Made by a program: the position numbers and the translations under genes
In this document: in pieces, positions 1 to 64,000 of the stretch
Numbering within the stretch: the stretch's first letter is position 1
How the letters are laid out: each line of letters opens with the position of its first letter
The notes under the pieces: generated by a model
What the model was told of the DNA's origin: nothing
What the model saw: the letters and a program-made list of their open reading frames with translations, nothing else
The model's database searches: none
Assembly: GCA_963920705.1 (NCBI GenBank)
Contig: OY987226.1
Span: 6,202,501-6,266,500 of the forward strand
Length of the DNA stretch: 64,000 bases
From: Odiellus spinosus
Lineage: Eukaryota; Arthropoda; Arachnida; Opiliones; Phalangiidae
Direction: 5' to 3'

Positions 1-743
1 TTTATTTTCAAAGGGCGTTTTATTTTCAAAGGGCGTGTTATTTTCAAAGGGCGTGTTATTTTCAAAGGGCGTGTTATTTTCAAAGGGCGTGTTATTTTCA
101 AAGGGCGTGTTATTTTCAAAGGGCGTGTTATTTTCAAAGGGCGTGTTATTTTCAAAGGGCGTGTTATTTTCAAAGGGCGTGTTATTTTCAAAGGGCGTGT
201 TATTTTCAAAGGGCGTGTTATTTTCAAAGGGCGTGTTATTTTCAAAGGGCGTGTTATTTTCAAAGGGCGTGTTATTTTCAAAGGGCGTGTTATTTTCAAA
301 GGGCGTGTTATTTTCAAAGGGCGTGTTATTTTCAAAGGGCGTGTTATTTTCAAAGGGCGTGTTATTTTCAAAGGGCGTGTTATTTTCAAAGGGCGTGTTA
401 TTTTCAAAGGGCGTGTTATTTTCAAAGGGCGTTTTATTTTCAAAGGGCGTTTTATTTTCAAAGGGCGTTTTATTTTCAAAGGGCGTTTTATTTTCAAAGG
501 GCGTTTTATTTTCAAAGGGCGTTTTATTTTCAAAGGGCGTTTTATTTTCAAAGGGCGTTTTATTTTCAAAGGGCGTTTTATTTTCAAAGGGCGTTTTATT
601 TTCAAAGGGCGTTTTATTTTCAAAGGGCGTTTTATTTTCAAAGGGCGTTTTATTTTCAAAGGGCGTTTTATTTTCAAAGGGCGTTTTATTTTCAAAGGGC
701 GTTTTATTTTCAAAGGGCGTTTTATTTTCAAAGGGCGTTTTAT
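1..743 (+). repeat. Satellite A, left arm (18-bp unit, forward)
   Basis: About 41 tandem copies of an 18-bp unit with core TTTTCAAAGGGCGT. Units from about 35 to 430 carry GTG after GGGC (GGGCGTGTTA). Units from about 431 to 743 carry GTT (GGGCGTTTTA), the same variant that adjoins satellite B on the other arm. The array runs off the window at position 1, so its true length is unknown. Because 18 is a multiple of three, the array reads as an endless VLFSKG peptide, which I treat as an artefact. Confidence 0.97.
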
Positions 744-795
744 TAATTATTAATTTTTATTTTTTTACAATAATACAAGGGGTGTATTTATCGTT
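739..795 (+). repeat. A-to-B junction, left arm
   Basis: A short non-repeat link joins satellite A to satellite B. It contains TTATTAATTATTAA, a T-run and ACAATAATACAAGGGGTG, and then leads into the first B1 unit. Nearly the same sequence occurs in reverse complement at 12,120-12,180, with about two differences in 68 bases. The two arms therefore share an ancestral junction. Confidence 0.9.
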
Positions 796-1612
796 TATTT
801 TTTTTTTACAGGGGGTGTATTTATCGTTTATTTTTTTTTACAGGGGGTGTATTTATCGTTTATTTTTTTTTACAGGGGGTGTATTTATCGTTTATTTTTT
901 TTACAGGGGGTGTATTTATAGTATATTTTTTTTTTACAGGGGGTGTATTTATCGTTTATTTTTTTTTTACAGGGGGTGTATTTATCGTTTATTTTTTTTA
1001 CAGGGGGTGTATTTATCGTATATTTTTTTTTACAGGGGGTATATTTATCGTTTATTTTTTTACAGGGGGTGTATTTATCGTTTATTTTTTTTTACAGGGG
1101 ATGTATTTATCGTTTATTTTTTTTTACAGGGGGTGTATTTATCGTTTATTTTTTTTTACAGGGGGTGTATTTATCGTTTATTTTTTTTTTACAGGGGGTG
1201 TATTTATCGTTTATTTTTTTTTACAGGGGGTGTATTTATCGTTTATTTTTTTTACAGGGGGTGTATTTATCGTTTTTTTTTTTACAGGGGGTGTATTTAT
1301 CGTTTATTTTTTTTACAGGGGGTGTATTTATCGTTTATTTTTTTTACAGAGGGTGTATTTATCGTTTATTTTTTTTACAGGGGGTGTATTTATCGTTTAT
1401 TTTATTTTTACAGGGGGTGTATTTATCGTTTATTTTTTTTTACAGGGGGTGTATTTATCGTTTATTTTTTTTTTACAGGGGGTGTATTTATCGTTTATTT
1501 TATTTTTACAGGGGGTGTATTTATCGTTTATTTTTTTTTACAGGGGGTGTATTTATCGTTTATTTTTTACAGGGGGTGTATTTATCGTTTATTTTTTTAC
1601 AGGGGGTGTATT
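780..1612 (+). repeat. Satellite B1, left arm (about 31-bp unit, forward)
   Basis: About 26 tandem units, each a run of 6-10 T, then ACAGGGGGTGTATTTATCG and TTTA. Unit length varies mainly through the T-run. Occasional variants are GGGATGTATT, GAGGGTGTATT and GGGGGTATATT. The CG in TATCG distinguishes B1 from B2, which has TATTATTTA. Each unit also resembles a 3' splice acceptor (pyrimidine tract followed by ACAG and G), which may be coincidental. Confidence 0.96.
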
Positions 1613-2880
1613 TATTATTTTCTCAATCTCAATTTTCTCAATCTCAATTTTCTCAATCTCAATTTTCTCAATCTCAATTTTCTCAATCTCAATTTTCTCA
1701 ATCTCAATTTTCTCAATCTCAATTTTCTCAATCTCAATTTTCTCAATCTCAATTTTCTCAATCTCAATTTTCTCAATCTCAATTTTCTCAATCTCAATTT
1801 TCTCAATCTCAATTTTCTCAATCTCAATTTTCTCAATCTTCTTTTTTTTACAGGGGGTGTATTTATTATTTATTTTTTTACAGGGGGTGTATTTATTATT
1901 TATTTATATTTTTTACAGGGGGTGTATTTATTATTTATTTATTTTTTTTAACAGGGGGTGTTCTTATTTATTTTTTTACAGGGGGTGTATTAATTTATTT
2001 TTTTTACAGGGGGTGTATTTATTTATTTTTTTTACAGGGGGTGTATTTATTATTTATTTTTTTTACAGGGGGTGTATTTATTATTTATTTTTTTTACAGG
2101 GGGTGTATTTATTATTTATTTTTTTTACAATGGGTGTATTTATTATTTATTTTTTTTACAATGGGTGTATTTATTATTTATTTTTTTTTCAGGGGGTGTA
2201 TTTATTATTTTCTCAATCTCAATTTTCTCAATCTTCTTTTTTTTACAGGGGGTGTATTTATTATTTTCTCAATCTCAATTTTCCAAATCTCAATTTTCCC
2301 AATCTTCTTTTTTTTTTACAGGGGGTGTATTTATTATTTATTTTTTTACAGGGGGTGTATTTATTATTTATTTATATTTTTTACAGGGGGTTTTTTATTA
2401 TTTATTTTTTTTACAGGGGGTGTATTTATTATTTTTACAGGGGGTGTATTTATTATTTATTTTTTTACAGGGGGTGTATTTATTATTTTTTTTTTACAGG
2501 GGGTGTATTTATTATTTATTTTTTTACAGGGGGTGTATTTATTATTTTCTCAATCTCAATTTTCTCAATCTCAATTTTCTCAATCTCAATTTTCTCAATC
2601 TCAATTTTCTCAATCTCAATTTTCTCAATCTCAATTTTCTCAATCTCAATTTTCTCAATCTCAATTTTCTCAATCTTCTTTTTTTTACAGGGGGTGTATT
2701 TATTATTTATTTTTTTTACAGGGGGTGTATTATTTATTTTTTTTACAGGGGGTGTATTTATTATTTATTTTTTTTACAGGGGGTGTATTTATTAATTTTT
2801 TTACAGGGGTGTATTTATTAATTTTTTTACAATGGATGTAATTATTATTTATTTTTTTACAGGGGGTGTATTTATTATTT
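1613..2880 (+). repeat. B2/C mosaic before the higher-order duplication
   Basis: B2 units (T-run, ACAGGGGGTGTATTTATTATTTA) alternate with C blocks at about 1621-1839, 2212-2237, 2264-2308 and 2545-2678. Variants include ACAATGGGTG units and an AACAGGGGGTGTTCTTA unit at 1950 that recurs at 3671 and 6461. No coding content is supported. Confidence 0.93.
1621..1839 (+). repeat. Satellite C array, largest block (15-bp unit)
   Basis: About 14.6 copies of TCTCAATCTCAATTT. The unit is itself two CTCAAT half-units plus TTT. The array begins directly after a B2 end (TATTTATTATTT) and leaves through TCTCAATCTTC followed by the T-run of the next B2 unit. Every other C block in the window uses the same entry and exit. 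Confidence 0.95.
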
Positions 2881-5690
2881 ATTTTTTTTACAGGGGGTGT
2901 ATTTATTATGTTTTTACAGGGGGTGTATTTATCGTTTATTTTTTTTTACAGGGGGTGTATTTATCGTTTATTTTATTTTTACAGGGGGTGTATTTATCGT
3001 TTATTTTTTTTACAGGGGGTGTATTTATCGTTTATTTTTTTACAGGGGGTGTATTTATCGTTTATTTTTTTTACAGGGGATGTATTTATCGTTTATTTTT
3101 TTACAGGGGGTGTATTTATTATTTATTTTTTTTACAGGGGGTGTATTTATTATGTTTTTACAGGGGGTGTATTTATCGTTTATTTTTTTTACAGGGGGTG
3201 TATTTATCGTTTATTTTTTTTTACAGGGGGTGTATTTATCGTTTATTTTATTTTTACAGGGGGTGTATTTATCGTTTATTTATTTTTACAGGGGGTGTAT
3301 TTATCGTTTATTTTTTTACAGGGGGTGTATTTATCGTTTATTTTTTTTACAGGGGATGTATTTATCGTTTATTTTTTTTACAGAGGGTGTATTTATCGTT
3401 TATTTTTTTACATTGGGTGTATTTATTATTTTCTCAATCTCAATTTTCTCAATCTCAATTTTCTCAATCTCAATTTTCTCAATCTCAATTTTCTCAATCT
3501 CAATTTTCTCAATCTCAATTTTCTCAATCTCAATTTTCTCAATCTCAATTTTCTCAATCTTCTTTTTTTTACAGGGGGTGTATTTATTATTTATTTTTTT
3601 ACAGGGGGTGTATTTATTATTTATTTATATTTTTTACAGGGGGTGTATTTATTATTTATTTATTTTTTTTAACAGGGGGTGTTCTTATTTATTTTTTTAC
3701 AGGGGGTGTATTTATTATTTATTTTTTTACAGGGGGTGTATTTATTATATATTTTTTTTACACTGGGTGTATTTATTATTTATTTTTTTTACAATGGGTG
3801 TATTTATTATTTATTTTTTTACAATGGGTGTATTTATTATTTATTTTTTTTACAGGGGGTGTATTTATTATTTTCTCAATCTCAATTTTCTCAATCTCAA
3901 TTTTCTCAATCTCAATTTTCTCAATCTCAATTTTCTCAATCTTCTTTTTTTTACAGGGGGTGTATTTATTATTTATTTTTTTTACAGGGGGTGTATTTAT
4001 TATTTATTTTTTTTACAGGGGGTGTATTTATTATTTATTTTTTTACAGGGGGTGTATTTATTATTTATTTTTTTTACAATGGGTGTATTTATTATTTATT
4101 TTTTTACAGGGGGTGTATTTATTATTTTCTCAATCTCAATTATCTCAATTTTCTCAATCTCAATTTTCTCAACCTCAATTTTCTCAATCTCAATTTTCTC
4201 AATCTCAATTTTCTCAATCTCAATTTTCTCAATCTCAATTTTCTCAATCTCAATTTTCTCAATCTCAATTTTCTCAATCTCAATTTTCTCAATCTCAATT
4301 TTCTCAATCTTCTTTTTTTTACAGGGGGTGTATTTATTATTTATTTTTTTTACAGGGGGTGTATTTATTATTTATTTTTTTACAATGGGTGTATTTATTA
4401 TTTTTTTTTTTTACAGGGGGTGTATTTATTATTTTCTCAATCTCCATTTTCTCAATCTCCATTTTCTCAATCTCAATTTTCTCAATCTCAATTTTCTCAA
4501 TCTCAATTTTCTCAATCTCAATTTTCTCAACCTCAATTTTCTCAATCTCAATTTTCTCAATCTCAATTTTCTCAATCTCAATTTTCTCAATCTCAATTTT
4601 CTCAATCTCAATTTTCTCAATCTCAATTTTCTCAATCTTCTTTTTTTTACAGGGGGTGTATTTATTATTTATTTTTTTTACAGGGGGTGTATTTATTATT
4701 TATTTTTTTTTACAGGGGGTGTATTTATTATTTATGTTTTTTACAGGGGGTGTATTTATTATTTATTTTTTTACAATGGGTGTATTTATTATTTATTTTT
4801 TTTACAGGGGGTGTATTTATTATTTTCTCAATCTCCATTTTCTCAATCTCAATTTTCTCAATCTCAATTTTCTCAATCTCAATTTTCTCAATCTCAATTT
4901 TCTCAATCTTCTTTTTTTTTACAGGGGGTGTATTTATTATTTTTTTTTTTTTACAGGGGGTGTATTATTTATTTTTTTACAGGGGGTGTATTTATTATTT
5001 ATTTTTTTTACAGGGGGTGTATTTATTAATTTTTTTACAGGGGGTGTATTTATTAATTTTTTTACAATGGATGTATTTATTATTTATTTTTTTACAGGGG
5101 GTGTATTTATTATTTATTTTTTTTACAGGTGGTGTATTTATTATGTTTTTACAGGGGGTGTATTTATCTTTTTTTTACAGGGGGTGTATTTATTATTTAT
5201 TTTTTTACAGGGGGTGTATTTATTTTTTTACAGGGGGTGTATTTATTTTTTTACAGGGGGTGTATTTATTATTTATTTTTTTTACAGGGGGTCTATTTAT
5301 TATTTTTACAGGGGGTGTATTTATTATTTTATTTTACAGGGGGTGTATTTATTATTTATTTTTTTACAGGGGGTGTATTTATTTTTTTACAGGGGGTGTA
5401 TTTATTTTTTTACAGGGGGTGTATTTATTTTTTTACAGGGGGTGTATTTATTTTTTTACAGGGGGTGTATTTATTATTTATTTTTTTTACAGGGGGTGTA
5501 TTTATTATTTATTTTTTTACAGGGGGTGTATTTATTATTTTTTTTTAACAGGGGGTGCATTTATTATTTTCTCAATCTCAATTTTCTCAATCTCAATTTT
5601 CTCAATCTCAATTTTCTCAATCTCAATTTTCTCAATCTCAATTTTCTCAATCTTCTTTTTTTTACAGGGGGTGTATTTATTATTTATTTT
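2880..5690 (+). repeat. Higher-order unit of satellite B/C, copy 1 (about 2.8 kb)
   Basis: A block with the order B1 (2,900-3,425), C, B2/C mosaic, then short B2 variants (5,040-5,560). Rare variant markers recur about 2.76-2.81 kb downstream in the same order: TATTATGTTTTTACAGG at 2903 and 3150; AACAGGGGGTGTTCTTA at 3671; CTCAATTATCTCAATT near 4137; CAATGGATGTA at 5065; AACAGGGGGTGCATTT at 5547. C blocks lie at about 3431-3562, 3871-3943, 4127-4312, 4433-4641, 4827-4911 and 5563-5655. Confidence 0.88.
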
Positions 5691-8430
5691 TTTTACAGGG
5701 GGTGTATTTATTATGTTTTTACAGGGGGTGTATTTATCGTTTATTTTTTTTTACAGGGGGTGTATTTATCGTTTATTTTATTTTTACAGGGGGTGTATTT
5801 ATCGTTTATTTTTTTTACAGGGGGTGTATTTATCGTTTATTTTTTTACAGGGGGTGTATTTATCGTTTATTTTTTTTACAGGGGATGTATTTATCGTTTA
5901 TTTTTTTTACAGGGGGTGTATTTATTATTTATTTTTTTTACAGGGGGTGTATTTATTATGTTTTTACAGGGGGTGTATTTATCGTTTATTTTTTTTACAG
6001 GGGGTGTATTTATCGTTTATTTTTTTTTACAGGGGGTGTATTTATCGTTTATTTTATTTTTACAGGGGGTGTATTTATCGTTTATTTATTTTTACAGATG
6101 GTGTATTTATCGTTTATTTTTTTACAGGGGGTGTATTTATCGTTTATTTTTTTTACAGGGGATGTATTTATCGTTTATTTTTTTTACAGAGGGTGTATTT
6201 ATCGTTTATTTTTTTACAGGGGGTGTATTTATTATTTTCTCAATCTCAATTTTCTCAATCTCAATTTTCTCAATCTCAATTTTCTCAATCTCAATTTTCT
6301 CAATCTCAATTTTCTCAATCTCAATTTTCTCAATCTCAATTTTCTCAATCTTCTTTTTTTTACAGGGGGTGTATTTATTATTTATTTTTTACAGGGGGTG
6401 TATTTATTATTTATTTATATTTTTTACAGGGGGTGTATTTATTATTTATTTATTTTTTTTAACAGGGGGTGTTCTTATTTATTTTTTTACAGGGGGTGTA
6501 TTTATTATTTATTTTTTTTACAGGGGGTGTATTTATTATATATTTTTTTTACAGGGGGTGTATTTATTATTTATTTTTTTTACAATGGGTGTATTTATTA
6601 TTTATTTTTTTTACAATGGGTGTATTTATTATTTATTTTTTTTACAGGGGGTGTATTTATTATTTTCTCAATCTCAATTTTCTCAATCTCAATTTTCTCA
6701 ATCTCAATTTTCTCAATCTTCTTTTTTTTACAGGGGGTGTATTTATTATTTATTTTTTTTACAGGGGGTGTATTTATTATTTATTTTTTTTTACAGGGGG
6801 TGTATTTATTATTTATTTTTTTACAGGGGGTGTATTTATTATTAATTTTTTTTTACAATGGGTGTATTTATTATTTATTTTTTTACAGGGGGTGTATTTA
6901 TTATTTTCTCAATCTCAATTATCTCAATTTTCTCAATCTCAATTTTCTCAACCTCAATTTTCTCAATCTCAATTTTCTCAATCTCAATTTTCTCAATCTC
7001 AATTTTCTCAATCTCAATTTTCTCAATCTCAATTTTCTCAATCTCAATTTTCTCAATCTCAATTTTCTCAATCTTCTTTTTTTTACAGGGGGTGTATTTA
7101 TTATTTATTTTTTTTACAGGGGGTGTATTTATTATTTTTTTTTTTTACAGGGGGTGTATTTATTATTTATGTTTTTTACAGGGGGTGTATTTATTATTTA
7201 TTTTTTTACAATGGGTGTATTTATTATTTATTTTTTTTACAGGGGGTGTATTTATTATTTTCTCAATCTCCATTTTCTCAATCTCCATTTTCTCAATCTC
7301 AATTTTCTCAATCTCAATTTTCTCAATCTCAATTTTCTCAATCTCAATTTTCTCAACCTCAATTTTCTCAATCTCAATTTTCTCAATCTCAATTTTCTCA
7401 ATCTAAATTTTCTCAATCTCAATTTTCTCAATCTTCTTTTTTTTACAGGGGGTGTATTTATTATTTATTTTTTTTACAGGGGGTGTATTTATTATTTATT
7501 TTTTTTTACAGGGGGTGTATTTATTATTTATGTTTTTTACAGGGGGTGTATTTATTATTTATTTTTTTACAATGGGTGTATTTATTATTTATTTTTTTTA
7601 CAGGGGGTGTATTTATTATTTTCTCAATCTCCATTTTCTCAATCTCAATTTTCTCAATCTCAATTTTCTCAATCTCAATTTTCTCAATCTTCTTTTTTTT
7701 TACAGGGGGTGTATTTATTATTTTTTTTTTTACAGGGGGTGTATTATTTATTTTTTTACAGGGGGTGTATTTATTATTTATTTTTTTTACAGGGGGTGTA
7801 TTTATTAATTTTTTTACAGGGGGTGTATTTATTAATTTTTTTACAATGGATGTATTTATTATTTATTTTTTTACAGGGGGTGTATTTATTATTTATTTTT
7901 TTTACAGGTGGTGTATTTATTATGTTTTTACAGGGGGTGTATTTATCTTTTTTTTACAGGGGGTGTATTTATTATTTATTTTTTTACAGGGGGTGTATTT
8001 ATTTTTTTACAGGGGGTGTATTTATTTTTTTACAGGGGGTGTATTTATTATTTATTTTTTTTACAGGGGATCTATTTATTATTTTTACAGGGGGTGTATT
8101 TATTATTTTATTTTACAGGGGGTGTATTTATTATTTATTTTTTTACAGGGGGTGTATTTATTTTTTTACAGGGGGTGTATTTATTTTTTTACAGGGGGTG
8201 TATTTATTTTTTTACAGGGGGTGTATTTATTATTTATTTTTTTTACAGGGGGTGTATTTATTATTTATTTTTTTACAGGGGGTGTATTTATTATTTTTTT
8301 TTAACAGGGGGTGCATTTATTATTTTCTCAATCTCAATTTTCTCAATCTCAATTTTCTCAATCTCAATTTTCTCAATCTCAATTTTCTCAATCTCAATTT
8401 TCTCAATCTTCTTTTTTTTACAGGGGGTGT
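5691..8430 (+). repeat. Higher-order unit of satellite B/C, copy 2
   Basis: Tandem duplicate of the preceding block. The matching markers lie near 5713, 5957, 6461, 6916, 7844 and 8303. C blocks occupy about 6236-6353, 6663-6721, 6905-7075, 7259-7435, 7619-7691 and 8324-8411. The copies differ in C copy number and in single units, for example ACAGATGGTG at about 6096 and GGGGATCTATT at about 8066 where copy 1 has GGGGGTCTATT. The duplication therefore predates some later change. Confidence 0.88.
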
Positions 8431-9270
8431 ATTTATTATTTATTTTTTTACAGGGGGTGTATTTATTATTTATTTATATTTTTTACAGGGGGTGTATTTA
8501 TTTATCTTTTTACAGGGGATGTATTTATTATTTATTTTTTTTACAGGGGGTGTATTTATTATTTATTTTTTTTACAATGGGTGTATTTATTATTTATTTT
8601 TTTTATAATGGGTGTATTTATTATTTATTTTTTTTACAGGGGGTGTATTTATTATTTTCTCAATCTCAATTTTCTCAATCTCAATTTTCTCAATCTTCTT
8701 TTTTTTACAGGGGGTGTATTTATTATTAATTTTTTTTACAGGGGGTGTATTTATTATTTATTTTTTTACAGGGGGTGTATTTATTATTTTTTTTTTTTAC
8801 AGGGGGTGTATTTATTATTTATTTTTTTTACAGGGGGTGTATTTATTATTTATTTTTTTTTACAATGGGTGTATTTATTATTTATTTTTTTTACAGGGGG
8901 TGTATTTATTATCTTCTCAATCTCAATTTTCTCAATCTCAATTTTCTCAATCTCAATTTTCTCAATCTTCTTTTTTTTACAGGGGGTGTATTTATTATTT
9001 ATTTTTTTACAGGGGGTGTATTTATTATTTATTTTTTTTTACAGGGGGTGTATTTATTAATTTTTTTTACAATGGGTGTATTTATTATTTATTTTTTTAC
9101 AGGGGGTGTATTTATTATTTATTTTTTTACATGGGGTGTATTTATTATTTATTTTTTTACAGGGTGTGTATTTATTATTTTCTCAATCTCTATTTTCTCA
9201 ATCTCAATTTTCTCAATCTCCATTTTCTCAATCTCAATTTTCTCAATCTCAATTTTCTCAATCTCAATTT
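8431..9270 (+). repeat. B2/C mosaic next to the inversion point
   Basis: B2 units with C blocks at about 8657-8699, 8915-8969 and 9179-9270. Variants accumulate toward the centre, such as ACATGGGGTG at about 9129, ACAGGGTGTG at about 9160 and C units with TCTCTATT or TCTCCATT. The last C block stops abruptly at about 9270, and the next repeats are on the opposite strand. Confidence 0.93.
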
Positions 9271-9596
9271 TTAATAAATACAGCCCCTGTAAAAAAATAA
9301 ATAATAAATACACCCCCTGTAAAAAAAATAAATAATAAATACACCCCATGTAAAAAAATTAAATAATAAATACACCCCCTGTAAGAAAAATAAATAATAA
9401 ATACACCCCCAGAAAAAAATAAATAATAAATACACCCCCTGTAAAAAAAATAACAAATACACCCCCTGTAAAAAAAAATAAATAATAAATACACCACCTG
9501 TAAAAAAAAAATAAATAATAAATACACCCCCTGTAAAAAAAATAATAAATACACCCCCTGTAATAAAAATAATAAATACACCCCCTGTAATAAAAA
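9271..9596 (-). repeat. Satellite B2, inverted
   Basis: About ten reverse-complement B2 units (AATAAATACACCCCCTGT then an A-run). The first unit after the flip has ACAGCCCCTGT. Others are degenerate: CCCCATGT, CCCCCAG and CACCACCTGT. This is the first inverted stretch and marks the strand switch at about 9271. Confidence 0.95.
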
Positions 9597-9770
9597 TAGA
9601 TTTTTTTTTTACAAGGGCTACCCGTTGTAAAAAATATTAATTGGTTTTTTTACAAGACCCCTTGTAAAAAAATAATTGATTTTTTTTATAAGGGGTACCC
9701 TTTGTATAAAATAATTGGTTTTTTTTACAAGGGGTACCCCTTACATAAAAAAAATAATAATTGATTTTTA
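9597..9770. repeat. Central spacer of four small palindromes
   Basis: Four imperfect copies of a 35-45 bp unit begin with ATAG or ATTGG/ATTGA at about 9597, 9640, 9675 and 9714. Each contains a T-run, ACAAGGGGTACCCCTTGT or a decayed form, and an A-run, so each can fold on itself. The half-site TTTTACAAGGGG resembles the B core TTTTACAGGGGG. Each unit therefore looks like a B half joined to its own reverse complement. This sequence type occurs only here in the window. Confidence 0.85.
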
Positions 9771-12139
9771 ATAAATACACCCCCTGTAAAAAAATTAAAT
9801 AATAAATACACCCCCTGTAAAAAAATTATATAATAAATACACCCCCTGTAAAAAAATATAAACGATAAATACACCCCCTGTAAAAAAAATAATAAACGAT
9901 AGATACACCCCCTGTAAAAAAAATAATAAACGATAAATACACCCCCTGTAAAAAAAAATAAACGATAAATACACCCCCTGTAAAAAAAATAAACGATAAA
10001 TACACCCCCTGTAAAAAAAAATAAACGATAAATACACCCCCTGTAAAAAAAATAAACGATAAATACACCCCCTGTAAAAAAAAATAAACGATAAATACAC
10101 CCCCTGTAAAAAAAATAAATGATAAATACACGCCCTGTAAAAAAAAATAAACGATAAATACACCCCCTGTAAAAATAAAATAAACGATAAATACACCCCC
10201 TGTAAAAAAAAATAAACGATAAATACACCCCCTGTAAAAAAAAAATAAATGATAAATACACCCCGTGTAAAAAAAATAAACGATAAATACACCCCCTGTA
10301 AAAAAAAAATAAACGATAAATACACCTACTGTAAAAAAAAATATACGATAAATACACCCCCTGTAAAAAAAAATAAACGATAAATACACCCCCTGTAAAA
10401 AAAAATAAACGATAAATACACCCACTTTAAAAAAAAATAAACGATAAATACACCCCCTGTAAAAAAAAATAAACGATAAATACACCCCCTGTAAAAATAA
10501 AATAAACGATAAACACACCCCCTGTAAAAAAAAATAAACGATAAATACACCCCCTGTAAAAAAAAATAAACGATAAATACACCCCCTGTAAAAAAAAAAT
10601 AAACGATAAATACACCCCCTGTAAAAAAAAGTAAACGATAAATACACCCCCTGTAAAAAAATAAACGATAAATACACCCCCTGTAAAAAAAAAATAAACG
10701 ATAAATACACCCCCTGTAAAAAAAAATAAACGATAAATACACCCCCTGTAAAAAAAATAAACGATAAATACACCCCCTGTAAAAAAAATAAACGATAAAT
10801 ACACCCCCTGTAAAAAAAAATAAACGATAAATACACCCCCTGTAAAAAAAATAAACGATAAATACACCCCTGTAAAAAAAATAAACGATAAATACACCCC
10901 CTGTAAAAAAAATAAACGATAAATACACCCCCTGTAAAAAAATAAACGATAAATACACCCCCTGTAAAAAAAATAAACGATAAATACACCCCTGTAAAAA
11001 AAATAAACGATAAATACACCCCCTGTAAAAAAAATAAACGATAAATACACCCCCTGTAAAAAAAAATAAACGATAAATACACCCCCTGTAAAAATAAAAT
11101 AAACGATAAATACACCCCCTGTAAAAAAAATAAACGATAAATACACCCCCTGTAAAAAAAAAAATAAACGATAAATACACCCCCTGTAAAAAAAAATAAA
11201 TGATAAATACACCCCCTGTAAAAAAAAATAAACGATAAATACACCCCTTGTAAAAAAAAATAAACGATAAATACACCCCCTGTAATAAAAAATAAACGAT
11301 AAATACACCCCCTGTAAAAAAAATAAACGATAAATACACCCCATTAAAAAAAAAATAAACGATAAATACACCCCCTGTAAAAAAAATAAACGATAAATAC
11401 ACCCCCTGTAAAAATAAAATAAACGATAAATACACCCCCTGTAAAAAAATAAACGATAAATACACCCCCTGTAAAAAAAAGTAAACGATAAATACACCCT
11501 CTGTAAAAAAAATAAACGATAAATACACCCCCTGTAAAAAAAATAAACGATAAATACACCCCCTGTAAAAAAAATAAACGATAAATACACCCCCTGTAAA
11601 AAAATAAACGATAAATACACCCCCTGTAAAAAAAATAAACGATAAATACACCCCCTGTAAAACAAATAAACGATAAATACACCCCCTGTAAAAAAAATAA
11701 ACGATAAATACACCCCCTGTAAAAAAAATAAACGATAAATACACCCCCTGTAAAAAAAAAATAAACGATAAATACACCCCCTGTAAAAAAAAAATAAACG
11801 ATAAATACACCCCCTGTAAAAAAAAAATAAACGATAAATACACCCCCTGTAAAAAAAAAAATAAACGATAAATACACCCCCTGTAAAAAAAGTAAACGAT
11901 AAATACACCCTCTGTAAAAAAAATAAACGATAAATACACCCCTTGTAAAAAAAATAAACTATAAATACACCTCCTGTAAAAAAAAATAAACGATAAATAC
12001 ACCCCCTGTAAAAAAAAATAAACGATAAATACACCCCCTGTAAAAAAAAATAAACGATAAATACACCCCCTGTGAAAAAAATAAACGATAAATACACCCC
12101 CTGTAAAAAAAAAATAAACGATAAATACACCCCTTGTAT
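9771..12139 (-). repeat. Satellite B1, right arm (inverted)
   Basis: Two or three inverted B2-like units are followed by about 73 inverted B1 units (CGATAAATACACCCCCTGT plus an A-run). No C block interrupts this arm, unlike the left arm. Occasional variants are CACGCCCTGT at about 10129, CACCTACTGT at about 10322, CACCCACTTT at about 10420 and TAATAAAAAA at about 11285. Confidence 0.96.
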
Positions 12140-12180
12140 TATGGTAAAAAAATAATAATTAATTATTAATAAAACGCCCT
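12120..12180 (-). repeat. B-to-A junction, right arm (inverted)
   Basis: Contains CACCCCTTGTATTATGG, an A-run and TTAATTATTAATAAAACG. In reverse complement it matches the left-arm junction at 739-795 almost base for base. It includes the unusual CCCCTTGTATTAT unit that caps the B1 array. Confidence 0.9.
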
Positions 12181-14643
12181 TTGAAAATAAAACGCCCTTT
12201 GAAAATAAAACGCCCTTTGAAAATAAAACGCCCTTTGAAAATAAAACGCCCTTTGAAAATAAAACGCCCTTTGAAAATAAAACGCCCTTTGAAAATAAAA
12301 CGCCCTTTGAAAATAAAACGCCCTTTGAAAATAAAACGCCCTTTGAAAATAAAACGCCCTTTGAAAATAAAACGCCCTTTGAAAATAAAACGCCCTTTGA
12401 AAATAAAACGCCCTTTGAAAATAAAACGCCCTTTGAAAATAAAACGCCCTTTGAAAATAAAACGCCCTTTGAAAATAAAACGCCCTTTGAAAATAAAACG
12501 CCCTTTGAAAATAAAACGCCCTTTGAAAATAAAACGCCCTTTGAAAATAAAACGCCCTTTGAAAATAAAACGCCCTTTGAAAATAAAACGCCCTTTGAAA
12601 ATAAAACGCCCTTTGAAAATAAAACGCCCTTTGAAAATAAAACGCCCTTTGAAAATAAAACGCCCTTTGAAAATAAAACGCCCTTTGAAAATAAAACGCC
12701 CTTTGAAAATAAAACGCCCTTTGAAAATAAAACGCCCTTTGAAAATAAAACGCCCTTTGAAAATAAAACGCCCTTTGAAAATAAAACGCCCTTTGAAAAT
12801 AAAACGCCCTTTGAAAATAAAACGCCCTTTGAAAATAAAACGCCCTTTGAAAATAAAACGCCCTTTGAAAATAAAACGCCCTTTGAAAATAAAACGCCCT
12901 TTGAAAATAAAACGCCCTTTGAAAATAAAACGCCCTTTGAAAATAAAACGCCCTTTGAAAATAAAACGCCCTTTGAAAATTAAACGCCCTTTGAAAATTA
13001 AACGCCCTTTGAAAATTAAACGCCCTTTGAAAATAAAACGCCCTTTGAAAATAAAACGCCCTTTGAAAATAAAACGCCCTTTGAAAATAAAACGCCCTTT
13101 GAAAATAAAACGCCCTTTGAAAATAAAACGCCCTTTGAAAATAAAACGCCCTTTGAAAATAAAACGCCCTTTGAAAATAAAACGCCCTTTGAAAATAAAA
13201 CGCCCTTTGAAAATAAAACGCCCTTTGAAAATAAAACGCCCTTTGAAAATAAAACGCCCTTTGAAAATAAAACGCCCTTTGAAAATAAAACGCCCTTTGA
13301 AAATAAAACGCCCTTTGAAAATAAAACGCCCTTTGAAAATAAAACGCCCTTTGAAAATAAAACGCCCTTTGAAAATAAAACGCCCTTTGAAAATAAAACG
13401 CCCTTTGAAAATAAAACGCCCTTTGAAAATAAAACGCCCTTTGAAAATAAAACGCCCTTTGAAAATAAAACGCCCTTTGAAAATAAAACGCCCTTTGAAA
13501 ATAAAACGCCCTTTGAAAATAAAACGCCCTTTGAAAATAAAACGCCCTTTGAAAATAAAACGCCCTTTGAAAATAAAACGCCCTTTGAAAATAAAACGCC
13601 CTTTGAAAATAAAACGCCCTTTGAAAATAAAACGCCCTTTGAAAATAAAACGCCCTTTGAAAATAAAACGCCCTTTGAAAATAAAACGCCCTTTGAAAAT
13701 AAAACGCCCTTTGAAAATAAAACGCCCTTTGAAAATAAAACGCCCTTTGAAAATAAAACGCCCTTTGAAAATAAAACGCCCTTTGAAAATAAAACGCCCT
13801 TTGAAAATAAAACGCCCTTTGAAAATAAAACGCCCTTTGAAAATAAAACGCCCTTTGAAAATAAAACGCCCTTTGAAAATAAAACGCCCTTTGAAAATAA
13901 AACGCCCTTTGAAAATAAAACGCCCTTTGAAAATAAAACGCCCTTTGAAAATAAAACGCCCTTTGAAAATAAAACGCCCTTTGAAAATAAAACGCCCTTT
14001 GAAAATAAAACGCCCTTTGAAAATAAAACGCCCTTTGAAAATAAAACGCCCTTTGAAAATAAAACGCCCTTTGAAAATAAAACGCCCTTTGAAAATAAAA
14101 CGCCCTTTGAAAATAAAACGCCCTTTGAAAATAAAACGCCCTTTGAAAATAAAACGCCCTTTGAAAATAAAACGCCCTTTGAAAATAAAACGCCCTTTGA
14201 AAATAAAACGCCCTTTGAAAATAAAACGCCCTTTGAAAATAAAACGCCCTTTGAAAATAAAACGCCCTTTGAAAATAAAACGCCCTTTGAAAATAAAACG
14301 CCCTTTGAAAATAAAACGCCCTTTGAAAATAAAACGCCCTTTGAAAATAAAACGCCCTTTGAAAATAAAACGCCCTTTGAAAATAAAACGCCCTTTGAAA
14401 ATAAAACGCCCTTTGAAAATAAAACGCCCTTTGAAAATAAAACGCCCTTTGAAAATAAAACGCCCTTTGAAAATAAAACGCCCTTTGAAAATAAAACGCC
14501 CTTTGAAAATAAAACGCCCTTTGAAAATAAAACGCCCTTTGAAAATAAAACGCCCTTTGAAAATAAAACGCCCTTTGAAAATAAAACGCCCTTTGAAAAT
14601 AAAACGCCCTTTGAAAATAAAACGCCCTTTGAAAATAAAACGC

Positions 14644-14857
14644 CCTTCGAAAATAAAACGCCCTTCGAAAATAAAACGCCCTTCGAAAATAAAACGCCCT
14701 TCGAAAATAAAACGCCCTTCGAAAATAAAACGCCTTCGAAAATAAAACGCCCTTCGAAAATAAAACGCCCTTCGAAAATAAAACGCCCTTCGAAAATAAA
14801 ACGCCCTTCGAAAATAAAACGCCCTTCGAAAATAAAACGCCCTTCGAAAATAAAACG
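14644..14857 (-). repeat. Inner TTCGAA variant block of satellite A
   Basis: About twelve consecutive units carry TTCGAA, adding a CpG and a six-base palindrome, between blocks of TTTGAA units. One unit here lost a C. Such islands are typical of local amplification of a mutant unit. Confidence 0.9.
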
Positions 14858-15342
14858 CCCTTTGAAAATAAAACGCCCTTTGAAAATAAAACGCCCTTTG
14901 AAAATAAAACGCCCTTTGAAAATAAAACGCCCTTTGAAAATAAAACGCCCTTTGAAAATAAAACGCCCTTTGAAAATAAAACGCCCTTTGAAAATAAAAC
15001 GCCCTTTGAAAATAAAACGCCCTTTGAAAATAAAACGCCCTTTGAAAATAAAACGCCCTTTGAAAATAAAACGCCCTTTGAAAATAAAACGCCCTTTGAA
15101 AATAAAACGCCCTTTGAAAATAAAACGCCCTTTGAAAATAAAACGCCCTTTGAAAATAAAACGCCCTTTGAAAATAAAACGCCCTTTGAAAATAAAACGC
15201 CCTTTGAAAATAAAACGCCCTTTGAAAATAAAACGCCCTTTGAAAATAAAACGCCCTTTGAAAATAAAACGCCCTTTGAAAATAAAACGCCCTTTGAAAA
15301 TAAAACGCCCTTTGAAAATAAAACGCCCTTTGAAAATAAAAC

Positions 15343-18300
15343 GCCCTTCGAAAATAAAACGCCCTTCGAAAATAAAACGCCCTTCGAAAATAAAACGCCC
15401 TTCGAAAATAAAACGCCCTTCGAAAATAAAACGCCCTTCGAAAATAAAACGCCCTTCGAAAATAAAACGCCCTTCGAAAATAAAACGCCCTTCGAAAATA
15501 AAACGCCCTTCGAAAATAAAACGCCCTTCGAAAATAAAACGCCCTTCGAAAATAAAACGCCCTTCGAAAATAAAACGCCCTTCGAAAATAAAACGCCCTT
15601 CGAAAATAAAACGCCCTTCGAAAATAAAACGCCCTTCGAAAATAAAACGCCCTTCGAAAATAAAACGCCCTTCGAAAATAAAACGCCCTTCGAAAATAAA
15701 ACGCCCTTCGAAAATAAAACGCCCTTCGAAAATAAAACGCCCTTCGAAAATAAAACGCCCTTCGAAATAAAACGCCCTTCGAAAATAAAACGCCCTTCGA
15801 GAATAAAACGCCCTTCGAGAATAAAACGCCCTTCGAGAATAAAACGCCCTTCGAGAATAAAACGCCCTTCGAGAATAAAACGCCCTTCGAGAATAAAACG
15901 CCCTTCGAAAATAAAACGCCCTTCGAAAATAAAACGCCCTTCGAAAATAAAACGCCCTTCGAAAATAAAACGCCCTTCGAAAATAAAACGCCCTTCGAAA
16001 ATAAAACGCCCTTCGAAAATAAAACGCCCTTCGAAAATAAAACGCCCTTCGAAAATAAAACGCCCTTCGAAAATAAAACGCCCTTCGAAAATAAAACGCC
16101 CTTCGAAAATAAAACGCCCTTCGAAAATAAAACGCCCTTCGAAAATAAAACGCCCTTCGAAAATAAAACGCCCTTCGAAAATAAAACGCCCTTCGAAAAT
16201 AAAACGCCCTTCGAAAATAAAACGCCCTTCGAAAATAAAACGCCCTTCGAAAATAAAACGCCCTTCGAAAATAAAACGCCCTTCGAAAATAAAACGCCCT
16301 TCGAAAATAAAACGCCCTTCGAAAATAAAACGCCCTTCGAAAATAAAACGCCCTTCGAAAATAAAACGCCCTTCGAAAATAAAACGCCCTTCGAAAATAA
16401 AACGCCCTTCGAAAATAAAACGCCCTTCGAAAATAAAACGCCCTTCGAAAATAAAACGCCCTTCGAAAATAAAACGCCCTTCGAAAATAAAACGCCCTTC
16501 GAAAATAAAACGCCCTTCGAAAATAAAACGCCCTTCGAAAATAAAACGCCCTTCGAAAATAAAACGCCCTTCGAAAATAAAACGCCCTTCGAAAATAAAA
16601 CGCCCTTCGAAAATAAAACGCCCTTCGAAAATAAAACGCCCTTCGAAAATAAAACGCCCTTCGAAAATAAAACGCCCTTCGAAAATAAAACGCCCTTCGA
16701 AAATAAAACGCCCTTCGAAAATAAAACGCCCTTCGAAAATAAAACGCCCTTCGAAAATAAAACGCCCTTCGAAAATAAAACGCCCTTCGAAAATAAAACG
16801 CCCTTCGAAAATAAAACGCCCTTCGAAAATAAAACGCCCTTCGAAAATAAAACGCCCTTCGAAAATAAAACGCCCTTCGAAAATAAAACGCCCTTCGAAA
16901 ATAAAACGCCCTTCGAAAATAAAACGCCCTTCGAAAATAAAACGCCCTTCGAAAATAAAACGCCCTTCGAAAATAAAACGCCCTTCGAAAATAAAACGCC
17001 CTTCGAAAATAAAACGCCCTTCGAAAATAAAACGCCCTTCGAAAATAAAACGCCCTTCGAAAATAAAACGCCCTTCGAAAATAAAACGCCCTTCGAAAAT
17101 AAAACGCCCTTCGAAAATAAAACGCCCTTCGAAAATAAAACGCCCTTCGAAAATAAAACGCCCTTCGAAAATAAAACGCCCTTCGAAAATAAAACGCCCT
17201 TCGAAAATAAAACGCCCTTCGAAAATAAAACGCCCTTCGAAAATAAAACGCCCTTCGAAAATAAAACGCCCTTCGAAAATAAAACGCCCTTCGAAAATAA
17301 AACGCCCTTCGAAAATAAAACGCCCTTCGAAAATAAAACGCCCTTCGAAAATAAAACGCCCTTCGAAAATAAAACGCCCTTCGAAAATAAAACGCCCTTC
17401 GAAAATAAAACGCCCTTCGAAAATAAAACGCCCTTCGAAAATAAAACGCCCTTCGAAAATAAAACGCCCTTCGAAAATAAAACGCCCTTCGAAAATAAAA
17501 CGCCCTTCGAAAATAAAACGCCCTTCGAAAATAAAACGCCCTTCGAAAATAAAACGCCCTTCGAAAATAAAACGCCCTTCGAAAATAAAACGCCCTTCGA
17601 AAATAAAACGCCCTTCGAAAATAAAACGCCCTTCGAAAATAAAACGCCCTTCGAAAATAAAACGCCCTTCGAAAATAAAACGCCCTTCGAAAATAAAACG
17701 CCCTTCGAAAATAAAACGCCCTTCGAAAATAAAACGCCCTTCGAAAATAAAACGCCCTTCGAAAATAAAACGCCCTTCGAAAATAAAACGCCCTTCGAAA
17801 ATAAAACGCCCTTCGAAAATAAAACGCCCTTCGAAAATAAAACGCCCTTCGAAAATAAAACGCCCTTCGAAAATAAAACGCCCTTCGAAAATAAAACGCC
17901 CTTCGAAAATAAAACGCCCTTCGAAAATAAAACGCCCTTCGAAAATAAAACGCCCTTCGAAAATAAAACGCCCTTCGAAAATAAAACGCCCTTCGAAAAT
18001 AAAACGCCCTTCGAAAATAAAACGCCCTTCGAAAATAAAACGCCCTTCGAAAATAAAACGCCCTTCGAAAATAAAACGCCCTTCGAAAATAAAACGCCCT
18101 TCGAAAATAAAACGCCCTTCGAAAATAAAACGCCCTTCGAAAATAAAACGCCCTTCGAAAATAAAACGCCCTTCGAAAATAAAACGCCCTTCGAAAATAA
18201 AACGCCCTTCGAAAATAAAACGCCCTTCGAAAATAAAACGCCCTTCGAAAATAAAACGCCCTTCGAAAATAAAACGCCCTTCGAAAATAAAACGCCCTTC

Positions 18301-18560
18301 GAAAATAAAACGCCCTTCGAAAATAAAACGCCCTTCGAAAATAAAACGCCCTTCGAAAATAAAACGCCCTTCGAAAATAAAACGCCCTTCGAAAATAAAA
18401 CGCCCTTCGAAAATATAACGCCCTTCGAAAATATAACGCCCTTCGAAAATATAACGCCCTTCGAAAATAAAACGCCCTTCGAAAATAAAACGCCCTTCGA
18501 AAATAAAACGCCCTTCGAAAATATAACGCCCTTCGAAAATAAAACGCCCTTCGAAAATAT
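15343..18560 (-). repeat. Outer TTCGAA variant block of satellite A
   Basis: About 178 units with TTCGAA form the outer half of the array. Six adjacent CGAGAATA units (about 15,793-15,905) sit near its inner edge. ATATAACG units appear only at the outer edge (18,412-18,560), consistent with less homogenisation at the array border. Confidence 0.9.
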
Positions 18561-18576
18561 AACGCCCTTTGAAAAA

Positions 18577-18620
18577 ATTGAGATTGGGGAAAATTGAGAT
18601 TGGGGAAAATTGAGATTGGG
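18577..18620 (-). repeat. Three C-like units at the outer edge of the right arm
   Basis: Three copies of a 16-bp unit ATTGAGATTGGGGAAA (reverse complement of a CCCAATCTCAAT form of C) lie immediately outside satellite A. C-type sequence is thus found at the outer edge of the right arm as well as inside the left arm, here on the opposite strand. Non-repetitive DNA starts after it. Confidence 0.85.
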
Positions 18621-19856
18621 ATATAACCAATATATTATGACTGCGCCATCTTGAGACGATTTCAAAAACCCAATCGCGAGAGCACTATTGAAGCACGAAA
18701 TAATAGAATTCGCCTGAATTTACTCCGCGCTTAACCAAACTTCTGAATTTAAATTAAGCACTAAATTGTTGCCTAAAAATCGTGGAAAAACTATTTTATT
18801 CATTGATTGTTTGTGCGCAGATTCTGAAAAAAATTCCAAAGCTATTCCACTTTCAGGCCCTAAATTCACTTTAAAAAATATTTTGTTTAGCTGGTGAAAA
18901 ATTTGGTTTTCGCTGCAAAAATAGCTTGGTGAAAATAAACATCTATAATAACTTACTGTTCTAGATTTTTTTTTTTGCAAAATAAGTTTTTTTCTGTAGT
19001 TTCGTAATAAAAAACGTTATCACTATTTTTAAATTTTGTCGTCATTTGAATCCTTACGTTCCTTTTTCGATCAAATGAATCTTCGTGTAAAGAATTTGAG
19101 AGTTCATCAAGTCAACTCTTTGTCGAAAACATCAAAATCGTGCAAGTGGACAGGCCAAATCTTAACATTAACAACTGAACTAAGATCTAGTAGAATAATT
19201 GTACCTTCAGCTTCTACACGAAGAGGGAAATTAGACCATCGTTCACTCAACGGTAATAATAACTAGTAATTTTTCTCTGAAATCAATCTTTACTCCATTT
19301 AAATTTAATTACGAATAACTTATAATAGACCGCCAAGTTTCTAAGTTCTAGTTAAAAAAATGTAAAAATAAGTAATCAATTGTTTAAAGAAAGAAGAGAG
19401 TTGCTAAAAAAAACTTAGAATTTGTAATGACTTTCTAAGAGCCGCTGAAATTAGATCCATCGTATAAGAACGCTTATCTAGAGTCTATGTTTAGAAAATT
19501 GCCTATACCAAAACATTATCGCGGCATTAGAAAAGGCTTTAAATTTTTAATGAAAAAACCAATAACCCTATGGAAATTTACGCTCCATTTAAGGTTATAA
19601 CGAAATATATGGGAAAGTGGTTGCTTTAAAATGGCAAGCTTCAAAGAATAGATCTTTCCAAAGAAATAGTTTCATTTATTTTAATTTAAAATAATTTGTT
19701 ACTTGTAGAATTATTTTACGGCGTTTAATATTTTATTACTCGAGATTCTTAACCCGATTTTCCCTTCACTTAATTTTAAATCTAAATTTTGAGATCTCTG
19801 CTTCACAATGTCGTAATCAATGGTATTTTAACAATAGTTCTTCCGGTATGTTAATA
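18621..19856. other. AT-rich single-copy stretch without recognisable gene
   Basis: No repeat structure or recognisable coding sequence is visible. The two short open frames here (18,720-18,980 minus, 86 residues; 19,036-19,266 plus, 76 residues) have no domain, no membrane segment and no support beyond length. I regard them as chance. Confidence 0.6.
18643..18651 (-). promoter_or_regulatory. CTCF-like core next to the satellite edge
   Basis: The minus strand reads AGATGGCGC, the core of the CTCF motif known from insects and vertebrates. It lies about 25 bp outside the last satellite unit. Binding is inferred from the motif only. Confidence 0.3.
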
Positions 19857-20088
19857 ATATTTAATGGATTTAGATTTAAAAACAGCACATTGTTACTAAA
19901 CTTAATGGATTGAGATTTTAGAAAACCGCACATTTGGGCTGAGTTCGGTGGATAAGGATTTTAAAACTGTACATTGTGCCTAAATTTAATGGATTAGGAT
20001 TTTAAAAACAGCATATTGTGCCTAAATTCGGTGGATTTGGATTTTAAAAATCGCACATTTGATTGGGTGGAATTCGGTCGAATTAGAT
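19857..20088. repeat. Degenerate tandem repeat of about 43 bp, five copies
   Basis: Successive copies of GGATTTAGATTTAAAAAC-like sequence followed by GCACATTG and TTAATGG or CGGTGG begin near 19,860, 19,901, 19,949, 19,988 and 20,029. The copies differ at many positions, so the array is old. Confidence 0.75.
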
Positions 20089-20133
20089 AACAAAAAAAAA
20101 AAAAAAAAATAATAATAATAATAATAATAATAG
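20089..20133. repeat. Poly-A and AAT microsatellite
   Basis: A run of about 18 A is followed by about eight AAT triplets. It could be the decayed tail of a retroposon, but no body is recognisable upstream. Confidence 0.85.
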
Positions 20134-20203
20134 TAGAGGATAGACTATTCGATTGAGTTCGATTGAGTTTGATTTAATTTTTTTTTGGCAAAATTAGTGT
20201 ATA

Positions 20204-20345
20204 ACCAGTGTTTTTATAGCTATTATTATTTACGTTCTGTCGCTGTTGGAAGAAAAGAAAATTTATAGTTTTGTGGGTGGTAGGTACTCCAAACACAAGA
20301 GACAACCAAAAAAACCTTCGGCCCCAATACTATAAAAACACTGGT
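20204..20345. mobile_element. Short TIR element (142 bp)
   Basis: The ends ACCAGTGTTTTTATAG and CTATAAAAACACTGGT are exact inverted repeats. Both sides are flanked by ATA (20,201-20,203 and 20,346-20,348). It has no coding capacity and is probably a non-autonomous DNA transposon whose superfamily I cannot assign. Confidence 0.75.
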
Positions 20346-20717
20346 ATAACTATCTCTTTAAATTTTTTTTGTTTTTTTTAGATTCCCGGTAGGAAGTCCC
20401 TAGGCTGAATATTATGTTCCTAGCTAATGCACTAATTAAAGACAACCCTCTTTCGTCAAATTTCCCCCTCCCTTTAGCCCTTTAGGTCTTCAGCAATTTT
20501 TTTGTCGACTGACGCGAGTTTACCATCGACTCGAAAAGTGTCTTTTCTTTAATGACCGCGCTCATTAACGTCTGTTTAACATCTTGTAATGGAAACGACT
20601 GACCAAAATTTTTGAATTCGCACCCGCCCTGCACTTAAATATAAACAGATCGTTTAATTTCGTTATAGCGCGGTCATTAGCTTAATTCTAGTTTGGACCC
20701 CCAAAAAAAATCGACTG

Positions 20718-20847
20718 AATAAGCTGTTCTAGAAAGCTCGAAATACTAAAAGGAGTATGCGTGGGTAAACACCTCTCTTTCGTAAAAAAATGTGAAAAAA
20801 AAAAAAAAACGTAAAATTCACGAGCTCTTTCTAGAATACAGCTTGTT
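20718..20847. repeat. Imperfect hairpin
   Basis: AAGCTGTTCTAGAAAGCTCG at the left pairs with CGAGCTCTTTCTAGAATACAGCTT at the right, with small indels. The loop contains an A-run. It may be a fragment of a fold-back element; no target duplication is seen. Confidence 0.6.
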
Positions 20848-21545
20848 AGGAAACGCACATGCTTACTTTTTTAGCCACAAACCCCCTATCAGAGGGTGAT
20901 GTAGGATCTTACATTGTCGAGGGGATGTAGTATATGTGATGATGATGATGATGACGTGAAAAAAAAACTAATAAGCGTTTTTAGTTCTTTTCTTGTAGCT
21001 TTGCTTATACGTTCTACCCAAAAGAAGGTGCAACAAAAGCCAGTCGTGGGATTAGTCTTAGCGAGCGTTATGAAAATAATGGTTGAGGGATATAATTAAG
21101 TCTAAAATTTCAAAATGTTCAAAAACTCTAAATATTTTTTAGCTACAAGGAAAAAATTTCCAAAAATGGCCTGTCAAGGTGTGGCTTCTCTTAGGGACTT
21201 AAATAATCTTGATAAGATTTTTTGTTGTTTTATAATAGCGATCTTTAAAATTTTTTAAACCATGACTCCCATTAATTGGAGGGATAGGCTAGTCTGAGGA
21301 AAAACTAAACCTAACCTAAAATGTCGGAGGGATTAACTAACCAACTAGACAGTTTTTAGCCAAAGAGCAATATAGACTTTCTCGAAAAGTGCGCAATTTT
21401 CGTTATGATATGTTTCGATAATTCATGTGATTTTAATTTTAATGATTTAGTTACTTGAGTGAATTATGAAAACCCTTGAATAGTCATTGAGTTTTATCTG
21501 AAATCTCCCGAATAAATACGAACCTTTAAAAATTTAATTTTTTCT
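20848..21545. other. No supported feature
   Basis: AT-rich DNA. A short GATGATGATGATGATGA stretch lies near 20,938. The 61-residue open frame at 20,914-21,099 overlaps it and shows nothing recognisable. Confidence 0.6.
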
Positions 21546-21690
21546 TAAAGGGAGAATGCAACAGGAGTGATTTTTGATCGATTACTTATGGTTTTAACAC
21601 TTACCTGGAAAATAGGCTTAACTGGATTCGTGGAGATCCAGAATTTCTTCGCATTGATGCGTCGCTTCAGTGTTATCTCCAGTTTCGACT
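21546..21690 (+). mobile_element. TA-type MITE, 5' fragment
   Basis: Begins TAAAGGGAGAATGCAAC. It contains the family's internal markers TCGATT, ATAGGCTTAACTGGATTCG and TTCTTCGCATTGATG. The opposite inverted end is missing, so this is a truncated copy of the family found complete at 24,318-24,670. Confidence 0.65.
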
Positions 21691-22094
21691 CCTGAAACTT
21701 TCAGTAAAATACTTAAATTTAATTTCCAGTCATTTTGGAAATTTCCCATTTTGGAAATCAGAAATGCAAAACCCTAGTCGGTAATCACCAATTCAATTTA
21801 AGTGTTAGCAGATAACCGATTAAATAAACTAAATTAGGTCAGATTTAGGAACGAAATGTGATGTTAATTGCGTTAATAATTAAATTCATTACAATAAAAT
21901 TAATAATTAAGTGATTTCAATCATGAACGAAACTGAAAGTAGAAATAAAAAAATTAACTAATTATAATAAAATACTTCGGCGAGAGAGTATCCATTTAGT
22001 TAACTACGGTCACCGTTTAACGTTATCATTAGTAATAGGTAGCAACTCTTTATAATATTGTAAATTAGATGATAATATAAATTCTGACTACGTC
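21691..22094. other. No supported feature
   Basis: AT-rich DNA without visible repeats or coding sequence. Confidence 0.55.
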
Positions 22095-22277
22095 CCAACC
22101 TTGAAAAAAGAAAACATCTTCCGCAGAAATGGGTTATATTTAACGGCTCTTTTTTAGTTTCAAGGTTGGTAAAAGTATAGAAAATCCTTTACTTAGAACC
22201 AACCTTGAAAAAGTGCTACATCTTCAATACAAACGGGTGTTTTTAACGGGTCTTTTATCCGTTTCCAAGATTATTTT
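22095..22277. repeat. Two tandem copies of a small inverted repeat
   Basis: Each copy runs from CCAACCTTGAAAAA to TTTCAAGGTTGG or a decayed form, with an interior of CATCTT, GGGT and TTTAACGG. The first spans 22,095-22,169 and the second about 22,200-22,277. Each is a hairpin, and together they form a direct duplication. Confidence 0.7.
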
Positions 22278-22639
22278 ATAGAAAGGCCTACTTAAAATGA
22301 ATGGGCACCACCATTTTTCTTCAATACGCTAAACAAGAAATTAATAAGAGATGTTAAAAATCAAACTCTGACTATTTATCATTCCTCCATGGTGAGTGTA
22401 AATTAATTGTATAGATTTAGCAGTCATTAGCCACAACCAAGGAGTAATAATACAGAGAGACGAAAGTATCTTGGTATCTCGGTACTATTCCTCAATGGGT
22501 GAAATTTTAGACAAATATAAAACCCCCTTAGTGTTAGTAAGGTTAGAATAAAATGATACGGGAACGAAATTGAGATCCAATTTTGAACAACCACGATTTA
22601 TGTTATATTAAAGACATTAATTGTTAGAAACAACATCAA

Positions 22640-23600
22640 ACCCACTGTAGAACTATCATGAAAATTACATAAATTAACCAAAGACTAATTATTTAAAATC
22701 TCAGTTTACGTAAATGAACTAAAGAAATAAACCCATTTAATGTCAATTCACATTGACCTTTAGCCTAAAAGATAATGGCATCGTGGATCTAAGCGATCTT
22801 AAATTGGAACTTAACTAATAAATAATAACAGGGGTGGCGTTGTTGGAAATATTTAAGAAAAAAAAAAGTTTAACAATACCATTTGATGATCTAGTTAATA
22901 AGCTTGACTCGTAATCAGTAATCCAGTTGATAGCAAACAACGTAATCAGAGAATTCACAGGACGGAAACGCAGGAACCACTTTGAACACGAACCACTTCG
23001 GACAGCATAACGACATTAAAGATCCTCCTGCTCAATCGTATTAATTAATCTTCAATAAGATTAAAAAACTAAAAAAATATTCTACAATACGATTTTATTA
23101 ATTTGAGAAATTGACCTTTGGATTTAAGATCGTTAAATTTACCGCGAACAAACTGTAGGTGAAAGAAAAAAACATTTAGACCTACATCGTGGTTAAGTAT
23201 TTTTAAATACAGGAAGAACAACCCGTATTTTTTTTTTTTTTTTTTACAATTATACAAAAATTTTTAACGGCAATTATTACAATTATGAAAGACATCACAT
23301 GACTTCACACCAAAGCAAATTTCCTAAAACACTATATCAGTACTAAAGTAAGGGTGAAAAGAATTTATTTTCATCGATTTTTCTGATTCAATCATTTTTA
23401 ACTAATTTTTGTCATGATTTAATCATGTTTTTTTAAACATTTACTTAATCACGTTTCTCATTATTCAATTATTTTTTACGTGATTTAATCAACGGTATCG
23501 TGATTCAAACAGATTTCATCATTTCGCCATAATTTAAACATTTTTGTAACGATTTAATCTGATTTAATAATTTTTCACATCGATAGCTAATCCTCGATTA
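22640..23600 (+). mobile_element. Dispersed repeat, copy 1 (related copy at 57-58 kb)
   Basis: Blocks match 57,015-58,190 in the same order: CTGTAGAACTA, AATTAACCAAAGACTAATTA, ATAAACCCATTTA, AGGGGTGGCGTTGTTGG with ATATTTA and an A-run, GTAATCAGAGAATTCACAG, AACCACTT, GTTAAATTTACYGCGA, and AAAGCAARTTTCCTAAAAC with TCAGTACTAAAGT. No terminal repeats or coding region were identified, so the class is unknown. The tail (23,380-23,600) is rich in diverged ATGATTTAATCATG motifs. Confidence 0.7.
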
Positions 23601-24317
23601 ATGTTGTAACCGGATTAAAATGTTTTAAGCCAGCTCAACCTAACTTAAAGCGTCTACGATTTAGGATAGGTTAAACATGAACACGAGGTGTGGCTATCGT
23701 GATGATTTACACCATCTTGTTTGAGCTATATATATATTTGAGATTTTTTTACATGTGCTATATTAATTTTTTAACTAATTTAGTTTTAATGGGTTTTATG
23801 TCCAGTAGGATTTCTAGCCATTGGGAATTCGAACGGGTTGATTTCTGTTCAATGGGATTATACCAATTTGAACATCATACTATGAATACACAAAATTAAC
23901 TGAAAATCACAAGAAATATGAACAATTGATTCTAGGTACAAAAATCGTCTATGAAAACTCAAAATAACAGCTAGTATCGTGAAGTATCGGTCCTTGAAAT
24001 ATTTATTTTCTAAATATCTATAGAGATACGGAGTTTGAGTCACTCGAAAAATATCGAAAGCTGTCATTCAATATCTCCGAGTTATGGTCGAGAACTCGGT
24101 GGCTTTCTTTTTCTATATAAATCGCGGTATATGTATCCCTCCCAAAGAAACCTCCAGGATTAAACGATATTAAAGCCAACGTTACGTTCCTACTCTTATT
24201 TCCAAGGAAGCTGTGAATAGACCTTTTCGGAAAAAATATAGCAGCTAACTTGTGGCGCATTTTTTTATATAACAAGTAGTATTAAAAGTGGAGATGAAAC
24301 GAATATTTCTATAGTGA
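23601..24317. other. No supported feature
   Basis: AT-rich DNA. Three overlapping short open frames on both strands have no recognisable content. Confidence 0.55.
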
Positions 24318-24670
24318 TAAAGGGAGAATGCAACCCAACAACAACAGATTTTTATCGATTCCTTATTGTTTAAATAAGCCTAATCTAACAGTAAAAAAAA
24401 ATAAACCAATATTAAACTAAAAATAAATTTAAAATTTACCGTCAAAATAGGCTTAGCTGGATTCGTGGCGATATCCTGAACTCCCCGTACAAGGATTAGA
24501 GATTATGTAGATTCTGCATTCCCCATAGAAGAGCATCAGGAATTCAGCTAAGCCTATTTTGATGGTAAGTTTTAAATTCTAGTTTAATATTTGTTTTTAA
24601 TTTATTTTAACTATTTAAACTATAAGAAATCCATAAAAAATCATTTGTTTTAGGTTACATTCTCCCTTTA
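24318..24670. mobile_element. TA-type MITE, complete copy (about 350 bp)
   Basis: The inverted ends AAGGGAGAATGCAACC and GGTTACATTCTCCCTT (one mismatch) are each flanked by TA. The inverted symmetry extends inward: AATAGGCTTAGCTGGATTCG on the left pairs with GAATTCAGCTAAGCCTATT on the right, so nearly the whole element folds back. There is no transposase. TA flanks suggest a Tc1/mariner-like source, by inference. Confidence 0.85.
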
Positions 24671-24944
24671 TCGTGAAATTTTAAATACAATAACTACATT
24701 TTTACGTGGAGTGATGACTTCATCACTACACGTTATAGAAAGATAGCTCGAAATACAGATGTAATTGGGGGAAGGAACGTAGATTTCAGCGCGTTTACTT
24801 CCCTTCGCGTCGCTCCTGAAAAAAGGGCAAATTTTTCGTGTTACACCCATGTTTTCGTCGACAGTTGAGTTTTCTCTCTCTCTGGCTGGAGTCCCTGGCG
24901 CCATCTGGCGCGAAGACTCCTTTCTCCATTTATTTATTGTTTGA
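24671..24944. other. No supported gene; CTCF-like core inside
   Basis: AT-rich DNA with a TCTCTCTCTCTGG tract near 24,873. A 13-base ACGTGGAGTGATG near 24,701 recurs inverted inside the SINE-like piece at about 25,029, which may be chance or a remnant. The minus-strand 155-residue open frame across 24,668-25,135 runs through a poly-lysine tract created by the T-run and is not credible. Confidence 0.6.
24898..24911 (-). promoter_or_regulatory. CTCF-like motif
   Basis: GCGCCATCTGGCGC gives AGATGGCGC on the minus strand with GCGCC upstream. By eye it matches 12 of 14 positions of the consensus CCASYAGRKGGCRC. Motif only. Confidence 0.35.
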
Positions 24945-25066
24945 TTTTTTTTTTTTTTTTTTTTTTTTTTGCGCGGGTAAGAATCATTTACATTTTTTAC
25001 GCGGTTACCGAGTACTCGATTGACCATCACTCCACGTTTAACCAGACTGTCTGGATACCTCTTGTT
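24945..25066 (-). mobile_element. SINE-like retroposon, copy 1
   Basis: Read on the minus strand, a 96-bp body (24,971-25,066) ends GATTCTTACCCGCGC and is followed by 26 A. The same 96 bp recurs at 28,741-28,836 with two differences and also has an A-rich tail. An A-tailed short body with a dispersed near-identical copy suggests a retroposon. I see no convincing tRNA-like A and B boxes and no clear target duplication. Confidence 0.6.
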
Positions 25067-25919
25067 CTCCACATCTTTATTCTCCTTGGTTAGATAAAAG
25101 GAAACAGAGTCGAAAGCAAGGACGATCTCGCGCACGTTTTCGCTTAAAAAACCCTAAGATACACTTCAGGATGGACGTCAACATTTCGTAGATATAACGT
25201 TTCCACCATAAACATCGAATGGACCCACTAAGAAATAATATACTGTAGGGTCTGCTATACTTTCTAAGACGTTTTATCCCAAATCGTAAGACTTTTCGGA
25301 CCATTTTTAGAGCTCGACTCTTCGGTGTAATAAAAGTTGAAAAACTTCTTTCCCTACGGCGAGGATTTTTGTAGACTTTTCACCAGAAGTCCTCTTCTCC
25401 GCTCTAAAAGATATTTGTTCGTGGCGTGTGCTAGGTTTTCAGTGGCCAAAAATAGAAATATTGGCGATTTTTCATTTTTTTTCCGATTTTTTAAAGTTCT
25501 AGTACTTGACCAGTCTTGAATTCGTGAAAGAAATCTGTTTTCCGAATAAAGCTAAGGGTTTCGATATCCAACCCTCTAAGATATAAATATATCAATTTCG
25601 TTTTCAAGAGTTAATTTCGAGAGAATTATATGCTTTTTGAAATATTAGAAGTATTCGTAAATGTAAATTGCGAAGTAAGTACTTCTTGGCATGTCCCGCT
25701 TTTTCCGAAAGATCATTAAAAAAAGAATACAAAACATAGGTTGGGTTGTTTCAATATCGAAGGTCAATTTCCGTGGGAAATCAAACTTTGAAAATTGCTT
25801 ATTTTAAAACTTGATTATCTGGCTACAACAAATCATTACCCTAATTAATATGGTACCCGTTATTCGAAGTAAGATATTTGGAGATTTGTTTCAAATGACC
25901 TGGTCCTACTAAATTATGA
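25067..25919. other. No supported feature
   Basis: AT-rich DNA. Two open frames of 60-75 residues have no recognisable content. Confidence 0.55.
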
Positions 25920-26258
25920 CAGAAGTAGATGAAACCCTCCTTTGAAGTCTACTACTCTAATGTTCGATATAGCGCTCCTCTCTGTATGGGTAAAATTCCC
26001 AATTTTACGAGATCGGAGGGGTCCTACTTCATACCCCCTGTCTACGGAAAATTGGAAATTCTCTCTCTCTACAAACGACGACGTTTTATTTTACGAACTC
26101 CAAGGCTGCTAGAGATATTCGCTGGACGAACTCCCGCTCCGAAAAATATCTACCGTTAGTAGGCGTACGAATCGCGCTTTTTGAAACTAACCCATACAGA
26201 GAGGGGTAGACAAGACCTAGGAGTAATAGACTTCAAAGGAGGGTTTCATCTACTTCTG
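25920..26258. mobile_element. TIR element with 7-bp target duplication, copy 1 (339 bp)
   Basis: The ends CAGAAGTAGATGAAACCCTC and GAGGGTTTCATCTACTTCTG are inverted. The repeat continues to about 37 bp with one mismatch. Flanks are ATTATGA (25,913-25,919) and ATTAAGA (26,259-26,265), a 7-bp duplication with one change. The body has no transposase; the 76-residue open frame inside is unremarkable. An internally deleted relative lies at 31,243-31,471. Confidence 0.88.
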
Positions 26259-26304
26259 ATTAAGAAGAATTAGCTACTTTGAAAACAGCTAGTTTCATGG
26301 TATC

Positions 26305-26608
26305 TTAAATTAAGAATGTAACCTAGCAACAGGTGGTTTTTTTATTGATTCCTTGTCGTTTAAATAGGCCTAATCCACCACAAAAAAAAATACAAACAAA
26401 TATTAAACTGGAAATAAATTTAAAACTTATTTAAAAATAGGCTTAGCTGGATTTATTGATATCCTGAATTTCTTCGCATTGATGTGTCAACGACCAATCG
26501 AATGTCATTGTAAGTATCATGGAGATCTCGTCTTAACGACAGGCCTTTGCTCATTGGTCGCTGACCCTTTAATTAAACAATAAGGATTAGGTTTCTTTCT
26601 CCCTTTAA
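26305..26608. mobile_element. TA-type MITE, diverged copy
   Basis: The left end is decayed (TTAAGAATGTAACC). The right end TTTCTTTCTCCCTTTA is good. Family markers are present: TTGATTCCTTGTCGTTTAAA, AATAGGCTTAGCTGGATT and TTCTTCGCATTGATGTGTC. It also holds a small inverted repeat, CGACCAATCG near 26,490 with CATTGGTCGCTG near 26,554. Confidence 0.7.
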
Positions 26609-28273
26609 AGAGGCAAGCGAATGACGCCACTAAAGTGAAGGCGTGCAACGTAAAATTGTTTCCAAAATGTATGAAGTTGCCAGTGATTAATTAAATTCAT
26701 TTAATTTTGTAATTTTTCTATTTACTCTATTTTTAACGATCTGGTCAAAAATTCACTTTTGGTCTTCGAGACGTGAGAAATTGGTGAGAGCATCACTTTC
26801 AAACTTATTACCATATTTCGCGCGAAGCCTTTCTATAAACGTAATTCTTGACGGAGTCGAGGCCATAGGCTAGCTAACACTGTCTAAAGCCTAAAAAAAC
26901 ACCGCAAACAAAAGATAATGCTAATCTTCAGTCTGTATAAATATATATATATATATATACTAGCTTTAGTTTTGATAGGAACCGAATATAGAATAGGTGC
27001 GTAAAATGGGTTGACTCGGGGGCCCCGGGATACATTTTACGGTCGGTGCGTTCAGGTTCCCGAGAAAATCTCTGGGCCGAAAGGCGACGAAATTTAACAG
27101 GCCACCGAGTTCTGTCAGCGAACATAATGCCTTAGCCTAAATGGATTTGACCCTCAACACTCCCTTTCTGTTAAGGCTTTAGCTATAGGTCGCCTCTTTT
27201 GTCAAGCTTTAATTTCCTTACCCCATAGTCCCTCAGATTTTCAAGAATTTTAATAAAATTTTCACGGGATTTTCATAACGTCTTGCTCGATAATTTAAAC
27301 TCTGTTTAATACTAAGCCAAAAGTTGTTTTTAAATTTATTTTTCCCACCTTTTTCTCTTCCTTATTATACAGTGTCTGACTGGTTGCTAAAACCCCCGTG
27401 AAAGACAGTTTTGGGATTTAAACGGAATTAATTGGACACCTCGCCAAACTTTGAAGCGAGAATTTGCGATAGTTCATCGCCAGTGAAGATGCCAACATAG
27501 GCGGATTTAAGGTAAGAATGTTTCAAAAGAATTGAAATGATTATATCTAGTTCGAAAGAGTATATATTTTAAAACGCTTGCAAAATTAAATTATAATTTT
27601 TCTTATTACAGGTTTCACAAGGAGACACTGCAGATATTTGTCAATAATATTAAAATGACAATGTTTCAAAGCTAGGACTCCTTCATCAGGTCTACTAACT
27701 AAAATTCTAAATTTAACTTTGTATATATTAAAAAATACTTTTTCAAATAAAATTCTAAATTTACATACATATAAACCCACATATTTAAGAAATATTTTTT
27801 ACCCTTTTTCTTTATTTTTTTTATTATACAGTTAAATGATATAATTTAAATTTATTAGCCCCATTCCTACCACTTCTTGTTCCTCTTCATTATGAAACCT
27901 ACTACACACCTTAATTGGTTCATTTTTTCTTTTTTTTTTAAATTATATTGAATTTTGAAATGTTTTATAACTGTTTTAAAAATAAATATTTCTGTACTTG
28001 AATAAATTGTTTCAATTCTCATATTAACACCATTGCAAGTAACTACAAAATACATATTTTTGCAGTTTAAAAATTAAGTTTAAACCTTGTGGGGTAAAAA
28101 CAGGGTGAATCATGATGCCCACAGTATTTTATCCAAGATCGACTCGTTTACTAGGGCCTATGATTTTAGAACCACATATCGCGCGATTGGGAACAACGTT
28201 CAACGTTCCTTTGCATGTAGAATTATATATTCCAGCCTAATAAAATTTATGCGCAATTTGTTTATTCGAATTT
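26609..28273. other. No supported gene; AT microsatellite at 26,938-26,959
   Basis: AT-rich DNA with an (AT)11 tract. Short open frames at 26,928-27,125, 27,586-27,780 and 27,867-28,055 (minus) and 28,087-28,275 (plus) show no recognisable domain. Confidence 0.55.
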
Positions 28274-28282
28274 AGATGGCGC
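28274..28282 (+). promoter_or_regulatory. CTCF-like core
   Basis: AGATGGCGC in context TTTAGATGGCGCCAC. The core is perfect but the upstream half of the motif is absent. Confidence 0.25.
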
Positions 28283-28740
28283 CACTGTCTCCGTTGTTTG
28301 CCAAAAAACGAAAATTTCTTTCTTTGTAAGGTTTTTAGACGATAATTCATGTTGTAAAAGTTCGGCGTTTCCTAACTGATCCATCCTTTTTTGCTTCCTC
28401 GGCGTATTCAGAACAATATTACCCGAATTATTTTTATGAATATAAATAATTGGTTTTCTTACGTCGGTTTATTTTTTTGGGGTGCTTGTATAATGTTAGC
28501 ATATGGAAAGACGAGTTTTTTTTTGGACTTGAATACAACTCTCTCAGATCGGGATTCAAAATGATGGAAGCGCCAAATTTTAAAATACATATTTAAATCT
28601 CGTTAAATCTAAATTAAAATTATTTTATCAACTTTTTTTACCCTAAATCATATATAAAGATCTATAGCTCCGTTTTCGATCAAGATGTTTTACGTGAAAC
28701 CTTAGTTTGGACGTAATTTAGTTTTTGATTTATTTTCTTT
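28283..28740. other. No supported feature
   Basis: AT-rich DNA; nothing recognisable. Confidence 0.55.
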
Positions 28741-28836
28741 GCGCGGGTAAGAATCATTTACATTTTTTACGCGGTTACCGAGTACTCGATTGACCTTCAC
28801 TCCACGTTTATCCAGACTGTCTGGATACCTCTTGTT
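28741..28836 (-). mobile_element. SINE-like retroposon, copy 2
   Basis: The same 96-bp body as at 24,971-25,066 with two substitutions. On the minus strand it is followed by an A-rich AAAGAAAATAAATC tail rather than pure A. The near identity argues for a recent common source. Confidence 0.6.
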
Positions 28837-30179
28837 TCATTTATATAGAGACAACCACTCGTAAAAGAACAATTATGATACCGCCACCATATATACCAAA
28901 CACTAAAGCGTCGGCAACACCTCTCTCTTATATCTCCAAGATATTCTTCGAATTTATCGATTCTTAAATTTTCTTGAAAACCAAATTTTAAGTATCTTAA
29001 CTATATATGCTTATAACAATAAGAACAATTACTGTTCGAAATCGGCGGTTATTAAAATAACATAAACTTGTATATTTTGGGCGGACCTCTACAGCCAGTA
29101 CTTAGCGAAAGGGTTCAGAATATATAGAAAAATCAACGAAACATTTTTAAAACAGGGGTGATAGACAATGAAAATTTTACCAGCGACGTATACAAATAAA
29201 ATTTTAAAATAGGTATTACTACATCTACCTCTTTTTAGCGAAGCCACTATAGCGTCGGTTTTCTCTTCAGTCAACAAAGTCAAAAGCCAAATAAAAGTCT
29301 TCTTACGACATTGCAAAAGCACATTAACTCCCAATAAGTAAAATTTAAAGAATTTTTAACGTAGCAATTATACACATATAAAGATTTTAATTATCCTAGA
29401 TATTTAATACGCTGTTTTTTATATTAGTAATTATATTATATTAGTTTTAACGAGTTAGAAATCTTCAGTTAAAATATTTTATATTTTATTTCTCTATTAT
29501 TTCTTATAATGAATTAAAATATCACAGAATTTTAAATTAAATGTCAAGTCTGTCATGCAAAACATTCAGTTTTTGATTTCTTGATCGCAAAATGTCTATT
29601 TAACTCAGAATTTTAACACTTTAAAGGACTTTTCATGGAAATACAGGATAATATAGGACATGATTGAAAATATAGGATTTTATAGGAATTATAGGACCAC
29701 AGGGCTATCTGTTATATTCTCCTGAAATATGAATGATCAATCCCACACAATGACTTACGACGTTTTTCCTCTCAGGTAAGTACGCATCCCGTTAGAACGC
29801 AGCTAAGAGCCTACGTGTAGTTAAAACTTCTCTTCGGGAGTGTTGTGGGGGGGCTTCGCGAAACCTCTAAAGTTTAATTAAAATGACTGGGATTTTCTTG
29901 AGAAGTGTTCGGCTATTGCTTTTCTCTTTCGGTCGTCTCCCTCCTGTTTATATTATAGCTCAATGGGGTCGCGTCGGAGACTAATAACTCGGGAACAATA
30001 CCGAGCTGCAGTGTGGGTTCAGGTATATTATCAAAAACATTAGGTGCGTACGGTTAGTAGGACCGGGTGGGGACGTCCAATAAAAAACCATCTTATTCAA
30101 AGAAGCGCGAGACAAAAAGCTTACTCGCGTCAAATGTCGGGTCTCGTATTGCGTGGAAATGAAGAAAAATAAAATGAAT
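28837..30179. other. No supported feature
   Basis: AT-rich DNA. A degenerate ATAGGA cluster at 29,640-29,700 (TATAGGATTTTATAGGAAT) resembles the TCCTAT-rich block at 40,831-41,220 on the other strand. The 81-residue minus-strand frame at 29,089-29,334 is unrecognised. Confidence 0.5.
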
Positions 30180-30315
30180 TAAAGGGAAAATGAATATAAT
30201 TATTTTCTATCAAATGTTTCTCGTTGTAATATATACCTTATTCATAAATTATCAATTACAAACAAATATTAAGGCTCTTGAAATCAATTTTAAACTTAAT
30301 TCGGAAATTAGGCTT
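30180..30315 (+). mobile_element. Possible TA-type MITE end fragment
   Basis: Begins TAAAGGGAAAATGAATA, close to the family end. It contains AAATTAGGCTTAACGAGGAT, close to the internal marker. No matching right end was found. The open frame starting inside it (30,190-30,474) is therefore probably not a gene. Confidence 0.4.
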
Positions 30316-30550
30316 AACGAGGATACTCGAAGATCGCCCTTTACCAGTCTCCGGCCAATTACGTTAAGTTCGAGCTTTATTTCTACAGTAAAATGTATGA
30401 AATTAGTCTTAAGAGGCACATGTTTTGGGTCTCTTTATCGGCAAAACATCAAATTTCTCACGAATGATCCTTAATTGCTAAGCCTAAAACTTTCAGAGTA
30501 AGACACTAATTAACCAGATCGATAGAAAATTCATTAAATCCCTCGTAATT

Positions 30551-30967
30551 TAACGAGAGAAAGCAACTTGACATCAATAGCTTTTTCTATAGATTAACGT
30601 TGAAATAGGCCTAATCAACAAAACGTTAAGCTAGAAAACGTTTTACAACTTACCTGGAAAGTTGGTTTATGAAACATCTATGGAGCGCTTCATAGCTAGA
30701 TAACGAGTCCTCGATCTTAAGCCTAATTTGAAATATTTTACTTTCCGAATAGAGCGTTAGCCTCTCACGTGATTCGCCGGTGACTCGTTAACTACTAGAT
30801 ATCAAACTCTAAATGGATTAAATTATTAAGTCTACTTTCCAGACAAGTTGAAAATTGATTTCTAGCTTAATTAAAATTGTAAATTTATATTTTATTGGCT
30901 TAAGCCTATTTAAACGATACGGAATCGATAGAAAAATCACTTGTTGTCAGGCTGCATTCTGTCTTTA
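30551..30967. mobile_element. TA-type MITE, long copy (about 417 bp)
   Basis: The left end GAGAGAAAGCAACTTGAC is followed by TTTTTCTATAGATT and AATAGGCCTAATC. The right end is GGCTTAAGCCTATTTAAACG, TCGATAGAAAAATCAC and GCATTCTGTCTTTA. The inverted symmetry spans 60 bp or more per side and the right side ends in TA. It is more diverged than the 24.3-kb copy. Confidence 0.72.
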
Positions 30968-31242
30968 ATAAAAAAATACAGGCGTGTTAAAAAAGGAGCT
31001 TGAGATTTATCTCGCCAAGAATGCAATGGCATAAAATAAAAGGGGAGATGGAATGGAAAAATATTTTTTTCTTATCACGGGATATCTGAAATTAATATAT
31101 ATTTCATCTTAATTTATGGGCAAAGCTGGATTACCTAAGCTAACTACTTTGTGTTAGCAAAAGATTAATTTGGTCTTTGATGAAAAAATAGCTTTACCCT
31201 GGAAAATTAACTTATTTGAGAAATAATTGAATAACATGTATT
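30968..31242. other. No supported feature
   Basis: AT-rich DNA. A GGGCAAAGCTGGATTACCTAAGC string near 31,118 faintly resembles the MITE core but is too diverged to call. Confidence 0.5.
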
Positions 31243-31471
31243 CAGAAGCCGATGAATTAAACCCTCCTTTGAAGTCTACTACTCTAATGTTCCATATGTT
31301 TTTTTGACGAACTCCAAGGCTGCTAGAGATATTCGCTCGACGAACTCCCGCTCCGAAAATATCTACCGTTAGGAGGCGTACGAATCGCGCTTTTTGAAAC
31401 TAACCCATACAGAGAGGGGTAGACAAGACCCGGGAGTAATAGACTTCAAAGGAGGATTTCATCGGCTTCTG
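31243..31471. mobile_element. TIR element with exact 7-bp target duplication, copy 2 (229 bp)
   Basis: The ends CAGAAGCCGATGAA and TTCATCGGCTTCTG are inverted. The flanks are both ATGTATT (31,236-31,242 and 31,472-31,478). The right two thirds match 25,920-26,258. About 110 bp of the left interior is deleted between TTCCATATG and ACGAACTCCAAGG. Its terminal bases differ from copy 1 on both ends together (CCGATG for TAGATG). Confidence 0.9.
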
Positions 31472-32329
31472 ATGTATTGCTTGGCTCTTGTAGATGAAAT
31501 TCATATAGGAGAATTATGCCTAACTTATTTTCTATTAAACGTCTGTAAAATTGTTACAATTACCTTGAATTAAAATATATTCAGAGAGGAGTTTGACTCC
31601 AGACCTGGATATTCTTAAAACTTTATAATTGTATTCTATTTGGATGACACGTAATTTAAACATTGTTTCTATTTAAATCTATTCTACTCTTCGCAAAGAA
31701 GTGTAAAGCTGAACTTTTTCCTATCTAATACTCTGCAAATTCTCCAGCTTCAGACAAGTTTACTCGTTAAATTGTAACCAAAAATTATTCCAGTCATTTC
31801 ACTTCCACTTTCAATAATAAAATCTAAGTACAGCTCATTTAGCGTGTAGTCTCTAAATGAGTCGGAAACCCTTAACCATTAAACGAAATCTTTCGCGAGC
31901 AGCTTAATGACTTTGAAGCCGCTTTTATTTCAACGAAAAAGTGTTTCGTAGAAATTAAAATTTTAAAAGATCCCGGCCTTTTCGCGACGTCGTCTTGCCA
32001 TGAATGTTTTAACAGAATTTACATTCGTAACAGAAGTTAGTGAATGGTGGCTTGAAGTTAACTTTTATAATTCCACCTTCGTTGGGAAGTGGACTAGTTC
32101 ATATCCACCTTTAAAGACATTTTTTAAAATCTTCAACTGAGGTAGAATTTTCTAAAAATAGTAATAAACAAAATCCTCACACGGAGTTAATGTAAGCTAG
32201 GTTGTCACTTTTGTAATCCATTGTTATTCATTACCCGATTCCGAGTTCTACGTTTTAGTCAGACTCTGACAAAGGTCTCTAATATTATTAAACAGTCAGG
32301 TAGAAGCTCTACTCATTATCATATTTGCA
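31472..32329. other. No supported feature
   Basis: AT-rich DNA beyond the 7-bp flank; nothing recognisable. Confidence 0.55.
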
Positions 32330-32640
32330 TATATAGGAGCAAGAATTCATTCAGGTTCCATAAGAATATGGGAGGGCCGCGACTCAATAACCATCCTCCC
32401 AAACTTTGTAGCAAAAGTTCGTCCGCTTCGAATCGATTTTTCAAGTAAATCGCTCCTGACATCTATTATTTACCCGCGTCACTAACGACCTTGACATTTG
32501 GGCAAAGATCTAAGCGTACAAATGTTGCGAAAATTGCAGACGAACTTTTGTTAAAAAGTTTGGGAGGATGGTACCAGAGGCTAAAGCTATGCTCCCATAT
32601 TCTTATGGAACATGAATGGATTCTTGATAGGAGTTATATT
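32330..32640. repeat. Long imperfect inverted repeat
   Basis: The left arm (32,341-32,425) contains TTCCATAAGAATATGGGAG, CCATCCTCCCAAACTTTG and AAAAGTTCGTC. The right arm (32,539-32,633) contains GACGAACTTTTG, AAAGTTTGGGAGGATGG and CTCCCATATTCTTATGGAA, in reverse order and orientation. The spacer is about 115 bp. It is a hairpin-forming element; the open frames in each arm (32,221-32,448 and 32,491-32,673) are likely by-products. Confidence 0.8.
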
Positions 32641-32666
32641 TGGCTTGACAACCGACTCGACATGAA

Positions 32667-32923
32667 TAGGTAAATATATAAAAAGCTCAGTTCGGCTTGA
32701 TCAACTTGTTAGTTTAGCGGCCGCGTCACTGTAGACGTCACCCATACCTTAGAGTTCCGGATGTAAAAAGAACGCAGGCGCGGAGAAAGCAGCCGTTAAG
32801 CTTGAGAGTAAAACTAGAGATCTTAAGAATTGTGTCATTCTGACTGCGGGCGCCGTGTTTCTGTACAAGAAACGTCACGGGTGACTTACGAAAAAGGACT
32901 CCTCCCTTTTATATATTTACCTA
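32667..32923. mobile_element. Putative TIR element (257 bp)
   Basis: TAGGTAAATATATAAAA at the left and TTTTATATATTTACCTA at the right are exact 17-bp inverted repeats. Inside, GACGTCACCC near 32,735 pairs with GGGTGAC near 32,879. The interior is more GC-rich than its surroundings and includes GCGGCCGC. No target duplication is clear. Confidence 0.6.
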
Positions 32924-33423
32924 TTCCCTGTAGGAGGCACAATTGCGATATTTCAAACATAAATAAGGACAACTAATTCCAGGGATAGTGATGAACTTCA
33001 AAAGTCCTTTCGTTAACTTCTGATTGTACATAGTAAAACTTTAAAGATTCACGATTCTGACTAAGACATAAACTTTGTTCTTCTTCTTCAATTAAATCCT
33101 ATACTTTTGAATCTAAAAGTACAATAAGAAAATAAATTCTTCGTTTTATTTTGGAATGTAAAATTCTTAAATATCACAAATATGTAAAGGAGCACTGCTA
33201 AAAGCTTTTATACCAAAATTGGGGATAGTTAATTTTCCGAAATTGAAAACAAAATGTAAAGAAAATCAAATAATGTAATGTTTCGAAACAACAGAACACT
33301 CTACAGTTCATTTCACCTCTAATTCGTAGCACGTGCTAAGTTATAGCTTCCCAAAAATCTCTACTATATGTTTATTTAGGGATAAAGTTGCCAGGTAGCT
33401 TGATACTCACTGTAAATTCGAAC

Positions 33424-33425
<2 letters not shown>
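32924..33425. other. No supported feature
   Basis: AT-rich DNA; nothing recognisable. Confidence 0.55.

Positions 33426-33460
<35 letters not shown>
33426..33460. repeat. Poly-T run (35 bases)
   Basis: An uninterrupted 35-base T homopolymer immediately upstream of the 535-bp satellite. Reads in opposite directions produce poly-K or poly-F open frames here, which are artefacts. Confidence 0.95.
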
Positions 33461-33461
<1 letters not shown>

Positions 33462-33732
33462 GTTCATTTCGGTTCTTTTCGGGGCTTTATTTCCATTAAA
33501 GCGAGTGGATTCTGGTCCATTAATTAGTAAATATTTTAAAGCCATATTTAACCATGTTAACCCCATTGTGCACCACAACAGTATTAATTATAGAACTTGG
33601 TTAATTGTAATCGAGTCTTTTTCTCGTTAAAAGATCTTTAAAGGGTGTAATTATATTATACGTAACTAATTACGAGGAAAAAAAACGGTTAAATTCAAGA
33701 AATGCTACAAATAATACATTATTGGCGCGTCT
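33461..33732. repeat. Diverged edge unit of the 535-bp satellite
   Basis: Contains weakened forms of the satellite landmarks in order: TTTCGGTTCTTTTCGGGG, CCATTAAAGCGAGTGGA, AATATTTTAAA, CGTAACTAATTACGAGG and TTATTGGCGCGTCTATGG. It is clearly older or less homogenised than the inner units, as expected at an array border. Confidence 0.8.
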
Positions 33733-36700
33733 ATGGAGATTAACATTGCAAAATTTGATTTTAAATATTTTATTTCGGAAAAACTAATGAACGGATCGGA
33801 TTCCACTCACTTTAATGGAAATAGGACCCCAAAACGAACCGAAATCCACCAAAAAAAAGTTCCAGATTAGAAACTTTATTTTTTCACTTTTTCGAAAAAA
33901 AGGAGAAAAGCAAAAATTAATTTTTTAAATTTTGGCCAAGTTTCAAAATGTCAAAAATAAAGTTTCGAATCTGGAACCTTTTTTGGTGGATTTCGGTTCC
34001 TTTAGGGGTCCTATTTCCATTAAAGCGAGTTGAGTCCGATCCGTCAATTAGTTTTTCCGAAATAAAATATTTAAAATGATATTTCGCTATGTTAATCTCC
34101 ATAGGCGCGACAATAATGCATTATTTGGAGTATTTGGTTGATTTTGACCCGGTTTTCTTCTCGTAATTAGTTACGTAATTTATAATTATGCCGTACAAAG
34201 GGCTTTTAACCAGGAAAAACCCGGTTACAATCAATCAGATACTTCAAATAATTAATTATTGACGCGCCTATGGAGATTAACATAGCGAAATATGATTTTA
34301 AATATTTTATTTTGAGAAAACTAATGCACGGATCAGACTCAACTCGCTTTAATGGAAATAGGACCCCAAAACGAATCGAAATCCACAAAAAAAGGTTCCA
34401 GATTCGAAACTTCATTTTTGCACTTTTTCCAAAATACGCGAAAACCAAAAATGAATTCTTTAAATTTTAGCCAAGTTTCAAAATCTCAAAAATAAAGTTT
34501 CGAATCTGAAACCTTTTTTGGTGGATTTCGGTTCCTTTAGGGGTCCTATTTCCATTAAAGCGAGTTGAGTCGGATCTGTTCATTACTTTTTCCCAAATAA
34601 AATATTTAAAATCATATTTCGCTATGTTATTCTCCATAGGCGCGACAATAATGCATTATTTGGAGTATTTGGTTGATTTTGACCGGGTTTTCTTCTCGTA
34701 ATTAGTTACGTAATTTATAATTATGCCGTTCAAAGGGCTTTTAACCAGGAAAAAAACTGGTTAAAATCAATCAAATACTCCAAATAATTAATTATTGGCG
34801 CGCCTATGGAGATTAACATTGCTAAATATGATTTTAAATATTTTATTTTGAGAAAACTAATGCACGGATCGGACTCAACTCGCTTTAATGGAAATAGGAC
34901 CCCAAAACGAATCGAAATCCACAAAAAAAGGTTCCAGATTCGAAACTTTATTTTTGCACTTTTTCGAAAATACGCGAAAACCAAAAATGAATTCTTTAAA
35001 TTTTCGCCAAGTTTCAAAATCTCAAAAATAAAGTTTCGAATCTGAAACCTTTTTTGGTGGATTTCGGTTCCTTTAGAGGTCCTATTTCCATTAAAGCGAG
35101 TTGAGTCCAATCCGTTCATTAGTTTTTCCCAAATAAAATATTTAAAATCATATTTCGCTATGTTAATTTCCATAGACGCGACAATAATGCATTATTTGGA
35201 GTATTTGGTTGATTTTGACCCGGTTTTCTTCTCGTAATTAGTTACGTAATTAATAATTATGCCGTTCAAAGGGCTTTTAACCAGGAAAAAACCGGTTAAA
35301 ATCAATCAAATACTCCAAATAATTAATTATTGGCGCGCCTATGGAGATTTACATAGCTAAATATGATTTTAAATATTTTATTTTGAGAAAACTAATGCAC
35401 GGATCGGACTCAACTCGCTTTAATGGAAATAGGACCCCAAAACGAATCGAAATCCACAAAAAAAAGGTTCCAGATTCGAAACTTTATTTTTGCACTTTTT
35501 CGAAAATACGCGAAAACCAAAAATGAATTCTTTAAATTTTAGCCAAGTTTCAAAATGTCAAAATAAAGTTTCGAATCTGCAACCTTTTTTGGTGGATTTC
35601 TGTTCCTTTAGGGGTCCTATTTCCATTAAAGCGAGTTGAGTCTGATCTGTTCATTACTTTTTCCCAAATAAAATATTTAAAATCATATTTCGCTATGTTA
35701 ATTTCCATAGGCGCGACAAAAAATCATTATTTGGAGTATTTGGTTGATTTTGACCGGGTTTTCTTCTCGTAATTAGTTACGTAATTTATAATTATGCCGT
35801 TCAAAGGGCTTTTAACCAGGAAAAACCCGGTTAAAATCAATCAAATACTACAAATAATTAATTATTGGCGCGCCTATGGAGATTAACATAGCGAAATATG
35901 ATTTTAAATATTTTATTTTGAGAAAACTAATGCACGGATCGGACTCAACTCGCTTTAATGGAAATAGGACCCCAAAACGAATCGAAATCCATAAAAAAAA
36001 AAGGTTCCAGATTCGAAACTTTATTTTTGCACTTTTTCGAAAATACGCGAAAACCAAAAATGAATTCTTTAAATTTTAGCAAAGTTTCAAAATGTCAAAA
36101 ATAAAGTTTCGAATCTGAAACCTTTTTTGGTGGATTTCGGTTCCTTTAGAGGTCCTATTTCCATTAAAGCGAGTTGAGTCCAATCCGTTCATTAGTTTTT
36201 CCCAAATAAAATATTTAAAATCATATTTCGCTATGTTAATTTCCATAGACGCGCCAATAATGTATTATTTGGAGTATTTGGTTGATTTTGATCGGGTTTT
36301 CTTCTCGTAATTAGTTACGTAATTTATAATTATGCCGTTCAAAGGGCTTTTACCCAGGAAAAACCCGGTTAAAATCAAAGAAATACTCCAAATAATTGAT
36401 TATTGACGGGCCTATGGAGATTAACATAGCGAAATATGATTTTAAATATTTTATTTTGAGAAAAATAATGCACAGATCGGACTCAACTCGCTTTAATGGA
36501 AATATGACCCCTAAACGAATCAAAATCCACAAAAAAAGATATAGGATTCGAAACTTTATTTTTGCACTTTTTTGAAGAAATGAGAAAACCAAAAATGAAT
36601 TTTTTCAATTTAGCGAAGTTTCAAAAAGTGCAAAAATAAAGTTTCGAATCTGAAACCTTTTTTGGTGGATTTCGGTTCCTTTAGGGGTCCTATTTCCATT

Positions 36701-36810
36701 AAAGCGAGTTGAGTCCGAACCGTTCATTAGTTTTTCATAAATAAAATATTTAAAATTATATTTCGCTATGTTAATCTCCATAGGCTCGCCAATAATGCAT
36801 TATTTGGCGA
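33733..36810. repeat. 535-bp satellite with internal dyads, about 5.7 units
   Basis: Units begin at ATGGAGATTAACAT or close forms near 33,733, 34,270, 34,806, 35,341, 35,876 and 36,414, giving spacings of 535-538 bp. Each unit holds two inverted repeats. In the first, GATTAACATAGCGAAATATG through CGCTTTAATGGAAATAGGAC pairs with GTCCTATTTCCATTAAAGCG through CATATTTCGCTATGTTAATC. In the second, TTTGGAGTATTTGGTTGATT pairs with AATCAATCAAATACTCCAAA. Units meet at GGCGCGCC or a close form. The last unit is partial. Recurrent 60-147 residue open frames are satellite by-products. Confidence 0.93.
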
Positions 36811-37259
36811 AATCAACGATAAAAAGTTCCAGTTCTATTCTAAACTTTAATTTTGACCATTTCGAAGTAATACGAAAAACGAAATTGGATTTTAACATTT
36901 TTTTACGGATTTCAGTCGAAATAAATTTTTCATTTACTGAACTCGAAAGTATTAGATTTTGAGAAAACTAAATCACAAAAAGGGCTTAAAGGGCCCACGC
37001 TCGCCATCTAGCGGTGAGATCGAAAACAGTCGAATTGATATAGGCTTAGTTAGGCCTAACGCGCGGGAACGACTCTTGGAATAATGTGGATTGATATTTG
37101 CCGACTTTAAAACGGATGAAACATTTAAAGTTTACGTGTTTTTAATTATTTGAAGTTAAGTTTAAACGTTTTAAGTTTATTTTAATGCGCAAATGGTTTG
37201 TAATTAACTTTATTTTAACTGGAAATGATTGAATAATTCGTAGAGTGTTCGCGGCTAAT
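36811..37259. other. Single-copy stretch, CTCF-like motif inside
   Basis: No gene is recognised. A somewhat GC-richer patch (36,990-37,070) contains a CTCF-like site and AGGCCTAACGCGCGGGAACG. Confidence 0.5.
37001..37014 (-). promoter_or_regulatory. CTCF-like motif
   Basis: TCGCCATCTAGCGG; the minus strand CCGCTAGATGGCGA matches 12 of 14 positions of CCASYAGRKGGCRC by eye. It lies about 190 bp beyond the end of the 535-bp satellite. Confidence 0.35.
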
Positions 37260-37421
37260 TTATTCATCGAGTGTCTCTACGCTTTTAATATCGGTTATTA
37301 TTGAAATGGATCCTTAAACTTTTCAATTTAAGTGTTTAAAAACGTTTTGTGATTGGATTACGACTTCACCTACGAAATCTGGCCCGGAGATCAAGCTAAT
37401 TACATGTACCATCATTACAGG
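37260..37421 (+). other. Very tentative 5' exon ending at a strong donor-like site
   Basis: ATGTACCATCATTACAG is followed by GTGAGC at 37,422, a near-consensus 5' splice donor. The upstream 160 bp is slightly less AT-rich than its neighbourhood. If real it would be a first exon encoding only MYHHY before an intron. I found no acceptor or downstream exon, so this may be chance. Confidence 0.12.
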
Positions 37422-37427
37422 TGAGCT

Positions 37428-38714
37428 AAAGGATTTATCAATTTTACACCCTAATGTTTTAGGCGCTGCCTGAATGGGCAGTATCCTAGGATTGTCCTGT
37501 TGGGTTCGTAGAAAATCTGGGATAAGTCGGGGTTTTCTTTTGGTAAACTAATACACGCATCTCCAATGAATAAAGTAGTTTTGTTTTACCTTCAATATCA
37601 CCAAATATGGTCAGGAAAAACCTGGAGAGTCAGGAATTTTTAGTCCAAAGCGTTAGTACGAACCCTGTAATATTTTTAATAGTAAAATAAATTTAGCATC
37701 CCACTAACCCTTATAACAGAAGCTTCCACTATATAAAGTACCTTTACTTTCCATGGGGGGGGGGGGGAGGGGAGGCGAGGGTAAAAATTCTAGGCTCTAA
37801 AGCCAAATCAGCTGTATAAAAATCAAAGGGGGGTTAAAATAATTTACATTCTGCATAATTTAAATTCTTTTGTAATTTTTGTTCGAAGAAAACGACATGG
37901 TATATTTAACGAAATTAAAGGAAGTTGCCTCTATACAACTTGGTTCGAACTCTTAGGAACACTGAGTTTAGCTTTGGTAGCGTAAAGAGTTCAAAAACTG
38001 TACAAATATCAGAAAAATACTATTTGGTAGAGCAAAGCATTCATAAACTATGTACATCTGAGTTTCAAGTGTCTGCCCCTTGGAAATAAATTAGAATATC
38101 AGAAAAATAATATACGATACATTTCCAAATTAATTATTCTTTAAAAAAATTTAAATTAAAACTTTTGTATTTAAATCTGAACAAATCGATAGTAATTTAT
38201 TTTCAGTCGTAAACCTCGACGTACTTGTCTTATTGGGCTTTTCGCGATGGCGGTATAGGGCTTAGCGAGTTTTGCGAATGCCACCACTCTCAACAAAATA
38301 TAACGTGGATGTACTGGTTTTTGGTTAAAATAATTTAATGATACGTAAACGTTTTCGATATTACTTCTTAAAACCATTCTTGTTCAAAAACTGACCTTAA
38401 TTTTTAATCTAATTTTAATTTCAATTTGAATCTGTTTTTCCAAATCGTATTGAGGTATAGACTTTTTAATAAACATCTAGGAAAAATTATATAGTAAATA
38501 TATTTCAAAAACAAGTTTACAGATAAATTGAACATACCTAGTTAGTTTTAATTGCCTTTCAAAATTATTAGACCCTGTTGGAGTAATGTTTGCGAGTGGC
38601 ATGGGCAATGTTACGAAAACATGTTACAATTCTTCATAAATTTAGAACTTGTTCCAAATTAAGCGCAAACTTCTTCAAAATCGGTTGCGGTATGAGTTAT
38701 ATTTGAGAAATTTA
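37428..38714. other. No supported gene; G-rich tract at 37,755-37,783
   Basis: AT-rich DNA with a run of 13 G followed by AGGGGAGGCGAGGG. The 68-residue minus-strand frame at 38,171-38,377 is unrecognised. Confidence 0.55.
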
Positions 38715-39480
38715 TATTTCCAAAGTCATGAAAAATGTTTGGGATCCATACACTAATAGTTTCAAAGTTTTACCCCAGTTATTGAAACAGTATCCTTCGG
38801 TTTTCAAATTTAAAGCCTAGAAACAGTTGCGGTACTTTTCCAAAAGTCATGGGAAATGTTTGAGATCCTTACACTATGAGTATCAAAGTTTTATCCCAGT
38901 TATTGAAATGGTATTCTTCGGTTTTCAAATTTAAAGCGTAGAAACAGTTAAGTTGGTGTACTTTTTTTCCAAAAGTCATGGAAAACGTTTGAGATCCATA
39001 GACTAAGAATTTCAAAGCTTTATTTCAGTTATTGAAACGGTATTCTTCGCTTTTCAAATTTGAAGCATAGAAACAGTTCGGTTGCGGTACGTCTTTTCCA
39101 AATGTCATGGAAAATATTAGAGGTTCTTAGACTAAGAGTTTTAAAGTTTTATCCCAGTTATTGAAACGGTATTCTTCGGTTGTAGATTTTGAAGCGTAGA
39201 AACAGTTCAGTTGCGATACCGGTACTTATTTTCCAAAAATCATGGAAAATGTTTGAGATCGTTAGACTAAGAGTTTCAAAGTTTTATCCCGGTTATTGAA
39301 ACGGTATTCTTCGGTTTTCAAATTTGAAGCGTAGAAACAGTTCAGTTGTGATACTTTTCCAAAAGTCATGGAAAATGTTTGAGATCCTTCGACTAAGAGT
39401 TTCAAAGATTTATCCCGGTTATTGAAACTCTATCCTTCGGTTTTCAAATTTAAGCATAGTTCGGTTGCGGTACTTCTTTA
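38715..39480. repeat. Tandem repeat of about 125 bp, six copies
   Basis: Repeated landmarks in order: CCAAAAGTCATGGAAAATG, TTTGAGATCCTTAGACTAAG, GTTTCAAAGTTTTATCCC, AGTTATTGAAACGGTATTC, TTCGGTTTTCAAATTTGAAG and AGAAACAGTTCAGTTGCGG. Copies start near 38,718, 38,840, 38,971, 39,098, 39,236 and 39,360. Spacing varies (about 121-138 bp) because the end segment differs in length. Copies are moderately diverged. Confidence 0.9.
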
Positions 39481-40830
39481 ACATTCCTGGCAAATTTACT
39501 GTCAGTGGTTAAAGCAGTAGATTTTTCTATAGTAGCTGGTATACAGCTGATAAATCACAAAACAATTTGGCAGAAAAATCAATAAATTAACTATTACCCA
39601 AATCTGAAAAATATTTAGCTCCAAGGCTTACCACAATTTGATCAGACCTCCTAGGATCATATCATCTGGCTTGATAAACAAATCATTAAATCCGTGAACT
39701 CGGCGGAGTTTAAAATCATTATTTCCCAACACATTCTCACTGCAAAATATTCTTATATTTTTTTTTAATTGGGAGGAATTTTGTTCGCTCTAACTAGCTT
39801 GGCTGATCTTTTAGGGGAAGTGTAACTAACGAAGGTAGCGCTACCTTTGTGAAATGATTGAAGCGCCAAATCCAAATACATATTTTTCTGGTATTTGTTT
39901 TAGCCTAATAATTAAAGAATAAAGCTAAATTATCTTAACTATGCATGTTTTTCTTCGTTCGGTAAGGCTTATCGACAGCAAATATACTGTTGTTAAGTTA
40001 TGGGGCTGTTATAGAATCTCCCGCTCGATAATTTCAAGTTTGGAAGTTAGAGAATACCAGTTTTTTGATAATTATCGGGCTTACGATAAAACCTGAGTTC
40101 TCGTATTTGAGTGATCGATAAAAGAAGTTAGAGAATTTCCCCATTGACTGTTATTTTTTCAATTTGAATCTAACCGTTTTTCGTATTCTTTATTTAACTG
40201 CGTATCATCTCACGCACTCCTATCTCAACTAATTTTACATTATAACTTAATTACGTTATAAGCTAATTAATATAATTCATTTTAAATAATCTAATTTAAA
40301 ACGTAAGATCTAATCTACAGCGGTATTACTAGATGTGGCTTCTATTATTGCCCAGGTCACTCCTTCCTTGTCCAGTTTGCCTGAATTTAGTCGCTGCTAT
40401 AGTGACCCTTTATGATTCGGTTTTAAAACTCTAAATTTCGAGCCTCCCGAATGTAATTCGATTGCTCGCGGCGAATAGAGGATAATATGTCGTGGTAACG
40501 GAAAATTAATCAAATTTATTTTAAGGGCTCATAAAATCTATTTCGGGCCCATGCTAAAGAGAGCTTTCGGATCTGTAAGCCTAACTTCGGGATATATTTT
40601 CGCTTTCGGAAAAGGAAAAAGAAAAACTAGGTGGTTTCTCCTGGGAAAGGGAATTACTCCTAGCAACCCCGTCAGGTATTTATTAGATTCCGCTTTGCGT
40701 TACCGAGCGAGTGTGTCGAGGAATTTCCGGTTTGAGCTTATCCCCTTCGTAGCGTCTGCATTTTAGTCCCAAAGGTGGTTGCGCATTGGAGTCGCGTAAG
40801 AAATCTAGTGCTTTAAACTCGCAGGGTGAC
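39481..40830. other. No supported feature
   Basis: AT-rich DNA. The 71-residue frame at 40,551-40,766 has an ordinary composition and no recognisable domain. It lies in a slightly GC-richer patch and is the least repeat-like frame in this part, but nothing supports it further. Confidence 0.5.
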
Positions 40831-41220
40831 CACTTTTCCTATATTTCCTAGTTTTTCCTATATTTTCACCTCCTTCCTATTTTCTCCTATAATTTAATGG
40901 CAATTCCTATAATCTCCTATATTTCTACTCAAAATCTCTAGTTAAGGGTAAAGTTATAAATCATACTGTCAGCTGTAGCTGTATAAGATTATTTTAGCTT
41001 AACTGTACATTTTCCAGTTAAAATAGTCTGTAAAATTCCATACTAATTAAGCAATTGGATCATATTAATACCATGTTTAAACCGGTGGCGAGAGTTGTGA
41101 CGCAATAATTAACATGGTTCCTACTTTTAATTAATTATTTTCCTATTTCATCATATATTTTACACTTATTTCCTCCTATTTGATCCTATATTTCACAAAG
41201 AAATTTCCTATATTTCCTGA
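40831..41220. repeat. Degenerate TCCTAT-rich block
   Basis: Clusters of TTTCCTATATTTCCT and TCCTATAATTT flank a less repetitive middle. Both ends carry TTTCCTATATTTCCT in the same orientation. The complement, ATAGGA, clusters near 29,640-29,700. Origin unknown. Confidence 0.55.
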
Positions 41221-42083
41221 ACTCACAAGGGTGCTTATATTTTGCGCGTTTTAAGCCTAAATAACAAACCTAAAATGAAAAATCGCGTGAAACTCTGCGT
41301 TTTAATGAAAGGTACTCAATTGTACATCCCCATGAAATGGCGAATAAATCACCACGTATGGTCAATAAATTTTGTGTTTAAGGAAAGAGATGAAGTTAGA
41401 ATTAGGCTTAGCTGCTGGCTCTTTAGAACAACCATTGGTTCACCCACAATTTTTAATTCATTATGGCATCAGTAACTCATTTTATTTAAAGGCCTAAGAT
41501 TACTTCTGCCTGTCACCCTGGAAACAAACTCGTCCTCAATGTTTTCTCTTGCCTCGCTACCCAATAGGAAGCTCAGAAGGTGAGCCCATTTCCAGTGAAA
41601 CAGGCGGAAGAAATCCTAGTCCTTTAAGAGAAAAAAGTCTAAATTACTTTGAAACCGATTTAGACTAACTTAGTTTAATTCAAGACTTTGATAATTATCT
41701 TTAGATTACCCCCAAAACCTTGCGCGAGTTTTGACGTGGTTTTAACTCGTATTCTAACAGTCCAATTAGATTAAAAATAACTTTTTTAAGAGAGTATATA
41801 ATCAATTAAGGTGAACTAGAGCCGGTGAAGTAGAAAAATTAAACTTTAGTCAGGGAATACCTGGAAAAATCATTGAAATGAAGGGGGAAAACTTTTGTAA
41901 CAACCTATCCAGGCTCTGTTTGAACTAAATCAACTTTCGATTCTTTTAAACGAGCCCTTCTATATAGCTCCTTTCCGGCACGATTGACAACCAAAATCGT
42001 TTCCTATAGATATAGCTTAAACCTTAAGATCATTAAGAAACCATATATAAAACCGAGTTCCGTTGGCGATCCCCCTACAGTTA
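41221..42083. other. No supported feature
   Basis: AT-rich DNA; the 77-residue frame at 41,242-41,475 is unrecognised. Confidence 0.5.
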
Positions 42084-42399
42084 CGTAAGCCCCGTTCACA
42101 CTAGAGACTTTGAAACCATTTTTACACGTTTTGGGAAAGGTCCAATTATAAAATTTTGGGTTAACCCGTGTTGCTCTTTAAATAGAAACTTGGAGCTAAA
42201 AATGGAACAGCTTTTGACAAAATTTTGACCAATCATATTATTTCAACCTTCAACACTGTTTGTAATCTCTTTACATTTAAAGAATAGGCCGGTGTTTGAT
42301 GTATAAGACCTTGGTGATCAAACATCAGCCTATTCTCTTAATGTTAGGACATTACAAGCGCTGTTGAAGGCTGAATATTATTGGCCCAATTTTATATTC

Positions 42400-42434
<35 letters not shown>

Positions 42435-42587
42435 TATGAGAGTCTAAAAATTCCGAAAATAAATCCAAAAGCTGATCCTTTTTTATCTCCAAGTTTCCCT
42501 TTAAATGCAAAAACACAGTAAACATGTTGAAAAGTCGATTCGAACATTGAAATCGTTTTCAATGTGTTAAGTGTGAACGTAACTAAA
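42084..42587. mobile_element. TIR element with nested hairpin (about 504 bp)
   Basis: CCCCGTTCACACTAGAGACT at the left corresponds to GTGTTAAGTGTGAACGTAAC at the right, in inverted orientation; both adjoin TTTGAAA or TTTCAA. A second inverted repeat lies inside: TTCAACCTTCAACACTGTTT through AATAGGCCGGTGTTTGAT near 42,241-42,300 pairs with ATCAAACATCAGCCTATTCT through GCTGTTGAAGGCTGAA near 42,318-42,377. A T-run of about 27 follows at 42,402. Its ends resemble those of 53,302-53,456. Confidence 0.7.
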
Positions 42588-42679
42588 GATAGATGGAAGA
42601 GCCACCATGATCAACGTCTGTTTTCGACCCCTATCCTACCTTTTTTTTTTTAACATTTTTTCCTTCAATTTTTACCTCC

Positions 42680-43250
42680 CCGACTGAACTTTAGTTCAGG
42701 GGGAGGTGTTACACTGGTCGTGTCTGTGTGTCTGTGTGTCTGTCTGTCTGTGTGTGTAAGCGGATATCCTGTGTAAACGGAAGTCACGTGACCTAGCTCG
42801 TGGAGCCAAAAGTCTAGAGACGTAATCATACCAGCTTATCGTTCAATTCCGGGGAATTACCTCCTTTAAGCGTGGCTGCCACATTGAGTTTCAAGTGTCG
42901 TGCAAAGACATACAACAGGACGTCTCCCATTGCACATCATCGCATTCCACCATCCACTTTACGGTCGAACCTTGATGCTGAACAGCCGAAGGCGATTATA
43001 AGCAATGGGACGTCTCCCACTGTCATAATCACCTCCGACCATCCCCGCACCAAGGTCCAACCTCCAGTTTCCGATCTCAGCGTTCCATACTAGCGAGGCG
43101 TCCCCCACTAGTACAGTTCACATCAACCTTCCACTGACTCCAAACATCGCCCCACCAATGGGTAAATTGCGTCGCCAAGCGCCTAGAGATCAAGAATCAG
43201 CAAGACATTGAAAGGGGGGGTTTTCCCCCTAACTTCATGGCCATCACGCA
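42680..43250 (+). mobile_element. GC-richer block with TGTC microsatellite, possible retroelement remnant
   Basis: Starts with CTCCCCGACTGAACTTTAG and TTCAGGGGGAGG (a small palindrome), then a TGTGTCTG/TCTG microsatellite (42,721-42,757). A clearly less AT-rich segment follows, in which GACGTCTCCCA or a variant occurs three times (near 42,920, 43,009 and 43,099). The 73-residue frame 42,872-43,093 is Pro/Ser/Thr-rich without a recognisable domain. Base composition unlike the neighbourhood suggests an inserted element; class unknown. Confidence 0.4.
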
Positions 43251-44151
43251 CGGTTACTTCGATTAATATAGCCCTTCGAAAGGTTTATATAGTATCTTTT
43301 TGGAACGAATGCAAATTAGCCTCATGGGGTGATTGTTTAGGGAAATGAAACGCAATATTAATTTATATTATAATTAAAAATATTAAAATGGTTCATCTTA
43401 ATCTAATTAATTAGAAAGTCGAAAAATTAATTTAAAATTCGAGATAGTTTAGAAGTTATTTGAGAATTTATGCAAAAATTTAAAGAAATTTGACCGATTA
43501 ATGGCAGTTTTAGTTGGCAGCATGCGCCTAAGCTATTTTCCATATATATCATTTACTCGAAAAAGCAAAGGTATAACGGGCAGTATAGGCTTATCTCTGG
43601 TGCAAACTTGGGGTGGATTGAAGAACTTAAATAAAGGTGCGTTTACACGGGTATGGAAGATTGAAACAACATAATTTAGATAAGAGATAAGACAATAATA
43701 ACTTCGATTATACTCGGTGAATTTTTAACCAGTTCAAGGGGAATTGGTGTATAAGATTTGAAGCTGAGGCGGATTTATGCATAATGTTAAACCACTTAAG
43801 AAAAATGATAGTCGTGAAAACTCTCCTCGAACAGAAGTAGAGTAGGTTTCCAGTGTATTTGTGACACGTGTAAAATCGAGTTCGCCAGCACGCGAGTATG
43901 TGTAGACCACTAAATTTGAAGTCGGAAACCTCTTTACGCATGGAAAATATCAATGTGATTTTTTTTTGATATTCTTGGGAGAATCAGCTTCATGTATGGG
44001 GAAATATCGTAATCTTCTGGCAAACTTGCAAACAGTGGCGTATTTGGTTTTAATTACTGGCACGGATTTTCAAATTAATTTTTTTATAATTTTCGCGCGT
44101 TTCGCAAATTTATTTCGTGCGAAATTGTGTACATGCGCAGAGCGAACCAGG
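43251..44151. other. No supported feature
   Basis: AT-rich DNA. Short frames at 43,708-43,953 (minus) and 43,966-44,199 (plus) are unrecognised; the second runs into the next element. Confidence 0.5.
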
Positions 44152-44643
44152 TTAACGCGGATACACACAGACCTGTTTTTACGCGTTTCACGCTCGTGAA
44201 CTCATAGAAGTACCATTAGCACGCGCGAGCGAGGTGCAAACCACTCTAGAAAAATTTTGTACACCTGATTCCAGATTCATTTGATTGTCAGTGATTCCGA
44301 ATCAATTCGCGTGATTCCGAATTGATTCGTGATTCGCGTGATTCCGAATCGATTCGCGTGATTCCGAATCGATTCGCGTGATTCCGTATCGATTCTCGTG
44401 ATTCCGAATCGATTCGCGTGATTCCGAATCGATTCGCGTGATTCCGTATCGATTCTCCTGATTCCGAATCGATTCGCGTGATTCCGAATCGATTCGCGTG
44501 ATTCCGTATCGATTCTCCTGATTCCGAATCGATTCGCGTGATTCCATTTAGTTTGTACACCTGATTCCAAGAGTGGTTTGCCCATTGCCCCTCGCGCGTG
44601 ACCGTGAAAAGCGTGAAAATAGGTCTGTGTGAATCCGGCTTTA
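44152..44643. mobile_element. TIR element carrying an internal minisatellite (about 492 bp)
   Basis: Inverted arms of about 100 bp. The left contains GGATACACACAGACCTGTTT, CACGCGCGAGCGAGGTGC, AAACCACTCTAG and TTGTACACCTGATTCC. The right contains the reverse complements GTACACCTGATTCCAAGAG with AGAGTGGTTTGCC, CCCCTCGCGCGTG and ATAGGTCTGTGTGAATCCGG. The centre is an array of 20-bp units. It is a fold-back element whose loop has become a satellite. Nested short frames (for example RESIRNHANRFGI repeats) follow the array and are not genes. Confidence 0.82.
44291..44546. repeat. 20-bp minisatellite with 60-bp higher-order period
   Basis: About 12-13 units of ATTCCGAATCGATTCGCGTG. Units follow an A-A-B order. 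B has ATTCCGTATCGATTCT and ends CGTG or CCTG, so the array repeats exactly every 60 bp from 44,341 to 44,520. Most units contain the palindrome GAATCGATTC. Confidence 0.95.
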
Positions 44644-44871
44644 GTCATGCCACAATTAACAATTGACGAACTTTCTTAAACCGGATTGACATTGAAATTT
44701 CTCGTGTTTTAATAGTCATGTATGATATGGTTGACCCAAGAGTGAAATGTAGACAGAGTGAGGAAAAGAATCACGTGATTGGATCTCGTGATGACTGCTA
44801 GTTTTAGTTTCACACTTTTTCATACATGAATTTAATGTTAATCCCAATTAAGTATAATAGAACCAGGCTTT

Positions 44872-46450
44872 TAATGCCTACTGTCGTGTATTTCCGGTAA
44901 CATTTTAGCTAGTGTGGAGTCACGTAAAATGACGTTTGTTTCACAACTTGGTATATTTTTACTCAGGCCTGCCCTGTCAGAAAAAAAAAATATAAAAAAT
45001 TTATGGTAGGGCCAAAAGAGAAACATCTATTCTTTACTCACAGCATTATCACCAAAAAACGTGTTTTTAGACGTAGGCTTATAAGGTATCTGTAGGTCGT
45101 GTAGCACCAAAAAGCGAAATTGTACGTCACAGTTCGTAGTTTAGCGTGTTATGCGGAAAGCTTATTCGTTAATTGTTTATTGAATATGTTTATTTACGGT
45201 TATATGACGATACCGAGGTCATAACTTGATTTTGATCAAATATTTTGCCTAATGACGTTACTTGGTCTACAAATACTCTAGTTTTCTTAACGCCGATATG
45301 ATTTTACTGAGGGACCTTGACCTTGCTTATCTAAATTTTAATTTATTGAACGTAAAATCGTTTCATTTCTTTTGAAATCTTCGACGAAGTTTGTTCTCTA
45401 GAGATTTGACTCGTTGAAATTTTAAATTAAGTTTCATTCGTTTGAATACAATTTATTGGTAAGGAAGTAATTTTGAATTTGAATCATTTATTTGATGCGT
45501 TTATTATTTGTTTGGACATTTTTGGTATATTTTCATTGACCTGAACTCTAATTTTTATTACTGAGTTGTGACTGAAATATTAGTTTGGAAATCAAAAGGT
45601 TTTTTTTTTCTGACTCATTTTTCTCTGTAGTAATTTTTTGTTTTCGTAAAAGAGTTATTAATGCCTACTGTCGTTTATTTTCGGTGATGTTTTAGCTAGT
45701 GTGTAGTCACGTAAAATAACGTTTGTTTCACAACTTGTGTTGTATACTGAAGCCATGTATAGGTTCAATTTGATATAACATTTTGCCTTTTCACGTTACT
45801 TGGTCTACAAATACTCTACAACCGTCAAAATTCTGATATGGTTTTAAAAGAAGAACCTTGACCTTGTGTATTTAATCTCATATCGAGATTAAATGTTTTT
45901 CGCATCTAATTTTAATTGGTTTATCAATATGTTATTTGTATAGATATTTTTTTTAAGATTTTATATTTTTTAGATTAAAATAAATTTATTATTCCAGAAG
46001 ATTTTGTAGAATCTAGTTCTCAGGATTACCGGTGTTGAAAATTTATTTTGCTAATGTTATCTTGATGTCTGTGTTTTCTGCCCGCTATTTGGTAGTGGTA
46101 AGATTAATATTTTTAATTTTAATTGACTTATTTGGCGTTTATTTGATAATTTGCTTTACTTAAATTGTTCTTGTAAGGGCTATTTTACATATTACCAAAG
46201 ATTGCTAATTTCAGTTGTCTTAATTCTGATTTTTTTTTGTTTTAATACTGAATTATGGACTGGATTATTTATCCTGAAATCTATGTGGTTATATCTTATT
46301 TATTTTCCTTTTTTTCTCTAGTTAGGTTTGGTTTTAAGTAGAGAATTATTTAGGGTTGTGTTGGTATACTGAAGAAATGCATATAGGTTCAATGTGATAT
46401 AATATTTTGCCTATTTCGCTGTTTCTTCTACTCATCCAATACTCTACATT
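44872..46450 (+). repeat. Three diverged copies of a repeated module
   Basis: Module 1 (44,872-45,345) and module 2 (45,658-45,890) share TAATGCCTACTGTCGT, TTTTAGCTAGTGTG, AGTCACGTAAAAT, CGTTTGTTTCACAACTTG, ACGTTACTTGGTCTACAAAT and ACCTTGACCTTG in the same order. Module 3 (about 46,358-46,450) keeps only GTATACTGAAG, AGGTTCAATGTGATATAA, TATTTTGCCT and AATACTCTACA. It is a degenerating tandem segmental repeat; no coding potential was seen. Confidence 0.75.
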
Positions 46451-48492
46451 TCTTTTCATCTTTTATTTTAGGTAGGGTTAGGTTAGGTTAGATTACCTTA
46501 ACGTCGGGGTCGGGGAGGTTATATTTTGGTTTCCCAACTTGTTTATTCTGCAAGCTCCTTTTTAAAAAAGGAGCAGTTGGAGAAATCTTAATTGGGTCCC
46601 CCCAAAAAAATAAACTTTTTTTCATACCGTTGTGACTTCGCCTTTTTGGGTAACCTATTGAGTGGAAAAAATAGATAGTCCGAACCTAAAAAAAGAAAAG
46701 GACTAAATGCTCCATTCTACCCAAAAGAGTTAATGAGTACCAAGCTGTAAGGGGGATAAATAAACGTTTAAGTTTAAATATATTCTATAAAATTATTAAT
46801 TTTACTTGTGTTTTGTTAAAATTTTATTTCGTGACCATATTTCAAACTAAAATTTAACTAAATATTCTGTTTATCGATAGATCTTTACATTTTAAGACCG
46901 TAAAATTTTTATATTATAATATATTCATAAGGAAATTTATTTTAAGAGGGTAAAACTATAATGAAATGCGCAGGAAATTGTTTAAAATTATTTAAAAAGA
47001 TATTAGACACCACTATAGTTTCGAAAATAATATAGTTTCAGAAGTAATTAAAAATAGGTAACTTAACCCAGTAATTTACGTGGTAAATTACCACTAGGAG
47101 TAAGGGTAATTTACCAAAGTGGTAATTTTAATTAAAAACCTTTTAGAATTAGGGTTAAAGCTTTTGGAAGAAATAATACAATTTCTTTAAATTTCCCTGT
47201 AAAATTATCGTGTATTTTATCGATTTCACAAATTACGATAATTTTAGAACTATACCATAAATTGTATGCTTTAAAGTGAAAAATATCATTATCCAATCAA
47301 ATATTTGCATTTGAAAAGTAAATAGTAAGCTATCCAAATTCAAATCATATTCCCCTTTTAATTTCTATTTCTCCGTAAGGCTTAGCATTGTCAATAATTC
47401 GCCTCAACTTTTCCTATTATGCCAACTCCTCTGAAAAAATAGAGATCTTTTGGATAAATTTAAGGAATATTTAATGAAGAACGTTTAATAATGTTATTTT
47501 TAAAATACGAATAAAAACTCAGTTAACTAAGCCAATTTCCTATTGGTAAAAATGCCCTAAACTCTACAGCTAATCAGACAACATTTGGAAACTCGAGTTT
47601 ACTGTTTAGAGTTCGGTTTTACACGTGTGGAATCTTTTTATAGCGTTTTCTATATGAACTAGCTGTTTCGATTGCTCTAACTTGTAAGAGAAATCCATAA
47701 TAGATTGCGTCAAAATAAATTCCCGAGTGTTTCAGTTAGATAGTCTTAAATTAGCTGCAACTTTTCTGACATTTTAATCCATGTTTATATAATAATTATA
47801 AGACGGAGTTATAGGCTTAGCGGAGCTCAAAAATCGCGTTACTTTTTCTTTGGAAAAAAGTTCGGAGATTTAAGATTTTCGTAGAAGTGTACGCGATTTT
47901 CTGTAAGTGTCCAACCCCTCGACGATAAAGGGACTAGTATGTCCGAAAGCTCTTAAACGTTTATATTAACCAGTTTTTTCTTAATCATGAAGTAACAGTC
48001 TCGTAAATTAATAACATTTTAAAAATAATACGCGTTTTTAATTTAAAAAAAAATTACTTGTATAAATAAATAGCGTCATTTTTATCTAGTAATTTAAAAA
48101 AAAAAAAAAAGTATCCCACGTCCTAGGCCTACTATCTACACTATTTTTTATGTTTATACTCTAACATTTCAATATTACCATAAACTAGTCGAACGGACAT
48201 CGCTAGAGTATAAAAGAAAAAGAATGAGCTGAGAAGTCTGTCGGAGGCATTCTTGCTAAGGATGACCCTTCGTCATTAGGGCATGAACTAAAGGGCATTC
48301 GAGCTTCCAATATTGAGGGGAAAAGAGAGAAATGGAGGATTGAGGAGTAGCAATAAAAAAAAAAAAAGAAAAAGGGGCAGTCATTAGAAACAATATTTTC
48401 GCCGAGCGAACATAATGCAGAAGAGTCCTTAAGGACCTTTAAGGAGAATACTACAACTAGGAGCCCATGGAATCGAAGTACAGGGAAAGGCC
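46451..48492. other. No supported feature
   Basis: AT-rich DNA. Small palindromes around GTGGTAAATTACCAC lie near 47,080-47,140. A very short TTAGGTTAGG stretch near 46,478 is too brief to call telomeric. Confidence 0.55.
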
Positions 48493-48508
48493 GGGGGGGG
48501 GGGGGGGG
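48493..48508. repeat. Poly-G run (16 bases)
   Basis: An uninterrupted run of 16 G in AT-rich surroundings; low complexity. Confidence 0.9.
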
Positions 48509-50389
48509 CTAAAAATGAACGATGACGCTAATGAAAACGAACTCCCGGTCGGCATGAACGTCTGTCGAGATTTTTTTCTCAGTTATAGTGTAACTTTTGT
48601 TAACGTTTGATAAAAGTCTAACGGTTTACGAACTTGTTTAGTTCTTAATAAGTTCATTCCTTACAACATAGCAATTGTATTTAATTATAAAAAAGTTGTT
48701 ATAAACTTTAGCCTCGTTTATGATAGAGCTCAGAATCGGATATCCATTATCTTCTGTTATTCGTAGATTTTCAGATATTTTATTTTCGGATAAATTGTTT
48801 GTAACTAAAAAATGATATTTGTATATTCGTATAATTGTTAAATGTACAAGGTTTACCCGAAGATAAGCGTTTGGCGCTTTATCTACGAACAAATTACTCG
48901 TATTCAAACGTATAACGATGGATAAGAAAATTCGCATTTCCAAAATTAGTTTAAAATATAAGAAAATATTTCAAATAGACTTATAATTTGAAGAATATTA
49001 TTAAAACAACGAAACTAAGATTTTAAATCATCTTTTAATTCATTATTTTGCACGAAAATAAAAAACGGATATGGATTATGTTTTTTTACTTTATCTTCGA
49101 ATAAGTGAACTCGAATTGAAAATAGTATTTTTTTAATCAAACAGATAATATACATTAGAATTTCGTAGATTTTATCCAATTAATAAAAATTATACGAATT
49201 CCGAGCTCTACTTTTAATCAGATTTAACTAAGGTTTATTGATCTAAACCTTGACTAAATATGATTAAACCGGCTTATTGAGTCTCGTCTGTAGACTGTAT
49301 TACCCGTATTAAATTATACGAAAGTTGACCATAATTTTAAATTCAGAAAATATCCAGATAACTATTGCATTTGAAATATTTTTGAAATATCAAAACTTAA
49401 GTTTATTCTTAAACTTTTAATGGTTAATCATCATAATCGTCAGACCGCGAAAAATCTTATCTATTCTTTCTCGCAACGTGGAGTATACTATTTTAGCGCG
49501 CACCTAGTTTAAGAACCAAGACACCTAGGGAAATCAGATGATTATCTATATCATAAAGAAATTCCAATTCTTTTGTCTTTTTAGTCTCTTTGGTATTCTC
49601 CCAAAACCACGTCGTCGGAGACCACAGATTCTATTCTTAGAACAAAATCTTTCCTTTTTATCTGTTTCTTAATTCGCGAGGAAACCCCCTGTTCCTGTAG
49701 AACTTTGACGCGGCTAGCGAGATTCGAAATGAATAGATGATACAGTGTAACGTTGAGAATTTGATCCTTTTGTCTTTTGGAGACTTCTAGGTATCAAGAT
49801 GTATACGTGAATTAAAAGCCTTGGCGTAAGGTATTCTCAGGCGGTTTTTTGAGATAAAATGGAAGTTCATCTATGTAAGATCCTTTCCCTTAAATATAAA
49901 ACTAAATATAGGTGTTCATGGCCCTTTTGTAATAATAATAATATTTAATGATGTTGAATTTAAACTCGAATTAGACTCCATGGTAAATAATATAGATTGA
50001 AATATGAAACTGAGAAACCCATTGAGCTAAGAGTTTTCTTTAAAAAGAAACAAACTTCAATTCTGTGAATAACCTTTCGACCTGGAATAAAAGGTCTTGT
50101 TCAGTCTAATCATCTTAGGAAATTTAAAATTATATGGCTAAGAAATTTAAAAATAAATATACTCTACAACAAACTGTAGTTACGACGATAAAGTATAATT
50201 TTTTGGCCAAAAAAAGATTGAAAACGCGATTTACCATTTATTTTAAAAGGTTATCCCGATATTTAGAAGCTCTTCCATAAATTTTCTCCAGGACTTATTA
50301 CTCTAAACAGACAGAACTAACTAAAACCGTGTAAGATTTTTCACTCAGTACCACAAGCTGGGGTCGAACCTGAACCCTCTTGTTGCTAG
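48509..50389. other. No supported feature
   Basis: AT-rich DNA. The 101-residue minus-strand frame at 48,638-48,943 has no recognisable domain and is within the length expected by chance. Confidence 0.5.
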
Positions 50390-50396
50390 GCTAGAG

Positions 50397-50677
50397 CAAG
50401 GAGGATTAGACAAGGAGAGGAAATGTGGGGCTGCGTTGAGTTAGAGAGAGAAGAGCCAACCTCCCACTCGGGTGGAAAGGGGGGATAGGAAATTCTCGAG
50501 GTAAACTGTTGTCACGTGGTCGCTAGCTAGCGCGTCTCATAAAGGATTCGTTTTACCCACGCGACAACATTTTACCACGAAACGTCTCTACACCCGTTCT
50601 CCCAGAGTGGGAGTTTAGGCCGACGCAGTAGGAACCGCGCCGTCCCCACATTTCTTCTCCTTGTCTAATCCTCCTTG
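50397..50677. mobile_element. Fold-back element with exact 7-bp target duplication (281 bp)
   Basis: The ends CAAGGAGGATTAGACAAGGA and TCCTTGTCTAATCCTCCTTG are perfect inverted repeats. They continue through GAAATGTGGGG. Inner arms also pair: CCTCCCACTCGGGTGG with CCAGAGTGGGAG, and AACTGTTGTCACGTGG with CCACGCGACAACATTTT. The flanks are both GCTAGAG (50,390-50,396 and 50,678-50,684). The loop is about 40 bp. No open frame of note. It shares CA...TG ends and a 7-bp duplication with the elements at 25,920 and 31,243. Confidence 0.92.
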
Positions 50678-50684
50678 GCTAGAG

Positions 50685-51431
50685 TACCGTTCACATTTAA
50701 ATGTAAGCTTACTTGGAATTAATTTTTTAAATTTTGTCGAAGATAATAAACCCGAAATGCTTTTTAAAACACTACTTAATTTTAGATATAAAAATATACG
50801 CGGTAGTTAACTTAAAATTCCCCAAAGATCAAATTAAACAAAATGTTTTTCAAAGTTAACTGGCTATTCTATTTGGATTGCAAGCAATCATGAAAATTTG
50901 CCTTAAGAGAGGACTAAAACCTAGTTTACAGGAAATTAGTTAATAGTCGGAATATCCCAATTCCTCGAAACTAATTAAACGGGAGAAATGGGAGATAAGC
51001 GGGAAAGGAATCGAGTGGGAGGACGCGTTGAAAATGTAATTTATAATCAACAGAATTGGCCTCTTAAGTGGACAAGTTAATAACATCGCGAACAGTTCAA
51101 TTAACTTCATTTCAAGCCGTCCCTAAATTGTTCCGGCCCGCTTTAGTCGGAAGTAATTTTAGATTACTTTCCGATTTTAAGTCTATTCTCCCGCGTATTT
51201 TCCCAAATGGCTATTAAAGATAAAATTTAAGCTTATACCTCTATATTCTCTTCCTTAGAGATTGGAGGAATTAAGTAGAGGGGTTACTGACTGCTTTCCT
51301 GTTTGGTATAATGCCTGCGTAAGAGAATTTTTCTATTGTAAAAAAAATTTGCAGAGAACAGGTTTTTGTATGTTAAATGTTATCCCAGAGAATTTCATTT
51401 ATACTTCATTAGAAAAGTTAATCACTGATTC
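50685..51431. other. No supported feature
   Basis: AT-rich DNA. The 62-residue frame at 51,262-51,450 runs into the next repeat and is unrecognised. Confidence 0.5.
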
Positions 51432-51790
51432 GCTGTACACCGATTTCTAATTACGCGTAATCATTTTAGCACTGTCAAAGGAAAGAACTTTAAAGATTAC
51501 GCTTAATCGCTTCAGTTTACAATAAAAGGTGCAGTCTGTACACCGATTACTAATTACGCATAATCATGTTAGCACTGTGACAGCCCGGGAATTTAAAGAT
51601 TACGCGTAATCGCTTCAGCGTAGAACAAAAGGTACAGTCTTACACCGATTACTAATTACGCGTAATCATTTTAGCTCTGTCAAATGCAAAGATTTTATAG
51701 ATTACGCGTAATCATTTTAGCACTGTCAAAGGCAAGGATTTTAAAAATTACGCGTAATTGTTTCAGTTTACAGTAAAAGGTAGTCTCTAC
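51432..51790. repeat. About 103-bp tandem repeat built on the palindrome ATTACGCGTAAT
   Basis: About 3.5 copies start CTGTACACCGATTACTAATT, continue ATTACGCGTAATCATTTTAG, CACTGTCAAAGGCAAAGA and GATTACGCGTAATCGCTTCA, and end ACAATAAAAGGTACAGT. Starts lie near 51,432, 51,536 and 51,638. Each copy carries the 12-bp palindrome ATTACGCGTAAT or a one-base variant twice, about 45-50 bp apart. The last copy has one half duplicated. Confidence 0.9.
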
Positions 51791-53301
51791 CACGATTACG
51801 CTGAGTAACTTTTCCATCAACTTCATTTCAATGGGAAGTGGAAAAAAATGGGAAAGGCTGATGTAATAAATTATTTACCTTAGTTATAACCAGGAAGCCG
51901 AGATTAATAAAATTCATATTTTTACAAAAATTCATATCGCTCAAAAGTTCCTGAACATATTTGAGATAGATTTAATATTTCTTTATTTCAAATATTGGAA
52001 TTGAAACCATATTATTTTTTTAGCATTTTTTGTTGAAATTCGAACTTACGATATATTATATATTTTCTATATTGAATTTGTATATGGAGAGTTCTCCTTC
52101 AGAATTCGAGAGCTTATGAAAGAAATGTCGATTTTGCTTTTTTTTATTTTATATACTGGGTATTTAAATTCAAATATAGTTTTCCCCAAATTCCAAGAGT
52201 GAATTTTTTTTCCATAGGAGATTTAGTGTTGTGTATTAATTCGCCTCGAGTTCCGCCACATTGCAAACCCCTACTTATACTACTTAGGCTAGAACCTTCT
52301 TGAGCAAAATAAAACTGAAATATTAGTAAATTCATAGCTGACCCCAGAGTGTTTTGATATCTTTTATACTTTAACTTCTCTGTATTTTTCTGCAACTCTG
52401 CTTGGAGTAGATATTACCGATTTTTTTATTATTTTTTTGGTTTATTGGTTAACTTTAGAAAAATCTTTTGAATAAAATTAAATATTTGATTATATTTAGA
52501 CTAATATTTTTCTTAATAGACCAGAAAATATTTTACAGTCATATTTATCTAAATTATTTTTATATTTGCAGATCGAAACACGTGCTTGATTAACTTAAAC
52601 CATCTGTGGACTAATTTTTTTAAAACCTGGTCTGGGTGAGTACTTATTTTCATATTATTTTCATTAAATTATAAGATTAAATTTAGCCTACATGATGTGT
52701 CTCTATAACAATACTCAAAATTGGTTCCTATTTGAAATGCCATATATGATTATTCTGCGGCCATTATTGCCACGTATTTTTCCTACATTCTTTAACCCCA
52801 GAACTGTTGATACCATATATATTATTGATACCATAAAAGTTTTGAAACTTGAATCTAAAGAGAAATTTCCAAACCGAGGGAAATGTTACTAGAAACGAAT
52901 AGGTTTACTGGAAATCAGTTACCAAATGTGAGAAATGGTCCGGGAAATTTACACCCTCGATCCATAAACCCAATTTGACTATTTTGTAAATTTTCACCAT
53001 AACAAAACCCTTGCCTAAATCAATCGTAAACTAAAAATATATTAATTTATCGGATTTTAACATAATTTATTGGCTTAAACTCAAATATTTCGCATAGCTG
53101 ATATTAATTTCGTATTTTATTTTCATCCAAAAACCGCTTTGAAAATCTTATTGTTTGTTTCACAATCAGAACCTATATAATTATTTTGCCACGTTAAAGG
53201 GGTCAGACCTCTTATGCTGGTTACGTTAAGCGTCGCGTCAATATACAAGTTATTCTCTCTCAACATGTAATAGACTACACGCATATAGTATAGTCAAGGC
53301 G
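51791..53301. other. No supported feature
   Basis: AT-rich DNA. Frames at 52,144-52,395 (minus) and 52,692-52,892 (plus) are unrecognised. Confidence 0.5.
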
Positions 53302-53456
53302 TTAAAGCCGTGTTTACACTAAAAACTTTGAAACTTTTTTTTGAATTTTGGGATCAATTGTAGAGATTTTTTGTTAAAAAAAAAGTTTTATTAGTATGAA
53401 AAGTCGATTTTAGCATTCAAAACAGTTTGAAAGTGTCTAGTGTGAACGTGGCTTAA
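53302..53456. mobile_element. Short TIR element (155 bp)
   Basis: TTAAAGCCGTGTTTACACT with ACTTTGAAACT at the left pairs with AGTTTGAAAGTGT and AGTGTGAACGTGGCTTAA at the right (about 33 bp with several mismatches). The ends resemble the element at 42,084-42,587, so the two may belong to one family. Target duplication unclear. Confidence 0.72.
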
Positions 53457-53930
53457 ATAACATTAGAGACTCAATAAACGCCGGCGAGTTAGAGTCACAT
53501 TAATAGCTCATCTACGTTAGCACCTTTAACGAATGATCTAGAGAAAGAAGCGACAAGGAAAAGAAAATGCCAAATAGATAGGCGTGACATTTTATCTTTC
53601 CGGTAATGGGTCCGTTATTTCTCCAGCGCATCGTTTCGAACTATATAATTCCCCATTCTTGTTACAAGAGTCAATGAAGTTACGTTAGATGAACAAGAAA
53701 ATTGGGGAAGAGGCATTTGTTTGGGGATTAGATCCCTTTGCGCTTATTCTCTCCAATAAAGTATTTAGACTGTACTAGTATTCTTTGATGGCCAAGTGAG
53801 ACGATTGCGCGGAATGTGTCCTTAACTGGTTAGAACTGTAATAATCCACTGTTTTCAGAACAGAAATGACGACATTTCCTAGTTTTTATTTTATATTGGT
53901 ACTTCATAAACGCTTTAATAACTTAATTTA
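53457..53930. other. No supported feature
   Basis: AT-rich DNA; nothing recognisable. Confidence 0.5.
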
Positions 53931-53990
53931 AGGGAGAATGAAATTATTTTTCTATCGATTTCATGTTGTTCAAATAACCCTAGTTAGGTA
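53931..53990 (+). mobile_element. TA-type MITE, end fragment
   Basis: AAGGGAGAATGAAATT is followed by TTTTTCTATCGATTTCATG, TTGTTCAAATAACCCTAG and loss of similarity. It matches the first 60 bp of the 24.3-kb family; the rest is missing. Confidence 0.55.
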
Positions 53991-56884
53991 ATATCACTTT
54001 CTTACCCCCTTCGTCACTGGTGTCGATCAACGTCACGAGTACGTCAATTTGGGGGAACCAATAAGATAGCGAGCCGATTTTATCGTTTAATGTGAATTGT
54101 CGTTGTCTTTCAACCCGGCTAACGCATCGAATTTGTTACAACATATTTACAACAAGAAGTTTCCCCAAATATTCCATGTTTTGGAGTTTTAAACCATTAA
54201 TTATTAGTCTAATTATAATAATTTTAAAATGGGCTCATATCCGCTAACGAAAACTCCATTTTCGTTAAACGCGCTCTAAACTTAATGGAAAACGAGTCTT
54301 TTCGCGAGCTAGGACCTGATATTTTGTGAATGTAAGGCGACTATTTATATTGCGTTGTAAACAAAATTACAACATAGCTTCTCCCGAGGCTGCAGACACT
54401 CGCGAACTCCAGGTTTACAAAGTTTTTGAACTGCTGAACTCAAGAGCTCTTAAGAATTCCAACTCAATGCACTGTTAAAGCTGAACTCGGCTAACTCAGG
54501 TGTAGAGCGAACCCCTCGGCTTTTCCCAAAGAAGGATTTTAATAATTCGAATTTTGATAGAATGTATTGTGTCCATCAAGCGACAATAGTTACCTCCTAA
54601 AAGATTTAGCAATACATATACTCTAGCTTTTTCATCCTCTTTCCCTCTGCCCCATCTTCTTAAAGTCTTACACAGTCTTTCCCCCTCGAGTGCTCGTAAA
54701 AAGGGTCTCACCAGGTTCCGAGCCATTTGGGAAAGTGACTAGATCTGCCGTAGGGTGAAGCTAGACTATTTCGGCCGCTGATATAGTTCTATAAGGAGCT
54801 ATAGTTGGTCTCTCCGGCCGTGTCAACGCCAGTTTCCCAAATCTCTCCTCGATTTCATTCTCTCCATGACAACCGCGTTGCCAGTAATTTCTCTCTTCTC
54901 GCTATATTTCCGCCGTCGAAAGAGAAGGATAAAAAAAGACAGTGGAAAAAAATGCCTAATGTTTTTTACTGGTTAAGGTTTAGTTCACATTTGATTTGCC
55001 TTTATATTTTTTTAACGCAAAAACAACTAGATATAAGACCAAGGAAAGATATAACACATAAGAATATTGAAACATACCGCGGCGTAAGACTTCCATAGGC
55101 TCCACTCGATTATAGCCCACATACAAAAAGGTATAACTTTTCCATATGCTTGTGTTAAATCTATTCTTGGTGGTAAGATGTGGAGTCTATACCAAACCGG
55201 AGGTTGAGATTTTGCTACGTAAAGCCTTTAATTTATTTATAACATCACTTAAATGATGTCTTCATTCTTCCTTCGAAGAAGGAACTTAAGATTTAAAACG
55301 TTGTATGAGAACAATACCCCACTTGTCGTATCGGTCAACCGAGAAAAAAAAAATGTGTCGTGTGTGGGGAGCTCTGTCTACCAGATTTAAACAGCTTTGT
55401 GTCAATAGTTTTATTTTTATTAGCTAACCAATAGTGTAGCTGTTGTATTCGTTACGTGTCCTAGAAATATGTTAAAGTAGACTAGGTCGGTATTTCCATT
55501 GGTTAGTAAAGCAACGCAGATGTCAGATCGAAAAAGAATAATATGACTATGGATAACAATTACAAAAATATTACTTTATGTAATATTTACAACCAAAGAA
55601 AAAAAATTATACAAAATCTAATAAATGCACAAAAAGTGCAATATCACAGCAAACGCGTAAATTTACAGCCACGCGAGTGAAGTCAACTTACAAACTACAT
55701 GTATGTCTTATAAACTATGTTATCGGCTGAGAGAGGGGGGGGCATTAAACCTAGCACGCGGGATTATCGATGCCTCTTTTAAACTCAAGCCTTCGAGGAA
55801 AGGATTTTGTTAGTCCATCGTGTACACTTTGATAAAAGTAATTGAGACCAGAGACACATTATATTTGCATTGAATTATTCCCATTTAAACCATTTTATTC
55901 CAACCACCAACCCGCGTAATATCAAATACAACCAACCCACCATTAAAATTAGGACATCTAAGTCCTGTAGGTAGTTGTTCGAACGATCTATGTTACCGTA
56001 TGTTAATAACACGGTCAGAGACTCGATATTTCTTGATAGGCGATGACCTCTTAATCGAACTTATTGAAAAAAAAGAGTAGGTTCGTGTAAGTAACTCAGA
56101 CCAAAACACAACTCAAGTCGGACGAGATCCTAGACAATGGGGGTTTAAAGCCCGCTAAAGCTGGTACTTCAACCTGGCACTGTTCCAAGAGGATATACCA
56201 TAAATAACGGAATCTCGTGTAACGGTACCAAACTGAAATAACGGTACGACTTTAAATAGTTTCAAACGCGCGCGCGAAGCTTAACTATAACTCGTAGAAA
56301 TCCAGTAGCCACGCCGTAAAAGGATTTCGTTCGTTATGTATTTGGTTCGTCAACGTGCACGCGTGTTTGTCCGCACCAAGGTCTTGCAACCAGCATCGAC
56401 CACGCGACCATAGTCAACGCTGACTGTGCAATGGCCACGAGGAATCTCTCCTCCCTAACCGAGTCCCTCACCTTACTCGGAAACGGAATCACTGAGACCC
56501 CTTGTCTTTTGCGTGAAACAAGATACATTTAAAACAAGGACGGCACAGGGTAGCCTTAGTTGAGACAAACTGTGAGTTGACAAACCTTCCAAATACAAAT
56601 GCCGAGTGCGAATACTGACTTAAAAACGCGAATCTTAATTGGGCGACATTAAGAAGGCGAAAAGGAAATGTATGCTTATAAACTAATGGCTTAACCAAAA
56701 ATGATGGGGCAAGAAACAAGATGACAGATTAGAAAGAGTAATATTCTTAGAATTCAACTGATTTTCCAACTGACTACGCAAACAACTTGAGGTATGATAA
56801 TCTTCCGGCAAAATATTATTCTGAAAAAAATCAAGTTTGTAGCCTAACAGGTTTGTGAAAAGCCAAAAATGCTTAAAGTTCAAG
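53991..56884. other. No supported feature
   Basis: Mixed AT-rich DNA with slightly GC-richer patches near 54,000-54,130, 54,600-54,900 and 56,260-56,480. Frames of 64-97 residues (54,496-54,726 minus; 54,805-55,098 plus; 56,334-56,528, 56,489-56,719 and 56,683-56,883 minus) show no domain, conserved motif or convincing splice structure. Confidence 0.45.
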
Positions 56885-57000
56885 AAAAATAGTCAATTGT
56901 CTCGTCCAACCAAGTCAATTGTCTCGTCCAACCAACGCAATTTATTCTTGAGTATTTTAGATAGGGTAATTAAGACCAGGGTAATTAAGACCATAAGATA
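56885..57000. repeat. Two short direct duplications
   Basis: AGTCAATTGTCTCGTCCAAC occurs twice 25 bp apart, and AGGGTAATTAAGACC occurs twice 18 bp apart. Both are recent local duplications just before the dispersed repeat. Confidence 0.8.
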
Positions 57001-57014
57001 GAAATACCATCGAA

Positions 57015-58190
57015 CGCGCTGTAGAACTAAAACGACAATTACCTAAATTAACCAAAGACTAATTAGTTGAACGCTCAGCTTACGTGAAATAACCTTAGAA
57101 ATAAACCCATTTAGTGTCGATTCACATTGATCTTTAACCTAAACGTTAATGTCATTTAAAAGCGGATGGAATTAGCGTTCCTATATTTGAAATTAAGTAA
57201 TTGATTATAACAGGGGTGGCGTTGTTGGAAATATTTAAAAAAAAAACCCTGTTAACGATACCATTCGATGGTCTAGGTGATAAAGTTGTCTCCTAATCCA
57301 GGCACACGTAATCAGAGAATTCACAGTACATTAACGCGGGAACCACTTGTTCGGCATAACGGCGTTTCAAATCCACGTAGTTAACACTATTAGTTCTCTA
57401 TATTAAATGAACCCACACGTTGTAATCAGAGAATTCACAGCACAGTAACGCAGGAACCTCAATGTTCGGCAATTAGTTCTCAATAATAAATGAACCCACA
57501 CGTCGTAATCAGAGAATTCACAGCGCAGTAACGCAGGGACCACAATGTTCGGCATAACGGCGTTTAAGATCCACGTAGTTAACAGCCTTTGTTTCTCAAT
57601 AATAAATGAACCCACACGTTGTAATTAGAGAATTCATAGCACAGTAACCACTTCGTACAGCATAACGGCGTTTAAGATTCACGTAGTTAACAGTATTAGT
57701 TCTCAATATTAAATGAACCCCAGGCTACACTGCAGTACGGTTTTGTAGGTTTGAGAAATCGACCGTTAAATTTACTGCGACGAAGCTGTAGGCGAGTTTT
57801 CAAATTTTCCAAGAAAAAAAAAAAATTAACACGATTAACATGTAGGCCTAAAATAAATTTGATTCACGAAAGTTCGTTTTAAATAATTAGTGGGGGTTAA
57901 ATAAAGGTTGATAAAGATACTTTTTTAGTTAATTTTGATGTTTTATTGAAAATCTATTTATTTAATTTATTATTATTATAACAAAAGCTTATAATATTTT
58001 TTAATGTTATTACTATATTTATTTATATTTTATCACGTGACCAAAGCAAGTTTCCTAAAACTATTTCAGTACTAAAGTGAGGGTGAAAAGTAAAATATGT
58101 TATTTTTAACGAGGGTGAAAGGAAATTCTGATTCATTAATTATGATTAATCTTATTTAATAATTTTTGTAATGTTGATTTAATCATATGG
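57015..58190 (+). mobile_element. Dispersed repeat, copy 2 (related copy at 22.6 kb)
   Basis: Shares ordered blocks with 22,640-23,600, from CTGTAGAACTAAAACG through AACAGGGGTGGCGTTGTTGG to AAAGCAAGTTTCCTAAAACT and GTTGATTTAATCAT. It is longer than copy 1 because an internal piece is tandemly repeated (57,300-57,725). Unidentified class; no open frame of interest. Confidence 0.7.
57300..57725 (+). repeat. Internal tandem repeat (about 82-116 bp) in the dispersed repeat
   Basis: TAAATGAACCCACACGTTG, GTAATCAGAGAATTCACAGC, CAGTAACGCAGGAACC, GTTCGGCATAACGGCGTTT and ATCCACGTAGTTAACA recur in order. AATGAACCC occurs near 57,406, 57,488, 57,604 and 57,713. The copy at 22.9 kb has only one such module, so the expansion is specific to this copy. 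Confidence 0.85.
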
Positions 58191-59093
58191 GGTCTAGGTA
58201 TTGCATTCGGTACGGCGTCTCTACAATGTATTTTCTTTAGTCGAACACGCGGGCGTTGTGATAAATGGATACTGTTATCCATTCTGCGAAAATGATATTT
58301 TCTGAGATTTCTCTCGGCGGGTAGCCGGCTATACAATATAGAAGACGTATCCCTCGAGGACACTTTTAAAGATCCATATTCCTTTTTTCGATATTTTGAT
58401 GTAAATATCCCTTGATGGCTCGAGAAAGAGATATACCTTCGTCACGCGTGGCTTCCACCAACCAAATCCAACATAATACTCTAGGCTTTTTTTTTTTTTT
58501 TGAAAATGATGACCCCCTCAATATAACTCAGAATCGGAAAAAAGTGTAGCTATAATAGAAACGACCTATTCTTACAGGAAACGTTCTCAAAGGGCACACG
58601 CCAAATGTCGTGAAACTTTCAGAAATATTTAAACAGGCATAGAATACAAAAGCTTTACTTACCAGAGATTTTTACAGTTGGAAAAACGATAGAAATCAGA
58701 TGAATATAGTTCTAGGATGGTTATAAACTCAATATAACAATCATTTAATGTAGACATGCAAATTGAACTCGCGACAAACACGCTAATTCCCTTTTCAAGA
58801 ATAGTTGCTATCATAAAAGAGGAGGAGCTTACTAAGGGATTGTTGCCGTCGACGTCATTAGCTACGTAATAGCTTGTAAAGCTCATAGTACTCGTGAGCA
58901 CCGAACATTTCTTAAACTTTTATTTTCTATATCCGTGTCAGCTCCCGAGTGACTTCTGAGCCCTCTGACCCCTAGCGTTTTATGAAAACGGAAATAACTG
59001 CCCTGTATAACCTTAACGCCACGTGATTTCGTGACGTTGTTAGCAACATTCGAACAAGATGTCGCACCCACAAGTTCTTTTATAATAACTACT
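58191..59093. other. No supported feature
   Basis: AT-rich DNA with a T-run near 58,488. Three minus-strand frames of 62-80 residues are unrecognised. Confidence 0.5.
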
Positions 59094-59277
59094 TTTGAAA
59101 AAAATCCCTGAAGGATTTGTGATGTCCCTTTTTGTCGTTCTTGGCCAACTTAGCTCCTTCATCACCAGATCTAAGTTGGCATGCGTCTCACGTCATAGAA
59201 AACTATGCTAAAAAGCCGCGCGACTAAAATGAAAACGCAAAACTGACGTCACAAATTCTTCAGCAATTTTTTTCAAA
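59094..59277. mobile_element. Short TIR element (184 bp)
   Basis: TTTGAAAAAAATCCCTGAAG and GATTTGTGATGTC at the left pair with GACGTCACAAATTC and CTTCAGCAATTTTTTTCAAA at the right, about 33 bp with four mismatches. The interior has AACTTAGCTCCTTCATC and GATCTAAGTTGG, a smaller hairpin. No clear target duplication. Confidence 0.78.
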
Positions 59278-59752
59278 TATTAAAAAGGAAATTGACGTGT
59301 TTGGCGCGAGTTAAATTTGATGAGGTTGCATGGCTACTTTAAATACATATAATAATACATTATGATAATCAAATTCGTTTCAAAATGGTAACTTATTTAT
59401 TTATAACATCATTATACATATTTGGGGGTATTTTTACTCTTTTTTTTTCAAACTTTGACAAACCGAGGAGTTTTTTTCATTTTATTTATCAATCAAATAT
59501 TAACCAACAATTTCTTATTTAATTTGTATACGATAAAATAACAATTATATAGGATTGGTTGGTTTTTATTTTGTAATATATTTTCCACAAACCATTTTTT
59601 TTTGTTTTTTATTTTTATTTTTTGGTTTATTAGCTTTTACACAAACGATTCCACTGGGATAAATCTTCGTTATATAATTTTTAACACTTGGGTTAAAATA
59701 TTTTTTCGGAGCGATTAACTTACACAAAGTTTAGTCTAAAAACCATTTTCAT

Positions 59753-59783
<31 letters not shown>

Positions 59784-62210
59784 TACATATACTAGTTCCA
59801 CACTTAAGTTTAATTTAATTTTATAATTTATAACTTTAGCAAAACTTCTAAAATACCTTTTTGGTCAATTATTAGTTTTAATTGATTCGATATTTTTAAG
59901 TTAATTATTGTTTTTAATCATTAAAAAGTCGGTCGAGACGGATATAAAAAAATTATACAAGTAGTGATCGTGTTAATTGAATATTTAAATTTGATTCTTT
60001 TGAATTATATCTGGCGCGTATTACTTAATTTTAATTACAGTATTTTAATATTAATTTTACGCGAATTATATTCAAATTAACATAACCACTCGAGCCCCTT
60101 ACTTGTCTTTCTATATATCCACTAAACCGACACTTAATTTAGATTATTTTCAATTAATAATTACAAATTTAATTTCATATATTTCAAGCCCCGTAATTTT
60201 ATTTTTCCACGAATATTTTTTTTCTTTGTTTTATTGTTTCACATTCACGCAATTCTTTAAATTTTTTACAAGAGGTTTTTTATACTGTACAGAGGAACAA
60301 ATTAATTTATTTAATTTATTTAATTATATATATTTATATTTAAATACATCTTATTCTTCATATTTATCGGGGTTTTCTTCTTCAGTATTTATAATTAAGT
60401 TTTTGACGATACCAGTCGATAGTTTTATTTTATTATCTAGTTAGTCAGCTTGAAAATTAAACTATTTAATTACGCAATTAATTAATTTCAGTTTGAAATT
60501 TATGTATATACATTTTTAATTAAACTAGGCAATAAATATTTCTGATATGTCACGAGTATCAAATTAAAATCTTAAATTTACAATAGTGGATGAAATTAAT
60601 AAAATTAAAATTTAATATAATTTTAAATTATATAATTAATTATTTAATAATTAAAAATTAAACCACTATGGCTGACTAATCAGACAATCGTGTAATTTTA
60701 AGAACGAAAAATTATGCAAATTTTAAATTATTTAGTTTAATTATTTATATTAAACTTAAATTTTATCGGAAGATCCTATATGTTTAGTTTTTTTTATTTT
60801 ATTTTATAAACACGTTATATCACATTTTGCTTCTTAATTTTATATGGTACGTCTCGAATAATTAGTTTTTTTAATTGGCACGGGAATTTCTTGGATAAAT
60901 TAAGAAAAATTGGCTTCTGTCTAGCTGCTTTTATTTCTCTATATATTTTTTTAATTAATTAAATTTTTAATAGCACTGAGCACCCAGTTTTTAACTAATA
61001 TTTTTAAGGGATGTGAAGCACCAATTATTTGAAGCCTTTTAATCTGTCAGAAACTATTTAAGCGATCGGTTCTTCGGCTTTCTAGTAAATTTCAGTCTTA
61101 TTAATTTCTAATATTTTAAGAGTTTTAATTATATTTGATGGTTATAAGCAGTACTGATCAAATTAAGTTTAAATTAATTTACGATAATTGATTTCATTGA
61201 AACTATAGAAATTATAAAAATTTGAACTTAACTTAATTTTTTTTCTATTTTTTTTAAATGGTAAAGATTAAATTAAATCTAAAATAACAACAGATCAAAA
61301 GAGAATATACTTGATTTAATTTTCTAGTTGGATTATGTAGATTAAAAAATTTGAATACATTTACAGAAATTTCAAATCAGATTAACCTAGATTTTAATTA
61401 CAAAATAAATACTGCTTAACCATCTTCTTAATTAAAAAACCCTTTAGGCTAATTTTCTATACCTTTTGATAGTAAAAGTTTCGGATGGTTTTCAACGCAA
61501 AATTGCCAAAATTACCACAACAAACAGAATAAATTTAAAATAAAAAATTCACATCTTAACCCTGATTGAGATTTCATTGAATTCCGCAAGAGAATACCGT
61601 AAAACTAATCTTCTTCATCCCAGCCTGAAATGGATTCTTATTTTCCCTAAACGTTTTTTTTTTTATTTTTCTTCTCTCAGTGGCTTGTCCTAGCTGCATG
61701 AGTACAACTAACTTTTCTGGAAAGTTTCTTATGTGGGTGGGAAAAAAAATTCTTTCGTTCACCGGAACCCGGAAAACACCGTTTTTTCTTTGGGACTATA
61801 GGTGGGAAATTATTCGAACTACTTTCTTTTAAATGGGGTTTTACATTGGATATCACTTCGCGTATATAACTTTCAGTTACATCTTTTCCTACTGAATTCA
61901 TCTCGATTTTTTTTTTATTCGCGGAACTGAAGTCCTACTTCTTTTGGTGAGAGAAACGATTTGAGAGAAGAGAGTGGGAAAGTTTTTCTCGATTTTCTTT
62001 GCCTAACTAACGTTACTTTTAGCTTCGCTTTCTATATAAGAGCAAAGATGATGGATACTAATATACGCAGGATACGTTTTTAGAATTACTTTATTTAAGG
62101 AAAATGTTTCTAAATAGTCATAAAATTAGTCGTTCCTTATAAGGAAAATTCTTAAAGATTGTTTCATATTCTGATTTATTTAAATTAATTTAATTATACC
62201 CAATTAAATC
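59278..62210. other. Very AT-rich stretch without supported gene
   Basis: Extremely AT-rich. It contains a TTTA microsatellite at 59,751-59,784. The 113-residue frame at 60,103-60,444 is hydrophobic and Phe/Leu/Ile-rich, as expected from T-rich DNA, and I do not treat it as a membrane protein. Minus-strand frames at 61,574-61,901 are unrecognised. Confidence 0.5.
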
Positions 62211-62500
62211 TTGAACAAAATTCTTGAAATTAAAACTTGAATAAAAATACTTGAAACTATTTATTGAATAAAAATACTTGAAACTATATATTGAATAAAA
62301 ATACTTGAAACTATAGGTAAATCTTGAATAAAAATACTTGAAACTAGGTAAATCTTGAATAAAAATACTTGAAACTAGGTAAATCTTGAATAAAAATACT
62401 CGAAACTAAATCTTGAATAAAAATACTTGAAACTATGTAAATCTTGAATAAAAATACTTGAAATTAAAACCAATTCTTTAAAAAAAAATACTTGAATCTA
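62211..62500. repeat. About 31-bp tandem repeat
   Basis: About nine copies of CTTGAATAAAAATACTTG followed by AAACTAGGTAAAT or shorter forms. The spacer between units ranges from about 5 to 13 bases. Copies are close in sequence. Confidence 0.9.
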
Positions 62501-62810
62501 AATCTTGAACAAATATTCTTCAAAATCTCGAACAAATACTCTTCCAAATATTCTTCAAAATCTTTAAGAATTTTCTTCAAAATTTTTAAGAATTTTTCTT
62601 CAAAATCTTAAACAAATTTTCTTCAAAATCTTAAACAAATTTTCTTCAAAATCTTAAACAAATTTTCTTCAAAATCTCAAACAAATTTTCTTCAAAATTT
62701 TTAAGAATTTTTCTTCAAAATCTTAAACAAATTTTCTTCAAAATCTTCAACAAATTTTCTTCAAAATCTTAAACAAATTTTCTTCAAAATCTTAAACAAA
62801 TTTAATATTT
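62501..62810. repeat. About 23-bp tandem repeat
   Basis: About 13 copies of CTTCAAAATCTTAAACAAAT plus TTT, with a TTTTTAAGAATT variant in some units. It directly abuts the 31-bp array. The shared AAATCTTGAACAAA/AAATCTTAAACAAA transition suggests one array evolved from the edge of the other. Confidence 0.88.
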
Positions 62811-63797
62811 CAAACGAAAGAATACGAATCTATATCCTAAGGCTAGTTAAAAGTTTAAATATTAAAAGCTTTATTTGTATTTATTAATTTAGATATCAAT
62901 TAATAATCTTGTTAATTAATATAATTATGTATTTCGTAAGTCATTCAGTATAATTTTTCAATATTACGATATATTAACAAGCCTTAGAATTCAAGTTTAT
63001 TAAAATTGGGTTTCAAAATTAAATTTAATAATTATTATCTTAAATCCCAGCAATCTTGATTACCTCCACGCCACAAAGTATCACGATTCACGAACAACCC
63101 TAAATGCGTATCCAATATTCCATTAGTATCTGTCATCCTTGGTAAAATTTAGAATCTTCTTTTTAGCGGCTCTCTCTCTCTATCTAGCACTTTCTTTTTC
63201 TACAGTCACTCGAGTCTCCGATACTTTTTTCCCTGCTAGCTTTTGTTAGCGTCACGTTTTTCAATAAAGTTTTAAAGGGGCTATAAGCATAGTGTTTAGT
63301 AGCTGATCGCGCGAACGTACGCATTTTTTTGGCCTTGTCCCATTGGTCCAACGCAAAGTATTTTCCTAAACCTTTTATTCGATAAATTTTAAAAGTATTT
63401 GTTATTATTAATTAGCAAGAATTCATCTTTTATTAATTTTTTTCTTTCTTTTAATTATTGTCCGACTTATATGAAATTTAAAGGGATAAGTACGGTCAGT
63501 TGGTAATATTTTAATTGGGACGAAACACTTTGATTTGTGCAACGGATCAAATAGTTAAGGAATTTTGCGAAATAACTATTAATGTTTATCCTCGAAGGGG
63601 CCTCATAATAACTTGATTTAAATTATGTTAAATGATATATATTAGTAATTTAAATTAGTTCACTCCGCCTTTACAGTTACAAAAGATATATATCTACCCT
63701 TTATGTATTATTTCGCTATAATTTAATTACTGGTATTTAACTAATTTTAATTACAACGCAAAATAAATTACCCCTTTATTAAAAATAATTCAAATAT
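62811..63797. other. No supported feature
   Basis: AT-rich DNA with a TCTCTCTCTCTATCT stretch near 63,172. The last eight bases (TCAAATAT, 63,790-63,797) are the left target duplication of the next element. Confidence 0.5.
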
Positions 63798-63925
63798 TAG
63801 AGGTCGGGGGTTTGGACAAGATAATTTTTGTTAGTTTATAAATGCAAATATTTAACTGATTAATTTTTATAAATAACTAATTAACCGAATATTTATAGAT
63901 TATCTTGTTCAAACCCCGATCTATA
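63798..63925. mobile_element. MITE with exact 8-bp target duplication (128 bp)
   Basis: The ends TAGAGGTCGGGGGTTTGGAC and TTCAAACCCCGATCTATA are inverted repeats, extended by AAGATAAT/ATTATCTT. The flanks are both TCAAATAT (63,790-63,797 and 63,926-63,933). Inner arms AAATATTTAACTGATTAA and AACTAATTAACCGAATATTT also pair, so almost the whole element folds back. An 8-bp duplication is typical of hAT-type transposition, though the ends are not diagnostic. Confidence 0.85.
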
Positions 63926-64000
63926 TCAAATATCATTTTACACTAAATAACTTTAACCCTGAATAACTTAAATATTAGAATTTTAATTATTAGTAGTTAT

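Follow-up and report, generated by a model that had tools for sequence, protein, structure and literature searches.

Opposed arms of minisatellite repeats at a locus of Odiellus spinosus and related mirrored arrays across the genome

The first 18.6 kb of the window, a stretch of 64,000 nucleotides from Odiellus spinosus (C2:6,202,501-6,266,500; contig OY987226.1; genome of 443 Mb in 286 contigs), is a composite of minisatellites arranged in two opposed arms. A mirror architecture is present here and at other loci, with one favoured orientation of the units, and the freshest locus that was read is a true palindrome. The array in the window, referred to below as locus 1, is probably one old member of a dispersed foldback-like or macro-dyad family of long inverted repeats made of minisatellites.

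Locus 1 contains the three unit families A, B and C that an initial annotation of the sequence had recognized, with unit lengths of 18, about 31, and 15 bp. The A array of 18-bp units (TTATTTTCAAAGGGCGTT/G) occupies positions 1–744 on the + strand and extends about 434 bp beyond the left window edge, to a start at ~C2:6,202,067, giving the whole array a length of ~19.05 kb. Just outside this start lie worn 13–14-bp units resembling AGTTTTTCAAGAGT. A unique linker (745–775, +), which by alignment has a mirrored counterpart on the right arm, leads into B units, chiefly of the ATCG subtype (774–1616, +), and then into a long segment of the ATTATT subtype with some ATCG units (1617–9271, +). This segment is broken by C blocks and carries a 2.76–2.81-kb tandem duplication; the copies at 4,942 and 7,721, for example, are exactly alike over 349 nt. 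The strand switch is situated at 9,271/9,272, where the C array abuts inverted B units (9272–9595, −). These are followed by D units (9596–9760, assigned to neither strand), a fourth unit type consisting of short palindromes around GGGGTACCCC, by an inverted B array chiefly of the ATCG subtype (9771–12138, −), by the inverted linker (12139–12167, −), and by an inverted A array with about 356 units, identical variants being grouped in blocks (12168–18575, −). Three inverted C-like 16-bp units, AAAATTGAGATTGGGG, form the outer edge (18574–18620, −), so the earlier statement that C occurs only in the left interior is inexact.

The opposed arms are borne out by the distribution of exact unit cores. 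The A core C[AG]AAGGGCG is found 41 times on the + strand (9–729) and 355 times on the − strand (12,172–18,560), and the B core TACAGGGGGTGTA is found 168 times on the + strand (807–9,098) and 67 times on the − strand (9,309–12,093). Left of the switch both cores lie solely on the + strand and right of it solely on the − strand, with no crossing either way. From the outside to the centre, both arms follow the order A, linker, B-ATCG, B-ATTATT. The G-rich strand had been described as running toward the centre on both sides. This holds for A and B in both arms but not for C, as C-rich bins have a negative GC skew, whereas a rule that the T-rich strand faces the centre is valid for all three families. 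Comparison of the unit consensus sequences gave scores of 37 for B with D, 34 for A with the A-like unit of locus 3, and 32 for C with its own 24-bp form; the other 25 of the 28 pairs scored 8–22, and no common ancestor of the units is shown by these scores. Rfam and ARAGORN reported no matches in the window, Pfam placed none of 10 flank ORFs above its cut-offs, and a scan of IMG/VR with the A pattern returned 0 matches.

The initial annotation held that the two arms are not copies of one another. This is correct for the interior, where the C blocks and the 2.76–2.81-kb duplication are found on the left only and D on the right only, but at the A/linker/B junction one arm mirrors the other. Positions 1–837 are 97% complementary, in register, to 12,075–12,911, and the aligned region covers A, the unique linker, and B. 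Over the 150 nt of the junction compared across the arms there are four mismatches and one internal 1-nt indel, and the innermost A units are of an identical variant on the left and right. Counted against the smaller arm, 16% of the distinct 30-mers recur mirrored in the other arm and none recur there in direct orientation, compared with 13% common to locus 1 and the best arm from another locus. An inverted pair also straddles the array, with one half at C2:6,198,981–6,199,275 and the other at 18,757–19,036 of the window (−), and matches at 84% over about 295 nt. The halves are unequally spaced, about 2.8 kb and 0.14 kb from the array ends. An inverted duplication could once have taken in some flank, or the pair could be a common repeat, the right half of which may be dispersed. 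As for a target-site duplication at locus 1, no common word of five or more letters was found in the 40 bases outside each end.

Searches of the whole genome reveal that locus 1 has many relatives. A 34-mer representing an A dimer has 84 forward and 301 reverse matches, against 0 for a reversed-pattern control; those listed include matches at C2:213 kb (locus 2) and C2:3.335 Mb (locus 3). These two loci were found through A alone and were read whole (locus 2 at C2:204,755–218,516). In each, from left to right, T-rich units give way to A-rich units at a single main switch; as an exception, the right edge of locus 2 closes with D-containing 62-bp units on the + strand. Loci 1, 2, and 3 are isolated, and at 9–19 kb they stay below the megabase scale. 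Adjoining locus 2 is an exon-like stretch (L013:4,855–5,160). Among proteins of solved structure, relaxin and glycoprotein-hormone receptors match it (19 sequences, with a best E of 6e-17); Pfam at E 0.01 yields nothing for it.

The orientation of the units was further examined through the junctions between B units. Converging junctions, with units facing each other across 5–65 bases, have 316 forward and 323 reverse matches genome-wide, versus 42 forward and 40 reverse matches for diverging junctions, and the reversed-pattern controls gave 0 in both cases. A good part of the diverging matches are palindromic D-containing units. The 100 converging matches listed represent 51 distinct places (on C1, on C2, and on C3 as far as 21.77 Mb), or, after merging, 35 sites and 28 loci; over the same span there are 8 diverging sites in 7 loci. 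A binomial comparison that assumes independence yields p 4e-5 for sites and p 5e-4 for loci, and duplication of arrays makes the sites partly dependent on one another. Extrapolation from the share of matches listed leads to an estimate of ~170 converging loci in the genome. A junction query produced 282 matches at E ≤ 0.001, and among those listed, all four clusters with matches on both strands run from + to −: C1:24.98–25.00, C2:6.20–6.21 (the window), C5:9.01–9.03, and C8:15.66 Mb. More than one flip is found in L062, L063, L065, L067, and L068, as at the right edge of locus 2, mainly involving the D-containing 62-bp units. At the C5 locus (L036; C5:9,010,874), there are, beside B, more unit families of like style, with arrays of 18-bp CACTTTCAACGGGTCTTT and about 22-bp TTTTCAAAAAAGGGGTGTTTTA units.

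To compare the arms within and between loci, nine loci were used, five of which (L057–L061) had been fetched by the converging pattern, and the C8 locus had been chosen for its strands. Since L057–L061, L064, and L068 all came from the converging pattern, their orientation is not independent evidence. Arms have no 30-mers in common in direct orientation at any of the nine loci. In six of the nine, sharing of distinct 30-mers is higher between the locus's own arms than with any compared arm elsewhere. The other three (locus 3, L059, and L061) share fewer between their arms than with another locus, the shared fraction being 0.07 for locus 3, 0.00 for L061, and 0.17 for L059, versus 0.18 between L059 and another locus.

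The clearest mirror is seen in L064 (C2:2.38 Mb), picked from the converging list, which is layered as A-type, B / B, A-type, with a diverged 22–24-bp array as its A-type. Across 1,151 aligned nt its arms agree at 98%, compared with 94% for shifted-self controls, and odd units recur in mirrored order. Mirroring at the C8 locus (L056; C8:15,661,501–15,670,500) also includes a non-tandem stretch: 344 nt with tRNA-like boxes is mirrored at 98% across a distance of 4.5 kb, and the 48-bp and 12–14-bp arrays are mirrored too (425 nt, 98%). Inside this palindrome, at 567–1,994 and 6,165–7,103, there are mirrored 137/275-bp repeats with the tRNA-like GGTTCGAATCCC boxes; neither ARAGORN nor Rfam reports a gene in L056. 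When shifted-self controls were applied to eight loci, they were beaten only by L064 and, by score, L058; L057, L060, and L068 fell within the range of the controls, and L056, L059, and L061 fell below at least one of them. Members range from near-perfect palindromes to worn ones such as locus 1. In our reading, the loci with weak sharing are older, and their two arms have been re-amplified separately, each from founder units of its own; the alternative for the same loci is an independent growth of the two arms.

We favour a family of palindromic origin because of the 837-nt mirror at 97% in locus 1, the excess of converging over diverging junctions (316 versus 42 forward matches), and the mirrored arms of L064 and L056. 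Each locus would then have started as a palindrome, from one of two putative sources: the insertion of a foldback-type element with repeats in its arms, or a template switch at a short palindrome, for instance GGGGTACCCC, that yielded an inverted duplication. Inverted duplication was among the readings that the initial annotation offered, and it is favoured here, though a foldback element looks identical. Subsequently, unequal exchange and local tandem duplication would drive the arms apart, until in old members such as locus 1 nothing but the A/linker/B junction would still be in register. The favoured orientation would follow if the members stem from one converging arrangement. Transposition of the family may have been the route of dispersal, a candidate to be set beside the lack of a common terminus or target duplication at the ends examined. 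A likely direct consequence of the architecture is a predicted hairpin or cruciform in the DNA, or a hairpin transcript.

Of the alternatives, two are the least improbable. According to one, T/G-rich repeats were added to both 3′ ends of breaks that were then joined, and no inverted copying took place. Units converge even in L061 and locus 3, where the arms share almost no variants, and several loci fail to beat their shifted-self controls. The absence of arm-to-arm sharing at three of nine loci and of a target duplication at locus 1 strengthens this alternative and tempers the preferred reading. The in-register mirrored arms at C2:2.38 Mb and C8:15.66 Mb and the junction of locus 1 speak against it, however, and homogenization of blocks within arms would account equally well for a lost register; we consider it unlikely. 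An inverted duplication at locus 1 alone, through breakage-fusion-bridge or a template switch and with some flank included, would explain the mirrored A/linker/B junction and the 295-nt inverted pair on both sides of the array. Against this stand the similar architecture at many unlinked loci and the unequal spacing of a pair that may be a common repeat, and it seems improbable to a like degree. The arrays might also have been created in assembly by folded-back reads or mis-joins. Long near-identical arrays are difficult to assemble, and the evidence here comes from an assembly. Such an artefact is nevertheless very doubtful, as the initial annotation had argued from the dissimilar arms, for the pattern is repeated at many loci with different flanks and different centre sequences.

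The initial annotation had also likened the array to two chromosome ends fused head to head, which would make A, B, and C telomeric or subtelomeric and the centre of the array the fusion point. The G-rich strands of A and B do face the centre, as in telomere fusions. The array lies 6.2 Mb inside C2, however, a contig of 34,489,198 bases that carries TTAGG at both ends: the end of C2 is a TTAGG array (2,995 nt of the last 3 kb), and its start consists of 2,500 N followed by CCTAA. TTAGG is a repeat known in arthropods. Eight terminal 3-kb pieces (the starts of C1–C7 and the end of C2) contain no A and no C, and a single isolated B core, in C1. Because the C2 ends carry TTAGG and no A or C is present in the end pieces, C2 does not use A, B, or C as its telomere repeat. 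A telomeric identity was seen for the two C2 pieces alone, as the starts of C1 and C3–C7 show no array like the TTAGG of C2. Converging junctions with 316 forward matches across the genome are likewise not expected from chromosome fusions, and a fusion is extremely improbable. Near the start of C1 (L018; C1:1–3,000) there is a short mixed TCAGG/TTAGG stretch, whereas the C2 ends are pure TTAGG.

Several known systems resemble the array in part, the closest in the literature surveyed being the macro-dyad satellites of Tribolium and the foldback elements of Drosophila. Macro-dyad symmetry has recently been described for satellites of Tribolium madens and, according to its authors, is documented only in Tribolium (PMC13081366); in a later paper (PMC13427858), the term appears in the reference list only. 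As described there, the Tribolium macro-dyads have intermingled families, mostly one change of orientation, subarrays of unequal length, an extent from kilobases to tens of kilobases, and hairpin potential (PMC13081366). Those arrays are reported from putative (peri)centromeres and megabase regions, with a minor satellite of 704 bp derived from a ~110-bp basic unit (PMC13081366), whereas the present family occupies separate loci, one of them beside a putative receptor exon, in a genome with TTAGG at the C2 ends, and stacks several families of 15–31-bp units. In locus 1 the inverted subarrays meet at one inversion site; elsewhere in the family, some loci have more than one flip. In kind, the architecture matches the Tribolium macro-dyads, from which the family departs in its many separate loci, short units, and stacked families.

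Dispersed long inverted repeats that contain tandem repeats are also the mark of foldback elements, and they are present here; mirrored copying is clear in a subset of loci. The FB element of D. melanogaster is a foldback element whose inverted arms carry internal tandem repeats. Tetris of Drosophila virilis is similarly dispersed with tandem repeats inside inverted arms and can seed satellite arrays; it differs in having a common outer domain and 8–10-bp target duplications, neither of which was found here, and the arms here reach ~9 kb (PMC4079207). In Galileo, the tandem repeats in the terminal inverted repeats change in copy number independently in each arm, but these are ~210-bp repeats, in up to three copies, and the element belongs to the P superfamily and has a gene for a transposase (PMC3573991). 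Interstitial telomeric sequences can likewise have repeats that meet head to head within a chromosome (PMC9498494), but the repeat here is not the TTAGG of the C2 ends, and converging junctions have hundreds of matches. An interstitial site with converging G-rich repeats is not necessarily a chromosome fusion. A full-text search for known names with six unit strings returned unrelated subjects only, among the matches listed.

A broader reading is put forward tentatively and may well not hold: a genome-wide process that builds and rebuilds mirror arrays of minisatellites, several kilobases long, at well over 100 sites, the T-rich strand of each unit family facing the centre, which would amount to dispersed macro-dyads beyond Tribolium, possibly a foldback family grown to about 19 kb through its arm repeats. 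The series from young to worn members could serve to test how such symmetries originate and wear down, and whether a centromere is required.

The centres and ends of the arrays are variable. D units (GGGGTACCCC) are found at the switch or close to it in loci 1 and 2 and within the left arm in locus 3. D of this type is near several switches, but the junction sequences listed vary. D as a perfect palindrome of 70–92 bp at every centre was rejected: 26 centres match their own reverse complement at 36–58 of 92 positions. The D 70-mer itself is palindromic, but D at real centres is palindromic over a far shorter core. Units of 62 bp joining D and B are found in L062, L065, L067, and the right edge of C2:204–218 kb, and L065 contains a perfect palindrome of 86 bp at 619–704. 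A miniature transposon is a possible ancestor of the 62-bp units; the idea that these units or the 86-bp palindrome are a TA-flanked mariner-like miniature element is kept as a guess, as the edges are inconsistent. In the few ends examined, the edges of the 62-bp type stop near ACAAGGG(G) and then TA in L065 and L066, and locus 2 lacks the TA. The ends of loci 1, 2, and 3 differ from one another, and these few ends have no common terminus.

The remainder of the window contains further tandem repeats. At 33,672–36,932 there are about six copies of a ~535-bp tandem unit with inverted halves, a second, smaller satellite of the dyad type, whose listed arms of 178–220 nt are 86–91% complementary. 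Other repeats in the flank are situated at 38,717–39,453 (129 bp), 44,291–44,545 (20 bp), 51,433–51,758 (103/46 bp), 57,389–57,670 (83 bp), and 62,205–62,803 (23–31 bp).
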